Under the pieces are notes generated by a model. The model saw only the letters and a list, made by a program, of their open reading frames with translations. It was not told the DNA's origin and did not search any database. The position numbers and the translations under genes are program-made. Source: Membranipora membranacea (taxonomy: Eukaryota > Bryozoa > Gymnolaemata > Cheilostomatida > Membraniporidae). Taken from it: a DNA stretch of 64,000 nt. The stretch is from the NCBI GenBank assembly GCA_914767715.1, contig OU612072.1:21824001-21888000 (forward strand), in the 5' to 3' direction. This document shows, one piece after another, positions 1-64,000 of this stretch. The number at the start of each line of letters is the position of its first letter. The first letter of the stretch is position 1.

Positions 1-228
1 TACGTTTATTGGCAATCAAAATCATCTCATTAGAAATTTTTTCTCTTAGTGCCAGAAAATAAATAGAGAAATAGAAAATAGAAAATAGAAAAAGAAACAA
101 ATTTGAATAGAATATCATTACTGTTGTTTTTGGTATCATATTAGCAAAACATTTTAGTCGCCATTCAATCAATCGATCATCAATATTGATTAATTAATTG
201 AATAATTATTCAAATATTTATCACACAG

Positions 229-1062
229 ATAAGAGAGGATATCAGAGCATTGGTGTAGCTGCATTCCAGGATGCTGATGAGGATGGTATCCCAGACCTTC
301 AGGATGGAGATCTGAACAACGACGGAATCATGGACCGTACTGTCAAGAACGATGCCTACCTCAATGGTAAGATAGAAGTTATATGCCTTCTTTTTTAATA
401 AAACCCATCCCTCTTCCGAGTATAATGATTAAAATATTAATGTTTCCACAGCTTGATGATACATTTTTTTAGAGTTATGTGCCCTGAGAACAATCTTTGA
501 ATTTTATTTTTAAGTTTCAATATAAAAAAATTATTATCATAGTCAAGTGTGCTGTAGTTTCTTAAACTGAATAAGAATTAGGAATATGTTGAGTTAAGTC
601 TGTCAAAAAATGAGCTGTGATTCTCAAATCATCGGCTCTGCTGTAGACAATGGGTTTTATATTCTTTGATGTATTCTCCATGTATACTGTGATATTGAAG
701 CTACTGTACGCAATCAAATTTTAACAACAGCAGATAGTTTTTATCAGGATTCAGACTACATGTTTTAAACCACTGTTATATGAGGGGTCAATGTAGTTTT
801 ATCAGTGCAATAAGCAGAACAACCAGGTATTGCAAGATTTTTATTCTCACGATTTTTAAACTAGTCAGCCAAGTTGTTTTGCTTCACCTTTGTTGCTAGT
901 GCCAAATGAATATAATCTTATGTATATTCAATGTATACTTGTGTATTCACAGCCATCTATGGCAGAAGAGCTGTTGTCAGAGTTGCCAGAGCTCACCCAG
1001 TGTACCGTACCCGCGGTGGACGCAGAGCTGCTTACTACTACGGATACAACAAACACTACTAA
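229..1062 (+). CDS. 3' end of a secreted-type gene: acidic calcium-loop exon plus basic Tyr-rich C-terminal exon
   Basis: Two exons are visible: 229-366 (acceptor TCACACAG, donor GTAAGA) and 953-1062 (acceptor TATTCACAG, stop TAA 1060-1062). Both junctions are phase 1 and the frame stays open across them. The first exon encodes two adjacent loops of DxDxDGxxD type (DADEDGIPDLQD, then DLNNDGIMD), as in thrombospondin type-3 or EF-hand calcium loops. The second encodes a strongly basic stretch (GRRAVVRVAR, RTRGGRRAA) ending YYYGYNKHY. The tail resembles the YGYNKW end of the Gly/Tyr-rich peptides 3 kb away, and those genes also use a phase-1 intron, so this may be a distant relative. The N-terminus, presumably a signal peptide, lies left of the window. 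A calcium-binding extracellular matrix or secreted role is inference; I do not recognise the protein. Confidence 0.7.
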
Positions 1063-1655
1063 ACATAACATGGTGAGAAGTTGTGTTGAGATACGAAGCA
1101 ATTCTTGAAATTAAACACATGGAACATAGCTTTAAATTTATGAAACAGACAAAACCCAAATGCTGTCATGAATTGCGAAATATAAAAAATTTCTACAATA
1201 ACATTCTTAGAAATTACAGTAAGCGATTCGTTTTTCTCAAACACTTCCCTATTAGTGTCAATAACTTTATTGTTGGAGTTTTCTCCCCATCTGATCAGAG
1301 GTTAGATTTGAAACTTTTTTTTATAAGTTTACTGGCATCTATATATCATTTCTCGAGAAAATCCTTTTCAAAAGTGCCATTAAATAAGAAACGAAAAAGC
1401 GTAAGAGAAAATAATATGAATGGTTATATATGATTATTTTAGCATGTAATATTAAAACAATTGCTTTGGTTATATTATCAGAGTGCTATCTTGACTGGTA
1501 TGGATCAGAATTACGAGACAGATTAACGACAAAGGCTATGACAAGATGAGAATACTCATTTCTACTTTATTATACTAATATTGTTGTGTTTAATTTTTTC
1601 TCACAGTATTAACATAGGCATATATTGTTGTACTTGAATAAAGTCTAACAATTAG
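1063..1655 (+). other. Probable 3'UTR of the left-edge gene, with an intron
   Basis: After the stop there is a donor-like ATG|GTGAGA at 1071, which parallels the 3'UTR donor just after the stop in the Gly/Tyr-rich genes. An acceptor-like TTATCAG lies near 1480. A polyadenylation signal AATAAA is at 1637-1642. The terminal part from 1534 is repeated at 5730-5870, so the tandem duplication starts inside this UTR. Confidence 0.45.
1637..1642 (+). terminator. Polyadenylation signal AATAAA
   Basis: CTTGAATAAAGTCTAAC, downstream of the left-edge gene. The same block recurs at 5838-5843 in duplication unit B, where no coding exon precedes it, so the second is an orphan copy. Confidence 0.5.
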
Positions 1656-3759
1656 AAAACCACAACAAACCTCCTTTTCTTCCATCGGACATCGCAAGGA
1701 AGCAAATGATCCATTTCCATCCAAGGCATTTTATTTGGCATTACCCTTGTAACTTATACAAAAAGGATACTTAAAATTCAAAATAAATGGCCAAATATTA
1801 TGGTTTTGAGTGCTAGAAATGGTAACTGAAATCACTGCGATCCAGAATAGATAGATAGAAAAAAAAGATAATAAAGATTTTAGAATCTGTGACAACTATA
1901 ACATATCAAAGGACAGACAACATTGATTCGTGTTGCGATAGAACTTTGATGATTAATACTCTCCCCTCAGTTGATTTGTGTTTCAGTGTTATATCACCAC
2001 TGAGTTATCAAAAAATGTGCACGAGCGAACTATATGTTAATTAAGTTATCTCCCCATACCTAGGAAGGAAGCTAACTCCGCTATACTCGAAACAGTTCCT
2101 TTGATCAAGACGATTCAGAAAAATGTCTCAACCAGAAAAAAAACAAATTTTCTTCCGAAATTTTCATTTCATTTTCCCAAAAAATATTTCGATAAAAATG
2201 TTAAGTCAATAGATTCTACTAGTCAACATCTAGTCCAAGAAGCACTGTATTTCTTAGTCAAGGGAAAGAAATTTTAAAACTCTAAACCCTTGGTATCCAA
2301 AACAAGGTATAATTTGTTATACTGTCATCAAAGTTTTGGTATAAGTTTAAAGTGAAACATTTCCATGAAAGAAAAATCTAATCTAACAACATAAATTGGA
2401 GTTACTAAGTATTCAATATTGACAGTAGACAGCAGATTAGGATAGATCAAGTCTTAACTGGTTTGCCAGCATTTTGTTGTTATACTTTTGTTAGCCATTT
2501 GCGGAATTTCAATAGAATTGAACAACCAAGAATGCAGCCAAAAATTGATCTAGGATGGAAGATCCAGGAGACAGCCAAGTGATTTTTTTTTTACAAAATT
2601 GGAGTTATCTTCTCTCCTTCACCGATACACTGATCTCTATTAACTTTGTGGGTTCTAACACATGCTTTTGTTACCTGCATAACGTGTTTATAGTAGGATT
2701 GACTGGGATTAACCGAATGTCTTCACATTACACAGATAGTACATTCTTGATCGATGATTATGTGGTAACGAAACAAAATGAATGAACTATAATTATCTTG
2801 TTATTGACTGTGCTTAAGATAGCAGGTTCTCCCCAACAACACACCTTCCAACCCTTCCCCTTCCATATGATAGGACCAATTACAGACCCTGCAATCATTT
2901 GCATGTAATGACCACCATCAGATAGTAATCACTATCAAGTTACCACAGGGCTCTTTTTTTAAAATTTCTATAATAACATATCATGGTGATGAAAAGATAT
3001 ACAGCCCCTCAATTGAATGGCTCTGTAACCATCACTATATAAATGTTAATGACGGATTTATCTCACCAGTGCTACAGTAATGTGAAAACTCAGAGCATAA
3101 TAAGACAGAACAGGTCAAAATGAAATTCAGCAAGCTAGATGAAGTTTCAATATTAAAACTGTGCCAAGTCACTGGGTCTTGGTCAGGTCATAATTGCATG
3201 CCGAAACTAGCTTCCTGGGCTAAAATTACGGTCCATCCGTTCCAACTGTATTTGGATGACTGAAGCAGTCTATTGTTGTCTCAGGTAACCACCTGTTGTT
3301 ACCATGGTGATTTCAAATTGTTTATAATTCAGTAATTCTATGTAATCATTGATGTTGTTTGGTCTCTATTTATTGCCCTGAAGGATAAATCAATGAACTT
3401 TCTGAAATGGTCAATCAAGGTTCTTGAATATTTAAATGCTTGAATTATCCTATAAAGAAAAGGAAGTAACCTGGCCTACTGAATGAGACCCTGGCCTCAA
3501 TTGGCTTACCCTGTCAAGTGACATAATTGAAAAAATTTGTTCAACTGCAGACCGGTGACTGGTAAAGATTGATGAGAAGATTTGCGGTATTGCCACCTTA
3601 TTGAGGGCATGATTGTTTTTACTGCCTTATTTGAATTAAAAAGCGAATAGAATAATTTTCAACAACTTTGACTCAAGTATTATATATAATCACTGCATAT
3701 CTGCATTATGATACTGAATTAATCTATAAGAACTGCAGCTTTTAATTCAACAAATAACT

Positions 3760-3765
3760 TTTATT
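3760..3765 (-). terminator. Polyadenylation signal of peptide copy A
   Basis: AATAAA on the minus strand in the context TTCAATAAAAGTTATTTG. It is matched by TCAATAAAAGTTGTTTG downstream of copy C. It follows the spliced 3'UTR exon that begins at 3877. Confidence 0.65.
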
Positions 3766-4204
3766 GAATTTAATTAAACAGACAAAAATAAAGCTTCAAA
3801 ATTAAACAAAATTTCAGCGTTAATTTAATTCTGTCTTGTCAGCTTGTCTTCAGATCTGTTCATCATTGATTAAGGTCCTGGAAAAAAATTCAAGGTCAAG
3901 GTTACTCGATGCGACATTATAATCAGAAATTAAATAATAAAAATGCTTTAGCTACGATAAATACAAGTATATTCCCTGGCCTAGCACAATTGTAAAACAT
4001 TTGTGCTTACAATACAAAAACTTATCTTTCAACAATTATCAGAACTTTTTTGCAGCATACGAGAATAAAAATATGCTGGATATATAACGTCTTGGTTAGG
4101 GTTTTCAAAACAATGATATTGAAGTTAGAGTATCAGAAAGATGGAAGAAGAGTGCATACCATTAATGTATTCCAGAATATCGATAGAGGGAAAAGAGGCA
4201 TTAT

Positions 4205-4828
4205 CTACCACTTGTTGTATCCGTAGGATCTGCGTCCGTATCCTCGTCCGTACCCGCTGTATCCGTATGATCTACGTCCATATCCGTATCCGTTTCCGTA
4301 TCCGGAACGATATCCACCACGATATCCACCATAGCTTCTTACTCCTGTAAACAAGATTTCATCAGGAATGTTTTGTCAAAGATAAGCTCATCGAAATTAT
4401 TCATTAATAAAATATGAGTGCAATACCTGTTTTTATTTTGTCAAAACATGTTTTTTATATGAAGCTGTTCTTTATTGCTGCATTATCATCAAGGGAAAAA
4501 GCTGGTATAAATTATAAGACATCTCATATGGCCGAATCCATAACAATTCAATTCAATCGGCGTACTGCACTGTAAGATCACTCAGGGTCAGAGATTATGG
4601 CGATAAAAAAAAATTTAAGAAAAATTTTGATGACCACGTGAATCAGACCAAACTTACAAACTTATCCTCAGAAAATATTATAGGTAATAAATTAAGGAAC
4701 ACATGAGGGAAAATTTACAGAAGACCTTGAAAGAACTAACCGTATCCCTTTCCGTAAGATCCGCTGTAGGATCCTGGCCAGGCAGCGACAGCAGCGATAA
4801 GAACAGCGAGGAGAGCGATGATCTGCAT
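4205..4828 (-). CDS. Gly/Tyr-rich secreted peptide, copy A
   Basis: Minus-strand gene of 75 residues. Exons: 5'UTR about 5155-5125; coding exon 1 4833-4741 (ATG 4828-4826, donor GTTAGT); coding exon 2 4344-4205 (acceptor TTTACAG, stop TAG); a 3'UTR donor ATG|GTATGC at 4160 and a 3'UTR exon from 3877. The coding intron is phase 1. The start is an ATG followed by a hydrophobic signal peptide (MQIIALLAVLIAAVAAWPGS), with cleavage likely after AVAA. The mature part is about 60 residues of Gly, Tyr, Arg and Ser in GYGRGYGRRSYGY-type repeats, ending YGYNKW. It has no Cys. The composition recalls structural Gly/Tyr-rich matrix proteins and the Gly/Tyr-rich antimicrobial peptides of nematodes; which role applies is not shown by the sequence. 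Confidence 0.88.
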
Positions 4829-5179
4829 GATTTCTACAAACATCAGGGAAAACAGATAGTAGATAAGTTATGAGAAGCCAAAGACATGATTCTGTATTAA
4901 AAGTTTTTGTTGGAGTTATTTGCACCCAAAGTACATTTAGTCTGAACTTATGAATAACGATAAATTAATTCAGCAGCTAATGTGACAAACGTATAATATT
5001 ATTTCAGAAATTTCTGAGAGCTTTAAACGGAACTGGTTCAGATTTGTCAAAGAAAAGAAAATTCAAAGAATACAAAAAAAGTTGGAAAAGTCTCAGTTTA
5101 TAAGCGATGCCCTTAGCTGCTCACCTGTTTTGTGATGCTTTGCAAAGAAAGTGAATGATTGTCCCAGAGAAGCGCCTCC

Positions 5180-5187
5180 CTTTTATA
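5180..5187 (-). promoter_or_regulatory. TATA box of peptide copy A
   Basis: TATAAAAG on the minus strand, about 30 bp before the conserved 5'UTR block (CATTCACTTTCTTTGCAAAG) that ends at the donor CAG|GTGAGC at 5125. The same TATA, 5'UTR block and donor occur in copies B and C. Confidence 0.75.
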
Positions 5188-5443
5188 CCAAACAGGGGAG
5201 AAAAAGGGGACCTCAGATTATAATAAGGGCCAGGAAGTGTTATGATGTGAAATTGGACAATTTTGCAATTATCTTTTATTGGAAATTCAGAAATTGGCGT
5301 CTTTAAATATTTCAGGTGCCCAAAGGGCTAAGATTGGGCCAAATTTCTACAATTTTGCAGGCAAAACTAAGCATTAAGGAGTAGTTTAATCGCAGCGGGA
5401 CCGACAAATAAAGTCGGCCCATGCTGAGTTTTTGGGTAAACAG

Positions 5444-5729
5444 AATCACGAGATAGATCAACTACATCACTATCAAATTATTTTAAACACTAGCCAACGA
5501 ACATCCTCTCGCGCATCATATCCATATTTGCCTAAGAGATGTCCCACAACGAAGCATCAAAACAGATTTTTTCAATTTTTCATGTCATTTTATAACAACA
5601 GATTTTTGTATGTAGAGTGATATTTTTAGTCTCATCAAAACTCTTATTTTTTGTTGTTGCAAACATTCAATTTTTATCATCGCCATGATAACAGAATGTA
5701 GAATAAACAATTACAATTACAATTACACA
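5444..5729. other. Spacer between duplication units
   Basis: The 286 bp between units A and B have no counterpart in unit B. No gene, repeat or motif is supported. A short AATTAC triplication (about 5710-5725) sits at the boundary with unit B. Confidence 0.5.
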
Positions 5730-8010
5730 GGCTATGACAAGATGAGAGAATACTCATTTATACTTTATTATTTACCTAATACTATTGTGTTTAATGTTTT
5801 CTCACAGTATTAACATAAGCATACATTGTTTTACTTGAATAAAGTCTAACAATTAGTGAACCACAACATGACCTTTTCATTCTCCAAACAATTCACTTTT
5901 CAGACCAATGGCTCAAATATCAAAGTGTCACTGTCTATGGGCAATTAGTGCCTGTTTCAGTTTTTGGTAGCTTGCAGCACAGTCAAGTTCAGGAGGTCCT
6001 CTATGGCCTCAACTCTAGGATGCATTCTAGTTTTCTAAGATGTATCACATGTGACTCTCGGTATGAGGATTTAGGGCTCCTGGAATCCCTCTTTTAGGGG
6101 CAGCCCAATCTTCTGCTTCTCACTAATCCACAAAAATATTCACTATAAAAATTCGATTGGTTTGACTAGTCAACTTCAAGTCAAAGATCATGTGTATTTC
6201 GCAGTCAACAAAAATAAACCCTTTAACCCTAAAACCTTAGTATCCGAATATTGATACAATTTGATAGACAGTCATCAAATTCTTATTAAAAATTGAAAAA
6301 GTTGATGCATACCATTTCCAGACATGAGAAACCTAATCAACCTAAAAAAATTAAAATTACTGGGTTATAAATATTTGAAGTTGCTAGCAGAACAGGATGG
6401 ATCAAGCTTTATTTAATTTGACAGCATTTTAGAGTTATATCCTTGTGAGCCCCTTGCGGCTTTTCATTAGAATGAAACGACCCAGAATGCAAGCTGTAAT
6501 TGACTTAGGAAAGAAATTTTGAAATACAGCCAGGTCGTTTGTATAACGAGATTTTAGTTATCTTCTCTTAATTACCGAAACTTCATTCCTGTATGCCTTG
6601 TGTGTTCCAATACCGAACTCAACGCTTTGACACAATACAGATAGTACATTCTTGATAGATGGTTACTTGGTAACAAAAAATATGAATGAACTATAATAAT
6701 CTTGTTATTGACTGTGCTAAAGAAAGCAGGTTCTCCCAAAAGACACACCTTCCAACCCTCCCCCTTCCATATGACAGGACCAATGGAGCCTTCAGACACC
6801 CTTTAATCCCTAGCACATAATGATCACCCTATGAAGGTTATCTATATCATGATACCCAGGGCTATTCCTTTAACTCTACAACCCTGATGATGATAGGTAA
6901 ACACGACACTTAAACTGATAAAACTTTACCAGTGCTACAATGTGTAAAAATTTAACATGAAAACTCTGAGCATACTAAGACAGGACAGGTCAAACTTGAA
7001 TTTAGTTAGCTTACATTATAAAAAGTTTTAATATTAAAACTATGCGGAGCCATTGGTGTTGGGTCCGGTCTTGATTCTATCGTTAATTTGATGCAAACAC
7101 TTGCTACCATACATGACAAGTTGGCTGGGCTCTATATCTGGTAGTGCAATGCCCAATCAAGCACGCGGACCTGGGGAACCCTGTAAGCCCTCCTGCTGTT
7201 CCAACGCAAGGCCCGGCTGCCTAATGTGCCAAGAAGCAATCTGAGGACTACTATTGTGTAGAGAGTCTAATCTTAGAGCAATTGGAAATAATTGGTTCAA
7301 ATACAAACCTCATATGGTTTCATTGACAATTTAGTACAGTAAATACAAGCAAAACATTTCATAAAACTCTTAGGTGCAGAAGTGGGGAAGTTATAGGGTC
7401 AGCTGGTACCATAGGGAAACTAGCCAAAATATCTGGTGTTACCCTACCATATAGGGGTACTTGTTTGTCATGTATACTACCTACTGGGACTTAGGTTTTG
7501 CGTCCGACCATTCCATCTCTATTTGGATGATTTAAGCAGTCATTGGGCTTGTGTCAGGAGTTGCCCCTTATTAAAGGGGGCACTGAACAGATGAGACCGT
7601 GATTCTGCAATTTTTTATTTATACTACCATAGGAGCAGATCACATTTTGTGGTCTGGCAGTCCGGAAATTAAGATAGAAACAAAATGTGCGTAATGACAT
7701 AGGCAACCTACGCTTATTGTCGCAGATAACCACCTGTTGTAACTACGGTCATTACAGATTGGTGTTATGATTGGTAATTCTATGTAATCATGGATGTTGT
7801 TTGGTCTCTGTTTATAGGCCTGGAAGATCAATCAATAAACCCTCTGAAATGATCAAACAAGGTTCTTTGATACTTAAATGCTTCAATATCCTACACCGAA
7901 CAGGAAATAACCTGGGCGACTGAATTCGACCCTGACCTCAATTGTCTTACACTGTCAAGTGGCATGTAAAAACAAATCATTCAACTCTGCAAATTATTGA
8001 CTGATTAAAG

Positions 8011-8481
8011 CAGAAATGATAGATGTACTTTTTTTGTACCATTGAAATGCTCCCAATACTGTGTCTAGCATTATGGGGACCTAGTGTGCGCCGTACCTGC
8101 CAAAAATTAATTAAATTTTGATTTAAAAAAATTATGGGATACTGATGGGGTCTTCCCAGGGTTTATCTCCCCTGCAGAATGCAGAGTCAAAATAGCCGAG
8201 GAGAGAAGGGAATTAGCCATGCGTGACAAACAAAAGAGATCTTTCATCCATAAATGCCTTATACTACTAGATCACTTGATATTGGATATCAATTCTTAGC
8301 TTATTGCCTCCACGGCAGACTTGGAGCCTATGGTTGGGGACAACTTCGAAATCAAAAATCAATTATTCAAAGAATTCTTAAAAATCCAGAGAATTTGTCA
8401 TTATCTTGAGAACCTACAAACTTGTATAACTTTTTGAGCTTTTCAAAATGATATATGGCAACCCTGCACTTGGCATTTCTG
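8011..8481. mobile_element. Insertion specific to unit B with 8-bp terminal inverted repeats
   Basis: Unit A reads straight through here (near 3560-3575). Unit B has 471 extra bp that begin CAGAAATG and end CATTTCTG. The inverted ends are short and no target-site duplication is obvious, so a small transposon is possible but unproven. No open frame of note. Confidence 0.35.
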
Positions 8482-8684
8482 CTTTGAGATTAATGACAAA
8501 GCTGATGGTATTGCCGCCTTATTGAGGGCAATGTTTTTTTGCTGCCTTATTTGAGTTTTAAAGCAATTAAAATAATTTCAACAGCTTTGACTCAAGAATT
8601 ATATGTACTCAAATATTCCGCTGCATTTGTGCATTATGATACTGAAGAATCTAAGAAATTTGGGTTTTAACTCAACAAATGACT

Positions 8685-8690
8685 TTTATT
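8685..8690 (-). terminator. Polyadenylation signal of peptide copy B
   Basis: AATAAA on the minus strand in the same context as copy A (CAATAAAAGTCATTTG). Confidence 0.65.
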
Positions 8691-9207
8691 GAATTAAATT
8701 AAACAGACAAAGAAAACTTTAAATCTCAAATTTAGACAACATTTCTGCGTTGTTTAGATTCTGTCATTGTCAGCTTCTCTTTAGATCTGCTCATCATTGA
8801 TTTAGGTCCTGGAAATAAAATGTCAAGGTCAACGTTAATCGATGCGATATTATAATCAGAAATTAGATAATAAAAATGCTTTGGCTTCGATAAATATAAG
8901 TATATTCCCTGGCCTAGCACCATTGTGAGAAATTTGTGCTTACAATACAAAAACTTATCTTTCAACAATTATCACAACTCTTTTGCAGCATACAAGAATA
9001 ATGATATGCTGGCTATATAATGTCTTGGTCATGGATTTCAAAACAATGATATATTGTAAGGATTAAGAAGACAGTCAATAGTAGTCAACAAATCTTGGTC
9101 AGAGATTTAAAAACGATGACATCGTAAAGACACAGAACTACCAAAAAGACGAAAGCACATACCATTTAAGTATTCCAGAAGATCGATAGAGGATAAAGAG
9201 ACATTAT

Positions 9208-9793
9208 CTACCACTTGTTGTATCCATAGGATCTGCGTCCGTATCCGCGTCCGTACCCGCTGTATCCGTATGATCTACGTCCATATCCGTACCCGTTTCC
9301 ATATCCGGAACGATATCCACCACGATATCCACCATAGCTTCTTACTCCTGTAAACAAGATTTTATCAGGATTCTTTTTATCAAAGGTATGCTCATTGTAA
9401 TGATTAAATAATAAAACATAAGCGCAGTACTTGATTTTATTTTTTGAAAACATGGTTTTTATGAATTTATTCTGCATTATTTCAAAAGAAAGAGCTGGTA
9501 AAATTATAAGACATCTCAATGCGTTAATATTAACGTGAAAACTTGAAAAGTGATTTAATCAGGGTGCTGCATCAAGATCAATCGTGAACAGAAATATGGG
9601 CAATAACATCTTTTTTACAAAACTTTTTCTCGGAAAATATATTCTGGCAAAAAATTAAAGGGAAACATTAGGGAAAATTTGCCATAGACCATAGAGAGAA
9701 CTCACCGTATCCCTTTCCGTAAGATCCGCTGTAGGATCCTGGCCAGGCAGCGACAGCAGCGATAAGAACAGCGAGGAGAGCGATGATCTGCAT
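9208..9793 (-). CDS. Gly/Tyr-rich secreted peptide, copy B
   Basis: Minus-strand paralogue of copy A with the same four-exon layout: 5'UTR exon ending at 10098; coding exon 1 9793-9706 (ATG 9793-9791, donor GTGAGT); coding exon 2 9347-9208 (stop TAG); 3'UTR donor ATG|GTATGT at 9163; 3'UTR exon from 8808 to the poly(A) signal at 8685-8690. The 93-bp signal-peptide exon is identical to copy A. The second coding exon differs at 4 of 140 bases, all synonymous, so the 75-residue product is the same. Introns and flanks have diverged. This points to selection on the peptide or to gene conversion. Function is unknown beyond being secreted and rich in Gly and Tyr. Confidence 0.88.
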
Positions 9794-10152
9794 GATTTCT
9801 ACAAACATCAGGGAAAACAGATTACAGATAGTAGATTTAGTAATGGGAAGATTAAGACATGATCATGCATTGAAAGATTTTTTTTTGAATTAATGGGACC
9901 TGAAATATATTTAGTCTCAACTTAAAATTGATGACCAATATTTTTGAGAGCTAAAGTAACAAACATAAAATATGATCTTTGAAAATTCTGAGAGGTTCGA
10001 TAGAATTGGTTCAGATTTGTCAAAGAAAAGAAATTTCAAAGAACTTAAAAAAATTGAAATATTCTCAGTTTATAAGTGATTCCTGTTATCTGCTCACCTG
10101 TTTTGTGATGCTTTGCAAAGAAAGTGAATGACTATCCCAGAGCAGTGCCTCC

Positions 10153-10160
10153 CTTTTATA
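10153..10160 (-). promoter_or_regulatory. TATA box of peptide copy B
   Basis: TATAAAAG on the minus strand, at the same position relative to the 5'UTR exon as in copy A. About 170 bp upstream of it is also shared with copy A. Confidence 0.75.
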
Positions 10161-11520
10161 CCAAACAGGGGAGAAAAGGGGTCCTCGGGATAGTGATAGG
10201 GGCCAGGAAGTGTTATGATGTGAAATTGGATAATTTTGCGATTATCTTTTATTGGAAATTCAGAAATTGGCGTCTTTAAATATTTCAGGTGCCCAAAGGG
10301 CTAAGATTGGGCCAAATTTCTACAATTTTGCAGACAAAACTGAGCATTAAGGAGTAGTTTAATTGCAGTGGGACGGACAAATAAAGTCGGCCCATGCTGA
10401 GTTTTTGGGTAAACAGCGGATATATGACAGGAAGCTACTGGCTTCAGCAGTGAAATTATGTAGTGAATTGTAACACCCGGATAGCAACCAAAACAATAAT
10501 TATATATCATGTGAAGGTGAATTTGTATTGAATTTTGAAACAGCTTTGATAAAGAGGGGCAATTCTGTAACCTTGAGCAATACCTTGAGCGATACTATCT
10601 TATGAAAACAATTTTGAGTCCCGCAAAAACTCGGCTATTATTATATTTAACATTTTTAGTGTATTTCTTTTCCAAGAAAGACACTTAGATAGAGCCGAAT
10701 TTTCGTTTGCCTTGAGCAGGAGATAACTAAGCCAGAAATAACACATAACTTTCACATTGTCCTTGACTGAGGTGTAATATCACAGAAAACAAAATTAATT
10801 TAGAGGGTGTGTACCCTTTTGCAAACTAGGCAATTATAACATCAAATGGTTGTCATATTTGATTTTGATTGTTGGGGAGAGGGGGATCGGTGTGTTATAT
10901 CGACAGCAACTTTGATTCCGTCATACCTACACTCTATGGTTATTTTTCTCTTACAGCTAAAATTGTAAAGAGGTGATGGTGAAACTAAATAAGCTAATTT
11001 TAAAATTGGCTCTACAAAGAAAGTTACCACCAAGATACCATCACAATGTAGTTGAAATTGCTTTGGGTTCAAATTAAAAATGCTGCTTTATTGTTAGAAG
11101 GTATAAATTCTTGGCTGGCGCAATACGATCTCACTAATTATATTGATGTTATGGACATTATAATCTAGTATAGTGCATAGGATAGGGGTTACATAAATAA
11201 ATGTGTTACGTAAAGGCAATCGTCTTGAGTGCTACAGCCATGGACAATGCTTGATAGAAACGAGAAATATGACTTACCACTATAACCATAATGCTTATCA
11301 TTAATATTCATTCCCTTGAGCATTACACTGTACGACCTTGGTACGACCTTGTACCAACAATATCAAGATGCAAGTCAGCAAGCTTTGATTGAACGACCCT
11401 GTAGGGGGTAGCCATGCCAACATTCAACTGAGTGTCAGATTTCCTCGGATTCATCAGCACTTCTGGGCAAATTGAACAGAGATGATAGATTCGATTTTGT
11501 TTTATTGGATAAGTCGTATT

Positions 11521-11646
11521 GTTGCTCTGCTAGCCCATGACCTTCTCGTGTGTTAATACATGGTCGCTCTGCTAGCCCATGACCTTCTCGTGTGTTAATA
11601 CATGGTTGCTCTGCTAGCCCATGACCTTCTCCTGTGTTAATACATC
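11521..11646. repeat. 42-bp tandem repeat, three copies
   Basis: Three near-identical units start at 11521, 11563 and 11605, each containing GCTAGCCCATGACCTTCTC and ending GTTAATACATG. Differences are single bases. No gene overlaps it. Confidence 0.9.
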
Positions 11647-11778
11647 ATCTGCTATGGAGCTGAACTTGACGGTGAGGGCTAAGCCTAGGATCAGCAGTAG
11701 CGTCCACCCACCAACATCAAACCTAAACCAACATCATCTATCGTCGTAGAATGTATTTCTTATATACAGTACAGGCAA

Positions 11779-11833
11779 TGACGTATTGTGTGTACTATGA
11801 CGTACAATGGCAGTGACGTATGGCAATGACGTA
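11779..11833. promoter_or_regulatory. Cluster of four CRE-like TGACGTA sites
   Basis: TGACGTA occurs at 11779, 11798, 11814 and 11827, within 55 bp. TGACGT is the half-site core for CREB/ATF-type bZIP factors. The sites lie 1.5 kb upstream of the reductase gene. They may instead reflect a decayed short tandem repeat, since CAATGACGTA recurs. Confidence 0.3.
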
Positions 11834-12430
11834 CAGTACAGGCAGGATCGTATTTATAATCTTTGGTACAGGTCCTCATCATGTTATCTTTAGCCACATA
11901 TTTAAATCTCATCATCATTTACATCTGATGCATTATTTTATTACCACACAAGGAAATTCTGCCAATTAAAATGATGGACAATTAATTGATATTCCTCAAG
12001 TACTAAGGAGGCGTGACTAGGCAAGACTGGGCGTGGCTTTTGGCTATATGAGAAGTGAGAACCACTTCTGTACTTGCGAGCTTAGGACTAGCACAGATAT
12101 CTACTACCATCTTCATAACCCAGTAAGAGTAAGCTGTTAGATAATAATGATATGATCTTATTATATAGATATGTACTGCGTCAGAAAACATGTTCTGCAG
12201 TGTTCTGCAGACATTGTAGTATCCGGTTATAGATTGATTAAAATGCATTACGTACAGCATACAGTACACCCAATTCTGCATTCTTGCATCCCCGCTTTTA
12301 GAATAGGGAATAGGAATATTGCAAATGTTTGGTATCGAGGCGCAGCTCTGGCACAGCGCCTCAATATCACTCTGCAACCACAGAGGGAACAATTTTGTTC
12401 TACCAATGAAATTTGGATCTACCCATAGAC

Positions 12431-12592
12431 TTAATAATAAACCTAGACAGGACACTATTTATACAGCTGAAATGAGGCACTTAATTGTGGGGCGACGTTA
12501 CGTCATTGGATGGTGTAGTAGCAATGATGCTATCATAATAATTGACTTACTGCTAATGCTCTATATAGTGTCCTGTCTAGGTTTGTTATTAA
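12431..12592. mobile_element. Short inverted-repeat element with TTAA ends
   Basis: The left end TTAATAATAAACCTAGACAG and the right end, read on the other strand, TTAATAACAAACCTAGACAG match over about 28 bp with one mismatch. The body of 162 bp has no coding capacity. Its right TTAA (12589-12592) doubles as the left TTAA of the next element. Confidence 0.6.
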
Positions 12593-12969
12593 AGGGCAAC
12601 CAAGGTTTCAAACAACTTCTCATTGATGGCTATTGATTAATAGCAGATTGCACCTTCTGCATGGGGAAAAAGACAAAATATAATTCGGATGATTATTCAG
12701 TCAGAATTCTTGTGAAACACTTCTCCCATCAGGTACTCAAACTCAGCTAAAAGAGAATACCACATAGCAGTTTCCTGTTCCTGTTATTATTTAGCCTGTG
12801 CTCTATAATTATTACAGCAAAGTCTTGGAACCTCCCCTAAACTGAAGTGTTACCCAGCTTAGAGTCAGCAACTACTTCGAGTTTTGCATCGCGTAATGCA
12901 CAAAGCTGATGCTGCCCAGCACATTATTGGCTACCCATTAATGCATTGCTGCGAAACCTTGGTTGCCCT
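12593..12969. mobile_element. TTAA-flanked MITE of piggyBac-like type
   Basis: A 377-bp element flanked on both sides by TTAA (12589-12592 and 12970-12973). It has 17-bp perfect terminal inverted repeats AGGGCAACCAAGGTTTC. TTAA target duplications are the hallmark of the piggyBac superfamily; the family name is inference. No transposase frame. Confidence 0.65.
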
Positions 12970-13307
12970 TTAAGTCTATGGATCTATCCTTCTTTATCAA
13001 TATTAGTAATCAACAATTCACTAATTTTTTGAGTTGCCTCCCCGTGTTAAGTGTTTAGTGTTTCAGTCAGTGATTATAGCAATGATCTCTCTCCAATAAG
13101 ATCATAACTAATGATGAATTCTATGACTTATCAACTTAGTTCACAACTCTTTGTAACGATTTTATAATGAGATCCATAATAATAATCTGTATGCAGTCTA
13201 GAACTTAGCTACGGTATAAGTCCAAGGACGTATACTGCAAAATGTTGCAGTGCTTTCTATAAACTCATTTATCCATTGCCTCATTCACAGACAGCAATAA
13301 CTCTGCT

Positions 13308-16300
13308 ATGGAGAAGATATCCCTTGGAGGAAGTGACTTGAAGGTCAGCCCAGTTTGTGTGGGGTGCTGGCAATTCAATGATGGCCAAATGGATGGTAGC
13401 AAGACATGGAGTGGACAGAGTTATGAAATGTCCAAATCCATTGTTGACAAGGCACTTGAGCAAGGCATCAACTTCTTTGACACAGCAGAGGTAAGTTACT
13501 GTATACTACATGCTTCAGTGGGGAGGGAAGCCGTTGCTAAAAACTCACAAACCAATGAGGGAGTTCATTGCATAGACAAAAAATCACTTTTTTACTGTTA
13601 CTGTGTGTGTGTTTAGGCACTAATAATGAACCTAAGGCTAGTAGATAGTATCCAGGCCAGTGGTTAGCTCTGAATGGTGGGTTTAGGGGTTTTCTTTCTC
13701 GCTTTTCTCACCTAACCGGCTGTATCCTTAGCAGGTAGCCGTTCTGCTAGCTCCAAGTTCAATTAGAGAATGCCATCTGACCCTGTTGTTCACATCCTCC
13801 TGCCCCAGACCCCAACGGCTCATGTCTGACTTTATGGTGTCTTTCCATCGCTGCAGGGGTCTTCCTCTCCTCCTTTTACTGCCGACCATTAGATTGGTGA
13901 CCTGGCGGACATCTTCCTCCTCCTCTCTCCGGCAAACGTGACCATGCCACTGCAGGCGTCTCTTCCTCATTTATGTTGAAATTTCTTTAACTCCTGCCTG
14001 TCTCCTGATCTCTGTGTTCTCGATATGTTCCTCATAGCCGATCCCATAGATTTGTCTTAACATCCTCATTTCCGTCGCATCCATCCTGTCTTCCATTCTC
14101 TGTGTGACCGGCCAGGTTTCGCTGCCATACATGAGTGTTGGCTTAATAGATGTTTTGTATAGAAGTACTTTTAGTTTAATTGGTACTTTCTTGTCACACA
14201 ACACTCCTGTAAGATCCCTCCACCTGTCCCAAGCCGCATCTATCCTCCTAGCTATCTCCGCAACACACCCTCCATGGATCCTGATCTAACATGGTACCCA
14301 GGTACTTAAAGGCAGCTTTCTCAGGTACTTCACTATGGTCATGCTGGTTGTAGTTTTTCAATTTGATCTTCCTAGTTGCTCCTGTTGGTGGCATGTACTC
14401 CGTTTCAGTCCGACTCAGTTTAGGGGTTGGTTGGGTTTATTCCCTCAACCCAACCAGACAGAGTAAACACATTGGCTAACTGAGCCCAGGCTCTGGTGGG
14501 AGATGCGGCAAGACCTTTGTATGGTAATCTGGGGTATGAGTCGTTAGTTGGTTAGTTAGGTTGGTCGAGTGCTCCGGTGGTCAAGTGCCCTAGTAGTCGA
14601 GTCCTTGACCACCAGGGAACTCAACCACTCTGGACTTCTACCAACTACATGAGCTGGTCTGCATCATTTTTATTTTTTGGTGTTGTGAGGTGCCTCCATA
14701 TGTAAAATGACCGGATGCGTCGGTCTGAGAACCAAACTTATCGGCTGTATCAACAAATCATCAAGTCAACTATAAACACTGCCTAAAAGCGGCTACATGC
14801 CTGTTCTTTCTTCTGTCTGGCTCTGTGATGCTTTTTTGTTGTAAAAAATGTTGAGCTGCATTATATCTTATTCAGATTAACAAACAAAGTGGGGTCATCC
14901 ACTTTCCGTTGTGTATGATACCCACAAATTTGCATGGAAGGCCTTCCTTGACTGCCACTTGCATTGACGTTAAGATTAGTATATCAAGGTTCAGCCTGCA
15001 CATCCAATTCATCCTGGGCAGCATATGGCTCTCCAAGTCTAGTACCCTAAAATTTAAGCGATAGATGTGGGATGGTTCACTAATTGTTGCAGCGATTAGG
15101 TGCCCGGTGTCCTCAATTTAGGTCATTATTTGCTTCTAGATCCGGGATGATTAGAAACCTACAGTTATTGTTAGGGCCTATAATGACGTCATTGTCTCTA
15201 CCACAATGAGATAAACACCTGGGTTGGTCCCGGCACTCACTCCTTTTGTCACTGAGTAATTATGAAGGGCTTATCAACATAATTATTGGCAGAAAAATTT
15301 CCTCAGTAGGTTTTGATGTTGTCCAAGATTGAAGCGCTTACTGCAACCTTCTTCTATTGACATATCTAGTGATATCTAGTGATATCTAGTGCCGGGATTT
15401 TGTCTGCAGCCAGTTGACAGTTGTATAACAGATTGTCTAAACAAAAGTTTGACCTGGCCTAAATAAAGTATCTCTACCTAGATATCTCTGTTTAGATATC
15501 AAAGCTATCTTGATAATGTAGTCTGGAAGCACCTGTTTGACAGATTGCGGTTACCAGCAGAATTCTTGCGTCAGCAACATTTATCTAACAATACTAACAT
15601 CACGTTCACATCACAGAGTAAGGATATCCTTACTCTGTGTTCACATTGCAGAGTAGGATTAGATAAATTTCCTTTATGGTCTCCAGGATGTAAGAAACAT
15701 CAATTATCTGTCTGACCTTGGTTTGTGGTATCCATAGTAATATATAACATGTCAGATCTGCATAATAAGACACCTAAAAAATAGCCTTTGATTTTTACAA
15801 TATCCGGGAATATAAACTATAAATTTATGTGCCAGTGGTTTTCTATCCAATTTTACTTCAATGCAGATCTATTGCTATCACTTTCTTAATGCCTGTCAAT
15901 TTTGTTTATGGCAAATACAGACTGAAAAAGGTCATAGGTTTGTCAGAGTGACTACTAAATTTAGATAGTGTTAATGATCGAAGTTGAGGGGATAATGTAG
16001 TAACTGTACGTCTAACTCATATTTGATGACCCAAGTTGCTGTTTTTAGTCTACCAGTTTCATAAAGGCCTACCAAATTCCAAAGATAAACTTTTAGAAAG
16101 ATTATCGAAGTCTGATTGTGGAATTCAGGTCAGATATTGTGCCGTTGCAAAGTCCAGATTTGTGGTTGTTTCAATTCCGAACGACGCAGAGTAGAGCAAT
16201 CAGAAGTGTATATCAGAAAATGTTGTTTATATGTCATATTGGGTGCTTGGTGATGAAACAAGCAACCTTGAAAGCTCCCCCAAGTGGGACTCTAAACCAT

Positions 16301-19300
16301 CACTCCTGCAACACCAATCGTCTGACAGAGAATAGCAAGCGCGCTAACAGATTGGTCCATCTCACCATCCTGTCTCCCATCTCTTCATGGTTGTTACAAT
16401 TACGAAAAAAGCCAAGTAGAGCAATCAAAATCCGACAGAAAAGGTAGTTAATGAGTCATATCTGGCGTCATGTTTTCATGTTGTCATGTCATCCCGTCTA
16501 ACCGTCTCCTTGTTTTACAGGGATACCTAAACTCTGAGGATGTTATGGGACGTATACTAGAGGGAAGGCGTGAGAGCGTCGTACTCGCCTCTAAGTTTGG
16601 ATATGGAGCCGATAAGAAGACAGACTATACAGCTGAAGATGTGGAGAAGGCTCTCAGTGCTAGTCTGAAACGTCTGAGGACTGATTATATAGATTTATAT
16701 CAAGTTCACTGGCCTCCTGTTATTGGTATGAAAGGGAACGGGGTGACCGACCCTGATAATTGGGAAGTCAAAGGGCTTTGTTGATATTGCATGTTAGTAC
16801 TAACCCATAATGCAACTCTATCTTAAAATTCCCATGAATAGCGAGTCAATTTCAATATCTAAACTTGCTATTCCAGTGAGATAAGGTCCCGTCAACATAT
16901 ATTATGTTAACAGGGCCCTTATCTTATTTCCTACCAAATTGCATTGTGGGATAGACCCACTAGCAAACATTGCTAACATTGTCTACTGTTTAACATGTCT
17001 TATTAGAAATCTTGCATTCATTTATCTTAAATTAAATGAGATCCGGCTACATGTGTTGAGGAATTCATGACAACTTCAGCTTAGGAAGATTAACCCTGCT
17101 GCAGCTAAAAGTCATGTCAGTAGTGCAAAAGGATTTCTAAGTTTAATTTGCCCTCCCATGTGCTGATATTCTCTTACTAGAATTACAATAGTTTATCATT
17201 AATTGATGGATCCGTTGTTGCGCATCTCTTCACTTCTATTCATATACTGAAAGAACAACTATTGTTAGTGAGGCCTTGATTGTCATCTTTTGATTTCCAA
17301 GGTCTGTGTGTCCGATTTCAGTCATTATTTATATTTGGCTATAATGAATCGGGCACGGTAATAGGGGACTGAGTTTTGAATTGCCAAAGAGGTCAGGTCT
17401 ATGATAACTTAGACTAAGTTTGATCGATTCGCCTGCATTCGGAGTCGCTCCCGATCCATAGCGTGACCAGTGGAAGGGAGCAACTGGAATGCAGGCAATC
17501 GGATAAAACTTGATCTAATGATAACATGACATTGACCTGACTTTTATGAGAATGTCTATTTTATACATTGTGGGAAGGCTGTTTAAGGATACCATGTTGT
17601 GATGATATCATTTGTTATAATCCTCTAGGAGATGATAACATGACCTTGACCTGACTTTTATGATAATGTCTATTTTATACATTGTGGGAAGGCTGTTTAA
17701 GGATACCATGTTGTGATGATATCATTTGTTATAATCCACCAGGAGATAATGCTGTGGAGATTGTGAAGGAATTAGAGAGACAGAAATCACTGGGGCGTAT
17801 CAAAGAGTATGGAGTCAGTAACTTTGGTAAAGAGAATCTGGAGTCGTTCCTTGCTGCTGGAGGTAAACCAGTGTCTAATCAGGTGAGTAATACTGATACT
17901 AAAGTCAGTCAGTTTGGAGGTCTTTCCACACTGACATCGAGCTTACAGTATTAGCATGTCAATTTAGAAGCAGTATCTAACATACACCCGCCCCTAATTA
18001 GTGGAAAAATTGAACTCAGGTCGTCACACCAAATCCCTTGTGAAGGTACTACTACTTAGTGGATTAATTCACTCTCTATCGATCAGAGATAAACATGGGA
18101 TATTATATCAAGTGATCAGTGTAACCCAGGGGTGTCTTTCTATCAAAAAAAGCCAAAATAACAATTTGATCGCTCACTAGTGAATGAGTGATACTCTAAC
18201 ATGTATTACTCATAAATTTCTCACTCATTGATCGAACTATGTACATCATGAGTGAGCGATTTGAAACAGTGATAATTAGCTATGCTAAAGCATAGCTCAT
18301 TCTAATTGAAAGACCCCCCCCCTGATCTCTAGTCATTCCAACCATATCTACAGGGGTAAAGTGGTTGCAGGAGGATACGATCACCAACCCACAAGGTCAC
18401 ATGGTCACAAGAGCACAGGGTTTTGTCCATTTACTCAACATCACATAGAATTTTTTTCCAGTCCTGCAGGTGAATTTTTTGGCTTAATAGCATTAGGTCA
18501 TCCCCAAATAGCTTAGCTAGGCTCTGGCTAATATATTCCTCAAAGTACCTATAAACAGCTGATCAATTTGGTCAGTTTAGCTAGTTTCGGAGGCTCAATG
18601 TTACCTAGCCCCTAGATTGACTTTAATCTTGAAATAATATATTTAGCACGTATTTTATGGACTTCACCACTCAATTGCATAAATTCCAAACCAAAGTAGA
18701 AACATTGGTGCTCTTTAACATCAGATGAACCCTAGACTAGCTAAACTAAACACCAGCTATCACTTCTACTCCTCTGTGGTAGTCACTATTATATATGACA
18801 CTGTATTAACATTAGCGTCATATGAAAAGATCATAGATGCAATTACACATGGCAGAAAAATGGTACAATATGATTCTAAGATTAAATACAATGCTGAATA
18901 AATTGTTGTATGAATCAGTGGTGTATCAAATGAATTTTACAGATTTATAACTTTGTATCACTGAATTTCTTCCAAATGTCTCATGACTACTAGCCATTGA
19001 ACTTAGAGAGAGCTTAGTACCAGAAAATTCGTCACTCTGAAATCACCTTCAACACTTAGAAGTTACTCTAGTTGAGTAAAATATGTGCAGGAGGGAAAAT
19101 CTGCTATTTTGCACAGGCTTGAATTCCTACAAACCCAACTTTAGCTATTGGAAGTTGGAGCTGGGGGGTCTTTTAATTCAAAAAAGGCCAGTGTAGTGAG
19201 TGATACCCGCTAGGGTCTCGTTCCAAAATCGCTCACACATTGATCAAACTATACACATTCTGAGTGAATGGGATGGAATGATTTTGTCTAATTGATAGAC

Positions 19301-22300
19301 CAAGTGAGTGATAAATCTGATGAAGTGATGGTGATAATTTTCTATCAAAAGCATCACCCATTCTAATTGAAAGACCTCCTGGCTAACATTCAATCAACCA
19401 CAAACTAGCTAAGTTCAACATTTATATTAGCGTATTTTTCCTCAATGATAAATCTTTCCAACTGTTGCTTTAGCCTCATGCTTGGCTTTGTCTCTGAATT
19501 TGGTCAGCTCCATGTTTTCCTAACCCGAATCATTACTCCATACTTTACTTCATCGACAGGTTTGTTACAATCTGTTAGCTCGTGGCTGTGAGTTTGATAT
19601 TTTACCCATCTGTGCTGAGAAGGGGATCAGTGTGTTAGCTTACTCCCCACTACAACAAGGACTCCTCAGCGGCAAATACTTAAATAGGGGTAAGAAAAAG
19701 CTTTCACTCAACATAATCCTGAAGGTCTTTCAATTAGAAAGAGCAATGCTTTACTAAAGCACATCGCTCAACATCTTGGTCTTTCGATTGGACAAGTTTG
19801 TTCCCAAATTGCTCACTCAGAATGTATATAATTCCATCAAAAACTAAGCGATTTGAATGCGAGAGCCTAGCAGGTATCACTCTCTCACTCATATTGCGAT
19901 CATGGCTGTTTCTAATTGAAATACCCCCGGTCTTTGATATAATTTTTTGGGAGTTATCTACTGTCGTCATCTGAGTGGATAACTCTTGAGGAATCATGCG
20001 CACAAGGCGAATTTTAAAGTTTTGAGGTTCGATGTGACGCGAATCCTTGTGATTCATATGTGTTTAGAAAATCTATACAGTTCTTAGCTTACTGCGGTTG
20101 CTAATTTTAGCCCAGTAGATATATCGGTTTGCATCACCTCCCTAATTTCGTACACTTCAGCATTACCTAAAAAAATACTTCAAGTGCAATTCTCTATTGA
20201 TATGCTGCGCACCCAATCAGGAGTTATCTATTCAAGTCAAAGTTAGTCATAGGGCCAGCTTGTCCTCAGCCTGAACGAACAGAGAAAAAGATAAATCAGG
20301 CATGTGGGAACTTTTCCTCAATGTATTTATATCCGAGCCCTCACGCTATAAAATAAACAATAAATTATAAATGATTTGACCTGATATTTGCCAGTTTTGG
20401 AAATCGACTCAAAGATATGACTAAGAAATTTGGGATGTTGTTAATATGCCAATATCTCTAACACTATTAATGTTTGTTTCTTTTTCACATTTCTACAGAA
20501 TCTGTACCAGAAGGACGTAGGAGGAGTATATTCTTTAGCTCTGAGGCTACGCCCCTAAGTCGTCACGGAGGGCAGGGATGTGAGGAACTACTCTTCAAAT
20601 CTATCAGTGAGATCAAGGTATACAACATTACTGAAGTGTCTGTTAGGTTGGTGTTCAAGTGATCATTTGAATGCCCGATCTAACATGCATATGAGTGCTC
20701 TGTTGGCGTGTGTTTGGCTAGTTTATACTCCATTGATCCCAGACATTACAGTACGTCTTGTGAGTTTTGGATCTCAAGTACTTATCTCGCCCTTTTCTTA
20801 GTTATTCTCTAACTGCTAGAGTTTATTTCACTTATTCTAAAATTTTGAAATTTACCGAGATCCTTATCTCAAAGTTCTAGATTGTCACTCGATGGCCTTA
20901 GCTGAATTATTCCCTGCGCATGATTCCACTAATATTTTATCATTGTAAAGCCTGAAAAAGCAGTCACTAATATGGTTTAAGTGCTCCAAGTGTTGCCGGA
21001 GGTTGCAGAGACTGAGGTTTGATTATCAACGCGTCCATACACTTCCAACAGTATCCACTGCAACATTTGAACACATAGACTTACACTTTCTAACAAGTCA
21101 ACTCACTGTAGTACCGAATCTTTTAGGCTGACATTGTCATGTGTGCCCTCTAGATCCCAGTTATAGACAATTACTAGATTGGTTTAAGGAAGCTTATTGC
21201 AACCATAAGGAAGCCTGGTCACAATACTCGAGATCATGTTTGATCCCATTTGCTGGCAGTTGCTCTCATTTGACCGTCGGCAGGTCAAGGGGGAGCAACT
21301 TCAAATTGGATAAAACTTGCTCTTGCTCTGGACATTTTGTTTAACTCATATCATGTTTTAGGCCTTGTGTGAGGAGGACTCTAAATCTATGAGCTCAACA
21401 TGCCTATCATGGATACTGAGACAAAAGGCATTGGCTAGTGTTATCGTAGGTAAGTACATTGTTGACCAGTGTTATTGTACTTCATCCATACTAGTGTTAT
21501 CATATCTCTTGCTTAATATATTGTATTATTGTAAGTAAGTACCTGTCATGGTCGTTGTGGGTAACATGTCATTATCAATCACTACCAAACAGTCAGTGAT
21601 TGGTAACGGAATGCCACTAACAGCGTTGTGTGTCAAAACACTTCTGCTAATACTACCATAGGCAGGTTATAAAAAATATTATCAAGTAACCATTAGATTA
21701 TGACACGGTTTCTTCTCAACTTTCTCTGTGTTGCCTAACAATGCGGATTTGTTTGCTTTGAATTTACATAGATTCAAACTGTTGGTAATGACTTGAAAAG
21801 TCCGCCAAGGTTCACAAAAAAGAGGGATACAAACTAAATCAAATAATTATATTGACTAAATACCCAAGGCAATATAAATATAGAATTTCCTTCAAACTTT
21901 GCTACACAAATTCAATGCTTTTTTGTGTGTTTTGATACAATAATAATTGTCAAATGAAAGTTGAGGTAAAATTGAGTTAGCTTTTACAGCATTAAGCCGC
22001 ATCTGAGTCTCTTTTTACTGCATATACATTAGCATCTAGGCTAACATCTTAGAAAAATGCATGATTACAATAATTAACAAAGTGCCATTTTGTTGTTGCC
22101 CAACTAATTGCCTTATTAATGTAGTATAGAGGTGGCCTTGGCTCTAGGGCGATGATCGAGCCTTAATCTATACCTAGGGTAACTTGATAATAAGAACAAC
22201 ACTATGACCAGATTGTAATTGTTGTAATAAGTCAAAACAAGAATAGTAATTTTCTTAATGGGATCCTAGAGTGACAAATTAATTGCTATCTAGTATTTTT

Positions 22301-23961
22301 AATTTTCCACCATAGAAAACCATAATTGGCCGAAATCATTGTCACTGTCTGAATCATGAAAATTTGACTCATAATTGAGCTTCACAACAAACTTGTTGTC
22401 ATTCCAAATTGAGCCAGTTGAAAAGTTTGAAGGAGGAGAATATTTGGTCTCACTCAGTTTTTGGTGATGTGCTGACCCTCTCCGTAAAGTTTGATCTAGA
22501 TTTAATGAATTTGTTGTTGCTGAAGAGGGGGAGCAACTCCGAAGTGTAGGTAAAGTCAACAAGCAAAGATATCACATAATCTGTGACATGTCTCTTAATT
22601 GCAATTTTGTATTATAGTATCATTGCTAAAATCAGAAGAAAGAAAAGAGGTTACCATAAAACAGAAAAATTTCTTATTGTTCTCTCAAAATTGAAGACAT
22701 AAATTTAATTAGAGGTTCGTATGCGGGAAAAGAATTGACAAACTATTCTTTTCAAGCACTTATTAAAAAACCATGGGCTTTTTTTCTAGTACATGAGTAC
22801 TTTCACAAACAAACACCCCCATAGGCACTAATGAATTAAATTACTTGTTGTGTCCTTTCATGTGCACTGAGGCAGCCTTCCTTCTCTGTTTTCAGGGTAT
22901 CCTTAGGCCCATAGCGTTTATATCTCATTACTCCTTCTATTGATTAAATTTCTTGCTAGCCAATTCACAGGAGATTCATTTTAAGGAAGCAGAAATATTC
23001 TTATTTTTGTTTCCCAACATAATGTCATGTAAACACTCCTTCAAAAAGTCCTAATAACCTGATATCATGTACTCCATAACAATGTTAATTTTGTACTTTG
23101 TACTAAGTTTTCTCTCAGAATTGCCTCAGGTACATAGGGTTTAAGACTCCAATACAGGTGAAAAATTTTCTTGTGTTGATATTAAATGTAATCTATCTAC
23201 AAGAAGCAAGCTTCGCATAAAATGCCTGTAGTGATTTGTCCGTAGAAAATTTAAGCCTGTAGTAAAAATGCCAGAAGTAAATCACGCATAAAATGCCCGT
23301 AGTGGTTTGTCCGTAGTAATTTTAAGCCTGTAGTAAAAATGCCAGAAGTAATTCTAGCACAATAATTGCCCATAGCGTTGAAATATAATACCAAGATCGG
23401 TCCTGCTATTGAGCCAACAGGGAAAAAAAGAGCATTTATTTAAAATGAATTAATTAAAATTTATTATAGGGTCAGTCCTACTTGAAAAGTGGATATATTA
23501 CCCCTGTAAATCAAATATTGTGAGTTCATAGGGCAAATAAAAACAATTAAAATTGTGGAAGGTAGCAATTGGTTTTTTATCAATAATTTTAGCAAGGATC
23601 ATAGTGGTCAGGGGGAGGCAATAAATCACTGTGATCCCAATTCTCAGGCTTTGCAGCAGTTTTACTGCAATTAAGTTCACAGGGTGTTTTATTTCATTTG
23701 CCCTAATGACTTTTCGTCCCGAGATCTTCAAAACCATACCAAGCATGGCTTAGTAGGACTGAATTATTATTTAAATGGAGATTTTATGCTGTTATTTCTT
23801 TTTGCCCAGGTGCTGCGTCTCCTGATCAGGTGACCTCTAACACACAGCTAGTCGAGATCAGCGATTCACTGAACGAGCGACTCACTGGTATCACTGAACC
23901 AGTCAAACAGTTCATCGGTAACAACTGTGATCTCTGGGCTGATGTTTCTAGAGTCAAGTAA
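13308..23961 (+). CDS. Aldo/keto reductase, seven exons, 338 residues
   Basis: NADPH-dependent carbonyl reductase of the aldo/keto reductase superfamily, a (beta/alpha)8 barrel, probably cytosolic as no signal peptide is seen. Exons: 13308-13490, 16521-16725, 17743-17882, 19560-19689, 20499-20617, 21362-21449, 23810-23961; all have GT-AG borders and compatible phases (0,1,0,1,0,1). The total is 1,017 bp including TAA, a normal length for the family. Catalytic residues are visible: Asp and Tyr in FFDTAEGY (split by intron 1), Lys in LASKFGYG, His in DLYQVHWP. Also typical are YGVSNFG in exon 3, AYSPLQQGLLSGKY in exon 4 and a C-terminal helix region. The loop after the catalytic Tyr is about two residues shorter than usual. 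Substrate is unknown. Introns carry many MITE-like repeats. Confidence 0.93.
13728..14420 (-). pseudogene. Decayed LINE fragment: reverse-transcriptase C-terminal region
   Basis: Lies antisense in intron 1 of the reductase. Reading 14420 to 13728 on the minus strand gives motifs well known from the C-terminal part of non-LTR retrotransposon polymerases: KYLGTMLDQD, then (after a frameshift near 14280) GGCVAEIARRIDAAWDRWR, KPTLMYGSETW, EMRMLRQIYG, then an in-frame TAA at 13971-13973, then RLQWHGHVCRR and RRRGRPLQRWKD. The YADD core and endonuclease are absent, so this is a 5'-truncated, inactive copy. The clade is not fixed. Confidence 0.82.
15612..15639. repeat. Perfect 28-bp palindrome
   Basis: The half-site CACAGAGTAAGGAT is followed immediately by its exact reverse complement. 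It lies in intron 1 of the reductase; GCAGAGTAGG occurs again 15 bp downstream. No function is evident. Confidence 0.85.
16800..16955. mobile_element. Inverted-repeat element with CCCACAATGCAA-type ends and an internal hairpin
   Basis: The left end is ACCCATAATGCAA and the right end TTGCATTGTGGGA. Inside is a near-perfect hairpin, GATAAGGTCCCGTCAACATA against TATGTTAACAGGGCCCTTATC (16876-16925). The same end motif bounds the element at 32157-32241. Non-coding; lies in intron 2 of the reductase. Confidence 0.5.
17413..17516. mobile_element. Foldback MITE, GCCTGCATTC family, copy 1
   Basis: The left arm (AAGTTTGATC, GCCTGCATTC, AGTCGCTCCC) is matched in reverse by GGGAGCAACT, GAATGCAGGC, AAAACTTGATC. 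The loop is about 25 bp. It lies in intron 2 of the reductase; related copies are at 21234, 44491 and 44718. Confidence 0.7.
17520..17747 (+). repeat. 114-bp tandem duplication covering the exon 3 acceptor of the reductase
   Basis: Two units start at 17520 and 17634, each running from GATAACATGAC to TTATAATCC plus an AG and GGAGAT. The second AG (17741-17742) is the real exon 3 acceptor. The first AG (17627-17628, CCTCTAG|GAGATG) is a decoy; using it would give GDDNMTLT and then a stop. Confidence 0.8.
17905..18126. repeat. Interspersed repeat, copy 1
   Basis: The segment containing CACACTGACATCGAG, GGTCGTCACACCAAATCCCT and CAGAGATAAACATG recurs in diverged form at 27565-27830 (CACACTGACATCGAGACTAC, GGTCACACCAAATTCCTTGT) and more weakly at 31270-31460. 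Non-coding; ends not resolved. Confidence 0.5.
18127..18325. mobile_element. MITE, GGTCTTTCAATTAGAA family, copy 1
   Basis: The ends are CAGGGGTGTCTTTC and, reversed, CAGGGGGGGGGTCTTTCAAT. It lies in intron 3 of the reductase. The interior has repeated GAGTGAGCGAT/TCACTCATT words shared with the copies at 19160 and 19720. Confidence 0.6.
19160..19382. mobile_element. MITE, GGTCTTTCAATTAGAA family, copy 2
   Basis: Begins GGGGGGTCTTTTAATTC and ends CTAATTGAAAGACCTCCTGG. The interior shares ATCGCTCACACATTGATCA and TCTGAGTGA words with copy 1. Lies in intron 3 of the reductase. Confidence 0.6.
19720..19930. mobile_element. MITE, GGTCTTTCAATTAGAA family, copy 3 (opposite orientation)
   Basis: Begins GAAGGTCTTTCAATTAGAAA and ends TTCTAATTGAAATACCCCC. 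The interior (AAATTGCTCACTCAGAATGT) is the reverse of the other copies. It starts only about 30 bp after the donor of reductase exon 4. Confidence 0.6.
21234..21320. mobile_element. Foldback MITE, GCCTGCATTC family, diverged copy 2
   Basis: The left arm ATGTTTGATCCCATTTG...AGTTGCTC pairs with GAGCAACT...CAAATTGGATAAAACTTG. Part of the GCCTGCATTC word is lost. Lies in intron 5 of the reductase. Confidence 0.45.
23214..23356. repeat. 71-bp tandem repeat, two copies
   Basis: Units start CGCATAAAATGCC at 23214 and 23285 and both contain TTTGTCCGTAG and GCCTGTAGTAAAAATGCCAG. Lies in intron 6 of the reductase. The rest of that intron (21450-23809) shows no supported feature. Confidence 0.85.
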
Positions 23962-24256
23962 CGGGCCCATCTGTGTCACCCCTCAATATGAGAACCTGGT
24001 ATAAAGGATTATTGAGGCTATGAAATTTTGCCTCAATATTCTGACTGCGCCTTGAACCACAGACATTGCTTGCTTCAGTTTAAACAGCTCTCAGGATTTT
24101 TTCCATTCGGGGTGTAGGAACCCAAGGTGCCATTAATTGCAATAATCATCGCCAAAATTTATATCTTCCAATTTACAAGGACCAAGAATGTTTCCAACTA
24201 TTCGATTGTAGCTTTTTCTTATGCAATATATTTACATTAACTGCGGTGCTAGGTAA

Positions 24257-24262
24257 AATAAA
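24257..24262 (+). terminator. Candidate polyadenylation signal of the reductase gene
   Basis: AATAAA about 296 bp after the stop codon, and only about 110 bp before the first codon of the next gene on the same strand. Confidence 0.4.
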
Positions 24263-24374
24263 ATTGAGTACTTTCATTAATCTATCTTGTTTTATCTCTA
24301 CCTAGCCTGTTTTAATCCAATTAACTCCCCGTCCCGTCACATCAGATAGCAAAGAAACTCAAACTAAGTTAGAC

Positions 24375-27300
24375 ATGGTATGTGTATAAGTGTGATTGGT
24401 GATGTGAAATTGTGAAAAAGTTAGATTCCTTAAAAAAAATGATTTGCCACTAGTCGGGAACATTTCGTTAGTTTAAGATTGTTTCAAGATCTCATCGTAG
24501 TCAAATATCAATTTCCCAGAATGCATCTTTAGCCTGAGATTTTAACGAAGACATATTTGAATTTTCTTATACTGTTATCATCATAATACTAAGTTGCACC
24601 CATAGGTTATCTTTGACTCTATATTATAGGACAATGGAATACCTCATGAGTGTAATTGTGTTATTCCAGATATTTCTCATGTCGATCAACAATACCCTTA
24701 CCCCGCGTCTAGTAGTAACTTATATTTCTCTAGTTGTTATTAGTCTTTTGAATTGGTAGTTGGTCTCTTCATGTCACATGGGTGCCTGAGTGAAGGTGAG
24801 CCCAATATTCTCAGCACAGTTTGAGGAACTCACTTGTTAGTGGTGATGGTACGCATCGAGCCGGTAAGTGATATCTTATAACCAAGAGCAGTGAGGGAGG
24901 GATACCCTTCCACCCTGCCTGCCTAGGGGAGTAACGTATCCGCAGGAAGCCAAGTTTGCCATTTCATGCTTCCTTGAAATCATAATAATTGTCGCCCTCT
25001 GGCATTTGCTCAACTGCATTACATTATAAAAACTCTCACCTTAAATAGTAAAAATTTATGCTAGCTAACATTGCGGCCACTCATAAACTAGCTAAACTAA
25101 CCTCTAGCTTGTATTTACTGCTCTACTCTAGGGTAAAAGTATAAAAAAAACTGTTGAACCTCCTAATCTTGATCCTTTTAATTGTAGTAGACCCGTTTGA
25201 CCGACCCGTCCCTGCTGTTTAAAGACTCAATCTCAAAACAAGCCTTGTATCTAATGCACTGTGACATATCTCTATACCTGGTGCGGTAACGACATGTCAT
25301 TTTGCAAAGCCTTGAAAATTCTTACCTTCCAAAAAGAACTTACATGGTTTCTAATTTGTCTGGATGTTGTTCTTTGTAAGGGTATCTATCTGTTCAAACT
25401 TGTACTGGGAGTCTACACAAAGAGTCCACAGCTCTTATCATAAAATAGTATTCTGTGTTTGTATTTTGTGTGCAGAGTCTGACTGGGACTATAGATGGAG
25501 ATGAGAATATAGAGAGAGGGAACTGGAGTCGTCAGCTCGACTTTATCCTCTCATGTCTCGGGTACGCTGTCGGTCTCGGTAATGTCTGGAGATTCCCCTA
25601 TCTCTCTTACTCGTGAGTATAATAACAAGGAGAAGGAGGAAGGTGTCTCATTATCCCCGAGAATGCTGAATAGAATGGCCTCAAACCATTATAATTGAAT
25701 AATCCATGGCAGGCTCACGGATTTCCAATTGTTATTTTCACACCTGAAACTGCTTTGGAGGAGCTCGCAGCAACCCTCTTAGCGATGCTTTGGACCCGCT
25801 TGAATTCTTGCCACTCCTTCTTCTCTAAAGTACGATCCTGAAATGGACAAATTGCAATATTTGTAGCTGAAAAGGCTCTGTCATTTGATTTGTCACATTG
25901 ATGCTGTTTAAAACTTTGATACTTGATACTTTGAAACTGAATGGAAAATAAGACGAACATTTTCACGAGGAGACATTGATGTCGTCTTATTTAGGCGATT
26001 ATGTCAGAGGAATTTTGTTGTCCTGGAATGCAAACGTCCTAGATGACAATTTCTTAAACAGAAATAATTGTCCTTTTATGTTGACTGTTAAGACAATGCA
26101 AAGTTTAGCTCATGGGTCAGCTCCCGAATTGTGGTGACATCAAACTTGTGAATGTATCATGTGGAAAATGGAAAAAAAGTCAATTTTTGAATTTCATCAT
26201 TTACGACGTTACCTCGCTCACTTGTACGCAAAATAACAGGGAAAAGTTCTCGTATTTTGGTAGTAAGATCATTGTGACAAATTTTCACTGCCCTAGAATG
26301 CAAGCGTCCTAAATGATGACATTCAAATATTGACTTTTTTACATTTTTCCACATGATACGACAACAAGCTCAATGTATCTATAGTTTGCACGCTGTCACG
26401 TGTTTTAGATTTTAGTTTGGGCTCACTGTAATTTCAACTTTGGATTGTCTCATATAGGAATAGTCAACAAAAAAGGCCAATTATATCAGTTTAAGAAATT
26501 ATCGTTTCGGACGCTTGAGTTCTTAGCAATAAATTTGTAACTGAAAAGGCTTTAGATTATCAAATTAACACCGTTTCAAATTTTGATACTAGGCAGGGAG
26601 ACAACTGAATAAGGTGAACATTTTCACAGGTACTTTGATAACATCTCCATCCCAGTCACGCTTGTTGGCTTTTTGAGTGATTTGCCATGAGCTGCAAATT
26701 ATCATGATATTCAAGTTCCCCGAAAATCTTTGTTTGTGAAGTTTCAGTAACTCTGAGCTGTTTCTAGATAACCTAAACAATATACAAACAATTATCAGTC
26801 AAAATCGCTCAGTTGGCCCTCGGGTCACCGCCAGCAGTTTTAATGATGAACTTGTTCACAGGAAATTGTATTATCACAACATATTCCTTTATCACTTAAA
26901 ATATTACTCATTAGTAATTCAATGATCATATATGTTGTCTTTGTTAGCCCCCAGAATACACCCGCAATAAATAGCCAACCAAAATAATGTCTAATTGTCT
27001 CTGATAAAAAGAACTATGACACCGTTAATTGACTCTGTACATGTGCTCGGTGCATTTGAGAAAACACTGGAGGCAACATGGTATTCCTGTTCTTCTGCAG
27101 GTCCCAGCTGGATTGAGCGAAAAGTTAAGGTCCTATTTTTGAATAATTTATTTCATTGAAAATGTTTTTCTGCCATGGATAATTGATTAGTTCCTACTGT
27201 GTGACGCACAGGGTGGCCGTATGCATTCGCATTCAGCGAGAGGCTTGTGGGTGTGCATTTTAGTTGATTATTCAGAAAGGCCACTGTTCAAAAGGCCACT

Positions 27301-30300
27301 ACTAATAAAACAACCAAAACTACCATCGTAACATAGCCGATATCCGCGGTCTTATTGTAAGACTCAACTTTTTCTACTCTCCATTTTCGGAAATTTTTCT
27401 ACCCCAAATAACATCTTACCACTTGTACAAAAACAACCCAGCCGATCTAAAGAAGGTACACATATCCATTTGTGCCCTGAGACAGTGAACGTCTTGGATC
27501 TAGTTAAAGGAAAGGGAACATATAAAGCCACTATCCTAACCTTGTCAAGTGACCACAAAATAAGTGGATGCTGACCCAGGATCACACTGACATCGAGACT
27601 ACCCTATTAACATGTGTATCTCTGATCGTTAGAGTCTATTTAGTAAGAGTACCTAACAAGTACCCACCCTTTATTACTGAAATTCACTGCGGGTGGTCAC
27701 ACCAAATTCCTTGTGATGGTACTCATGCTAAGTTAATTAATTCCCTCTCTATCAATCAGAGATATACATGCAATAGTAATCATGTGCTCAGTGTGACCAA
27801 GGAGCTAACTCCTTGGTGTAACCCAGGGTGCCTTCCTGTGCATCAGAATCAAAACTCAGCTGAAAGAAAATCTCTTCTTCCTGCGATGTAACTACAAAAC
27901 TCTATTTGTTTTGTTTTTCAGAAATGGCGGTGGAGCGTTCTTCATACCATACTTTATTATGTTGATATTTGTGGGTATGCCGGTTTTCTTTGTGGAGCTG
28001 TCCCTCGGACAGTTTACTTCCAGAGGACCTGTGGAAGCCTTTAAATACTCACCACTGTTTCAAGGTAAAACTGATCCCTACGACGTAAAAACAATGTGGA
28101 AAAAAAATTCAACCAACGTCATAGTAGTTAAAGCACTCGAAGTGTGCAGGGATAGCAGGTAGTGGTATCTCAATATCAACCACTTTGCCAACCCAAGCGG
28201 TTCATAATGAAATGTCACTACTACTTTGAGCGCTTTTCAATTTGCTTTGCAATCTGGTATCAATTACTGAAACACTGAAAGACCAAATAGTTGACGACCA
28301 CTCCCTAGGGAAACAAGTCATGACAAAACATTTTATTGAACATGCAAGACAATAAATATTGACCACAGTAAAATCACTAGTCTCAATGTATTTTCCTAAG
28401 ACCAAGTTTGATCCAATTTGGCTGAATTCGAAGTTGCTCCCCACGAGCTGACAGAAACAAGCAACATTATCGAGTGGTCGCCCCTCTAGTCTTGGCTCTC
28501 ATGCATAGACTAACAGACCACACCGCTGCGTTTTGTTCTATCATTTTTGAAATAATTTTATTGACTTTCATTTAGTCAGTGCAGAAACCTAATGCAAAAA
28601 AAAACAAAAACAATATTGATCAAACATCTTCTACCTATATTCTAGGTGCAGCTATAGGTATGGTGTTAGTATCGGCCACAGTAGCGACATACTACGGAGT
28701 TATTATAGCCTGGGCGATATTCTATATGTTCGCCTCTATGACCACACAGCTACCCTGGGCTACCTGTGATAACTCCTGGAATACTGAGTGTAAGTCTTCT
28801 TAATGTGGGTTAAAATTGCAAGTCTGTCTTTGTCCAAAGACTGAGAAATAACAGTGCCTTAAGGGCGTGGCCACCTTATTTGGCGCCAAGTTGCGCCCAG
28901 TTTGCAGGTAGGTCAGCACACGCCTGGGTCGTCAGTAGAGCCCAGTAGTCAGTAGACTGCAGCGGGAGTCCTCAATACACTGTATACAGGATTCCTAGGC
29001 CATATTCATCACAAACATCTTATTGGATGTATATCCCTTGTTGATAGATCGTGAGATAATTCACTAAGGTTCAATACCATCATACTGAACTCAGTATGAC
29101 ATGGTAATGTTCTTTGATAAGAGTAGGGCACATGTTAGATAATCATACTGAATGTAAGTGTGCTAGGGAGACCTGACTACAAAACACCCTATCCAGGATT
29201 CCTAGGCCACACTTATATCTAGATATACGATCGCATGGATATATCTGATTGATAGATAGTGAAATGACTCAGCTTGAGTCCTTGAGTAACATTGGAATTA
29301 ATTGGAGGAGTGGGAGGATCCAAGGTCAGTGATAAGGGGCTGGGAAGTCTTAGATACTCATACTTAAATCACTCTAACGAGCTGAGATACCCATGAGTCT
29401 TGATCACTGAAATCCATATCTGGAATAGCATCATAAGCTTGCTTTTGCAAAACAAAGGGAATGCAAAAATAGCCAGTCCCTAGTAGCAATCTAGAAATGC
29501 CCAAATCATCGACACTGTAGGGGTATAATTACTGTTTGCAATTTTGTAAACAAGACAATTTCTCAGGCTAATAATTCATACTACTAGGGACAGCCAATCA
29601 GATGACAGTCAGATGAGTCCCTGTGTTTAGTGTGATACTATTTCCATTCTGTGAGAAGAGTTTAATTCAGTGGTCTCGATGTCAGTATATTCCTGGACTG
29701 CTACTCTTCACAATTCCTCGTTTGGAGTGAAAAGTAAAAGAAATCGTCACTCTAAGTGCTCAAACAGCAGTCTCTCGCGGGATTACAACACCTTGTGTTA
29801 TCCGTCAATTACATCCTGTATCATTCATTACCCAAGCAGCGTTATAATTATTTCCTCTCCTGCAAGAATTATCCTTCATTTTTAAACAATAATTCAATCA
29901 TGCGGCAAACAAATTCATATAAGTTAGTCTAGTTTATGAGCTCAATCTTAGCTCCGGTATGGGGTATTGTTATCTCACTAACAGCCCTGTACCCCGTATG
30001 CGGGGATGGGAACATCAATGAAATGCCAATACCAGCAACTAGGCAATGTTTGAGCACTTAAACTAATGTTGGTCTTATTGTTCACAATCCAACTTAATTA
30101 GGGCGCTGTAGCCCAGTTTGTATTAAAGAATGGCTTTTTCGAATGTCTTCAAGTTTAAAAAATAAGTTCATTATTATTATTTTCTATTTTTTCAGTTTGC
30201 TCACTACTGACTCCTGACATGCCTGCAGAGAGTTGTCTACAGAACACCAGCGGCTTCTCTACTGGATTCTGTACAGATAACACGGGGAGACGACTAGGTA

Positions 30301-33300
30301 TCTGGAACGCTACTCTGGCTGAGAAAGCTGGGTTCAAGCGTGTATTACCTGCCTCTGAATATTACAAGTGAGCTTAGCAGACTAATTAAAGCTATAGTAG
30401 CGCCTCCCCATTTTTAGTATCGTATAGAAGGTCTCAGTGTAATTGAGAGCACTGTGGCAACCTTTTAAATAGCCTCCGACACAGATGAAACCAGTAGGTT
30501 AACTAAAAAAATTTTCCCCTTTTTTCTCAACCACTTAGGTTGTCCCCTCTTTATTGCTCTTTAGGATTAAAATAGTCTAAAATGCTCAAAATTTAAGATC
30601 ATGGTCCCCTGAAGTCAGGGAAAATATTTGAAAGATATGATAATTGGCTTTTGATTCGCCTAGCTTGTTTACCCAAGTCAACATCACAATCTCAAAAGCG
30701 CTACTGTAACTTAAATGATGGTCCAAGCAACCCTTCCCCCTACAGACTGTTAAATATCCCAGTCTAAGGGTTTGTGGTAAAATCTAAAGAATGTGTTGCT
30801 CCTCTGCACCCTTGTGTAAAAGACCATTGGTTTGATCAATTTAAGTTCTGCGTGGGTTGCAGGCGATATGTTTGCCTGCCTTGACAAGCTTTGTCGTAGG
30901 GGAATCACCCACCCCCACATACCAAACGATATAAGTAATCCCTACGGCCTTGCACCTTGGAGCAAACATGCAAGGCACGTGGGAGCACACATATTGCTAG
31001 CATGTCTTCACAGCCAACCCCACATACCGAACGAAGCTTGTCATGACAAGCTAGCAATATTATGTGCTCCAATGAGTCTAGCTTGTTTACTCCAACGTGC
31101 TAGGTCTGATGGGATTACTTATATCATCCTAAGGTAGATTTTGTGATGTAACCAAACCTCTTGGAAAATTGACGACCAACTAAACAATTTTTAATATTAC
31201 CTCAGCCAATGCAAAGTTAGCCCAATCATGTGATACTTATCCATACTATGGCAAACATATGATGCACTATTAAGATCACAATGGATCAGAGTGACACCGA
31301 TATTACAATATTGGGTCTCTCTGATCGAGTCAATTTAGTCTGCGTGCCATATGTGTTCCCACCCCTAAATCTAGAAAATGACTTTAGGAAATCACACCTG
31401 AATCCTCTTGATGGTACCCGAGCTACTTGAATTTACTCATGCTCTGAGAGATAGACCAAACAAGTAGCCTTAGTGATTTGATTTGTCTCCCAAAATTGAA
31501 GAAGAGTACTCATCAGATGCTAAGGCTATAACTGTCCTTACATGTAAGAGATACCCATGATGTACTTCTAGATTACTGATCACGGAGTATTCCTGCTCAA
31601 ACAGTATCAGTCTCTGTTAGTGGCATTCTTATTACTAACAACCACCCAATTTATGGTTGGTCATTGAAAGCCACTACAACCACCCTACAGTGGATTGAGT
31701 AAATTAAGTTTATGTAATTTTCATGAGAAATTAACCAGGACCCAGAGTCGTTGCACTGGGGGCGGTTATAGCCCCCCCCACCTCTCAGTCACTTTCACTG
31801 ACTGTTGCTTGTAGGAGGCGAGTATTGAATGAGTCACGAGGTATACATGAGATCGGTAGTATTAGCTGGGAGTTAGCTCTGTGTCTGCTCGGAGCCTGGG
31901 TGTTCGTCTTCTTCTCTTTATATAGAGGTGTTAAGTCGTCCGGTAAGGTGAGTCAAGGTGGGGGGTCTGTGTTAGGTCTCAATAATGTCCAAATAAGGTC
32001 AAAATAAGAAACAGGAAGGTAAGAAAGGTACAAATATCTCAATTATTCCAGTTAACAGGGTAGTTAGAGCATACACTTCGGGATGTGGCCCGTCATACGA
32101 ACGCCTGATTTTAAATCAACCTTTTTTTATCAATCATTTTTAATCGACCATGAGTATCCCACAATGCAATTATTCTGGATTGTCATTGAGGTCATATCTA
32201 AGATTGACCTTAATTCCAGGTAGAAATTGCATTGTGGGACCTTATTAAAACTTGGTTATGAGTTAAATATAATTATAGGGTGATGAAGCACTAGGCAAGC
32301 GACTGCTGTTTCTATATACTACAATTCAAGTAATTCAAACTTCATCAGATAATTTTATCCTTTGTTATTGAAATTGATAGAAAGCGTCAAAAGTAGATTT
32401 TAGATCCGCTCACAGAGTGGGGTAACTCCAAATTATTGGAAATAAAAATAACTGGCGAATGAGAAAATTCTTGGCACTTGGCTGTTTCTTCTCTTGTTTA
32501 AGAGGATATTTTGATTTTATAATTAACTATTATGGGAATGATTTAACCAAGCAGGCAGTATAGGAAATGTATGCAGTGTGATGCAAAGTTCAACTTTCAA
32601 ACATCTCGTCCCTTGGGAATGTTCTTAAGAGTGTTTTTCATATTTGATAGCTGAATCACAATGCAATTAATATTCCCTTATTTCTACTCTCACATAACAT
32701 CCCTTATTATGGTGACAGGTACACGACCCGTCATCCTTTTACAATCTCAGTTTAATATTACCTTTGCAGCAGGACCACATGACTTTACTGTAACCCTTTA
32801 TTGCTATCATTGTACCATATTCAATTATGGTCCTTTCACGAAAGGCCGCAAACAAGTCTCCCACAATGCAATGCCATATTTGGTCCAACTGTTATGACCA
32901 GACCATAACTGGTGCCAGCCTTAAAAATGGGGCGTTGAAAACAAGAGGCACCCCCAGGTAGTATGATTTTTCAACCTTTGGGTAGAGGGAGAGTGGTAAA
33001 AGGCTGAATCAAACTTATTTCCCATAATAATAATAATCTTAGAGACTCATTATGGTGAAGTAAAGATAGAGATTCGATCATAGTTCATCAGTCCGTGATC
33101 AGAGTGTCATCTGTATATAAATAATGGACATATTGCTCAATAGTAGACGGCACAGAGATTTATAAAAAATATGAGTTTGTGTGTGACAGATAATCATGAT
33201 CTAGTGAATATTGTAATGATATTTTGTCGTTGTGTTTCCATTTCATAAGCAATTAACCAGGGTCGTAGAGCTACTGTATTAGGGATCTATACGAGGGCCC

Positions 33301-36300
33301 AACTGCCAGAATTAATTAACAGTCTTGGTTTTTCAAGCTAATCAGAAGTTTTCACTTTATGAGCAATGAACCAGGGTCCTAGAGCTACTGTACTGGGGGT
33401 GGTACTAGCACCCGCTTTCAGAATCATTTAACCAGTGTTGGTTCTCAGGCTAATCATAAATCAATAGGACACGAGTTTGAATTAAGAACGACCAGGAAAT
33501 TACATGGTAATGGAAATTTTGCTCAATCGATGATCGTGTCAACACTGAGACCTGTTTAGCTTATTTTGAATCTTGCATATCACCTTACAGTGTTTTGATC
33601 TTTATTAAACATTGATTTTAAATCCTTTTAAAATTTTAATTGAAAATTTGTTCAGTCTATTTTAATGACTATTTCAAACCAAGACCTGTTCTTGCGAAAA
33701 TTGTTCGATGGAAAAGACTTGCTATATTCAGAAATGATAGTATACCCAAAGAGACATAAAAATTTTCCTGATGGCTGATACTAAGTTTATTTTCGTATTA
33801 CAACATGGAAGCACTGCGCAATCCAACCGATTTAACCGAATCCATGAATAAAATGGAAGCAAACTTTTGACACAATTATACTCTGACTCGCTGCCCATGA
33901 ATTAATTATGAAATTTAATTCATTGAACTTAATAAAAATAAATTTAGTGGAAGGGAATAAAGATCTCTGCCTACAGTGTAACATATTTCACCCCTTTGCA
34001 CTGAGTACTTTCTGAATAAAAGCTTTATGATTAATATACCCTTATAGGCTAGTCGGAGCTGCAGTTAGCAGAAAGCTACAATCATCAGTAGGTAGCTTTC
34101 TCCATTTCACACAGGTTTGACTCCTGATGTTGTTGGTCAGATCATCCCTTTGCGTAAACTCAAATCACAGCTGCTAGTATTAAGTAACTAAAAACTACTG
34201 GATTAGCCAAAATCTAGCTTATTTTTACTAAGTTCTAGCGAACTGTTATGGAAACAGGCAAAGTTTTTGGTCTCCTTCTAAACTAGTTGAGCAAAAGTCT
34301 TACTATGACTTTCTATGGTCAGCTTACACTTTCTCAAACTCATCACTTTGTATAAACTCACATCTCAGCTAGCTAATAATATTAAGTCTCTCTAATCTAG
34401 CCAAACTAAACTCTAGCTAATTTTTATTCAATTTGATGAGTGTATATACAAAGTTCTAGCAATTTGTTATGAAAGCAGGCCAAGTTTTTGGTCTCATCAG
34501 GTCTGTGGGGATTTCCAGTATCAGTACACAAGCTCTTACAAACTCTGTAAACAAGTTGAAATCTTGTTTTCTTGTTAAGCCTGATCCGCATTTGTTCAAA
34601 GCTAGTTATCAGGTTAACGAGTGCACATATATAACATCATTACAGAATGCTGCCTATAAATATGCACCAGCCTTTAATCAGATTGTACCTTCTTAACTCC
34701 CGAACGCATCAAATGAGTGAACAGACAGGACGCAGCCCAAGCAGCCCAGAAAGCATCATGGCGATAATAACTAGGATGTCGTAATGCCTATATTTATATG
34801 ATATTAATCATCTATTAATATCACTGATGCAGCTCAGAGTAAAAAGTCAATCTCTAGTGCATACCATAGAGTTATCCCTATGGTGCATATGCCCGTCTAC
34901 TTTATTTGTTTTTGTATAACAAAACAAAAAAGAAGCCGGTTGACAAAGCTACATACTATCACCAATAATAATATAGGGGGGGGGGTTGGGGCCCTTGTCT
35001 TATCTCGCAACAATACACTATCGATGTTAAAATCAGACCAAGAGATTACACTCAAAAAGTACAAATGTATAAATAACTACGAAAAAACTATTTTGAATTA
35101 AATTTGAATGACTTTTATCGGTAAGATATTATTGTGGTGTTCAGTGAACCCTGGATTCTATTCAACAATTATGTGGAGGACTGAGAGTCAATTTTCTATT
35201 AAATCCGGAAGACAAAAGTCCTGATCGGTTTTATTTTGTGAATCAATTATTGATAACTACTCTAAAAAGTGTTGCAATGATTTAGATAAACTTAGAGCAG
35301 TTTGTTTGTGGCCCTGGTCCAAAGGCGCATATGATAACTCTACTCTTGTTAATTGTGTTTTATATTGTTTAGGTTTAAGTTTAGCGACTCATTTGACGGC
35401 CACTTATATTATTCAGTTGAGATGAGAGAGGTTCTAAGATCTAGATATTCAAATATACCCGAAGTAGAAAAGAACTCGGCAACAGAGTTGTTGACTTGAG
35501 ACTTCTTTCAACATTTCTTCATTAGTGCCTGAGAAAGTTATTTGATTGTGTTCCCCTGATCAATTGTCCAAGGTCAAAACATCCTTCCCTCTATTAACAC
35601 CGAAATGAATGAGGCTAAATAAATTCCCTGGTAATTCCCTCGAAATTCGGCTGGATGCAATAAAGTATTAATTGACACCAAAATTAATTTAATCGTGAAG
35701 AATTGAGTTGGGATGTGTAATAAAAGTGATTTATTGCATAGACTATGTAATAGAACTTCAGGGAAAGCACATTCAGGTATTACCACAATGTCATCACAAG
35801 GCAAAACAATACCCACAATTCTCTTCAGCGCTACCTTGCTCACGTTAACACAAATCAATCAATCGAGAGACAATAATCAAAACTCATTTGACCGTCCTCC
35901 GACGACTTAAAAGTCTTGATGGAATTGCTAGTTGCTGTGCATTGATGTTGTCGGCGCAAATAACATATTAGAATTGAACTTTTAAATGCTGTGATTCCAC
36001 GAATAAGTCAAATATATGCAGCAACTCAGTGCAAGTTTTGTCAAACAGATAATATGAAATTGGCCATCTGAAATGACGGTAAAAACTTCATAATTGACTG
36101 ATAAACTTTGAGAAAAATCTGTATCTGCATTTAAGAAAAAAATGTTGGACTTTTGTTGAGCATTATGTGTCGCACCCTGTTATAAAGCACCAGATTCCGC
36201 TTGATTTTCTCCCAACCAGGGAGCTTCTCATCGTGGTGCTGCTGCTCGTCAGTACAAGCTCAACCATTCGCTGCTTCATTAAACTGTTTCTATATTTAGT

Positions 36301-39300
36301 TCTCATTTCCTCTAGGCGTTTGCTGAGGACTGGGTCCTTCCTCGATTGTCTTTTAATTTGAATGTTTTTGGTGTTATCTCCCTTTGCTCCTACTTCACTG
36401 TCTTTTATTGTGTGAGGGCTCGGTTGTTTCCCGGGTCTTGTTATAGCTGCTGGTTTGTCAGTGTGTTGGGGCGGAATGGTTGTGTGCGCTGTTATCATGG
36501 CAGAGGCTATGAATGTTAAACCGATCGCTGCCAATAGGAAGAGAAAACATCTGGGTTTGGGACGAAAACCAAACAACATATCTTTATCCTGAAAACAAAA
36601 AAATATAAAATCACATACAATAATCTGTAGCAAAACCAATTACAAGACCTGATTAATCTTGGTTTGTGAGAGGCAGGGTAGCAGCATATCGCTGGAGTCT
36701 TTGACAATTATGTGGTCACCTGTATTTCTGGATTAATATCACAGTTTGCGTCTCCTGCACAGATGATGTTCCTCAACAGTCAGTTTTCCTCGTTGTAGGG
36801 CCCAATAAAATTTAACTTCGATTGGACTAGCTTATGCCAAAGGAGCCTTGAAATTTGACCAACTGAGATTTAACACCATATCCAGCAGAGATCTGGGAAT
36901 GTTACTTTTATCACTGTCAATCAATCAAGCAAAATTATGTTATGTTATGATATGTCTTACAAACTACCCAGCAAATTAATATTGGTGGATCTGAAATGAA
37001 AGTTGTTCCAAGATACCCTATCTGCAAATCGCCTCAAAGTCAGTGAAGACAACATTGTCTAACGCTCACTTTCGAACCCTCTTTTAAAATCTGGAATGAA
37101 TTTATCAGATGAATCAAATTTCTGCCATTAAAACTTAAGTTTACTGGAAACACAAACTAAAACCATAAATAAGTTGTGACCAAAAACATAGAAGCCGGTG
37201 ATTCATGTTGTGGACAGAGTGATAACTTACCTTTATAGAAGCCTGTAGTCCCAGAAAGCTCTCCCTGACATGTAATAGTCCCTCGCCGTCACTCTTCTGC
37301 TGTGACCTAACAATATCTATTCTATGTCCTGTCGGGCTGATATGCAGATTGGAAGTGGTCACTATGTGTCCATGTGCTGCACTGCATATAAACACTAGTG
37401 ATATAGTTCTCTTAGAGTTTTAACGAGGTCTTGGTCTTTTCACACAAAAATTATTACTAGCGATTCTGCTGGCAAATGACTGGATCATCTATCCTCTTTC
37501 TCTCTTTTTTATTTTGACATTTAGCGGCGTGGATGTCTTTTTAATGCAGGAGACAATCAGGTCCGTTGCTGTGTCCTAGAGCTAGCATGCGCACATATCC
37601 TTTCGCCAAAATTTGAAAGGAACATCTGAAGCGATGATCCTTGTATTTATATGGGTATTTTATGTTCCATGTGCTTATCAATATTATATTGATTGATTTT
37701 AATGTGAGCAGCGCATCGTAAATATTTTATTCAGCAATTAATCTGTAAAATTAAAAGATGAATATAGAGGGAAGGATTGGCCAATTACAATCAGCATTAC
37801 AAAATTAACCCATGTCTGTAAAGTGCATACCATAAGTTCTTTGAAATCCAAAGGTTACTTGGCCATTGATGACCACCCGAGCCTTTGGATTTCTGTGGTA
37901 AAATGATCTGGGTCTACACCTCTAGGGTATACTGAGATAGGGTTGAAACTGATGGTATTTTTGGATATCATGGCCAGCTTACTAAATGAACAGTGAGGGT
38001 ACAACACGACATCTTGTTACAGTTGATTGTCTGTTAATATATCATCATAATCACTGTTGGACCCGAGAGAAAATTGATGCAAAGAGTGTGATGGATGGAA
38101 TTGAATATTTGACCACGATAAAATCAGAAACTCAAAACGGCTTAGGTGCCGAAGCCAATATTGTCATCATTGTAAAATTAGCAATTTTTGTGTCCTTTTA
38201 TCAGATATGGATATTATTCGGAATCCATCTATAGCGTTGTGTAAATATTTTTCGAACAAGAATAGAATTATTAATTGATTTTGTCAGCTTCAGTTTCAGG
38301 GTCAGCAGTCTGATTTGTTGGTTTTCCGCTTCAGTAAACAAATATTTCCTGCGGTTTCCTTAATCCAGATAATACAGGAAAACTAACGCCGGACTGTATC
38401 ATCAGCTATCAGGGCCGTAGTTAAAGAAAAACAATAGGGGAGGCAGCAATTCTTAAGGGTGTGGGGTAACACCAGGTTGGGTATTGTAAGCTCCTCCTGT
38501 GTCCCCAGTCCCGTGCCTCCAAAGCTTCTTAATGATATATATAGCAGATGGAAGTCCTAAATGAGCTGATTCTGACATGGAATTTCAATCATAACATTTT
38601 TAGGACACTCTATTCAGCATTCTAGGGGAGGTAGAGCGCCCCTGCATCCCCTAGAACTATGGGCTGTAGCATCAGGTTATATCATCATCTCGCTTTGTGT
38701 CAGTAACTTGAGTCAAGTGTACTTAGTTCCAGTGCGAGATATGAAATCATATCTAATTTATTTTGGCATCGTGTGGGCCGATAAGAATTTTTTATCAACA
38801 AACCTTTCCAATCTGTGTTCTAAGCGTTTGTATCAAAAGGCTTTTATATTTGATAGGGGCCGGGAAATAATCGGGGAAGAAACGAGTCAAAACATAGGTA
38901 TTAGATTGTCCATCAGAAAGGGTTTTGGCGCTGGTATACATTACTCGCACATCTCAGAAGTCTCTGAAACAAAGTAAACAACATGATTAGCATCAATATA
39001 TAGTTTGCAGACCCATGATGCCCTAATTTCTTAACCAAAAGGCATGTTTTGGGAGGAGGGGGGGGATGAGATATTGCTGCGCACTTCCAGCTATTTTGCT
39101 GATCAGATTTTGAGAGGGCATGGAAAGTAAAATTCCTGCTGCATAACTTAGCTGTGTCCAATCAATAAGTATTAAAGGGTGCACAATAATATTTCAAGTT
39201 GGAGTAATCTCCCCTTAAATGGTGAGAGGACAACTCAGACACATCTCACCTTGAGAAGCGTAACTGCATACAGCTGGTAGTATTGGAGTTAATGAGATTG

Positions 39301-42300
39301 CTAATAGTAAAATGTTTAGCTGGCCTGCGCTGAAAAAACCAGGGATAATACTTGGGTAGCTTATCTCACTTATCACTTGCCGCATCAACCGAGATTTGTA
39401 GCTATCATTTTGAGATTGCGTCCATCAATTCCCGACCCCTTAACGCAGTCAAGACATTGTTACTCCCAACAATTATTAGCAGGGACTTATTCTTTTAAAT
39501 GATGTAATATCACTTTTAGCCCGTTACTATTTTTGTTTCTTCAGGTGGTGTATTTCACAGCCTTATTCCCATATTTGGTGCTTGTTATTCTGTTCTTCCG
39601 CGGAATCACTCTTCCGGGTGCCTCAAGAGGGATCTGGTTTTACATCACACCACAATGGCACAAGCTGTCAGACGCTATGGTGGGTTTTACTTACACTGTG
39701 TGAAGTTACTTGATTCAATTATGATTTTGATGACCCCAACTTGCTTGTGCAGAATGAAAAATACAGACAACCGGAATTTAAAGACCCGGAACTATACCCC
39801 AATGATTGAAATGAAGGTGCTTAGAATAATTTTCTCTATGTCACTTAGTAGCAGGTGATTCCAATGTTAATGAAAAATAGACATCTCACATCCCCTGGAA
39901 GACATTCGACCTGGCCCATATCCAGTAAGATTTTCGAACTACCAGAAAAGCAGAGTTCCCTTTTTCGATGGAAGGCAGCGCCACCATCTATGTGCCGCAG
40001 AGATAAGACTAAGTCATAAGGCTATCCTGCAGGCAGAATGGTTGTCCCGTCTGACAAACATATTTTCATTTACTCTAGGTTTGGCGAGATGCAGCGGGTC
40101 AGATATTCTTCTCGCTGTCTGTCTGTTGGGGAGGATTGGTCGCTCTGTCCAGCTATAACAGATTCAGGAACAACTGTCTAAAGTACGTCAACAGTGTCCA
40201 ATAGTCTTGTTATGATAATGAGCGTACCTCTCCTATAAGCCTATGTGGGCATTAGGAGTCTGTAGACCTATCCCATATATAAGGCACTTTGTCCTTCGGA
40301 ACAGATTTGTTTGTTCTATTGTATGTCCAGTTGAGAAAGTTCTAGGAATGTTTAGGAAACATGCTCCAAACAGAAGTTGTACATGGTTTTAGAATCACTG
40401 AAGACTGAACATGTCAAGGATATTTGATCAGGATGAAATTTTGTAGGATCACTAAATACCAATGCAGTTTCCCTTTCGTATCAATACACTGACATAAATA
40501 GGCAGCGCATGTGGCTATCATTACACTCATTGTTTTGAGAAATTTCAAAAAACATTTAAACACACCTGAAGTCCAAAGGAGCAAAGTCTCATACATTTAT
40601 GTGGTATTCCATGTGCTGTCATATCTGTTGCTTTATTTTGTAAAGTTGGAAGTCAAATCTCTATCAAACTCCTGTAGTCACTCTTTAACATAGTACAATT
40701 ACGATTACAGAGATACGTACATAGTGGCGTTAGGAAACTGCGGAACATCGATATTTGCTGGATTTGTGATCTATTCGTATATCGGTAATCTGGCACATAC
40801 AATGAATGTCAAGGTCGAGGATGTCTCTCAAGACGGTGAGTCAGATCTTGTGATTGGGCAATTGCATACGAAAAAACGGTTATTGCTGTATTGCTGGCAA
40901 TAGTTAAGTGTGAAAAACCTCTCTCCTTCGGCAAAACTGCACTTGAGAGACAGTAACTTATCTGGAATGTGAGAGGTGGCATGTGAGAGCTTTACATTGT
41001 GGTAAAGAATTATTGTTACTGAGACTACAATTCCAGTGGTACTTTTGTACAGTGAGTAAGTGGAGCTCAGCTCCTCTTGGTTATAAACACCCTTCTTGAA
41101 GTGGAGCTGAGCTCCACTTCAATTTTTTTTATTCCCTTGATAAGCAGGGCTCTCAGCCTGGGAGGATTCGAAACCTGAGTTTTGATATTAGCATGTCGCA
41201 TAGTGGTATTTTAAAGGTGTAAAACGCCCTGAGCATAAACAGCACAATAACGTTACTCTCGGTCAATCTTGATACTTTGATTGAAAAGTAACAAACAATC
41301 AAACGAAGTCAATGCCCCTCCGGAAGATATCCAACCATTAAATATAGAGGAGCATTATGGGGCAGAGATAGTTTTTTTCGGCACCTTGTACATATACTTT
41401 AAATGATCATTTGTTTTAAACAATCCAACAGAGCTCTGAATTTCTTCCAACTTTTGTTCATGTCTAATTTTAAGGCCAGTATGTACATGCAACATGTACT
41501 TTTGTCTGTGATATGTAATAAATCAATCAACCAGCCAAAACCACTGATGTCACTAGGTGAAAGGTCAGAGCCCATCGACTCTGAGTATGCTCTTAAAACA
41601 AGCGATACAGCATAGTCGGTTCTGATCGTTTGAGACAAAACTTCTCGTGTTGTACAGTGAAACGAAGCACAGCGTTACAAAGTAATAAACAATGCATCGC
41701 TTAGTAATTATCGATTCCTCAGGTAAACATTTTTTGGATCACAACGACTAAATGGATTGCAGTTTCATACTTGTCAATAATAAAGCTTTGCTCTTAGTTC
41801 TCAAATGACTGAAATTGGACCTTGGTTATATATATTGATCAAATACTTTGGTGGCACTTAGCCCTGTTCACACGGCCACGGGTTTTGTTTTTTTTGGTTT
41901 TTTGGATGGCCATGTACTTCTCGGTATAGTTTCAGTAGTTGTCTTCTGCTGTTTTAGCTCTAAACTTCAGCACTTTGAGCTTTGACTTTTTCCCTGTTCC
42001 ATTGACAGATTGCACTAAATATTGTAGTAATAATGTGAAAACCTGGCTAAGTTTAAAAAAATTTAGTATTAGTATTACCATGACCTTGACCTTGATCATG
42101 GTCATACTCACGATGTTTTAAATTTTCTTTAGCTTAGCCATTTTCACATTATTATCAGCTCCTCTTGGTTACAAACACCCTTCTTGAAGTGGAGCTGAGC
42201 TCAACCTCAATTTTGTTTATTCCCTGGATAAGCAGGGCTCTCAGCCTGGGAGGATTCGAAACCTGAGTTTTGATATTAGCATGTCGCATAATGGTATTTT

Positions 42301-45300
42301 AAAGGTGTAAAACTCTCTTGGGATCTCTGGGATCATTGTTTGATCATTAATTTAGAAATGACTTGATTAGGCAGTGCAGTGAGAGTATAATTACAGTGAG
42401 TGCAGTGAGAGGTATTATTAGTATAGGCAGTGCAGTATTATTTACATAGCTTATCACAACTAGAATCTAATACTGGATCATTCATTAATAATATGGCATA
42501 AATTATTGTAAGGCAACATTTAGCATTGTTTATATATTATTCATCTCTGCCAACGAGCAAAACCTGAGTTTTTAGCTTACATTCTAAAATCCCCTGAGTA
42601 GCCTGAGTTGAACCCAAAAATCTGAGTAACTCGGGCTAAACCTGAGTGGTTGAGAGCCCTGTCGAAAACAATGGGGAGTAGACTGTTCTCATGCTGGAGC
42701 CATACTTATAGATGGTAAATACATTAATATTTGAGTGTTGGCTATGTGTTGTCAGTCCAGAAAAGTTTTCTGAAAATAAAAGCAGAAGCATCTACAACCA
42801 ATTATATCTGTTGCTGGGAAATTGGGGATATCTGGCTCCCTCTGGCATACCTATCAAAGACAGGTGATGTCGGAGGATATTGGCTAACAATAAAGCTGCC
42901 CATTGGCAACCTCTACAGAAGGTTGCTGGCTAAACCTTGCCGGCTGGGAGGATTGATTGATGAATTAAAAAAAATAAATAAGTAAGAGCTCCACTTCATT
43001 ATCCCTTACAAAAGTACCACTGTACAATTCTGTAATAACATGGTGATGGTGTGTTTGGTTTTACTCCCCCTCATCAAAAATCGCTTGACAGTATGATCCC
43101 TAACTTATTCAATATTATTTTTGCTTTTGTATTGTGTTTTCTGTTATATTGCCATCCATTCAATCCACTATTAATATCGTATATATAATCGATGATGCAA
43201 TAAGTTATCTCCCCTATGTGTTATATCCTCAAAGAGTGGACAACTCACACAAAGCAAGATGAGCAAAACCATAAAAATATCTTTTTCGAAAAATTACGCG
43301 AATATTACGAGCTGCATTAGCAATTCAAATTTGCCATAATTCATTATTTTACAACACTGTCTTGATGAACAGAGGCGCTAGATTTGCCTCTGGAAGGTTT
43401 GAATTCTACAGGTTCGAGAGTCCCAAACCTATGATAGTTTAGTTATCTCTGGCCAGCCTTGTTTCAGAAACAAAACTAACCATAATTCAAATACTTGATT
43501 TAATTAGCATAAATCAAAATAGTTGCCACCAACAACAATATTTACAAACACAATATAATTTGACCCTATTTTATTTGCAGGTGCCGGTCTAGCCTTTGTC
43601 ATCTATCCCATGGCGGTACTCAACTTCCCTGGATCGCCCTTCTGGGCATTTCTGTTTTTCTTTATGCTGCTAACACTGGGACTGGATACTCAGTTTGCCT
43701 TGATTGAGACGGTCTGTACGACTATATTCGATGCTTTCCCCAACCTCATCGCTAAGAAGATGTGGGTCACTCTGGCGCTTTGTGTAGCTTTCTACTTCCC
43801 AGGTATGATGGAACAAGTAGGATTTTTATATTATAAAATATTCCACGCAAAAGGCAGTAATTTTTTTGTCATTTGCAGCCAAGCATAGTTTGGTCTGGAC
43901 TGTTGCGGGATAAAACAAATTATATTTTGTTGATAGGGTTTGTAAAATAATGATCAGTTGAAACAATACATTTTCTAGGGAATGAAGGCCAAATTCTTTT
44001 TTTTTCAAACTACCAATAATCTTACCAACAAAGATTGTGATTATGTGAGGTAAAATATCCATTTTTAATGATTGGAACAACAATTACAGAAGCATTGTGG
44101 GTAAATGTATATTCCTCTGTGAAAGATATCAAATCTGGAATGAATCATGGTAAATGCGTGTACCATTACACAGCTATTATGTTCATCAACGTTTTGTGGA
44201 TTTGAAGTTGTGACCCTCCTGTCACATGATCATTTTCTGTCTTCCTATTTGTCCTCAAGCTTTTGCCGTAATTTATTTAACACAATATGAATAACATCCG
44301 ACTATAAATATTGTATAATAATTGTTCTCAGGTTTGATATACGTGACACAAGGAGGTAACTACATACTAAAGATGGTGGACAGTTACGCTTCTGGCTGGA
44401 ACGTTATAATCATCTGTCTCACTGAAACTACTGTAATCTCATATCTGTACGGCTACGATCGATTCGCTAAGGTTGGTATGGTTTGTAGTAGACAAAGTTT
44501 GGTCCATTTGCCTGCATTCCGAGTCGCTTTTTCTCCAGTGGGCACGCCGCATGACCAATGGAAGGGGGGGCAAACTGGAATGCAGGCAAATTAAATCAAA
44601 CTTGTTTTAGGTTTGTAGACATAGAACTTCTTACTTCTACTGTTGAAATCACCTATATCATCACTGTAGTATATTTTTTTTACAATCGATTGGCAAAGTT
44701 TTGTATGGTTTGTAATAGACTAAGTTAGGTTCATTTGCCTGCATTAAAAGTTGCTACCCCTCCACTGTTAACGCCACGCACCAGTGGAGGAGGAGCAACT
44801 GGAATACAGGCAAATTTGATGAAATTAGTTTTAGTTTTGTAGACGTAGCACAATTCTAAGAGCTACCTGTGAAATCACCTCTATATCATCACTTAATTAA
44901 ATTAAATTAAATTGATCTCGGTGGGAATCGAACCCACAACCTTCAAATAACATCTAACCACCTAGAAGTCTGACGCGCTATCCATTGCGCCACGAGGCCA
45001 GTTAATTTATCATAAAAGGGGGTGTTATCGGTCCGAGGAGCCCAAACTATGACAATATACAATGGTCCCTAATTATTGGACTGGGAAGGTTTACCCCTCA
45101 ATTATCTTGCGTTGCTAAGACATCTAGAGCTAAATACTTGCAGTGTGCAATAACCTTACTATAAACTCACCAAACTTATAAGTGAATTGGTTTTTTTTCA
45201 CACATAGGTTCTCTCATATTTACAAGTCATAATATAGAGACATAATCTCAGTGATCAATCTATACACTTACAAGTCACTATCTATGGCAAAAAGGAAAAT

Positions 45301-48300
45301 AATGATACTTATCAAAGCTGTGTCTTCTTTTATTGTTTAATTAGTCACCTTCATTTATAAGTTTGGTGACTTAATAATGAGGTTTCTACGGTATTAATCT
45401 CTCTTTGAAACCTTGTCCAATAGGGAAGAAGATAGACAGAGAAGCCTCTCAAGCTCACTCAAATCTCTTCAATGTTTTTAATTATGTGTCCACAGTATCT
45501 CACAATAATCATTTTTAAGGCCTTGCTGGGTGGGTGTGGCTTCATAGGCTAAACACACCCCCTTGTGACAACATTGCTAAGTGAGTGACCAATGAGCCAT
45601 GATGATGATGATGATGTGTTTATTTGTCTCATCAATTAGAGAAATAAAATGCTTCATGTGAGTGCTCTCTTGTTAAAAGTATGGACGGTAAAAATAAATG
45701 GATAAAAATTCATATAAAAAGTTTACTTTTTTGAAAAAACGCTATTTAGATAGTGAGCACAGTAAGCTCTAAAACAAAGTTTGCGAAGGTTTACTCTGTA
45801 CCGGATGGTGGAATATCGGCCTGATGGGCACTGAGTAAATGTCAACATGGGAGTTTGTTCGGTTGCCACCATGCGAAGACTCTTTGTAGCGAGTTTGTTG
45901 TGGTAGAGATCGGCTACTGCGGTGAAGGTGATATCTCCTGCGAGGCGACCGGCTGAGCGCACCACTCGCTGTAGATGTTTTTTAGAGTCTGCACTAAGAT
46001 GAGAATATATCACTACTAGATGATAGAGTAGGATGCTTTCGATGAAGGGTTTGTAGCATGATGTAATCAATCTGGTATCTATTCCCAGATGATACAGCTT
46101 GCTCATAATGTGAAGTCGAGTTCTAGCTTTCTTTACAGTTCGGTTGGCAGAGGCTTTAAAGTCAAGTTTAGTAGTTAGCGTAGTACCAAGATACACGAAC
46201 TCCGTTACTTGATCGATCGGGGAACCATTTATTACCAGCTGTTGTGTGGTCCGGTTATCCCGTGCATTGCTGAAAACCAGTGCTTTGGTCTTCTTTGAGT
46301 TAAGAAGCAGGTCATGTTCGCAGCACCAAGCATATAGATGATCTTGTTGTTGGAGACACGATGGCTGGGTACTCGTGAGAAACTCTAGTATGACTGTGTC
46401 ATCAGCATATTTGAGGATTTCGGTATTGGAGTTGAGTGTTGGCATACTGGATACATAGAATGAGAAAAGTAGCGGACTGAGCACACAGCCTTGAGGGCTC
46501 CCAGTAGATGTTGTCGTAGATGCTGATACATTGGACGTTGTTAAAACACGTTGTGTGCGATTTGTGAGGAAACTGAAAGCCAGTTAAGAATATTCGGATG
46601 AATATCATAATCACAGAGTCTGGAGATTAGCAGGGACGGATTTATAGTATTAAAGGCGCTGGTGTAGTCAATGAATAGTGTTCGAACATAGTTTTTAGCA
46701 TTATTGTCTAGATGGAGACTTACTGAGTCAATAAGAGTGATGAGTGCATCTTCAGTCGACCGATTCTGCTGATATGCGAACTGTGATGAGTCATCGAGAT
46801 GTGGGCCTATGCGCCTCACTATCAGCTTCTCCATACACTTTGCTACGACTGATGTCAAAGCTATGGGCCGGAAGTCTTTCGGTTCTGATGCACCGGACAG
46901 TTTTGGTAAAGGCTTGATAGTGGCTGCTTTCCATGCTGATGGCATAGTACCTTGCTTCACTGACATATTGAATAATGCCAGCAGCGGTTCGGTGAGCGAG
47001 GATGCAGCTGTCTTCAGCAATCGTGCAGTCAGATGGTCTGGTCCAGGGCTCTTATTCGACTGCGCACTACCAATGAGTAAGGAGTAATGACCAATTAAAT
47101 ACGCTCTATTGTACCAACTGGCCAATGACCCCAAACCCTTTCCCCCTTGGCACGTGGCGCATTATCCCCCAGCTTAAGTCTAACGCGCTATCCATTGCGC
47201 CACTAGGCCAGATATTTATAGGAAAAAGGGGACTTTTTCGGGCAGCACAGTCCAAAACAGACCCAAAATTAACTCCCTGTAATAACATACCACCAATCTC
47301 AAACATACAATTATCTCACTTATCACCATGCATGAAATTTTATTAGGCTGTTGATTATGAATGCTTTGGCCTGAGACGAACTCCATCCGATCCCAGTAAC
47401 TAACATACATTGGTAGCTCCTATTTTTGAAGATTGAAATGGCAATATGTCACAGTCTTCTTTATCTCTAGAAAGTTCAAGCTAATTTCCTGTTTACGAAT
47501 CTCAACATGAAATGTTGCAAATGACCATATAAATAAGATATAAAAATTATAAAATATAAGATGCTCACCGTTGACATCGTTGCTATCATTATTATCGTTT
47601 TTATCAACATCGATCGCTAACAAAACTGACATCATCATGATGAGGATCAATGTTGTCATAAATATCTTCATTATTGTCATTGCTATTGCCATCACTACTG
47701 GGATCATCATGACCACTATTACCATCATAATCTTCAATATTGATATCACCATCACCGCAATCAATATCATCATTGTCACCATCGTCATCATTGTCAACAT
47801 TGACACTATCAGTATTCACATCATTATTAACATAATGACCGCTATTGTGTCTTTCAATCATTCTAATAATACATTACCTTCCTTTACAGGATGTTCAGGT
47901 TATGATTGGCAGGAAGCCGCCATTATTCTGGAAGTTTTGCATTATGGGTATTAGTCAAGTCATAATATCCGTAAGTAACTTATAAAATCTTCCTTAGCAT
48001 GTCCTAGTCCCGATAATATAGCCTGGACTGTGTGTGTATAATAGTGACTATGTATAAGAGAAAATAAAAGACTCCACCCCCAATATTCACACATGAACTC
48101 ATGCTAACTTTGACATTAACTTTGTTAAAACAAAACTGTTTCTGCCTCATTTTTTTTGATTAGTTGAGATTCAATGAATACTTTAGTTTTTGAACTGTAA
48201 ACATTCTGCATACCTTGGTAATTTTTAAAGAGTGTGTAAACTCCAGCTTATCTACCTAAATATTGATCCGTGTGCAGCTGTGCAATTAAACTATTTTGCC

Positions 48301-50074
48301 CAACTCCTACCTACCATTGACTTGAAAACTTTGGACTCTAGATCCAGATCAAGTTGTCAAAGGGAGAACATGATACCAGTTACGCAATTTTTATCTACAA
48401 TCTCCGACCAACATCTTCTTCTCGTTTGCTCCTCTAGTTTGTGCTAATATTCGACTGGGCTAACTTCAAAACACTGAAATATGGAAACTATAAGTTCCCT
48501 ATGTGGGCTAATGTAATAGGCTGGGGGATATCCATCTATGTGGTGGCAGCGATTCCAATCAAAGCCGCTGTCAATGTCGGGAGAACAAAAGGAGAGTCTT
48601 TGCTCGACCGCATCGTATGTATATTAGAAGTTTTTCATATCTCTTTTCTTCTAATACAGAGAGTAAATGTGGGTTAAGTGAAGCATCGATTTATTCTCAT
48701 CTACATCAATCTTATATAATAGGAGAAAACTTCAACCCTAAATCGTCAATTAATATTGTGTAAAACAGGATGACACACACAGTATACCTTGTACAGGATA
48801 CATATTATGTCAGATCCATTTATGTAACCTGCCCAAGATTTTTTTAATATCCGGGTATATAGATTTAACTGAATTTTGATTTATGAAATTATTTAATATA
48901 AGCGGTCATTTTGCCAAGTCCTGATGATTAGAGAGTAAGACTATAACAAATTTACGATGAGAAAAACAGCAAAATTCACAACCCAATGGAAATATTTACT
49001 GGTAGGGTAATTTTTTCACAGGCATTAATAAAGATTCATGATTTTGTGAGCCTTGATACTGTTAAACTATTTTAACAAGAAAAGTTTTGCTATTAAGTAA
49101 ATAGCGCATTTTCCAAAATTGCAATTTATTATTTTTTTCGATAGCTGTCAATCAAAATAATTATGGTCATGGCCCTGAAATCAAAACGCGAAACTGATTA
49201 TTGTAAAATTCTGAGAACTTGTTTGAATTACCATGCCTGGATATAATTTGTTGGTTATGCTGAAATTTTGGTTGCAGAAAAAGTGTGCAAGGCCAGCGTA
49301 TGATTGGGGTCCAGCACTGCCCAAACATAGAATGTACATAGACTATGTACCAAACTGGCAGGTACACCCGATCGGGGACGCTGAAAGTCTAGGTTCTGAG
49401 GTGAGATGTCTCAGTTACACCCATTACTTTTATGATTAATTCCCTGCTCAATTTGGGTTCCCTGTTATAAATGTATTATATTTATAGAATTATCACAAGA
49501 AGCCTAATGATGAAAGTCCATACTTGCAGTGATATTATTACATATGGATCTATCAATATTAAATTGTGCAAACTATATAACAACCTTACAATCATATCCT
49601 TTATCTATATCAATACATTATTGAGGGTAAGCCTCTCACTTTTATCAGAATAGAAATAGTTATGCAATCATAAGCTGGTGATAGTAAGAAACATAATATT
49701 ATGTGAGTTGTTATGACTGCATGATACAAACATATACTTACACATATACTTACACATAACCTACACACTTGATATGATAATCGAATCAGTCATACAAACA
49801 AACTATAATCACCCGGTTATCTCAACATAACAATACCTGAGGGGTATAAAATTACCATCTACTTTGTAATAACACTTATGGTAATAACGACATGTTGTCA
49901 AAGAAAGATCAATTACCAAAACATGTTTTGTCATTACAGGTGATTGCGCAACGTGACTATGATAAGCGCATAGCAGTGGAATCAAATAAGGTCAGCCCCA
50001 CCCAACCTGCACAGCCGGACCAAGGAGGCCACTCTGAACGTAATTGGGACACACAAAATCAGGGAAAGCAGTGA
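24375..50074 (+). CDS. SLC6-family Na+/Cl- coupled transporter, glycine-transporter-like, about 657 residues
   Basis: Plasma-membrane symporter with the LeuT fold, 12 helices. Exons: 24375-24377 (ATG|GTATGT, start tentative), 25476-25612, 27922-28064, 28646-28789, 30196-30367, 31815-31947, 39545-39679, 40079-40182, 40711-40835, 43581-43802, 44332-44471, 47890-47970, 48438-48614, 49278-49400, 49940-50074; all phases agree. Helix 1 reads [20 protein letters not shown], with Gly where monoamine carriers have Asp. Helix 3 has TYYGVIIAW. The second outer loop has Cys pairs and N-glycosylation sites (NTS, NAT, NES). Helix 6 has [20 protein letters not shown], the pattern of glycine transporters. 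Helix 8 has [10 protein letters not shown]. Upstream of the ATG the frame stays open to a CTAG near 24306, so a longer N-terminus is possible. Substrate is inferred, not shown. Confidence 0.93.
26154..26358. mobile_element. Foldback element with about 52-bp arms
   Basis: The left arm ATCATGTGGAAAATGG...AAAAAGTCAATTTTTGAAT...CATCATTTACGAC is matched in reverse by the right arm at 26305-26358. The arms are about 90 percent alike by eye. Central part about 95 bp, no coding capacity. Confidence 0.7.
27565..27830. repeat. Interspersed repeat, copy 2
   Basis: Matches 17905-18126 in order: CACACTGACATCGAG, GGTCACACCAAATTCCTTGT, CTCTCTATCAATCAGAGATA, CAGTGTGACC. A weaker third copy is at 31270-31460. 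It ends about 90 bp before SLC6 exon 3. Confidence 0.5.
28396..28450. mobile_element. Half copy of the GCCTGCATTC foldback family
   Basis: Only the left-arm words are seen: CAAGTTTGATCCAATTTGGC, GAATTCGAAGTTGCTCCCC. The pairing right arm is missing. Lies in SLC6 intron 3. Confidence 0.35.
28790..30195. other. SLC6 intron 4
   Basis: Contains two diverged copies of a roughly 200-bp segment starting GATTCCTAGGCCA (28989 and 29198) with TTGATAGAT...GTGA words. No exon or RNA gene is supported. Confidence 0.4.
30922..31131. mobile_element. Foldback element with about 88-bp arms
   Basis: The left arm contains GATATAAGTAATCCC, GGGAGCACACATATTGCTAG; the right arm reads CTAGCAATATTATGTGCTCC and GGGATTACTTATATC. 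The arms pair along most of their length with a loop of about 30 bp. Open frames across it are incidental. Lies in SLC6 intron 5. Confidence 0.75.
32157..32241. mobile_element. Short hairpin element with TCCCACAATGCAATT ends
   Basis: 85 bp: starts ATCCCACAATGCAATTATTC and ends AATTGCATTGTGGGA. Related ends are at 16800-16955, and a single end is near 32859 (CTCCCACAATGCAATG). Lies in SLC6 intron 6. Confidence 0.6.
33247..33470. repeat. Diverged tandem pair of about 110 bp
   Basis: GAGCAATGAACCAGGGTCCTAGAGCTACTGTACTGG follows AAGCAATTAACCAGGGTCGT in the same order, each then with TTAACAGTCTTGGTTTTTCA-like sequence. A further relative lies at 31730-31780. Non-coding. Confidence 0.5.
34138..34493. 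repeat. Tandem duplication of about 190 bp
   Basis: TCATCCCTTTGCGTAAACTC ... CAAAGTTTTTGGTCTCCT (34142-34275) is followed by TCATCACTTTGTATAAACTC ... CAAGTTTTTGGTCTCATC (34340-34493). Lies in SLC6 intron 6. No coding capacity. Confidence 0.65.
34494..36162. other. Part of SLC6 intron 6 without a supported gene
   Basis: Nothing firm. A plus-strand frame of about 42 codons (35373-35500, [20 protein letters not shown] and onward to a stop) follows a TTTAG but has no partner exon or recognisable domain. Confidence 0.3.
36163..37395 (-). CDS. Candidate antisense gene in SLC6 intron 6: small membrane or secreted protein, unknown family
   Basis: Minus strand. Exon 36588-36163 (acceptor TTGTTTTCAG) is open to TAA. 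From the ATG at 36579-36577 it gives 138 residues: a basic start, a hydrophobic stretch [20 protein letters not shown], a Thr/Pro-rich then charged region, and a C-terminus with GRK before [10 protein letters not shown]. An upstream segment ending at a strong donor AAAG|GTAAGT (37231) joins in phase 0 and stays open about 55 codons towards 37395, where a hydrophobic VFICSAAHG is seen but no ATG. So either that segment is coding and starts in an unseen exon, or it is 5'UTR carrying a 12-residue upstream frame (37271-37233). The short Cys-x4-Cys loop after a dibasic site looks peptide-hormone-like, but that is weak. No known family is recognised. Confidence 0.4.
37396..39544. other. Rest of SLC6 intron 6
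   Basis: No supported gene or repeat. An 89-codon frame at 38708-38977 shows no domain and no splice support. Confidence 0.4.
41068..41225 (+). repeat. 158-bp direct repeat inside the hAT-like element, copy 1
   Basis: Runs from CAGCTCCTCTTGG to GGTGTAAAAC. Copy 2 is at 42156-42313 with about ten differences by eye. Both contain CAGGGCTCTCAGCCTGGGAG; an inverted TGAGAGCCCTG is at 42649-42660. Confidence 0.9.
42156..42313 (+). repeat. 158-bp direct repeat inside the hAT-like element, copy 2
   Basis: Same orientation as copy 1, 1,088 bp downstream. The pair encloses 930 bp of unrelated sequence, so the element either duplicated internally or acquired a nested insertion. Confidence 0.9.
44491..44606. 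mobile_element. Foldback MITE, GCCTGCATTC family, copy 3
   Basis: ACAAAGTTTGGTCCATTTGC...CTGCATTCCGAGTCGCT pairs with CAAACTGGAATGCAGGCAAA...ATCAAACTTG. It begins about 20 bp after SLC6 exon 11. Confidence 0.7.
44718..44832. mobile_element. Foldback MITE, GCCTGCATTC family, copy 4
   Basis: ACTAAGTTAGGTTCATTTGC...CTGCATTAAAAGTTGCT pairs with GAGCAACTGGAATACAGGCA...AAATTTGATG. It arose with copy 3 by the tandem duplication of this segment. Confidence 0.65.
44914..44999 (-). tRNA. tRNA-Arg(UCU)-like gene with intron
   Basis: 86 nt on the minus strand. Acceptor arms GGCCTCG and CGAGATC (one C-A mismatch, one G-U), D arm with GCGC...GCGC, anticodon stem TCAGA/TTTGA with loop CTTCTA and anticodon TCT. 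An insertion of about 15 nt sits just after position 37, where animal tRNA-Arg(UCU) introns lie. The T arm GTGGG/CCCAC with TTCGATT is perfect. No T run of four follows closely, so the pol III terminator is weak and it may be a retroposed copy. It lies antisense in SLC6 intron 11. Confidence 0.65.
45598..47080 (-). pseudogene. 5'-truncated LINE with frameshifted reverse transcriptase
   Basis: Antisense in SLC6 intron 11. Reverse-transcriptase motifs in order: [66 protein letters not shown], then a one-base frameshift near 46560, then [13 protein letters not shown] and KYADDTVIL, then the thumb region to a stop at 45723. No endonuclease remains. After the stop a short UTR ends at a GAT/ATC microsatellite (45601-45615), as in CR1/L2-type elements. 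The clade is inferred from motif style. One frameshift only, so decay is moderate; it cannot encode a full protein. Confidence 0.88.
47150..47209 (-). pseudogene. 5' half of a tRNA-Arg-like sequence
   Basis: On the minus strand GGCCTAGTGGCGCAATGGAT and then AGCGCGTTAGACTTAAGC match the 5' half of the tRNA-Arg-like sequence at 44999. The T arm and 3' acceptor are missing. Same intron and same strand as the fuller copy. Confidence 0.65.
47571..47872. repeat. Imperfect ATC/ATT trinucleotide tract next to SLC6 exon 12
   Basis: About 300 bp of irregular ATCATC, ATTGTC, ACCATC words. It produces long but meaningless Ile-rich or Asp/Asn-rich frames on both strands. It ends about 18 bp before the first base of exon 12, in the polypyrimidine region of the intron. 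Confidence 0.75.
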
Positions 50075-51531
50075 CACATGAAGTCTACATAATAATGTGC
50101 AACACCTCAACTTTTGCGGAGATATGCCCAAAGTTCCATATTTAAAACATTCGACATAATTATTGACGATGTGTTTAATTTGTTAGCCCCAGTGTTGTAC
50201 ATTTTTGTAGCACAGTGCTTAGAGCTAAATACATACCATTATAAGGTATCATGACGTTGCAGGATTTTATTTCTTTCTCACTGTAGCTGAGGAGCATCAG
50301 TATCTTTGCAGGTTGAATTTGCTTTAATATAGGTGTGTGATGTTTGGGGTTTGTGGTTTATATTAATGAGAAATAAAATGACCTAAAATCTAATGAATAT
50401 GAGTGAGTGACTTAGGGTTGCTCTCTTATGTTCCCATTTGTGGTTTTGTGTCTTATGATGAAGTTCTTGGAAGCCAGTGTGACAAAATGTTCCCTGCTAC
50501 ATACCCGAGCAAATCAAATAAGGAACTGTTCGAATATAGGTTATTAACTAAAAATAGCACCACCGTGGTAATGATAACCTCTCAATAAACTTATCCAGGA
50601 ATTGAGCTTGAAAGACCCATTTACTAAGTTTGACAAAGTCGCTGGTTTAAGTTTTCATAACTTGCATTTAACTTCTCAATCTATCACTCAAGACTGCACT
50701 TCATCGAAGTTTCAAATAAGTATCCAACAAGAAATAATTAACCTAACCAACAAAGAGTCCGTTATGATATTGGCTGTTTTCAGACTTCAAAGGCAGCTGT
50801 ATTGTTTTGGTGATCAAAGAATCACAATTTTCACTTTTTTTATCTTGCTTTGTGACAATTTTTGAGCACCACATAAATGCAACAAAACGATAGTTACCAG
50901 GAACAAAACCTAATTAACAGCTCAATAAGAGTAGATTTGTCACCTTAAAGTCTCATTCCATTCAAGTTGTTGGCTGGATGAAAATCCATCTCACACAGAT
51001 ATCTTGGATACCTTTCAGAGGTGGGTGTGTCTTGTTGTTTGAGATTCGGGTCACAATTAGTGGTGGACTGCAGTTTAGACATATCAAAGGTTCACAGATT
51101 GTGTTGTTTTGACAAGACCATTAACCCAAATTTCATGCCACAATCACACATTTATCTGTTTAGAATTATATGAAATTATGACAATGGTAAATTCTTGGTA
51201 TTACAGGCATAATAATCTGTGTTGTATTATCTCAATTGCTGCCAGTGGTATTTCCTCTATTCACATCAACGTTCAGCATACAGCCTAATAATTTTGTCAG
51301 CTATGCTGCATTCTTCTCCAATTTTAATGCCTAGATTTCCCTGCAAACATTGCACATAATTGGCGTAGTCGTAGCCCTGTGGGTCCCCAGAAACATTTGA
51401 AGGTGCCAATTTATAAATAAAAAGTTCTACGAAAATTATCCAATTTTACAAATTTCCAACTTCCTGGCTCATAACAATCACTCTTTATCACAAGGTCAAA
51501 GTTAATTTTCTCCGTGTTTAGTATAAAAGGG
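50075..51531. other. Intergenic region between SLC6 and peptide copy C
   Basis: Holds the SLC6 3'UTR to about 50390. The last 150 bp (AATTATCCAATTTTAC, CTTCCTGGC) match the upstream regions of copies A and B. The rest shows no supported feature. Confidence 0.5.
50372..50377 (+). terminator. Candidate polyadenylation signal of the SLC6 gene
   Basis: AATAAA in GAGAAATAAAATGACC, about 300 bp after the SLC6 stop codon. Confidence 0.45.
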
Positions 51532-51539
51532 AGCGCGTA
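51532..51539 (+). promoter_or_regulatory. TATA box of peptide copy C
   Basis: TATAAAAG followed by CATTCACTTTCTTTGCAAAG and the donor CAG|GTGAGT at 51584, as in copies A and B. Confidence 0.75.
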
Positions 51540-51936
51540 CCTGAGATAGTCATTCACTTTCTTTGCAAAGGAACTCATAACAGGTGAGTAAACTTGGGCT
51601 GCTGATATAGAATAGCCTGATTATTATATTATAAAGACAAAACTCCGTGATAGATATGATGAGAATATCTTAGATATTTTTGACATTTTATCGCAGTGTT
51701 CCCTTTGAGTTCTTTCTCCATAGTGATCTTTTTTCAGTCCTTTTGAATGCAGGATAACTCAGGATAACAAATAAGTTTTTAACCTGACTTGCAGTTTACT
51801 GATCAATTCAGTCAATCTTAGTTCCTTTGTTCATAAAAATCTCCCATCAGAAACGTTCTTGTGACTTCTGAATGCTTTTATTTAATTTCCCTTTACCTTG
51901 ATTACCACCGGTTTTTTCCTGATGTTTGTAGAAATC

Positions 51937-52353
51937 ATGCAGATCATCGCTCTCCTTGCTGTTCTTATTGCTGCTGTGGCTGCCTGGCCAGGATCCTACA
52001 GCGGATCCTACGGAAAGGGATACGGTGAGGTTTCTCCCTAGCAGATTCAAAATTAAAATTGAAAAACTCTTTACCAGAACATCACCCAATACCTTCTCAT
52101 GTTATTGGTGTATAATAAAACAGGTTTTACAAATAGAGCTTTTGAATTAAAATATAATACCTAGTAATGTGCATCTACATGTTTTAAAAATTCAATCCAA
52201 CTTTTTTGTTCAGAAAATGCAGAGTTCCAAGAACGTTATTGATAAAAAAAGACAGTGAAAATTTTCAATCGTTTCATTCAAGATTGATCCGGATACGGAA
52301 ATGGATACAGACGCGGATCCTACGGAGGATACAGCCGTGGATACAAGTGGTAG
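51937..52353 (+). pseudogene. Gly/Tyr-rich secreted peptide, copy C, with an in-frame TGA
   Basis: The promoter, 5'UTR exon, signal-peptide exon (51937-52024, donor GTGAGG), the 3'UTR donor CTG|GTATGT at 52398, the 3'UTR exon from 52643 and AATAAA at 52776-52781 are all as in copies A and B. The signal-peptide exon differs from copy A at four positions, all synonymous. The last coding exon has the Gly/Tyr frame SGYGNGYRRGSYGGYSRGY-KW to TAG at 52351, but the only good acceptor (TTCAAG, 52277-52282) places TGA (52285-52287) one codon into it. No AG lies between that TGA and the repeat. So the mature part is lost, or this haplotype carries a nonsense change, or the base is a sequencing error. 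The repeat part is also shorter (21 against 45 codons). Confidence 0.6.
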
Positions 52354-52775
52354 ATGATATCTTCTTCCCTTCTATCTATCTTCTGGAATACACAACTGGT
52401 ATGTGCGGTCATGTGTTCACCATCTCTCCCCTGCCCAAGACTTGTAACCACACTAATTTCATATCCAGCAGTTAAGCTCATATAAAAACCCGATCTTTTT
52501 TTTCTTCTCAGAATCCCAAACAAAGTGTCGAAAGGTCACTGAGAACGACCTCTCACCTTTGATGAGACCATAATTCATTTACCTGCTACGCTGTTAGAAA
52601 AATTGCACCATTTAATCAACTTGTATCATAACTTATTTCTAGGACCATGGATGATGAACACTAGGCAACTACTTGTAATCTGAAGAAAAGCTGAAAATGA
52701 CAGAATCTTAACTATTTTGCATTATTGTCTTAACATGAAATTTGAAGTTTTTGCATTTTTTGTTTAATTTTAATC

Positions 52776-52781
52776 AATAAA
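52776..52781 (+). terminator. Polyadenylation signal of peptide copy C
   Basis: AATAAA in TCAATAAAAGTTGTTTG, the same context as in copies A and B. Confidence 0.65.
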
Positions 52782-52799
52782 AGTTGTTTGCTGAATTCA

Positions 52800-55700
52800 A
52801 AGTTTGGAGTCACTGATATTATTTTAGGCTATTATACTAAATAGGGCATTATTGACTTGCAAATGATATCATCTAATGTAAGTATCTTAGCTAAGTCAAC
52901 TCTGCTCCTTATTTTGCTGTAATAGGGTGTGGAGGGAATCTTTAGGGGTGACTTTGTTGACCGCACAGCTCAATGTGGAGACAAATCACTACCGCTTATG
53001 AGTATATTACTCAGTAGTACGCAGATTGACCAGTAAACTAAGCACCCATGGCCATTTTTTTATATGATGGGTGAGGTCACCTTTTTTTTAACTTGAAGGG
53101 GCCATCCTTTATATTATAATTGAAAATATGTAAAACATTGGTAACGAAATGTATCCGACATCCATCAGATCCAGGATTTGTCTCTCATGGATACAGTGCT
53201 TAATGAGATGTGCAATAGTAGAACATTATTCAGGACATTTGCGCTAGCTCAATATTCTAGTTCAGTGGTCAATATCTCTTCCCATCCCTATATATAATCA
53301 TATTGTGATTCCAGAATGGTCATGTCAACGCCAACTCAAAGATGTCGTGTATCATGGAAATACCACGAAGATAGTTTGAAATGAGTGAATCTAACACATA
53401 CCTACGTGGGAGATATTGATTTACTGATGACACAAGCTAGTGATAAAAACAGTGATCTCGTGTGCGTTTCCAAAGCTTGTCTTTACATGTGGATATCTTG
53501 GCAACCAGTAATTTGATTTGAATTCCTTTTTTTTCATTATACACACAGAAACAGAAAGTTTCTATATACCACTCAAAGCCCAATAAAGTGTATATTAATT
53601 AGGATAATTTTGAAGTTGTCAGTGCTGATTACAAATAAAACACCATATCTGAACCAGCTATGATTGAAAAGCCTTCAGAAATTTTTTTGATATGATCTAT
53701 CTCATAGTACAATCAGTTGGGCTGTTAATCAGATTATCCAAACCAGTGATAATCCATTGTTCATCCCAGTAACAGCATGCCAATCAGTTGCATGTTCAGT
53801 GATGTCAGTAAAGTGATGAAAAAACTATCTAGCTGTATCTCTCTGTGAATTCTCAGTATGAGGATTAGGGCAACTTGCGTCCCTCTTTAGGGGCAGCCCA
53901 ATCTTCTGTTTCTTAGCAAACAGCAAGATGATCACAGAGTGATAACAATCAAATAAAATTTGAATTCAAAGAGGCCTCAGTTCAGTTTGTGGTAAATAAA
54001 ATAAAGATTGTTGTCAACATTTAATTATTTTCAAAAAGCTTTTGTTTCTTTCAATATCACTCTTGGAAAAGATTTTCTTGAAAATGATATAGATGCCAAT
54101 AAAGTATAAAAAAATGTCATTCACTGTGTTACCTTCTGATCCAACCAAGTTGATGAATGACTTTCTATCCAATAGGTGTAAAATTTAGTAAAACCTTACT
54201 GCTGTCAATAAAGAAATCGGCCAATATTGCAGTTTACAGAAAATAAGATCGAATGATATTAGGCTGGGTTTAAATGTAATTGTTGGATCAGAGTCAGTGG
54301 TAAAAATTTCTGATTTGTTTATCAGTTGCTGGGTACATTGTCATCAAGTTGAAAAGTTTGCCGACATGCATAAGCCATATCTTAAAGATACAGTTACTAT
54401 CATTTTACTACCTTGATTTATGTCTTGATATACATGGTAGCAACATAGTTACCTCCAGTTAATGCTCACTGGACAAATAATAATAAACCAATACAAGACT
54501 AGTCATTTGTGTCTGTGTGAAGTTTTTCATCATTTTATTACCATCTGTCTTAACATCAGAGCAAATGAGTGTCACAAAACATAGGGCTTGTATCAGCGAT
54601 AACATTAAATTCAGTCAATAGGGAACTTCTTTCGAGCTCCTGTATGTATTCGTTGTATGATGCTCGATATGAGACTTAACACAAAGATGTGACAGCTAGG
54701 TCATATTATATTACATTTCATTTTTCACTAAATGACACAAGTTTACAGAGCAAGTTTGTAGTTTCTCCGTCACAGTTATTGATACCTGATTAACCAGGGA
54801 TACACAACTCCTACAGAACAGAGTGATAAGAAGGGGGGTATCAAGGTCATGATGTCATCATACTCAGGAGACCCTGATTATTTTAGTCATAAATATCAGG
54901 TCAAAAAATCTTCAGGGATGATGTTGTGACCTGACGTAAAACTGTAGAATACTTATCAGAACACTCTGGCATTGAAATAATCCCAGTTTCTTTCAAACAT
55001 GTTGCTTTTGTCCAAATACTAATTATAATTCATACTCAGCTGTTAATGATACTGATTGTGTCAAAATCCGTTCCATTCCAAATTCCATGGTCTATGTTAT
55101 AAGGGGTGTGGTCTGTGACATTATACCAACTGCACATTCGCTTATAATATTGTTGAAATAATTATAATAGATTAATCAGCAGAAAAGCGAAATGCCTTTG
55201 ATACACTATTAACTATTCTTCATGTGCTCATGAAATGATTGTTGATACAGTGTTGAGTTTAATAAATCTCTTTTATTATAAAAGTGCTGATTAATTAAGA
55301 GAAAATAAGCAAACATCTACTTATACAACGTGTCAAAAGTTAATCCCCTATAATTTGTAACATGTTGTTGAGTTATAATTACCCAGTCATTAAAATATCT
55401 CAGACTCCGCGCCAAAAATTGCTAAGTATACAGTTAGGTGCTATTATGAAAAAGCATGGCTAAAGCGGCAAAATCATCTTTTACATACTACTGTAGAAAT
55501 TTCATTCATTTATTCATACATCTTAGCAGGTTACCATAAGAATAAAAAACATCCACATCCTGAATTTGAAAAAATGCGTAAAAGTTCCAAATATTACACC
55601 AGGTGGTTCATACGGCCACTCAAAAAAGGAAACTCAGTCTAAATAGAAGAGCTTACGTAATAGAATCCTTAAAACTGTAATTCAAGGTTAATGATAATAT

Positions 55701-56729
55701 TAAATGTGTGTCTTATCTCGACAACAGATTGAAGCATCTACTGATTTGTTAATAGCAGGTCATTCAAAACGATGTGATGTCTGACCAGTTGGGCAAGAAA
55801 ACATTCATATCGATCTGAAATAATCAATAACTAAACGACAACCTTTCTCTAGGTAGCTGGTGGTTCATATACTTGGTAATAAAAAATCAAATAAAATCTA
55901 TAAGCCTACATAATAGCAGTAAATTAGATATGTAAACATGTGAGCAGACAAAAGGTAGACCATTTATATATGGTTGTTAGCCAGCCGGTAACACTACTAA
56001 TTACTTTATATATATATATATATATATATATCAATCAGCACTGCAAAGTCAGTTCCATTAGGGTCAATAGTAATACTTCTTATGGTCCTGGAGATCCCTT
56101 GAAATACCTGACTTGTCTTGGGTGTCTAATGGTTGTCTGATTTCTGCACGACGAAATTAAGATCCCCACGACTATTTCGGCCTGTGAAAAAAAAATAAAT
56201 TGAATAACTATATTACCAATGTTTGATTAAGCCTTGCGATTTAAAAAAAAAATTAATCAAACCTAACATCTCTTGATAACCGTATTATTAAATGTTTGAC
56301 ACATTATAAGACTTGTATGCTTTTTCTGTGGTTGCAAAAGTGTAATGCTCTAATCGCTTGGTAGTTCCAAAATGAAAAAAATACTTGACTAAGTAATTTA
56401 CGTATGGCCGGGACATGATACCACACTCTTTCTGTATCATAAAGTTTTGAATAATGTAAACAAACATGCCGCATTATTCGATTATACACCGAAATATCAA
56501 CCCCAACTGGAGTGATACATAACCTTCTATTGCTTGACCTTGATGCAAGTGGCATAACCAGCAGGACCGAAAAGGACAGTATCACTTCAGTGAAAATCAC
56601 ATAGATGTATCAAGATACAAGTTTTTAGTGTACTAAGTTTCATGAATTAGCTTTAGGTTTTGGTCACCCACAAAGCGCTACTTAAGCTCACAATGGAAAG
56701 CTGATGCCATCCTTGTAACTTGGCATCGA
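52800..56729. other. Intergenic region
   Basis: No gene is supported. The block at about 53850-53912 (GTATGAGGATTAGGGC, TAGGGGCAGCCCAATCTTCT) matches 6058-6119 in duplication unit B. A (TA)n microsatellite is at 56007-56031. The remainder shows nothing recognisable. Confidence 0.5.
56007..56031. repeat. (TA)n microsatellite
   Basis: About 25 bp of uninterrupted TA in intergenic DNA. Confidence 0.95.
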
Positions 56730-56735
56730 TTTATT
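56730..56735 (-). terminator. Candidate polyadenylation signal of the LRR-Roc-COR-caspase gene
   Basis: AATAAA on the minus strand, about 67 bp after the stop codon at 56802-56804. Confidence 0.45.
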
Positions 56736-56801
56736 TCCAATTTACTTGGTAATTAGAAAATGGGGAAAAACAAAAGACACATGTTGTGGGCGTGTGGGAT
56801 A

Positions 56802-59800
56802 TTATTTATAAACTTCTACAAACATTGAAGAACCTGACTGACCTTGAAACACCACCTCACTCTTAGCAGGATTCGGTGATACAGGATTGACCAGCTCATC
56901 TGGATGAGTAGTTCTCATATTAACTCCTGGTGATAGATAGAGCTTCCTATCATTAGTGAATGTACTGATGGTGACAGGTAGCTGACGTTCAGGTCTTCCT
57001 TCAGCAGGTGCCGAGTTTCTCACAACTGATTGGATCTAAACAATAAGGAAAATTAAACTGATTGACTGGTTCAGATTAATATCAGGCATTAGACACCAGC
57101 AGCAGGGAGTCTTGCTGACACTCCCTTGTCCTTTTCTTCAAATGGTAATATTTTGGTTATTTCGATAAGTTCAAAGAGAGGAGCATGATTGGTATTGACG
57201 ATATGTCTTATGTCAAAGATTGAAATACTTTACAAAATAGAGCAAGTGTTTGTCAAAAATGTATTAGACACCGGCAGGAATCAGTCTATCTGAAATCCCC
57301 TTGCCCTGGTTTTTCCATGATTTAATTATTTTTGATCTGGTTCAAAAAGAGGATCAAGATGGTTATCCTAAATTTGAGACCATGCCTTATCTCGACGACG
57401 GAAAAACTTTACAATCAGATATAACCTCAGAATATAAAGTAAGCGTTAGTTGAAGATTAAATTCAATGTATTGACATGTTTATCTTTTGTAAAGCTATCA
57501 ATATGAGAGTGTATAATCTGTTTTGTATATCACTGTAAATTTAATGACCTTTGAAAAACATGAGCAGCTGATTTTTTTACCATATTACTTTACATTGAAG
57601 TGTAAATCAAATTATTCTAGTGAGTCAAATCAAGTGAGTCAAATTTTGTCGATGAGTCATCAGAGTTTGGTGAAGCACTTACCAGTTTACTGAGTTCTTC
57701 GACATGTTTACTTCCGGCCTGTTGATAGAATGTTGCTACGAAAGCTCTGATGAACACTGAACCGTATTTTTGACCTCTGAAGGCTTTATACTCTGGGCAA
57801 AGGGTAAAAGAGCAAGGATAAAAACATTTGATGAAAATGCTGATTCGATATAATTGGCCTAAAATGAATGGATGAAACTTTTCAAAAATTTCTCAATAAC
57901 TATTATAGGGGAAACGGCTTGCTTATTTATAGTAGGAATTTCATCCTTCCCTTTAAATAAAGGGTATGCTATGCACTTAGGTATGTGCTCACCTTTGGGG
58001 TGTTTGAGTTTATGTTTATTAGGAAACACCTGATATCACACAAAAATCAGCCACGCAAATAAACAGTTTATTCCTGTAATTTATATGGGCAGTGAAAAAT
58101 TAGGCATTGATATCACTATGGTTTTTCTGTTGAATGCAATAATTAGCTAATCGCTGCATGAATAGCGTTCAATGTCTTCTCACCTAGGAAACTTGGGTGG
58201 AGGACAATCAGGTCATCCATACATAAGTGGCTATCTTCTCTCGGTATATCTCTAGGATTGGTAGGAACAGGATCAGCTGCCATGTCCTGAGGTTGTTGTA
58301 CTGAAAATGGGGAAAAATAGTTAGTGAGCAACTATTTAAGAATAGGAAGAATAGAACAATTTAGATTAATTGCACAATTTCTCTGTCGACAAAACAAACA
58401 TCTGGCAAGAAGAGACATCTGAACTTAAGAGAGTGTGAGAACCAGAACCCATTCTGGATAGCAAGAGGGCAGAGCTGTTGGAGGGTTCTAAACATATAGT
58501 CTATAGATGGATAGATAGATAGATGGGTCCATAGGTTTCAACGATGAGATTTATGATGAATTAAATATCTCAAAAAATAGCTACTGACACAGGAGGTCAA
58601 ACCACTCCCACCACTTCCTAAAAAGAACCACGCAGATATTTTCATTCCCAGTGGTATATAAGATCGTTGATAAGATGTTTATCGTAATCCTTGATTCATC
58701 AGATGTAACATGACGATGAAAAAATTCTTACGTCTCAAGACCACAAACAGCTCAAAAAGTTTGCCAAATCTGGATTTTTGTTCACTTATATATCAAGTTA
58801 ACAAAGATTTGCCTATGCAGGTTTTTAATTGAAGTTTTTTTATATAGTGAGTTGATCTCTTACATCTTCTGCTCTGGGTTGCTGATCCTTCACTCAGTGT
58901 AACAATAGGGTCCACTTTCATGATATTAGCTGAAGGGAGTAGAGTGAGCATATACAAATCATATTAATATGTAATATGGTGGCTGTGCATGCACAAGAAG
59001 ATTATATTGCAAATGCATTTTGCGTTTGAAAAAGGGATTTTTATGGTTCAGTATTTGATAAGAGAAATAATCTAAGGATGCATCTGATTTTCAAAACAAG
59101 TGACTGTTCATTACATAGTTGTACAAAAAAAAACATAAGAATACGACCTCCTGAACATGATTGTAGTATAATCATCTTTGGTTTTCCTCTCATAGCTGGA
59201 AAGTTCTGAGTTGAGAGAAGTCTGTAGATATCCACCAATCTGATTGTCTCGTTACCAACAGAGATGGTACCACTTTCTCCATGACTCATCAGCACCAGTA
59301 CAAACATTCCTAGATTAGCATGTACTGAAGTACCTGTCCTTCTATCCACATACTGAGTCTCATTATGGATTTTCATTATCAGATCCTTCAAAAAAAATCC
59401 AGTAAAATTTAATCGGAACTGACATTGATCATCAGGTGTTTTGCAAATTTCAGCAATCGTATGATTTTCAATGGCATAACCATAAAAGAATGTCTAACAA
59501 GAGAGGCTCAAAGCCTGAAATAGGAGAGCCTTAATACAAGCAATGGTATAAGTACCTCTGCATGCAATTCTTTGTCTTCAGACAAATCACTTATGACAAA
59601 ACCGAATCGCTTTAACATCCTCTTTATGTTAGCATAGTCATATTGTGATCCTTCTCGATCTGTTTTATTGTTGATTATAAGAGCTCTTCCTCGTGTAGCA
59701 GTCATCACATAAACCTGCAAGTAAAGGTAACAGATTGATAACTGCAACTTATGTTACTACCACTAGATTTTGAAATAACACATTCATTGTATACAACTGA

Positions 59801-62414
59801 TCACTCTAGGCGTGGTAAAGGCAAGTGCACATAAACATATCTGCAGTCTTATTGAGACACTTAAATTGACGTCAATCTTGAGAAGAACGGTAGGTTTGAT
59901 CCTATCTCAATCCTCATCAAAATCTTTGATATTTATACACCCCACATGAGTTAAAGGGACATATATCTTTAAAGGAAATTTTTCACCGCCAACAAATATT
60001 TTGTCAAAAAAAATGAGCTAGGTGTCAAAAACAAAACATTTCCTGCATCATACCATAATCATTTTCCTCATTTTGATAAATTTCTGGTATTTTCCTTGAA
60101 TTCTAGCGGCTAATTACCTTGTCCATTAGAGATGCTCTGTACAATGATGTTTGAAAGACAGGATGCATATCGATGTCCTTTTCTCTCTCAGAAACAATCT
60201 GTGTGATTGCTGTCACCTCATTCAGCCCCTTCTCATTGATATAGTCTGTGAGTAATCTGATCCCCTCCTCCCCTGGGTAAGTACCTAGAATACACACCAG
60301 GTCATTAATCACTACCTCTATTTTTTGTACCAGGATGACAAACTACTGCAGACAAGATAAGTACTGAGGATATGGCCAAACTATGTATTTCATCCATTAG
60401 TAAAGTGAGTGCTATAGTTATACACAGATATCCAAGGAAGATGAGCGTCGTTCAAATGAGGAAGCTGATGATGAACTCACATGGTACTCTGAGCAAAGCT
60501 GGTACATCCCTTTCATCGCCACATTCAGCAGTCTCTGTAGAGAGTCTTTGTGGATGAGCTGTTACCATCTGGAACTTTAACAGTGCTGGATTTGGCCTAC
60601 CAAGAATGAGGCAGTGGGGGCAAGGAATGTCATAATCTATCTTTGTGGCAGGCCATGTTGATTTTGCTTTCCCTGATAACACTTTGAGGAGGGTGGAGAA
60701 CTTTGCCCAACATTCAGATATAGTGGTTGCACATCCGTCTACTCTGATGATTGCCCTTTGCGCATATCTCTCATGTATGAAATGAACATTGAACTGCTCC
60801 CTCTTCTCATTGCCAGATCTGGTTGGTGCTTGCAACTTTGCAGCTGCTCCATTCCCATAGGGGAAAATTTGATAGCTTTCATCCATATTTTCGAGAAATG
60901 AAACTGTTAACTGATGAAATGCATAGTCAGGCGCTTTCAATCCGATAAAGTTCATTGATGCATATAGCTGAATCTCAGCTCTATGATGAAAAAATGAATG
61001 TTCAGGCATGAAGTATGGCATCAGGTAGCATTCATCCTGATTGTTGATAACGGTTGGGCCAAACAGAAGTTTGAATTCTACCAACAGCGCAATAGCGATT
61101 TCAGAAGGTATCTTGGAGGATAGGGTAGAAATGTGGGAATGAAGGTCAGCTTCGCTCATCATACCATTTCTTTGATAGCTGCTGGGTCCTGAAGTAACAT
61201 TTCCATCTGCTGATTGCTGTATGATGATATTAGGAATCATGGTGTGACCATACAATGATTCTATTAGCTCTGTTAGAACTGGTATTTTGTGGAACACAGT
61301 ATTTGCCAGACCAGGGTGAGGGGAATCTGGATACCACAATATCTGACCAGATCTCTTCATGAAGTCAAAAACAGTCCGAGGGTGCTTCAGAGAAGTAGAA
61401 ATCAGGTCATATTTGAGATAGCTGTCATTATTCACGGTGAAGGGAGAAAGCCAAATGCTGGGAATGGAGCGTTTTGAATCCTCTACTCTGTTGTAGAGGG
61501 TTCTCTCTAGCCTCTGGAATACCGTGGAATAGACTTTGTCATCTTGAGAAAAGCCTACTGAGAACACATTTTCCTGGCTGAACACAGATGAATGATGATC
61601 CCCGTCAGAACGAAATGCAAGCCTTTCTATTTGACCGTTTCCTTTTAGAAGCTCATCAGTCAAATCTTGAAGAGTGCGAGTGAAGTCACCAGCTATTTTT
61701 TCATACAGGTCTAATTTAGTTCTATATTCATCTTGGTGGGTGAGAACTACGAGGGGCTCTTGGATCTTTTGCACTGCTGTCCCAAGGTGTGCGAGCCAAT
61801 TAAAAGCGACTTCCCTTGTGGCTTCACGTGGTCCTCGCTTTTTGGCTATTTCTTCGAATTCTGACATATTCACCACGACTATTGGTATGCAGTCTTCACG
61901 CATTGTCAGGTGGTAGCCGTGATGGTACATTTCATCACCTCCAAAGTCAATAACCTCGACATCACTTTTCTCTGAATCAGGGCCTTGAATCTGTACCTTC
62001 TCGAAACCAAATACTTTTGTTTTTTCAACCCTTGCATCATGTGGACTTCGAGCTTTGAACTTGTGCTTCATGACACTTAGAAGAGAAGACTTCCCTGCCT
62101 CTTTTCTACCAATGAGGACAATAGGTGATAGAGAGATGACTTCTTTTCCACTTTCCATGTCTGTGTAGTAGTGTTTTATGTCGCTCCAACCTCCTTCACA
62201 CACAGCATAAGGTGGCTCTATTAGCTTGTTGCACTCCACACAGCCGAATTCAGAGAGATTCAGCGAATTAATACTTGAATGTAATCGGTTGAGGTCAGAG
62301 TTTCTATCAAGGTTCAGATATATTAGAGAGACTAGTTCACCGATCCATTCAGGTAACTGTTTGATGTTATTATTGTCCAACGTCAGCATTTGCAGTCTCC
62401 TCAAGGTTCTTATA
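56802..62414 (-). CDS. LRR-Roc-COR-caspase fusion protein (5' end not identified), at least 1,007 residues
   Basis: Eight minus-strand exons: 62414-60481, 60284-60118, 59714-59556, 59385-59148, 58929-58864, 58300-58184, 57792-57683, 57035-56802 (TAA). Phases match at every junction. Domain order: at least two leucine-rich repeats (LQMLTLDNNNIKQLPEWIGE); a Roc GTPase with P-loop GRKEAGKSS (about residue 100), DFGGDE and THQDE; a COR-like region to about 570; a CPHC motif; a linker; then a caspase. p20 starts TRGRALIINN, with catalytic His in LMSHGE and Cys in QSCSG. p10 has EYKAFRGQKYGSVF and RQLPVTISTF. The S1-pocket Arg positions in p20 and p10 are kept, so protease activity is plausible. 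The caspase exons have no in-frame ATG before their domain, which supports one gene. Upstream exons are unseen. Likely a cytosolic GTPase-gated protease in cell death or defence (inference). Confidence 0.88.
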
Positions 62415-63898
62415 CTGAATAAGATAAGATATTTATGTGTATATTATACTAATCAGGTAATTATGATTATTTATCTTATTTTTCATTTCATTTTGGTCAA
62501 ATTTGTTGCTCTCAAAATACCGAGATCAGTTCAGTTATTTGTTCAACAGTATATGCCGCATCCAATGAATTTATCTGCAGGTGGGAGCCAATATATTTGA
62601 GCATTCCACAGCATAAATGTCGATCAATGTACCACTAGGTACGTCGTCGATGTTAAAATAAACTAATAATGTGAAGGGGATTATTGCTATGCAGTTATGA
62701 GTGAAACCGGATTGTATTTTCATCTTTTTCAGAGTTGTCTTAAATGAGAGTGATGTTGCAAACCCCTTCCCATCAGTCACATTCATAAAAATGTCAAAAT
62801 AAAATAAAAATTTGAATCGCCTGTAGGCTCACTTGAAATATTTAGTTAAATGGTGCATCATCTGTGATTTTGACACAAATAAAATACCACAATAATATAT
62901 ACATTATATTTTTCACCACAACCAATGCCTTTATTTTCTGAAGCTATATCTATCGGCCGCAACGAACGTGTGATTGGGGAGATTGAACACAAATAATGGC
63001 ACCTAAACGTTTATTTCACCTGATGAGAAATAAAATCGGCCAAAACGAGAAGACAATATCATCAAATAGCCGGCGGTAATTTAACAACCTACTTCACCCC
63101 TCACTTGGAACTACCTTTACCAGTAAAAACAATAGGCACAATAGTGTCCAATATTTGAAAGCTATAACTGAACCCACCGGGCAAATCACCTTGAATTATC
63201 CTCCAAAAGAACATGGCGCCCGTATAAATCACAATCACTGTGGAAGTGAACAATTCGATTTAGAACTGTATGGCCGCGTGGAAGGTGAATATAAGAAATC
63301 AGAGGGCTCTCTTGAGGCAGCAGATAACGGGACTTATATATCCCAGAGAAATCGGGGATAGACCAGCTGACCGCTTTATGTTTTTCATAATCATTATAAA
63401 AATGTCATCATTACTTTTCCTCTTCTGAGATCTAGTAAAGACTACAATTCTGTGAGTCTGTTCTCTGTTACCAACAGCATCCACATTCCACACAAATATG
63501 TTACACGATTTACTAATACACTGTTAGCATTGTACACAATATCATGTGACCTGGATTTCCATTACAATAGTAGGGGTTCTCCCATTTCATATGATAGTTT
63601 TCTCCTAATGTAATATTTTTTGCCCCCTAAAAACGGCCTCAGCAGCTGGTAAAAAGCGTTATCTCAGATTTTAATAATTCAGAGGTATCCAACTTTAGAT
63701 TAAATTTCCTTGTGAGTAAACAATTATAAATCAGTTTACATTTTCTCATTGTGTCGTTTCACTAACCCTTTGTTTAGTTTCCAAAAGAAGAACATTGTTG
63801 GATAATTACCACATATGTGTAGTAAAACCAGATGAGGGTATGCTTACTTTACCCATTTATCTCAAATATAAATCAATGAAAATCTGTTAGCTTCAGCA
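62415..63898. other. Region upstream of the first recognised LRR-Roc exon
   Basis: The acceptor TTATTCAG (62417-62415) shows that an earlier exon exists. I found no leucine-rich-repeat exon here on the minus strand. A TATATAAG-like word on the minus strand near 63335-63342 could be a promoter, with an ATG at about 63215, but the link is unsupported. The start may lie beyond the window. Confidence 0.3.
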
Positions 63899-64000
63899 GG
63901 ACGGCGTGGCCGAGTGGCTAGTGTGCTCAATCACAGTGAGTGGTCCAGGTTCAAATCCCGGTTGAGACCAAAAGATGCAAGGAGGTGGGTGGGTATAACC
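63899..64000 (+). mobile_element. tRNA-derived SINE head at the right edge
   Basis: Carries a pol III A box (GTGGCCGAGTGGC) and B box (GGTTCAAATCC) at tRNA spacing, in the style of Leu/Ser tRNAs, plus an anticodon-like hairpin GCTCA/TGAGT. The acceptor arms do not pair, so it is not a working tRNA. The body continues beyond the window. Confidence 0.5.

Follow-up and report, generated by a model that had tools for sequence, protein, structure and literature searches.

Exon organisation of a Roco–caspase gene

The 64,000-nucleotide stretch of the genome of the cheilostome bryozoan Membranipora membranacea analysed here (contig OU612072.1, positions 21,824,001 to 21,888,000; the window) carries on its minus strand a gene for an LRR-Roc-COR-caspase protein, with at least eight exons located between 56,843 and 62,414. 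All exon junctions are GT-AG with agreeing phases, and the protein joined from the window exons comprises 1012 amino acids. Exon 1 (60481..62414) encodes the last LRRs (residues 1–60), the Roc GTPase (Pfam match at 98–189) and COR, contains the motifs GRKEAGKSS (P-loop), DFGG and THQD, and ends at 60481 on Pro-Cys, followed by the phase-1 donor CCAT|GTGAGT. As the preliminary description had stated, this donor joins in phase 1 to position 60284 across an intron of only 196 bp (60285..60480; GTGAGT...TTCTAG). Exon 2 (60118..60284; 167 nt), starting with CTYPGEEGIRLLTDYINEKG, links COR to the caspase.

The six caspase exons counted originally correspond to exons 3–8 (59714–56843). Exon 3 (59556..59714) encodes the start of the large subunit (TRGRALIINN) and supplies the S1 Arg in DREGS, and exon 4 (59148..59385) continues it with the catalytic His (SHGESG) and Cys (QSCSG). 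The intersubunit linker is encoded by exon 5 (58864..58929), present also in the paralogues L026 and L013, and by exon 6 (58184..58300), which in addition starts the small subunit (MDDLIVLHPSF). Exon 7 (57683..57792; small subunit, YKAFRGQKYGSVFIRAF) is shared with L026, as is exon 6, whereas the end of the small subunit in exon 8 (56843..57035; LPVTISTFTNDRKLYLSPG) is found there for its first 169 nt, where the L026 locus stops. The 3' end of the gene can be read in either of two ways: exon 8 continues as far as a stop codon at 56802, or it splices from a donor at 56842 to a short candidate last exon carrying a stop codon (56126..56181).

The span originally assigned to the gene is 56802..62414, but 62414 is an internal acceptor and the gene starts outside the window. 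Neither a regular expression nor tblastn returned LRR exons upstream of the window gene, whereas reading by eye gave one, a phase-matched exon of 147 nt outside the window that is the equivalent of 64891–64745. A slightly changed regular expression returned two upstream LRR exons at L027 and none upstream of L012, L013, L014, L026 and L029.

Domain composition of the joined protein

Pfam analysis of the joined protein yielded matches for Peptidase_C14 (2.8e-26, residues 708–957) and for Roc (4.2e-06, 27.4 bits with a cut-off of 27; 28.5 bits in exon 1 alone), with LRR_8 below the cut-off (5.7e-05). The Roc part carries G1 (GRKEAGKSS), G3 (DFGGD) and the Roc-type THxD motif (THQD). COR was not reported by Pfam in the window protein, scored below cut-off in the relatives P0007, P0014, P0025 and P0026, and is recognised after Roc by fold only: the predicted exon-1 fold resembles LRRK1/LRRK2 and the C. 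tepidum Roco, with matches to LRRK1 (8e05, E 1.9e-23) and C. tepidum Roc-COR (3dpu).

The carboxy-terminal part is a C14A caspase with catalytic His and Cys and with p20 and p10 parts. Among solved structures, those closest to it in sequence are of animal caspases (caspase-6, CED-3 and caspase-8, for example), and the predicted model of a relative, P0001, which was folded instead of the window caspase, matches CED-3 and caspase-9. Among 12 aligned proteins, the catalytic His and Cys were present in all, as were the first S1 Arg and the Gln of QxC; the second S1 Arg was found in 9 of the 11 proteins reaching that position, with Lys in the other 2. The window protein keeps both Arg and the Gln of the Asp-binding S1 pocket in this alignment. 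As judged from its sequence, the catalytic pair, the Asp pocket and the GTPase motifs are intact. A transfer of a bacterial caspase fusion is not favoured, as the gene has introns and its best solved relatives are animal caspases; likewise, a spliced gene encoding an animal-type caspase in an animal assembly does not point to a prokaryotic origin from bacterial AP-GTPase conflict systems.

In the joined protein, built from the window exons, Pfam at E 0.1 reported no CARD, DED or death domain, nor did its output contain NACHT or NB-ARC, separating the protein from NLRs as well as from initiator caspases with a death-fold prodomain. Because CARD, DED and death domain are absent from this output, LRR-Roc-COR occupies the prodomain position. 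The earlier proposal that Roc-COR replaces CARD/DED as the activation platform is thus partly supported: fusion and layout hold strongly, and a putative Roc-COR dimerisation could reasonably activate the caspase. The bacterial Roco is a dimer when nucleotide-free and a monomer with GTP, so the switch may work in either direction in the present protein.

Conservation of the junction and gene order across the family

The same architecture is found in 11 predicted proteins of another bryozoan, Watersipora subatra, two of them partial (P0011, P0022). Of 12 matches, 11 were W. subatra proteins that carry PF00656 and align to the COR end at the junction as well. P0001 spans the whole window protein, with LRVPC-T aligned to LRFPC-T at the junction, and a W. 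subatra protein aligns to both halves (32% of residues identical overall, LR-PC-T at the junction), indicating that the fusion is not due to chance. Three W. subatra Roc-COR relatives, whether truncated models or not (P0003, P0004, P0018), had no caspase match, and in P0026 the P-loop, G3 and G4 are degraded. Under limits on length and words, these protein searches yielded full fusions in no species but W. subatra, from which a restriction to bryozoans does not follow.

Together with the Pfam result and the paralogue L026, the W. subatra alignment confirms, at the sequence level, the fusion in one frame, and the system is larger than first noticed. L026 retains each internal splice boundary that it covers and reads through 986 amino acids without a stop; dN/dS is 0.47 for exon 1 and 0.40 for exons 3–7. 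The intact frame and a paralogue dN/dS below 1 rule out a pseudogene.

We considered whether two adjoining genes, a Roco gene and a separate caspase gene, had been joined on paper. The exon-1 frame running into the junction intron reaches a stop ending at 60452, 29 bases in, where such a Roco gene would terminate, and automatic models can merge neighbours, as exemplified by P0025 with fn3 repeats after its caspase. Moreover, the original statement that no in-frame ATG lies between the halves holds from the last upstream stop as far as the linker exon, in the frame that opens at 60342, but not within this exon, which contains two in-frame Met codons (DIDM, LMDK); the sequence would allow a bare caspase to start there internally. 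The linker exon is weakly conserved and on its own has no significant match (best BLASTP match P0026, 39% over 23 residues, E 0.055). Against this, it is fixed at 167 nt and ungapped in the four paralogues L012, L013, L014 and L026, which also have the donor GTGAGTTC and the acceptor TGTGTATTCTAG in common. A phase-1 GT donor splits P-C or P-S at the COR end in 18/22 distinct loci, the remaining 4 forming one subclass, and the fused W. subatra models sit on contigs of seven different lengths.

Genome-wide gene order adds to this evidence. The M. membranacea genome yielded 194 Roc-COR exons, a lower bound. Of these, 187 are followed on the same strand by a caspase match no more than 6 kb away, and none has one in the other three orientations; 500 random shifts of 8–60 kb gave 8.0 such pairs on average and never more than 17. 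Pfam matches alone paired 107/194 (shifts: 3.2, maximum 9). Seven exons remain unpaired at 6 kb and five at 10 kb, a distance at which three caspase neighbours in other orientations appear. On the basis of the junction, the W. subatra models and this gene order, we reject the separate-gene reading, leaving it a very slight residual probability.

The family of about 190 Roc-COR/caspase copies, mostly clustered and with variable LRRs, lay beyond what the earlier single-locus view could show. In clusters lacking a Pfam caspase match, other effectors were ruled out for the four sampled loci (L031–L034), each of which has a caspase missed by the profile. Three of these divergent type-B caspases (L031, L032, L034) carry QACQ instead of QACSG, as might be expected if many copies were decoys or regulators using the caspase domain for binding or dominant-negative control rather than proteolysis. 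The catalytic His and Cys, present throughout the aligned set, are retained by eye in L031–L034 as well, which argues for proteolysis and makes such a role quite improbable.

A candidate recognition repertoire

For eight copies of one cluster, pN/pS was 1.44 in the last LRRs, 0.41 in Roc and 0.36 in COR, values derived from pooled, non-independent pairs that gene conversion can distort. The exposed LxxLxLxxN positions, taken from the LRR consensus after the alignment had been seen, were variable at 13/15 sites versus 12/49 others (Fisher p 2.5e-5). In this cluster, amino-acid changes are thus in excess where the last LRRs are predicted to face the ligand. The family hence resembles an LRR immune-receptor repertoire, with expansion seen genome-wide and excess change in this single 8-copy cluster.

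Comparing the Roc-COR and caspase trees of 10 proteins revealed 6/7 common splits, whereas 2000 label shuffles gave at most 4, consistent with joint descent of the two halves at the level of subfamilies. In the C8 cluster they lack a single shared history, and near-identical Roc-COR copies can have clearly different caspases, a pattern in these sequences indicating that the halves reassort between copies.

We consider it probable that a single gene at this locus encodes a one-chain receptor-protease within a tandem-expanded repertoire, comprising LRR sensor, Roc-COR switch and caspase effector. The tandem LRR exons would recognise some ligand, and Roc-COR would serve as GTP-dependent switch and oligomerisation platform for the carboxy-terminal animal-type (C14A) caspase as effector. 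We infer that ligand binding alters the Roc-COR state, drawing the caspase domains together, and that Asp-specific cleavage would then end in inflammation or cell death, with no need for CARD or DED adaptors. Such a single protein would take a shorter route from recognition to the death of the cell, with pathogen defence or rejection of foreign colony tissue as its likely putative use.

Alternatively, a real fusion could belong to a cell-death machinery of stress or development, as in polypide regression and the formation of brown bodies. The broad developmental roles of caspases are in keeping with this view. Yet about 190 mostly clustered copies, variation on the LRR face and mosaic halves are hard to account for without recognition, rendering it unlikely. 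A more specific version of the receptor-protease reading, for which we see an even chance, is a bryozoan recognition system of some 190 germline genes or more in each genome, every gene combining hypervariable LRRs, Roc-COR switch and executing caspase in one polypeptide; microbe or foreign-tissue recognition would trigger adaptor-free death, recombination would reassort the halves, and the system would be an independent animal counterpart of bacterial Roco-effector and brown algal LRR-ROCO repertoires.

Colonial animals, bryozoans among them, are cited as rejecting foreign tissue (PMC8195603). The open-licence literature searched named no molecules as candidates for this process in bryozoans; family size and variable ligand faces make the present genes concrete candidate receptors for bryozoan immunity or allorecognition. 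If borne out, they would represent a caspase system needing neither CARD nor DED, a convergence of animal, algal and bacterial defence designs, and a natural test case for how Roco GTPases (LRRK2 family) control an attached enzyme.

The architecture is already published for bacteria. Bacterial LRR-AP-GTPase(Roc)-COR proteins have the same order of LRR, GTPase, COR and effector, with a carboxy-terminal caspase or other effectors (at least 24 effector domains), and a genome can carry several paralogues, as many as 11 being present in one bacterium (PMC8195603); the window gene differs in being intron-rich and animal, in its animal-caspase relatives and in its far larger copy number. The brown algal LRR-ROCO candidate immune receptors likewise form a large repertoire with modular LRR exons and positively selected concave-face sites, but lack a protease, the main text never mentioning caspase (PMC11378527). 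In Aplysia (PMC9334734) and Trichoplax (PMC4104024), animal Rocos are linked with TIR or CARD, death or immune signalling domains, yet these are adaptor domains and not the protease itself. As in CARD/DED initiator caspases, a presumed oligomerisation platform precedes the caspase, here in the form of LRR-Roc-COR; the expected logic of LRR sensor, NTPase switch and death output is that of NLR receptors, but the GTPase is of the Roc family and the effector belongs to the same polypeptide.

The open-licence literature searched described no animal fusion of a Roco with a caspase, leaving the initial impression of an undescribed animal layout uncontradicted there, although NCBI already lists W. 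subatra proteins built in this way. Their names include 'uncharacterized protein' and, for several members, 'malignant fibrous histiocytoma-amplified sequence 1 homolog'; MFHAS1-like Rocos share the LRR-Roc-COR core, but MFHAS1 itself is described as having the simplest arrangement of LRRs followed by ROC-COR (PMC4104024).

Exon structure and domains of the Roco-caspase gene

Eight minus-strand exons running from 62414 to 56843, with all internal boundaries GT-AG and in phase, yielded one open frame in which both Roc and Peptidase_C14 were recognized, confirming the preliminary description of a Roco GTPase and a caspase in a single reading frame. The joined protein comprises 1012 aa when an optional ninth exon is included. 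Pfam placed Peptidase_C14 at residues 708–957 (E 2.8e-26) and scored Roc at 27.4 bits against a cut-off of 27, or at 28.5 bits for exon 1 taken alone. The HMM search proposed for the joined protein thus recovered these two domains, with the LRR matches below the cut-off and COR absent from the Pfam output. The predicted model of exon 1 (mean pLDDT 78.3, pTM 0.79) gave LRRK1, LRRK2 and C. tepidum Roco as best structural matches (8e05 E 1.9e-23, 6hlu, 3dpu), and the closest solved relatives of the caspase by sequence were animal caspases, namely ancestral caspase-6, CED-3 and caspase-8.

The gene start needed revision, as 62414 is an acceptor and a further LRR exon (147 nt, phase 2 at both ends) lies beyond the window at the equivalent of 64891–64745, positions 5392–5246 of the fetched locus L019, with its ...DDLPSG meeting IRTLRRLQML... 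of exon 1. At the 3′ end, exon 8 may either read through to 56802 or be spliced to a short final exon (56181–56126). The statement that no in-frame ATG separates the two halves was likewise amended: the linker exon itself holds two in-frame Met codons, so that internal initiation producing the caspase on its own would be compatible with the sequence alone.

The same architecture in Watersipora subatra

A protein search with residues 560–1000 of the joined protein returned two matches among 3292 candidates, P0001 from the cheilostome Watersipora subatra (E 8.1e-35) and P0002 from Patiria miniata (E 1.6e-8), the latter with a caspase as its sole strong Pfam match. P0001 aligned over the full window protein at 32% identity, and at the junction between exon 1 and the linker its LRFPC-T faces LRVPC-T. 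Outside this motif the linker was weakly conserved, and used alone as query it gave nothing significant (best match P0026, 39% over 23 residues, E 0.055). The P0001 model (mean pLDDT 79.0) matched Roco proteins as well as, in separate matches, CED-3 and caspase-9; because of its pTM of 0.63, the relative placing of the halves is unreliable.

The Roc-COR part of P0001 as query yielded 19 matches among the best 7990 candidates and its caspase part 12, each including P0001. Eleven of the 12 caspase-query matches were W. subatra proteins with PF00656, and the COR part aligned in all eleven. The architecture recurs in a second genome, in P0001, P0006, P0011, P0013, P0017 and P0021–P0026, on contigs of seven different lengths and with P0011 and P0022 as partial proteins. 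P0025 additionally has fn3 repeats and may be a gene model running into a neighbouring gene; predicted models of this kind can join separate genes. PMC12902671 describes the W. subatra Ensembl annotation as based mainly on aligned transcripts; the proteins compared here are NCBI models. Among the Roc-COR query matches, P0003, P0004 and P0018 of W. subatra had no caspase match. Eleven related Roc-COR proteins of 661–748 aa on contigs of ~3 kb from the sources ena and lgn (P0005, P0007–P0010, P0012, P0014–P0016, P0019, P0020) are perhaps bryozoan DNA within other data sets.

When each half of ten proteins was used for a tree, with P0011 and P0022 omitted and deep branches long and poorly supported, the two trees shared 6 of 7 splits, compared with at most 4 in 2000 label shuffles. 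The window caspase scored 98–159 bits against the 11 fused caspases; for two animal caspases outside any fusion the scores were 71 and 60 bits. In an alignment of the window protein with the 11 W. subatra members, all 12 retained the catalytic His and Cys, the first arginine of the S1 pocket and the Gln of QxC. The second S1 arginine was found in nine of the 11 proteins reaching that position (lysine in P0006 and P0023), the full P-loop in 9 of 10 rows covering it and THxD in 11/12, with P0026 as the exception in both latter cases; the G3 motif of P0001 reads DYAG. Since these active-site motifs are kept, GTP binding and cleavage after Asp would be expected of the window protein. An acidic motif in the linker, S[DE]xSDx[DE], occurs in 10/11 W. 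subatra members and is missing from the window protein.

Pairing of Roc-COR exons and caspases in the genome

In the window's own genome, the union of four queries (best ~80 of >210 candidates scored for each) gave at least 194 Roc-COR exons, distributed over ten contigs, largely in clusters, and including two fragments of <1200 bases. A Pfam caspase search gave at least 145 matches (best 140 of 515 candidates scored). With these alone, 107/194 Roc-COR exons were followed within 6 kb by a same-strand caspase, and other orientations gave none, compared to a mean of 3.2 and a maximum of 9 in a shift control (8–60 kb, 500 repeats). Two further caspase queries, each with at least 150 matches, were then added in full, and the pooled count was 187/194, again with none in other orientations (shift control: mean 8.0, maximum 17). 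At 10 kb, 189 were paired, two upstream neighbours and one on the opposite strand appeared, and 5/194 were without any caspase match. These counts are lower bounds for candidate genes, derived from exons matched ignoring introns. Across all chromosomes the three queries gave at least 323 merged caspase-like loci, some genes possibly being counted twice; 188 of the 323 follow a Roc-COR exon.

A scripted reading of the Roc-COR exon 3′ end located a phase-1 GT donor splitting P-C or P-S in 20 of 24 fetched loci. Two pairs are duplicates (L011 = L026, L010 = L029), and in L028 the script chose the wrong place, the correct P-C donor being visible on direct reading; the count is 18 of 22 distinct loci, window included. 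The remaining four (L015–L018) form one subclass with a differing exon end. The 167-nt linker exon and exons 3 and 4 are gap-free in L012, L013, L014 and L026, with indels in the introns. L026 reads for 986 aa without a stop across the window's internal boundaries, and dN/dS (NG86) was 0.47 in exon 1 and 0.40 across exons 3–7.

Other arrangements were also seen. Three of three sampled type-B caspase loci without Roc-COR (L035, C11:203500–208500; L036, C8:14857000–14862500; L037, C3:24604500–24609000) have a long same-strand upstream exon resembling ankyrin repeats by eye, which suggests a second, candidate ANK-caspase family. In L025 (C10:14139000–14148000) two caspases lie in tandem, and its 9 kb gave no match to Roc-COR. 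At C3:14198927, C1:30534705, C11:2958158 and C11:3049135, Roc-COR matches lie inside single open frames of 1634–2462 aa, where more of the protein seems to reside within one huge exon.

Sensor variation, reassortment and a putative mechanism

For eight C8-cluster copies (window, L012–L016, L026, L029), pooled pN/pS was 1.44 over codons 1–60 (last LRRs), 0.41 over codons 61–262 (Roc) and 0.36 over codons 263–520 (COR). Variable sites comprised 13/15 positions on the exposed strand face (LxxLxLxxN consensus) versus 12/49 others (Fisher p 2.5e-5), an excess of change that is indicative, as positions were assigned after the alignment was viewed, pairs are non-independent and one cluster was covered. 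Parts of PMC11378527 place selected sites of brown algal LRR-ROCO genes on the same face.

The halves also differ in their affinities. Over the first 1500 nt of exon 1, L015 and L012 share 96.2% identity, but the caspase exon of L015 matches that of L017 at 98.9% and that of L012 at 73.4%; for L029 versus the window the values are 95.2% over the same stretch and 76.0% for the caspase exon. Between L029 and L015–L017, identity drops to about 65% in the final 350 nt of exon 1, pointing to a breakpoint near the COR end. By these identities, one Roc-COR type has been paired with at least three caspase types via recombination or gene conversion.

Together, the sequences support a sensor, switch and protease in one chain that is expanded, varied on its sensor face and intact in both active sites. 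Proximity activates initiator caspases, and the bacterial Roco cycle alternates between a dimer lacking nucleotide and a monomer carrying GTP. Ligand binding would change the Roc-COR unit, the altered unit would draw caspase domains together, and cleavage would lead to cell killing or inflammation; the GTP-bound form could be the off state, if the bacterial cycle holds here.

PMC8195603 describes bacterial proteins in which LRR, AP-GTPase and COR are followed by a C-terminal caspase, a domain order like that of the window protein, so the order itself is not new to biology. For animals, Rocos tied to TIR are reported in Aplysia (PMC9334734), and Trichoplax ROC-COR proteins are listed with CARD and TIR (PMC4104024); the searched open-licence literature showed no Roco–caspase fusion from an animal. 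The present case differs in being a putative Roco receptor-effector of an animal that carries an animal caspase and occurs at repertoire scale.

Elsewhere in the window we noted, by eye, exons resembling an aldo-keto reductase (13263–17951, plus strand) and an SLC6-type transporter (27809–43885, plus strand), and minus-strand frames resembling a LINE-type reverse transcriptase (45726–47161). Short frames lie by eye at 4695–4964 (minus), 9211–9558 (minus) and 51886–52041 (plus), some with a hydrophobic leader and a Gly/Tyr-rich tail, and are possible small secreted peptides; ~51,850–52,030 is similar to ~4,700–4,960 on the opposite strand.
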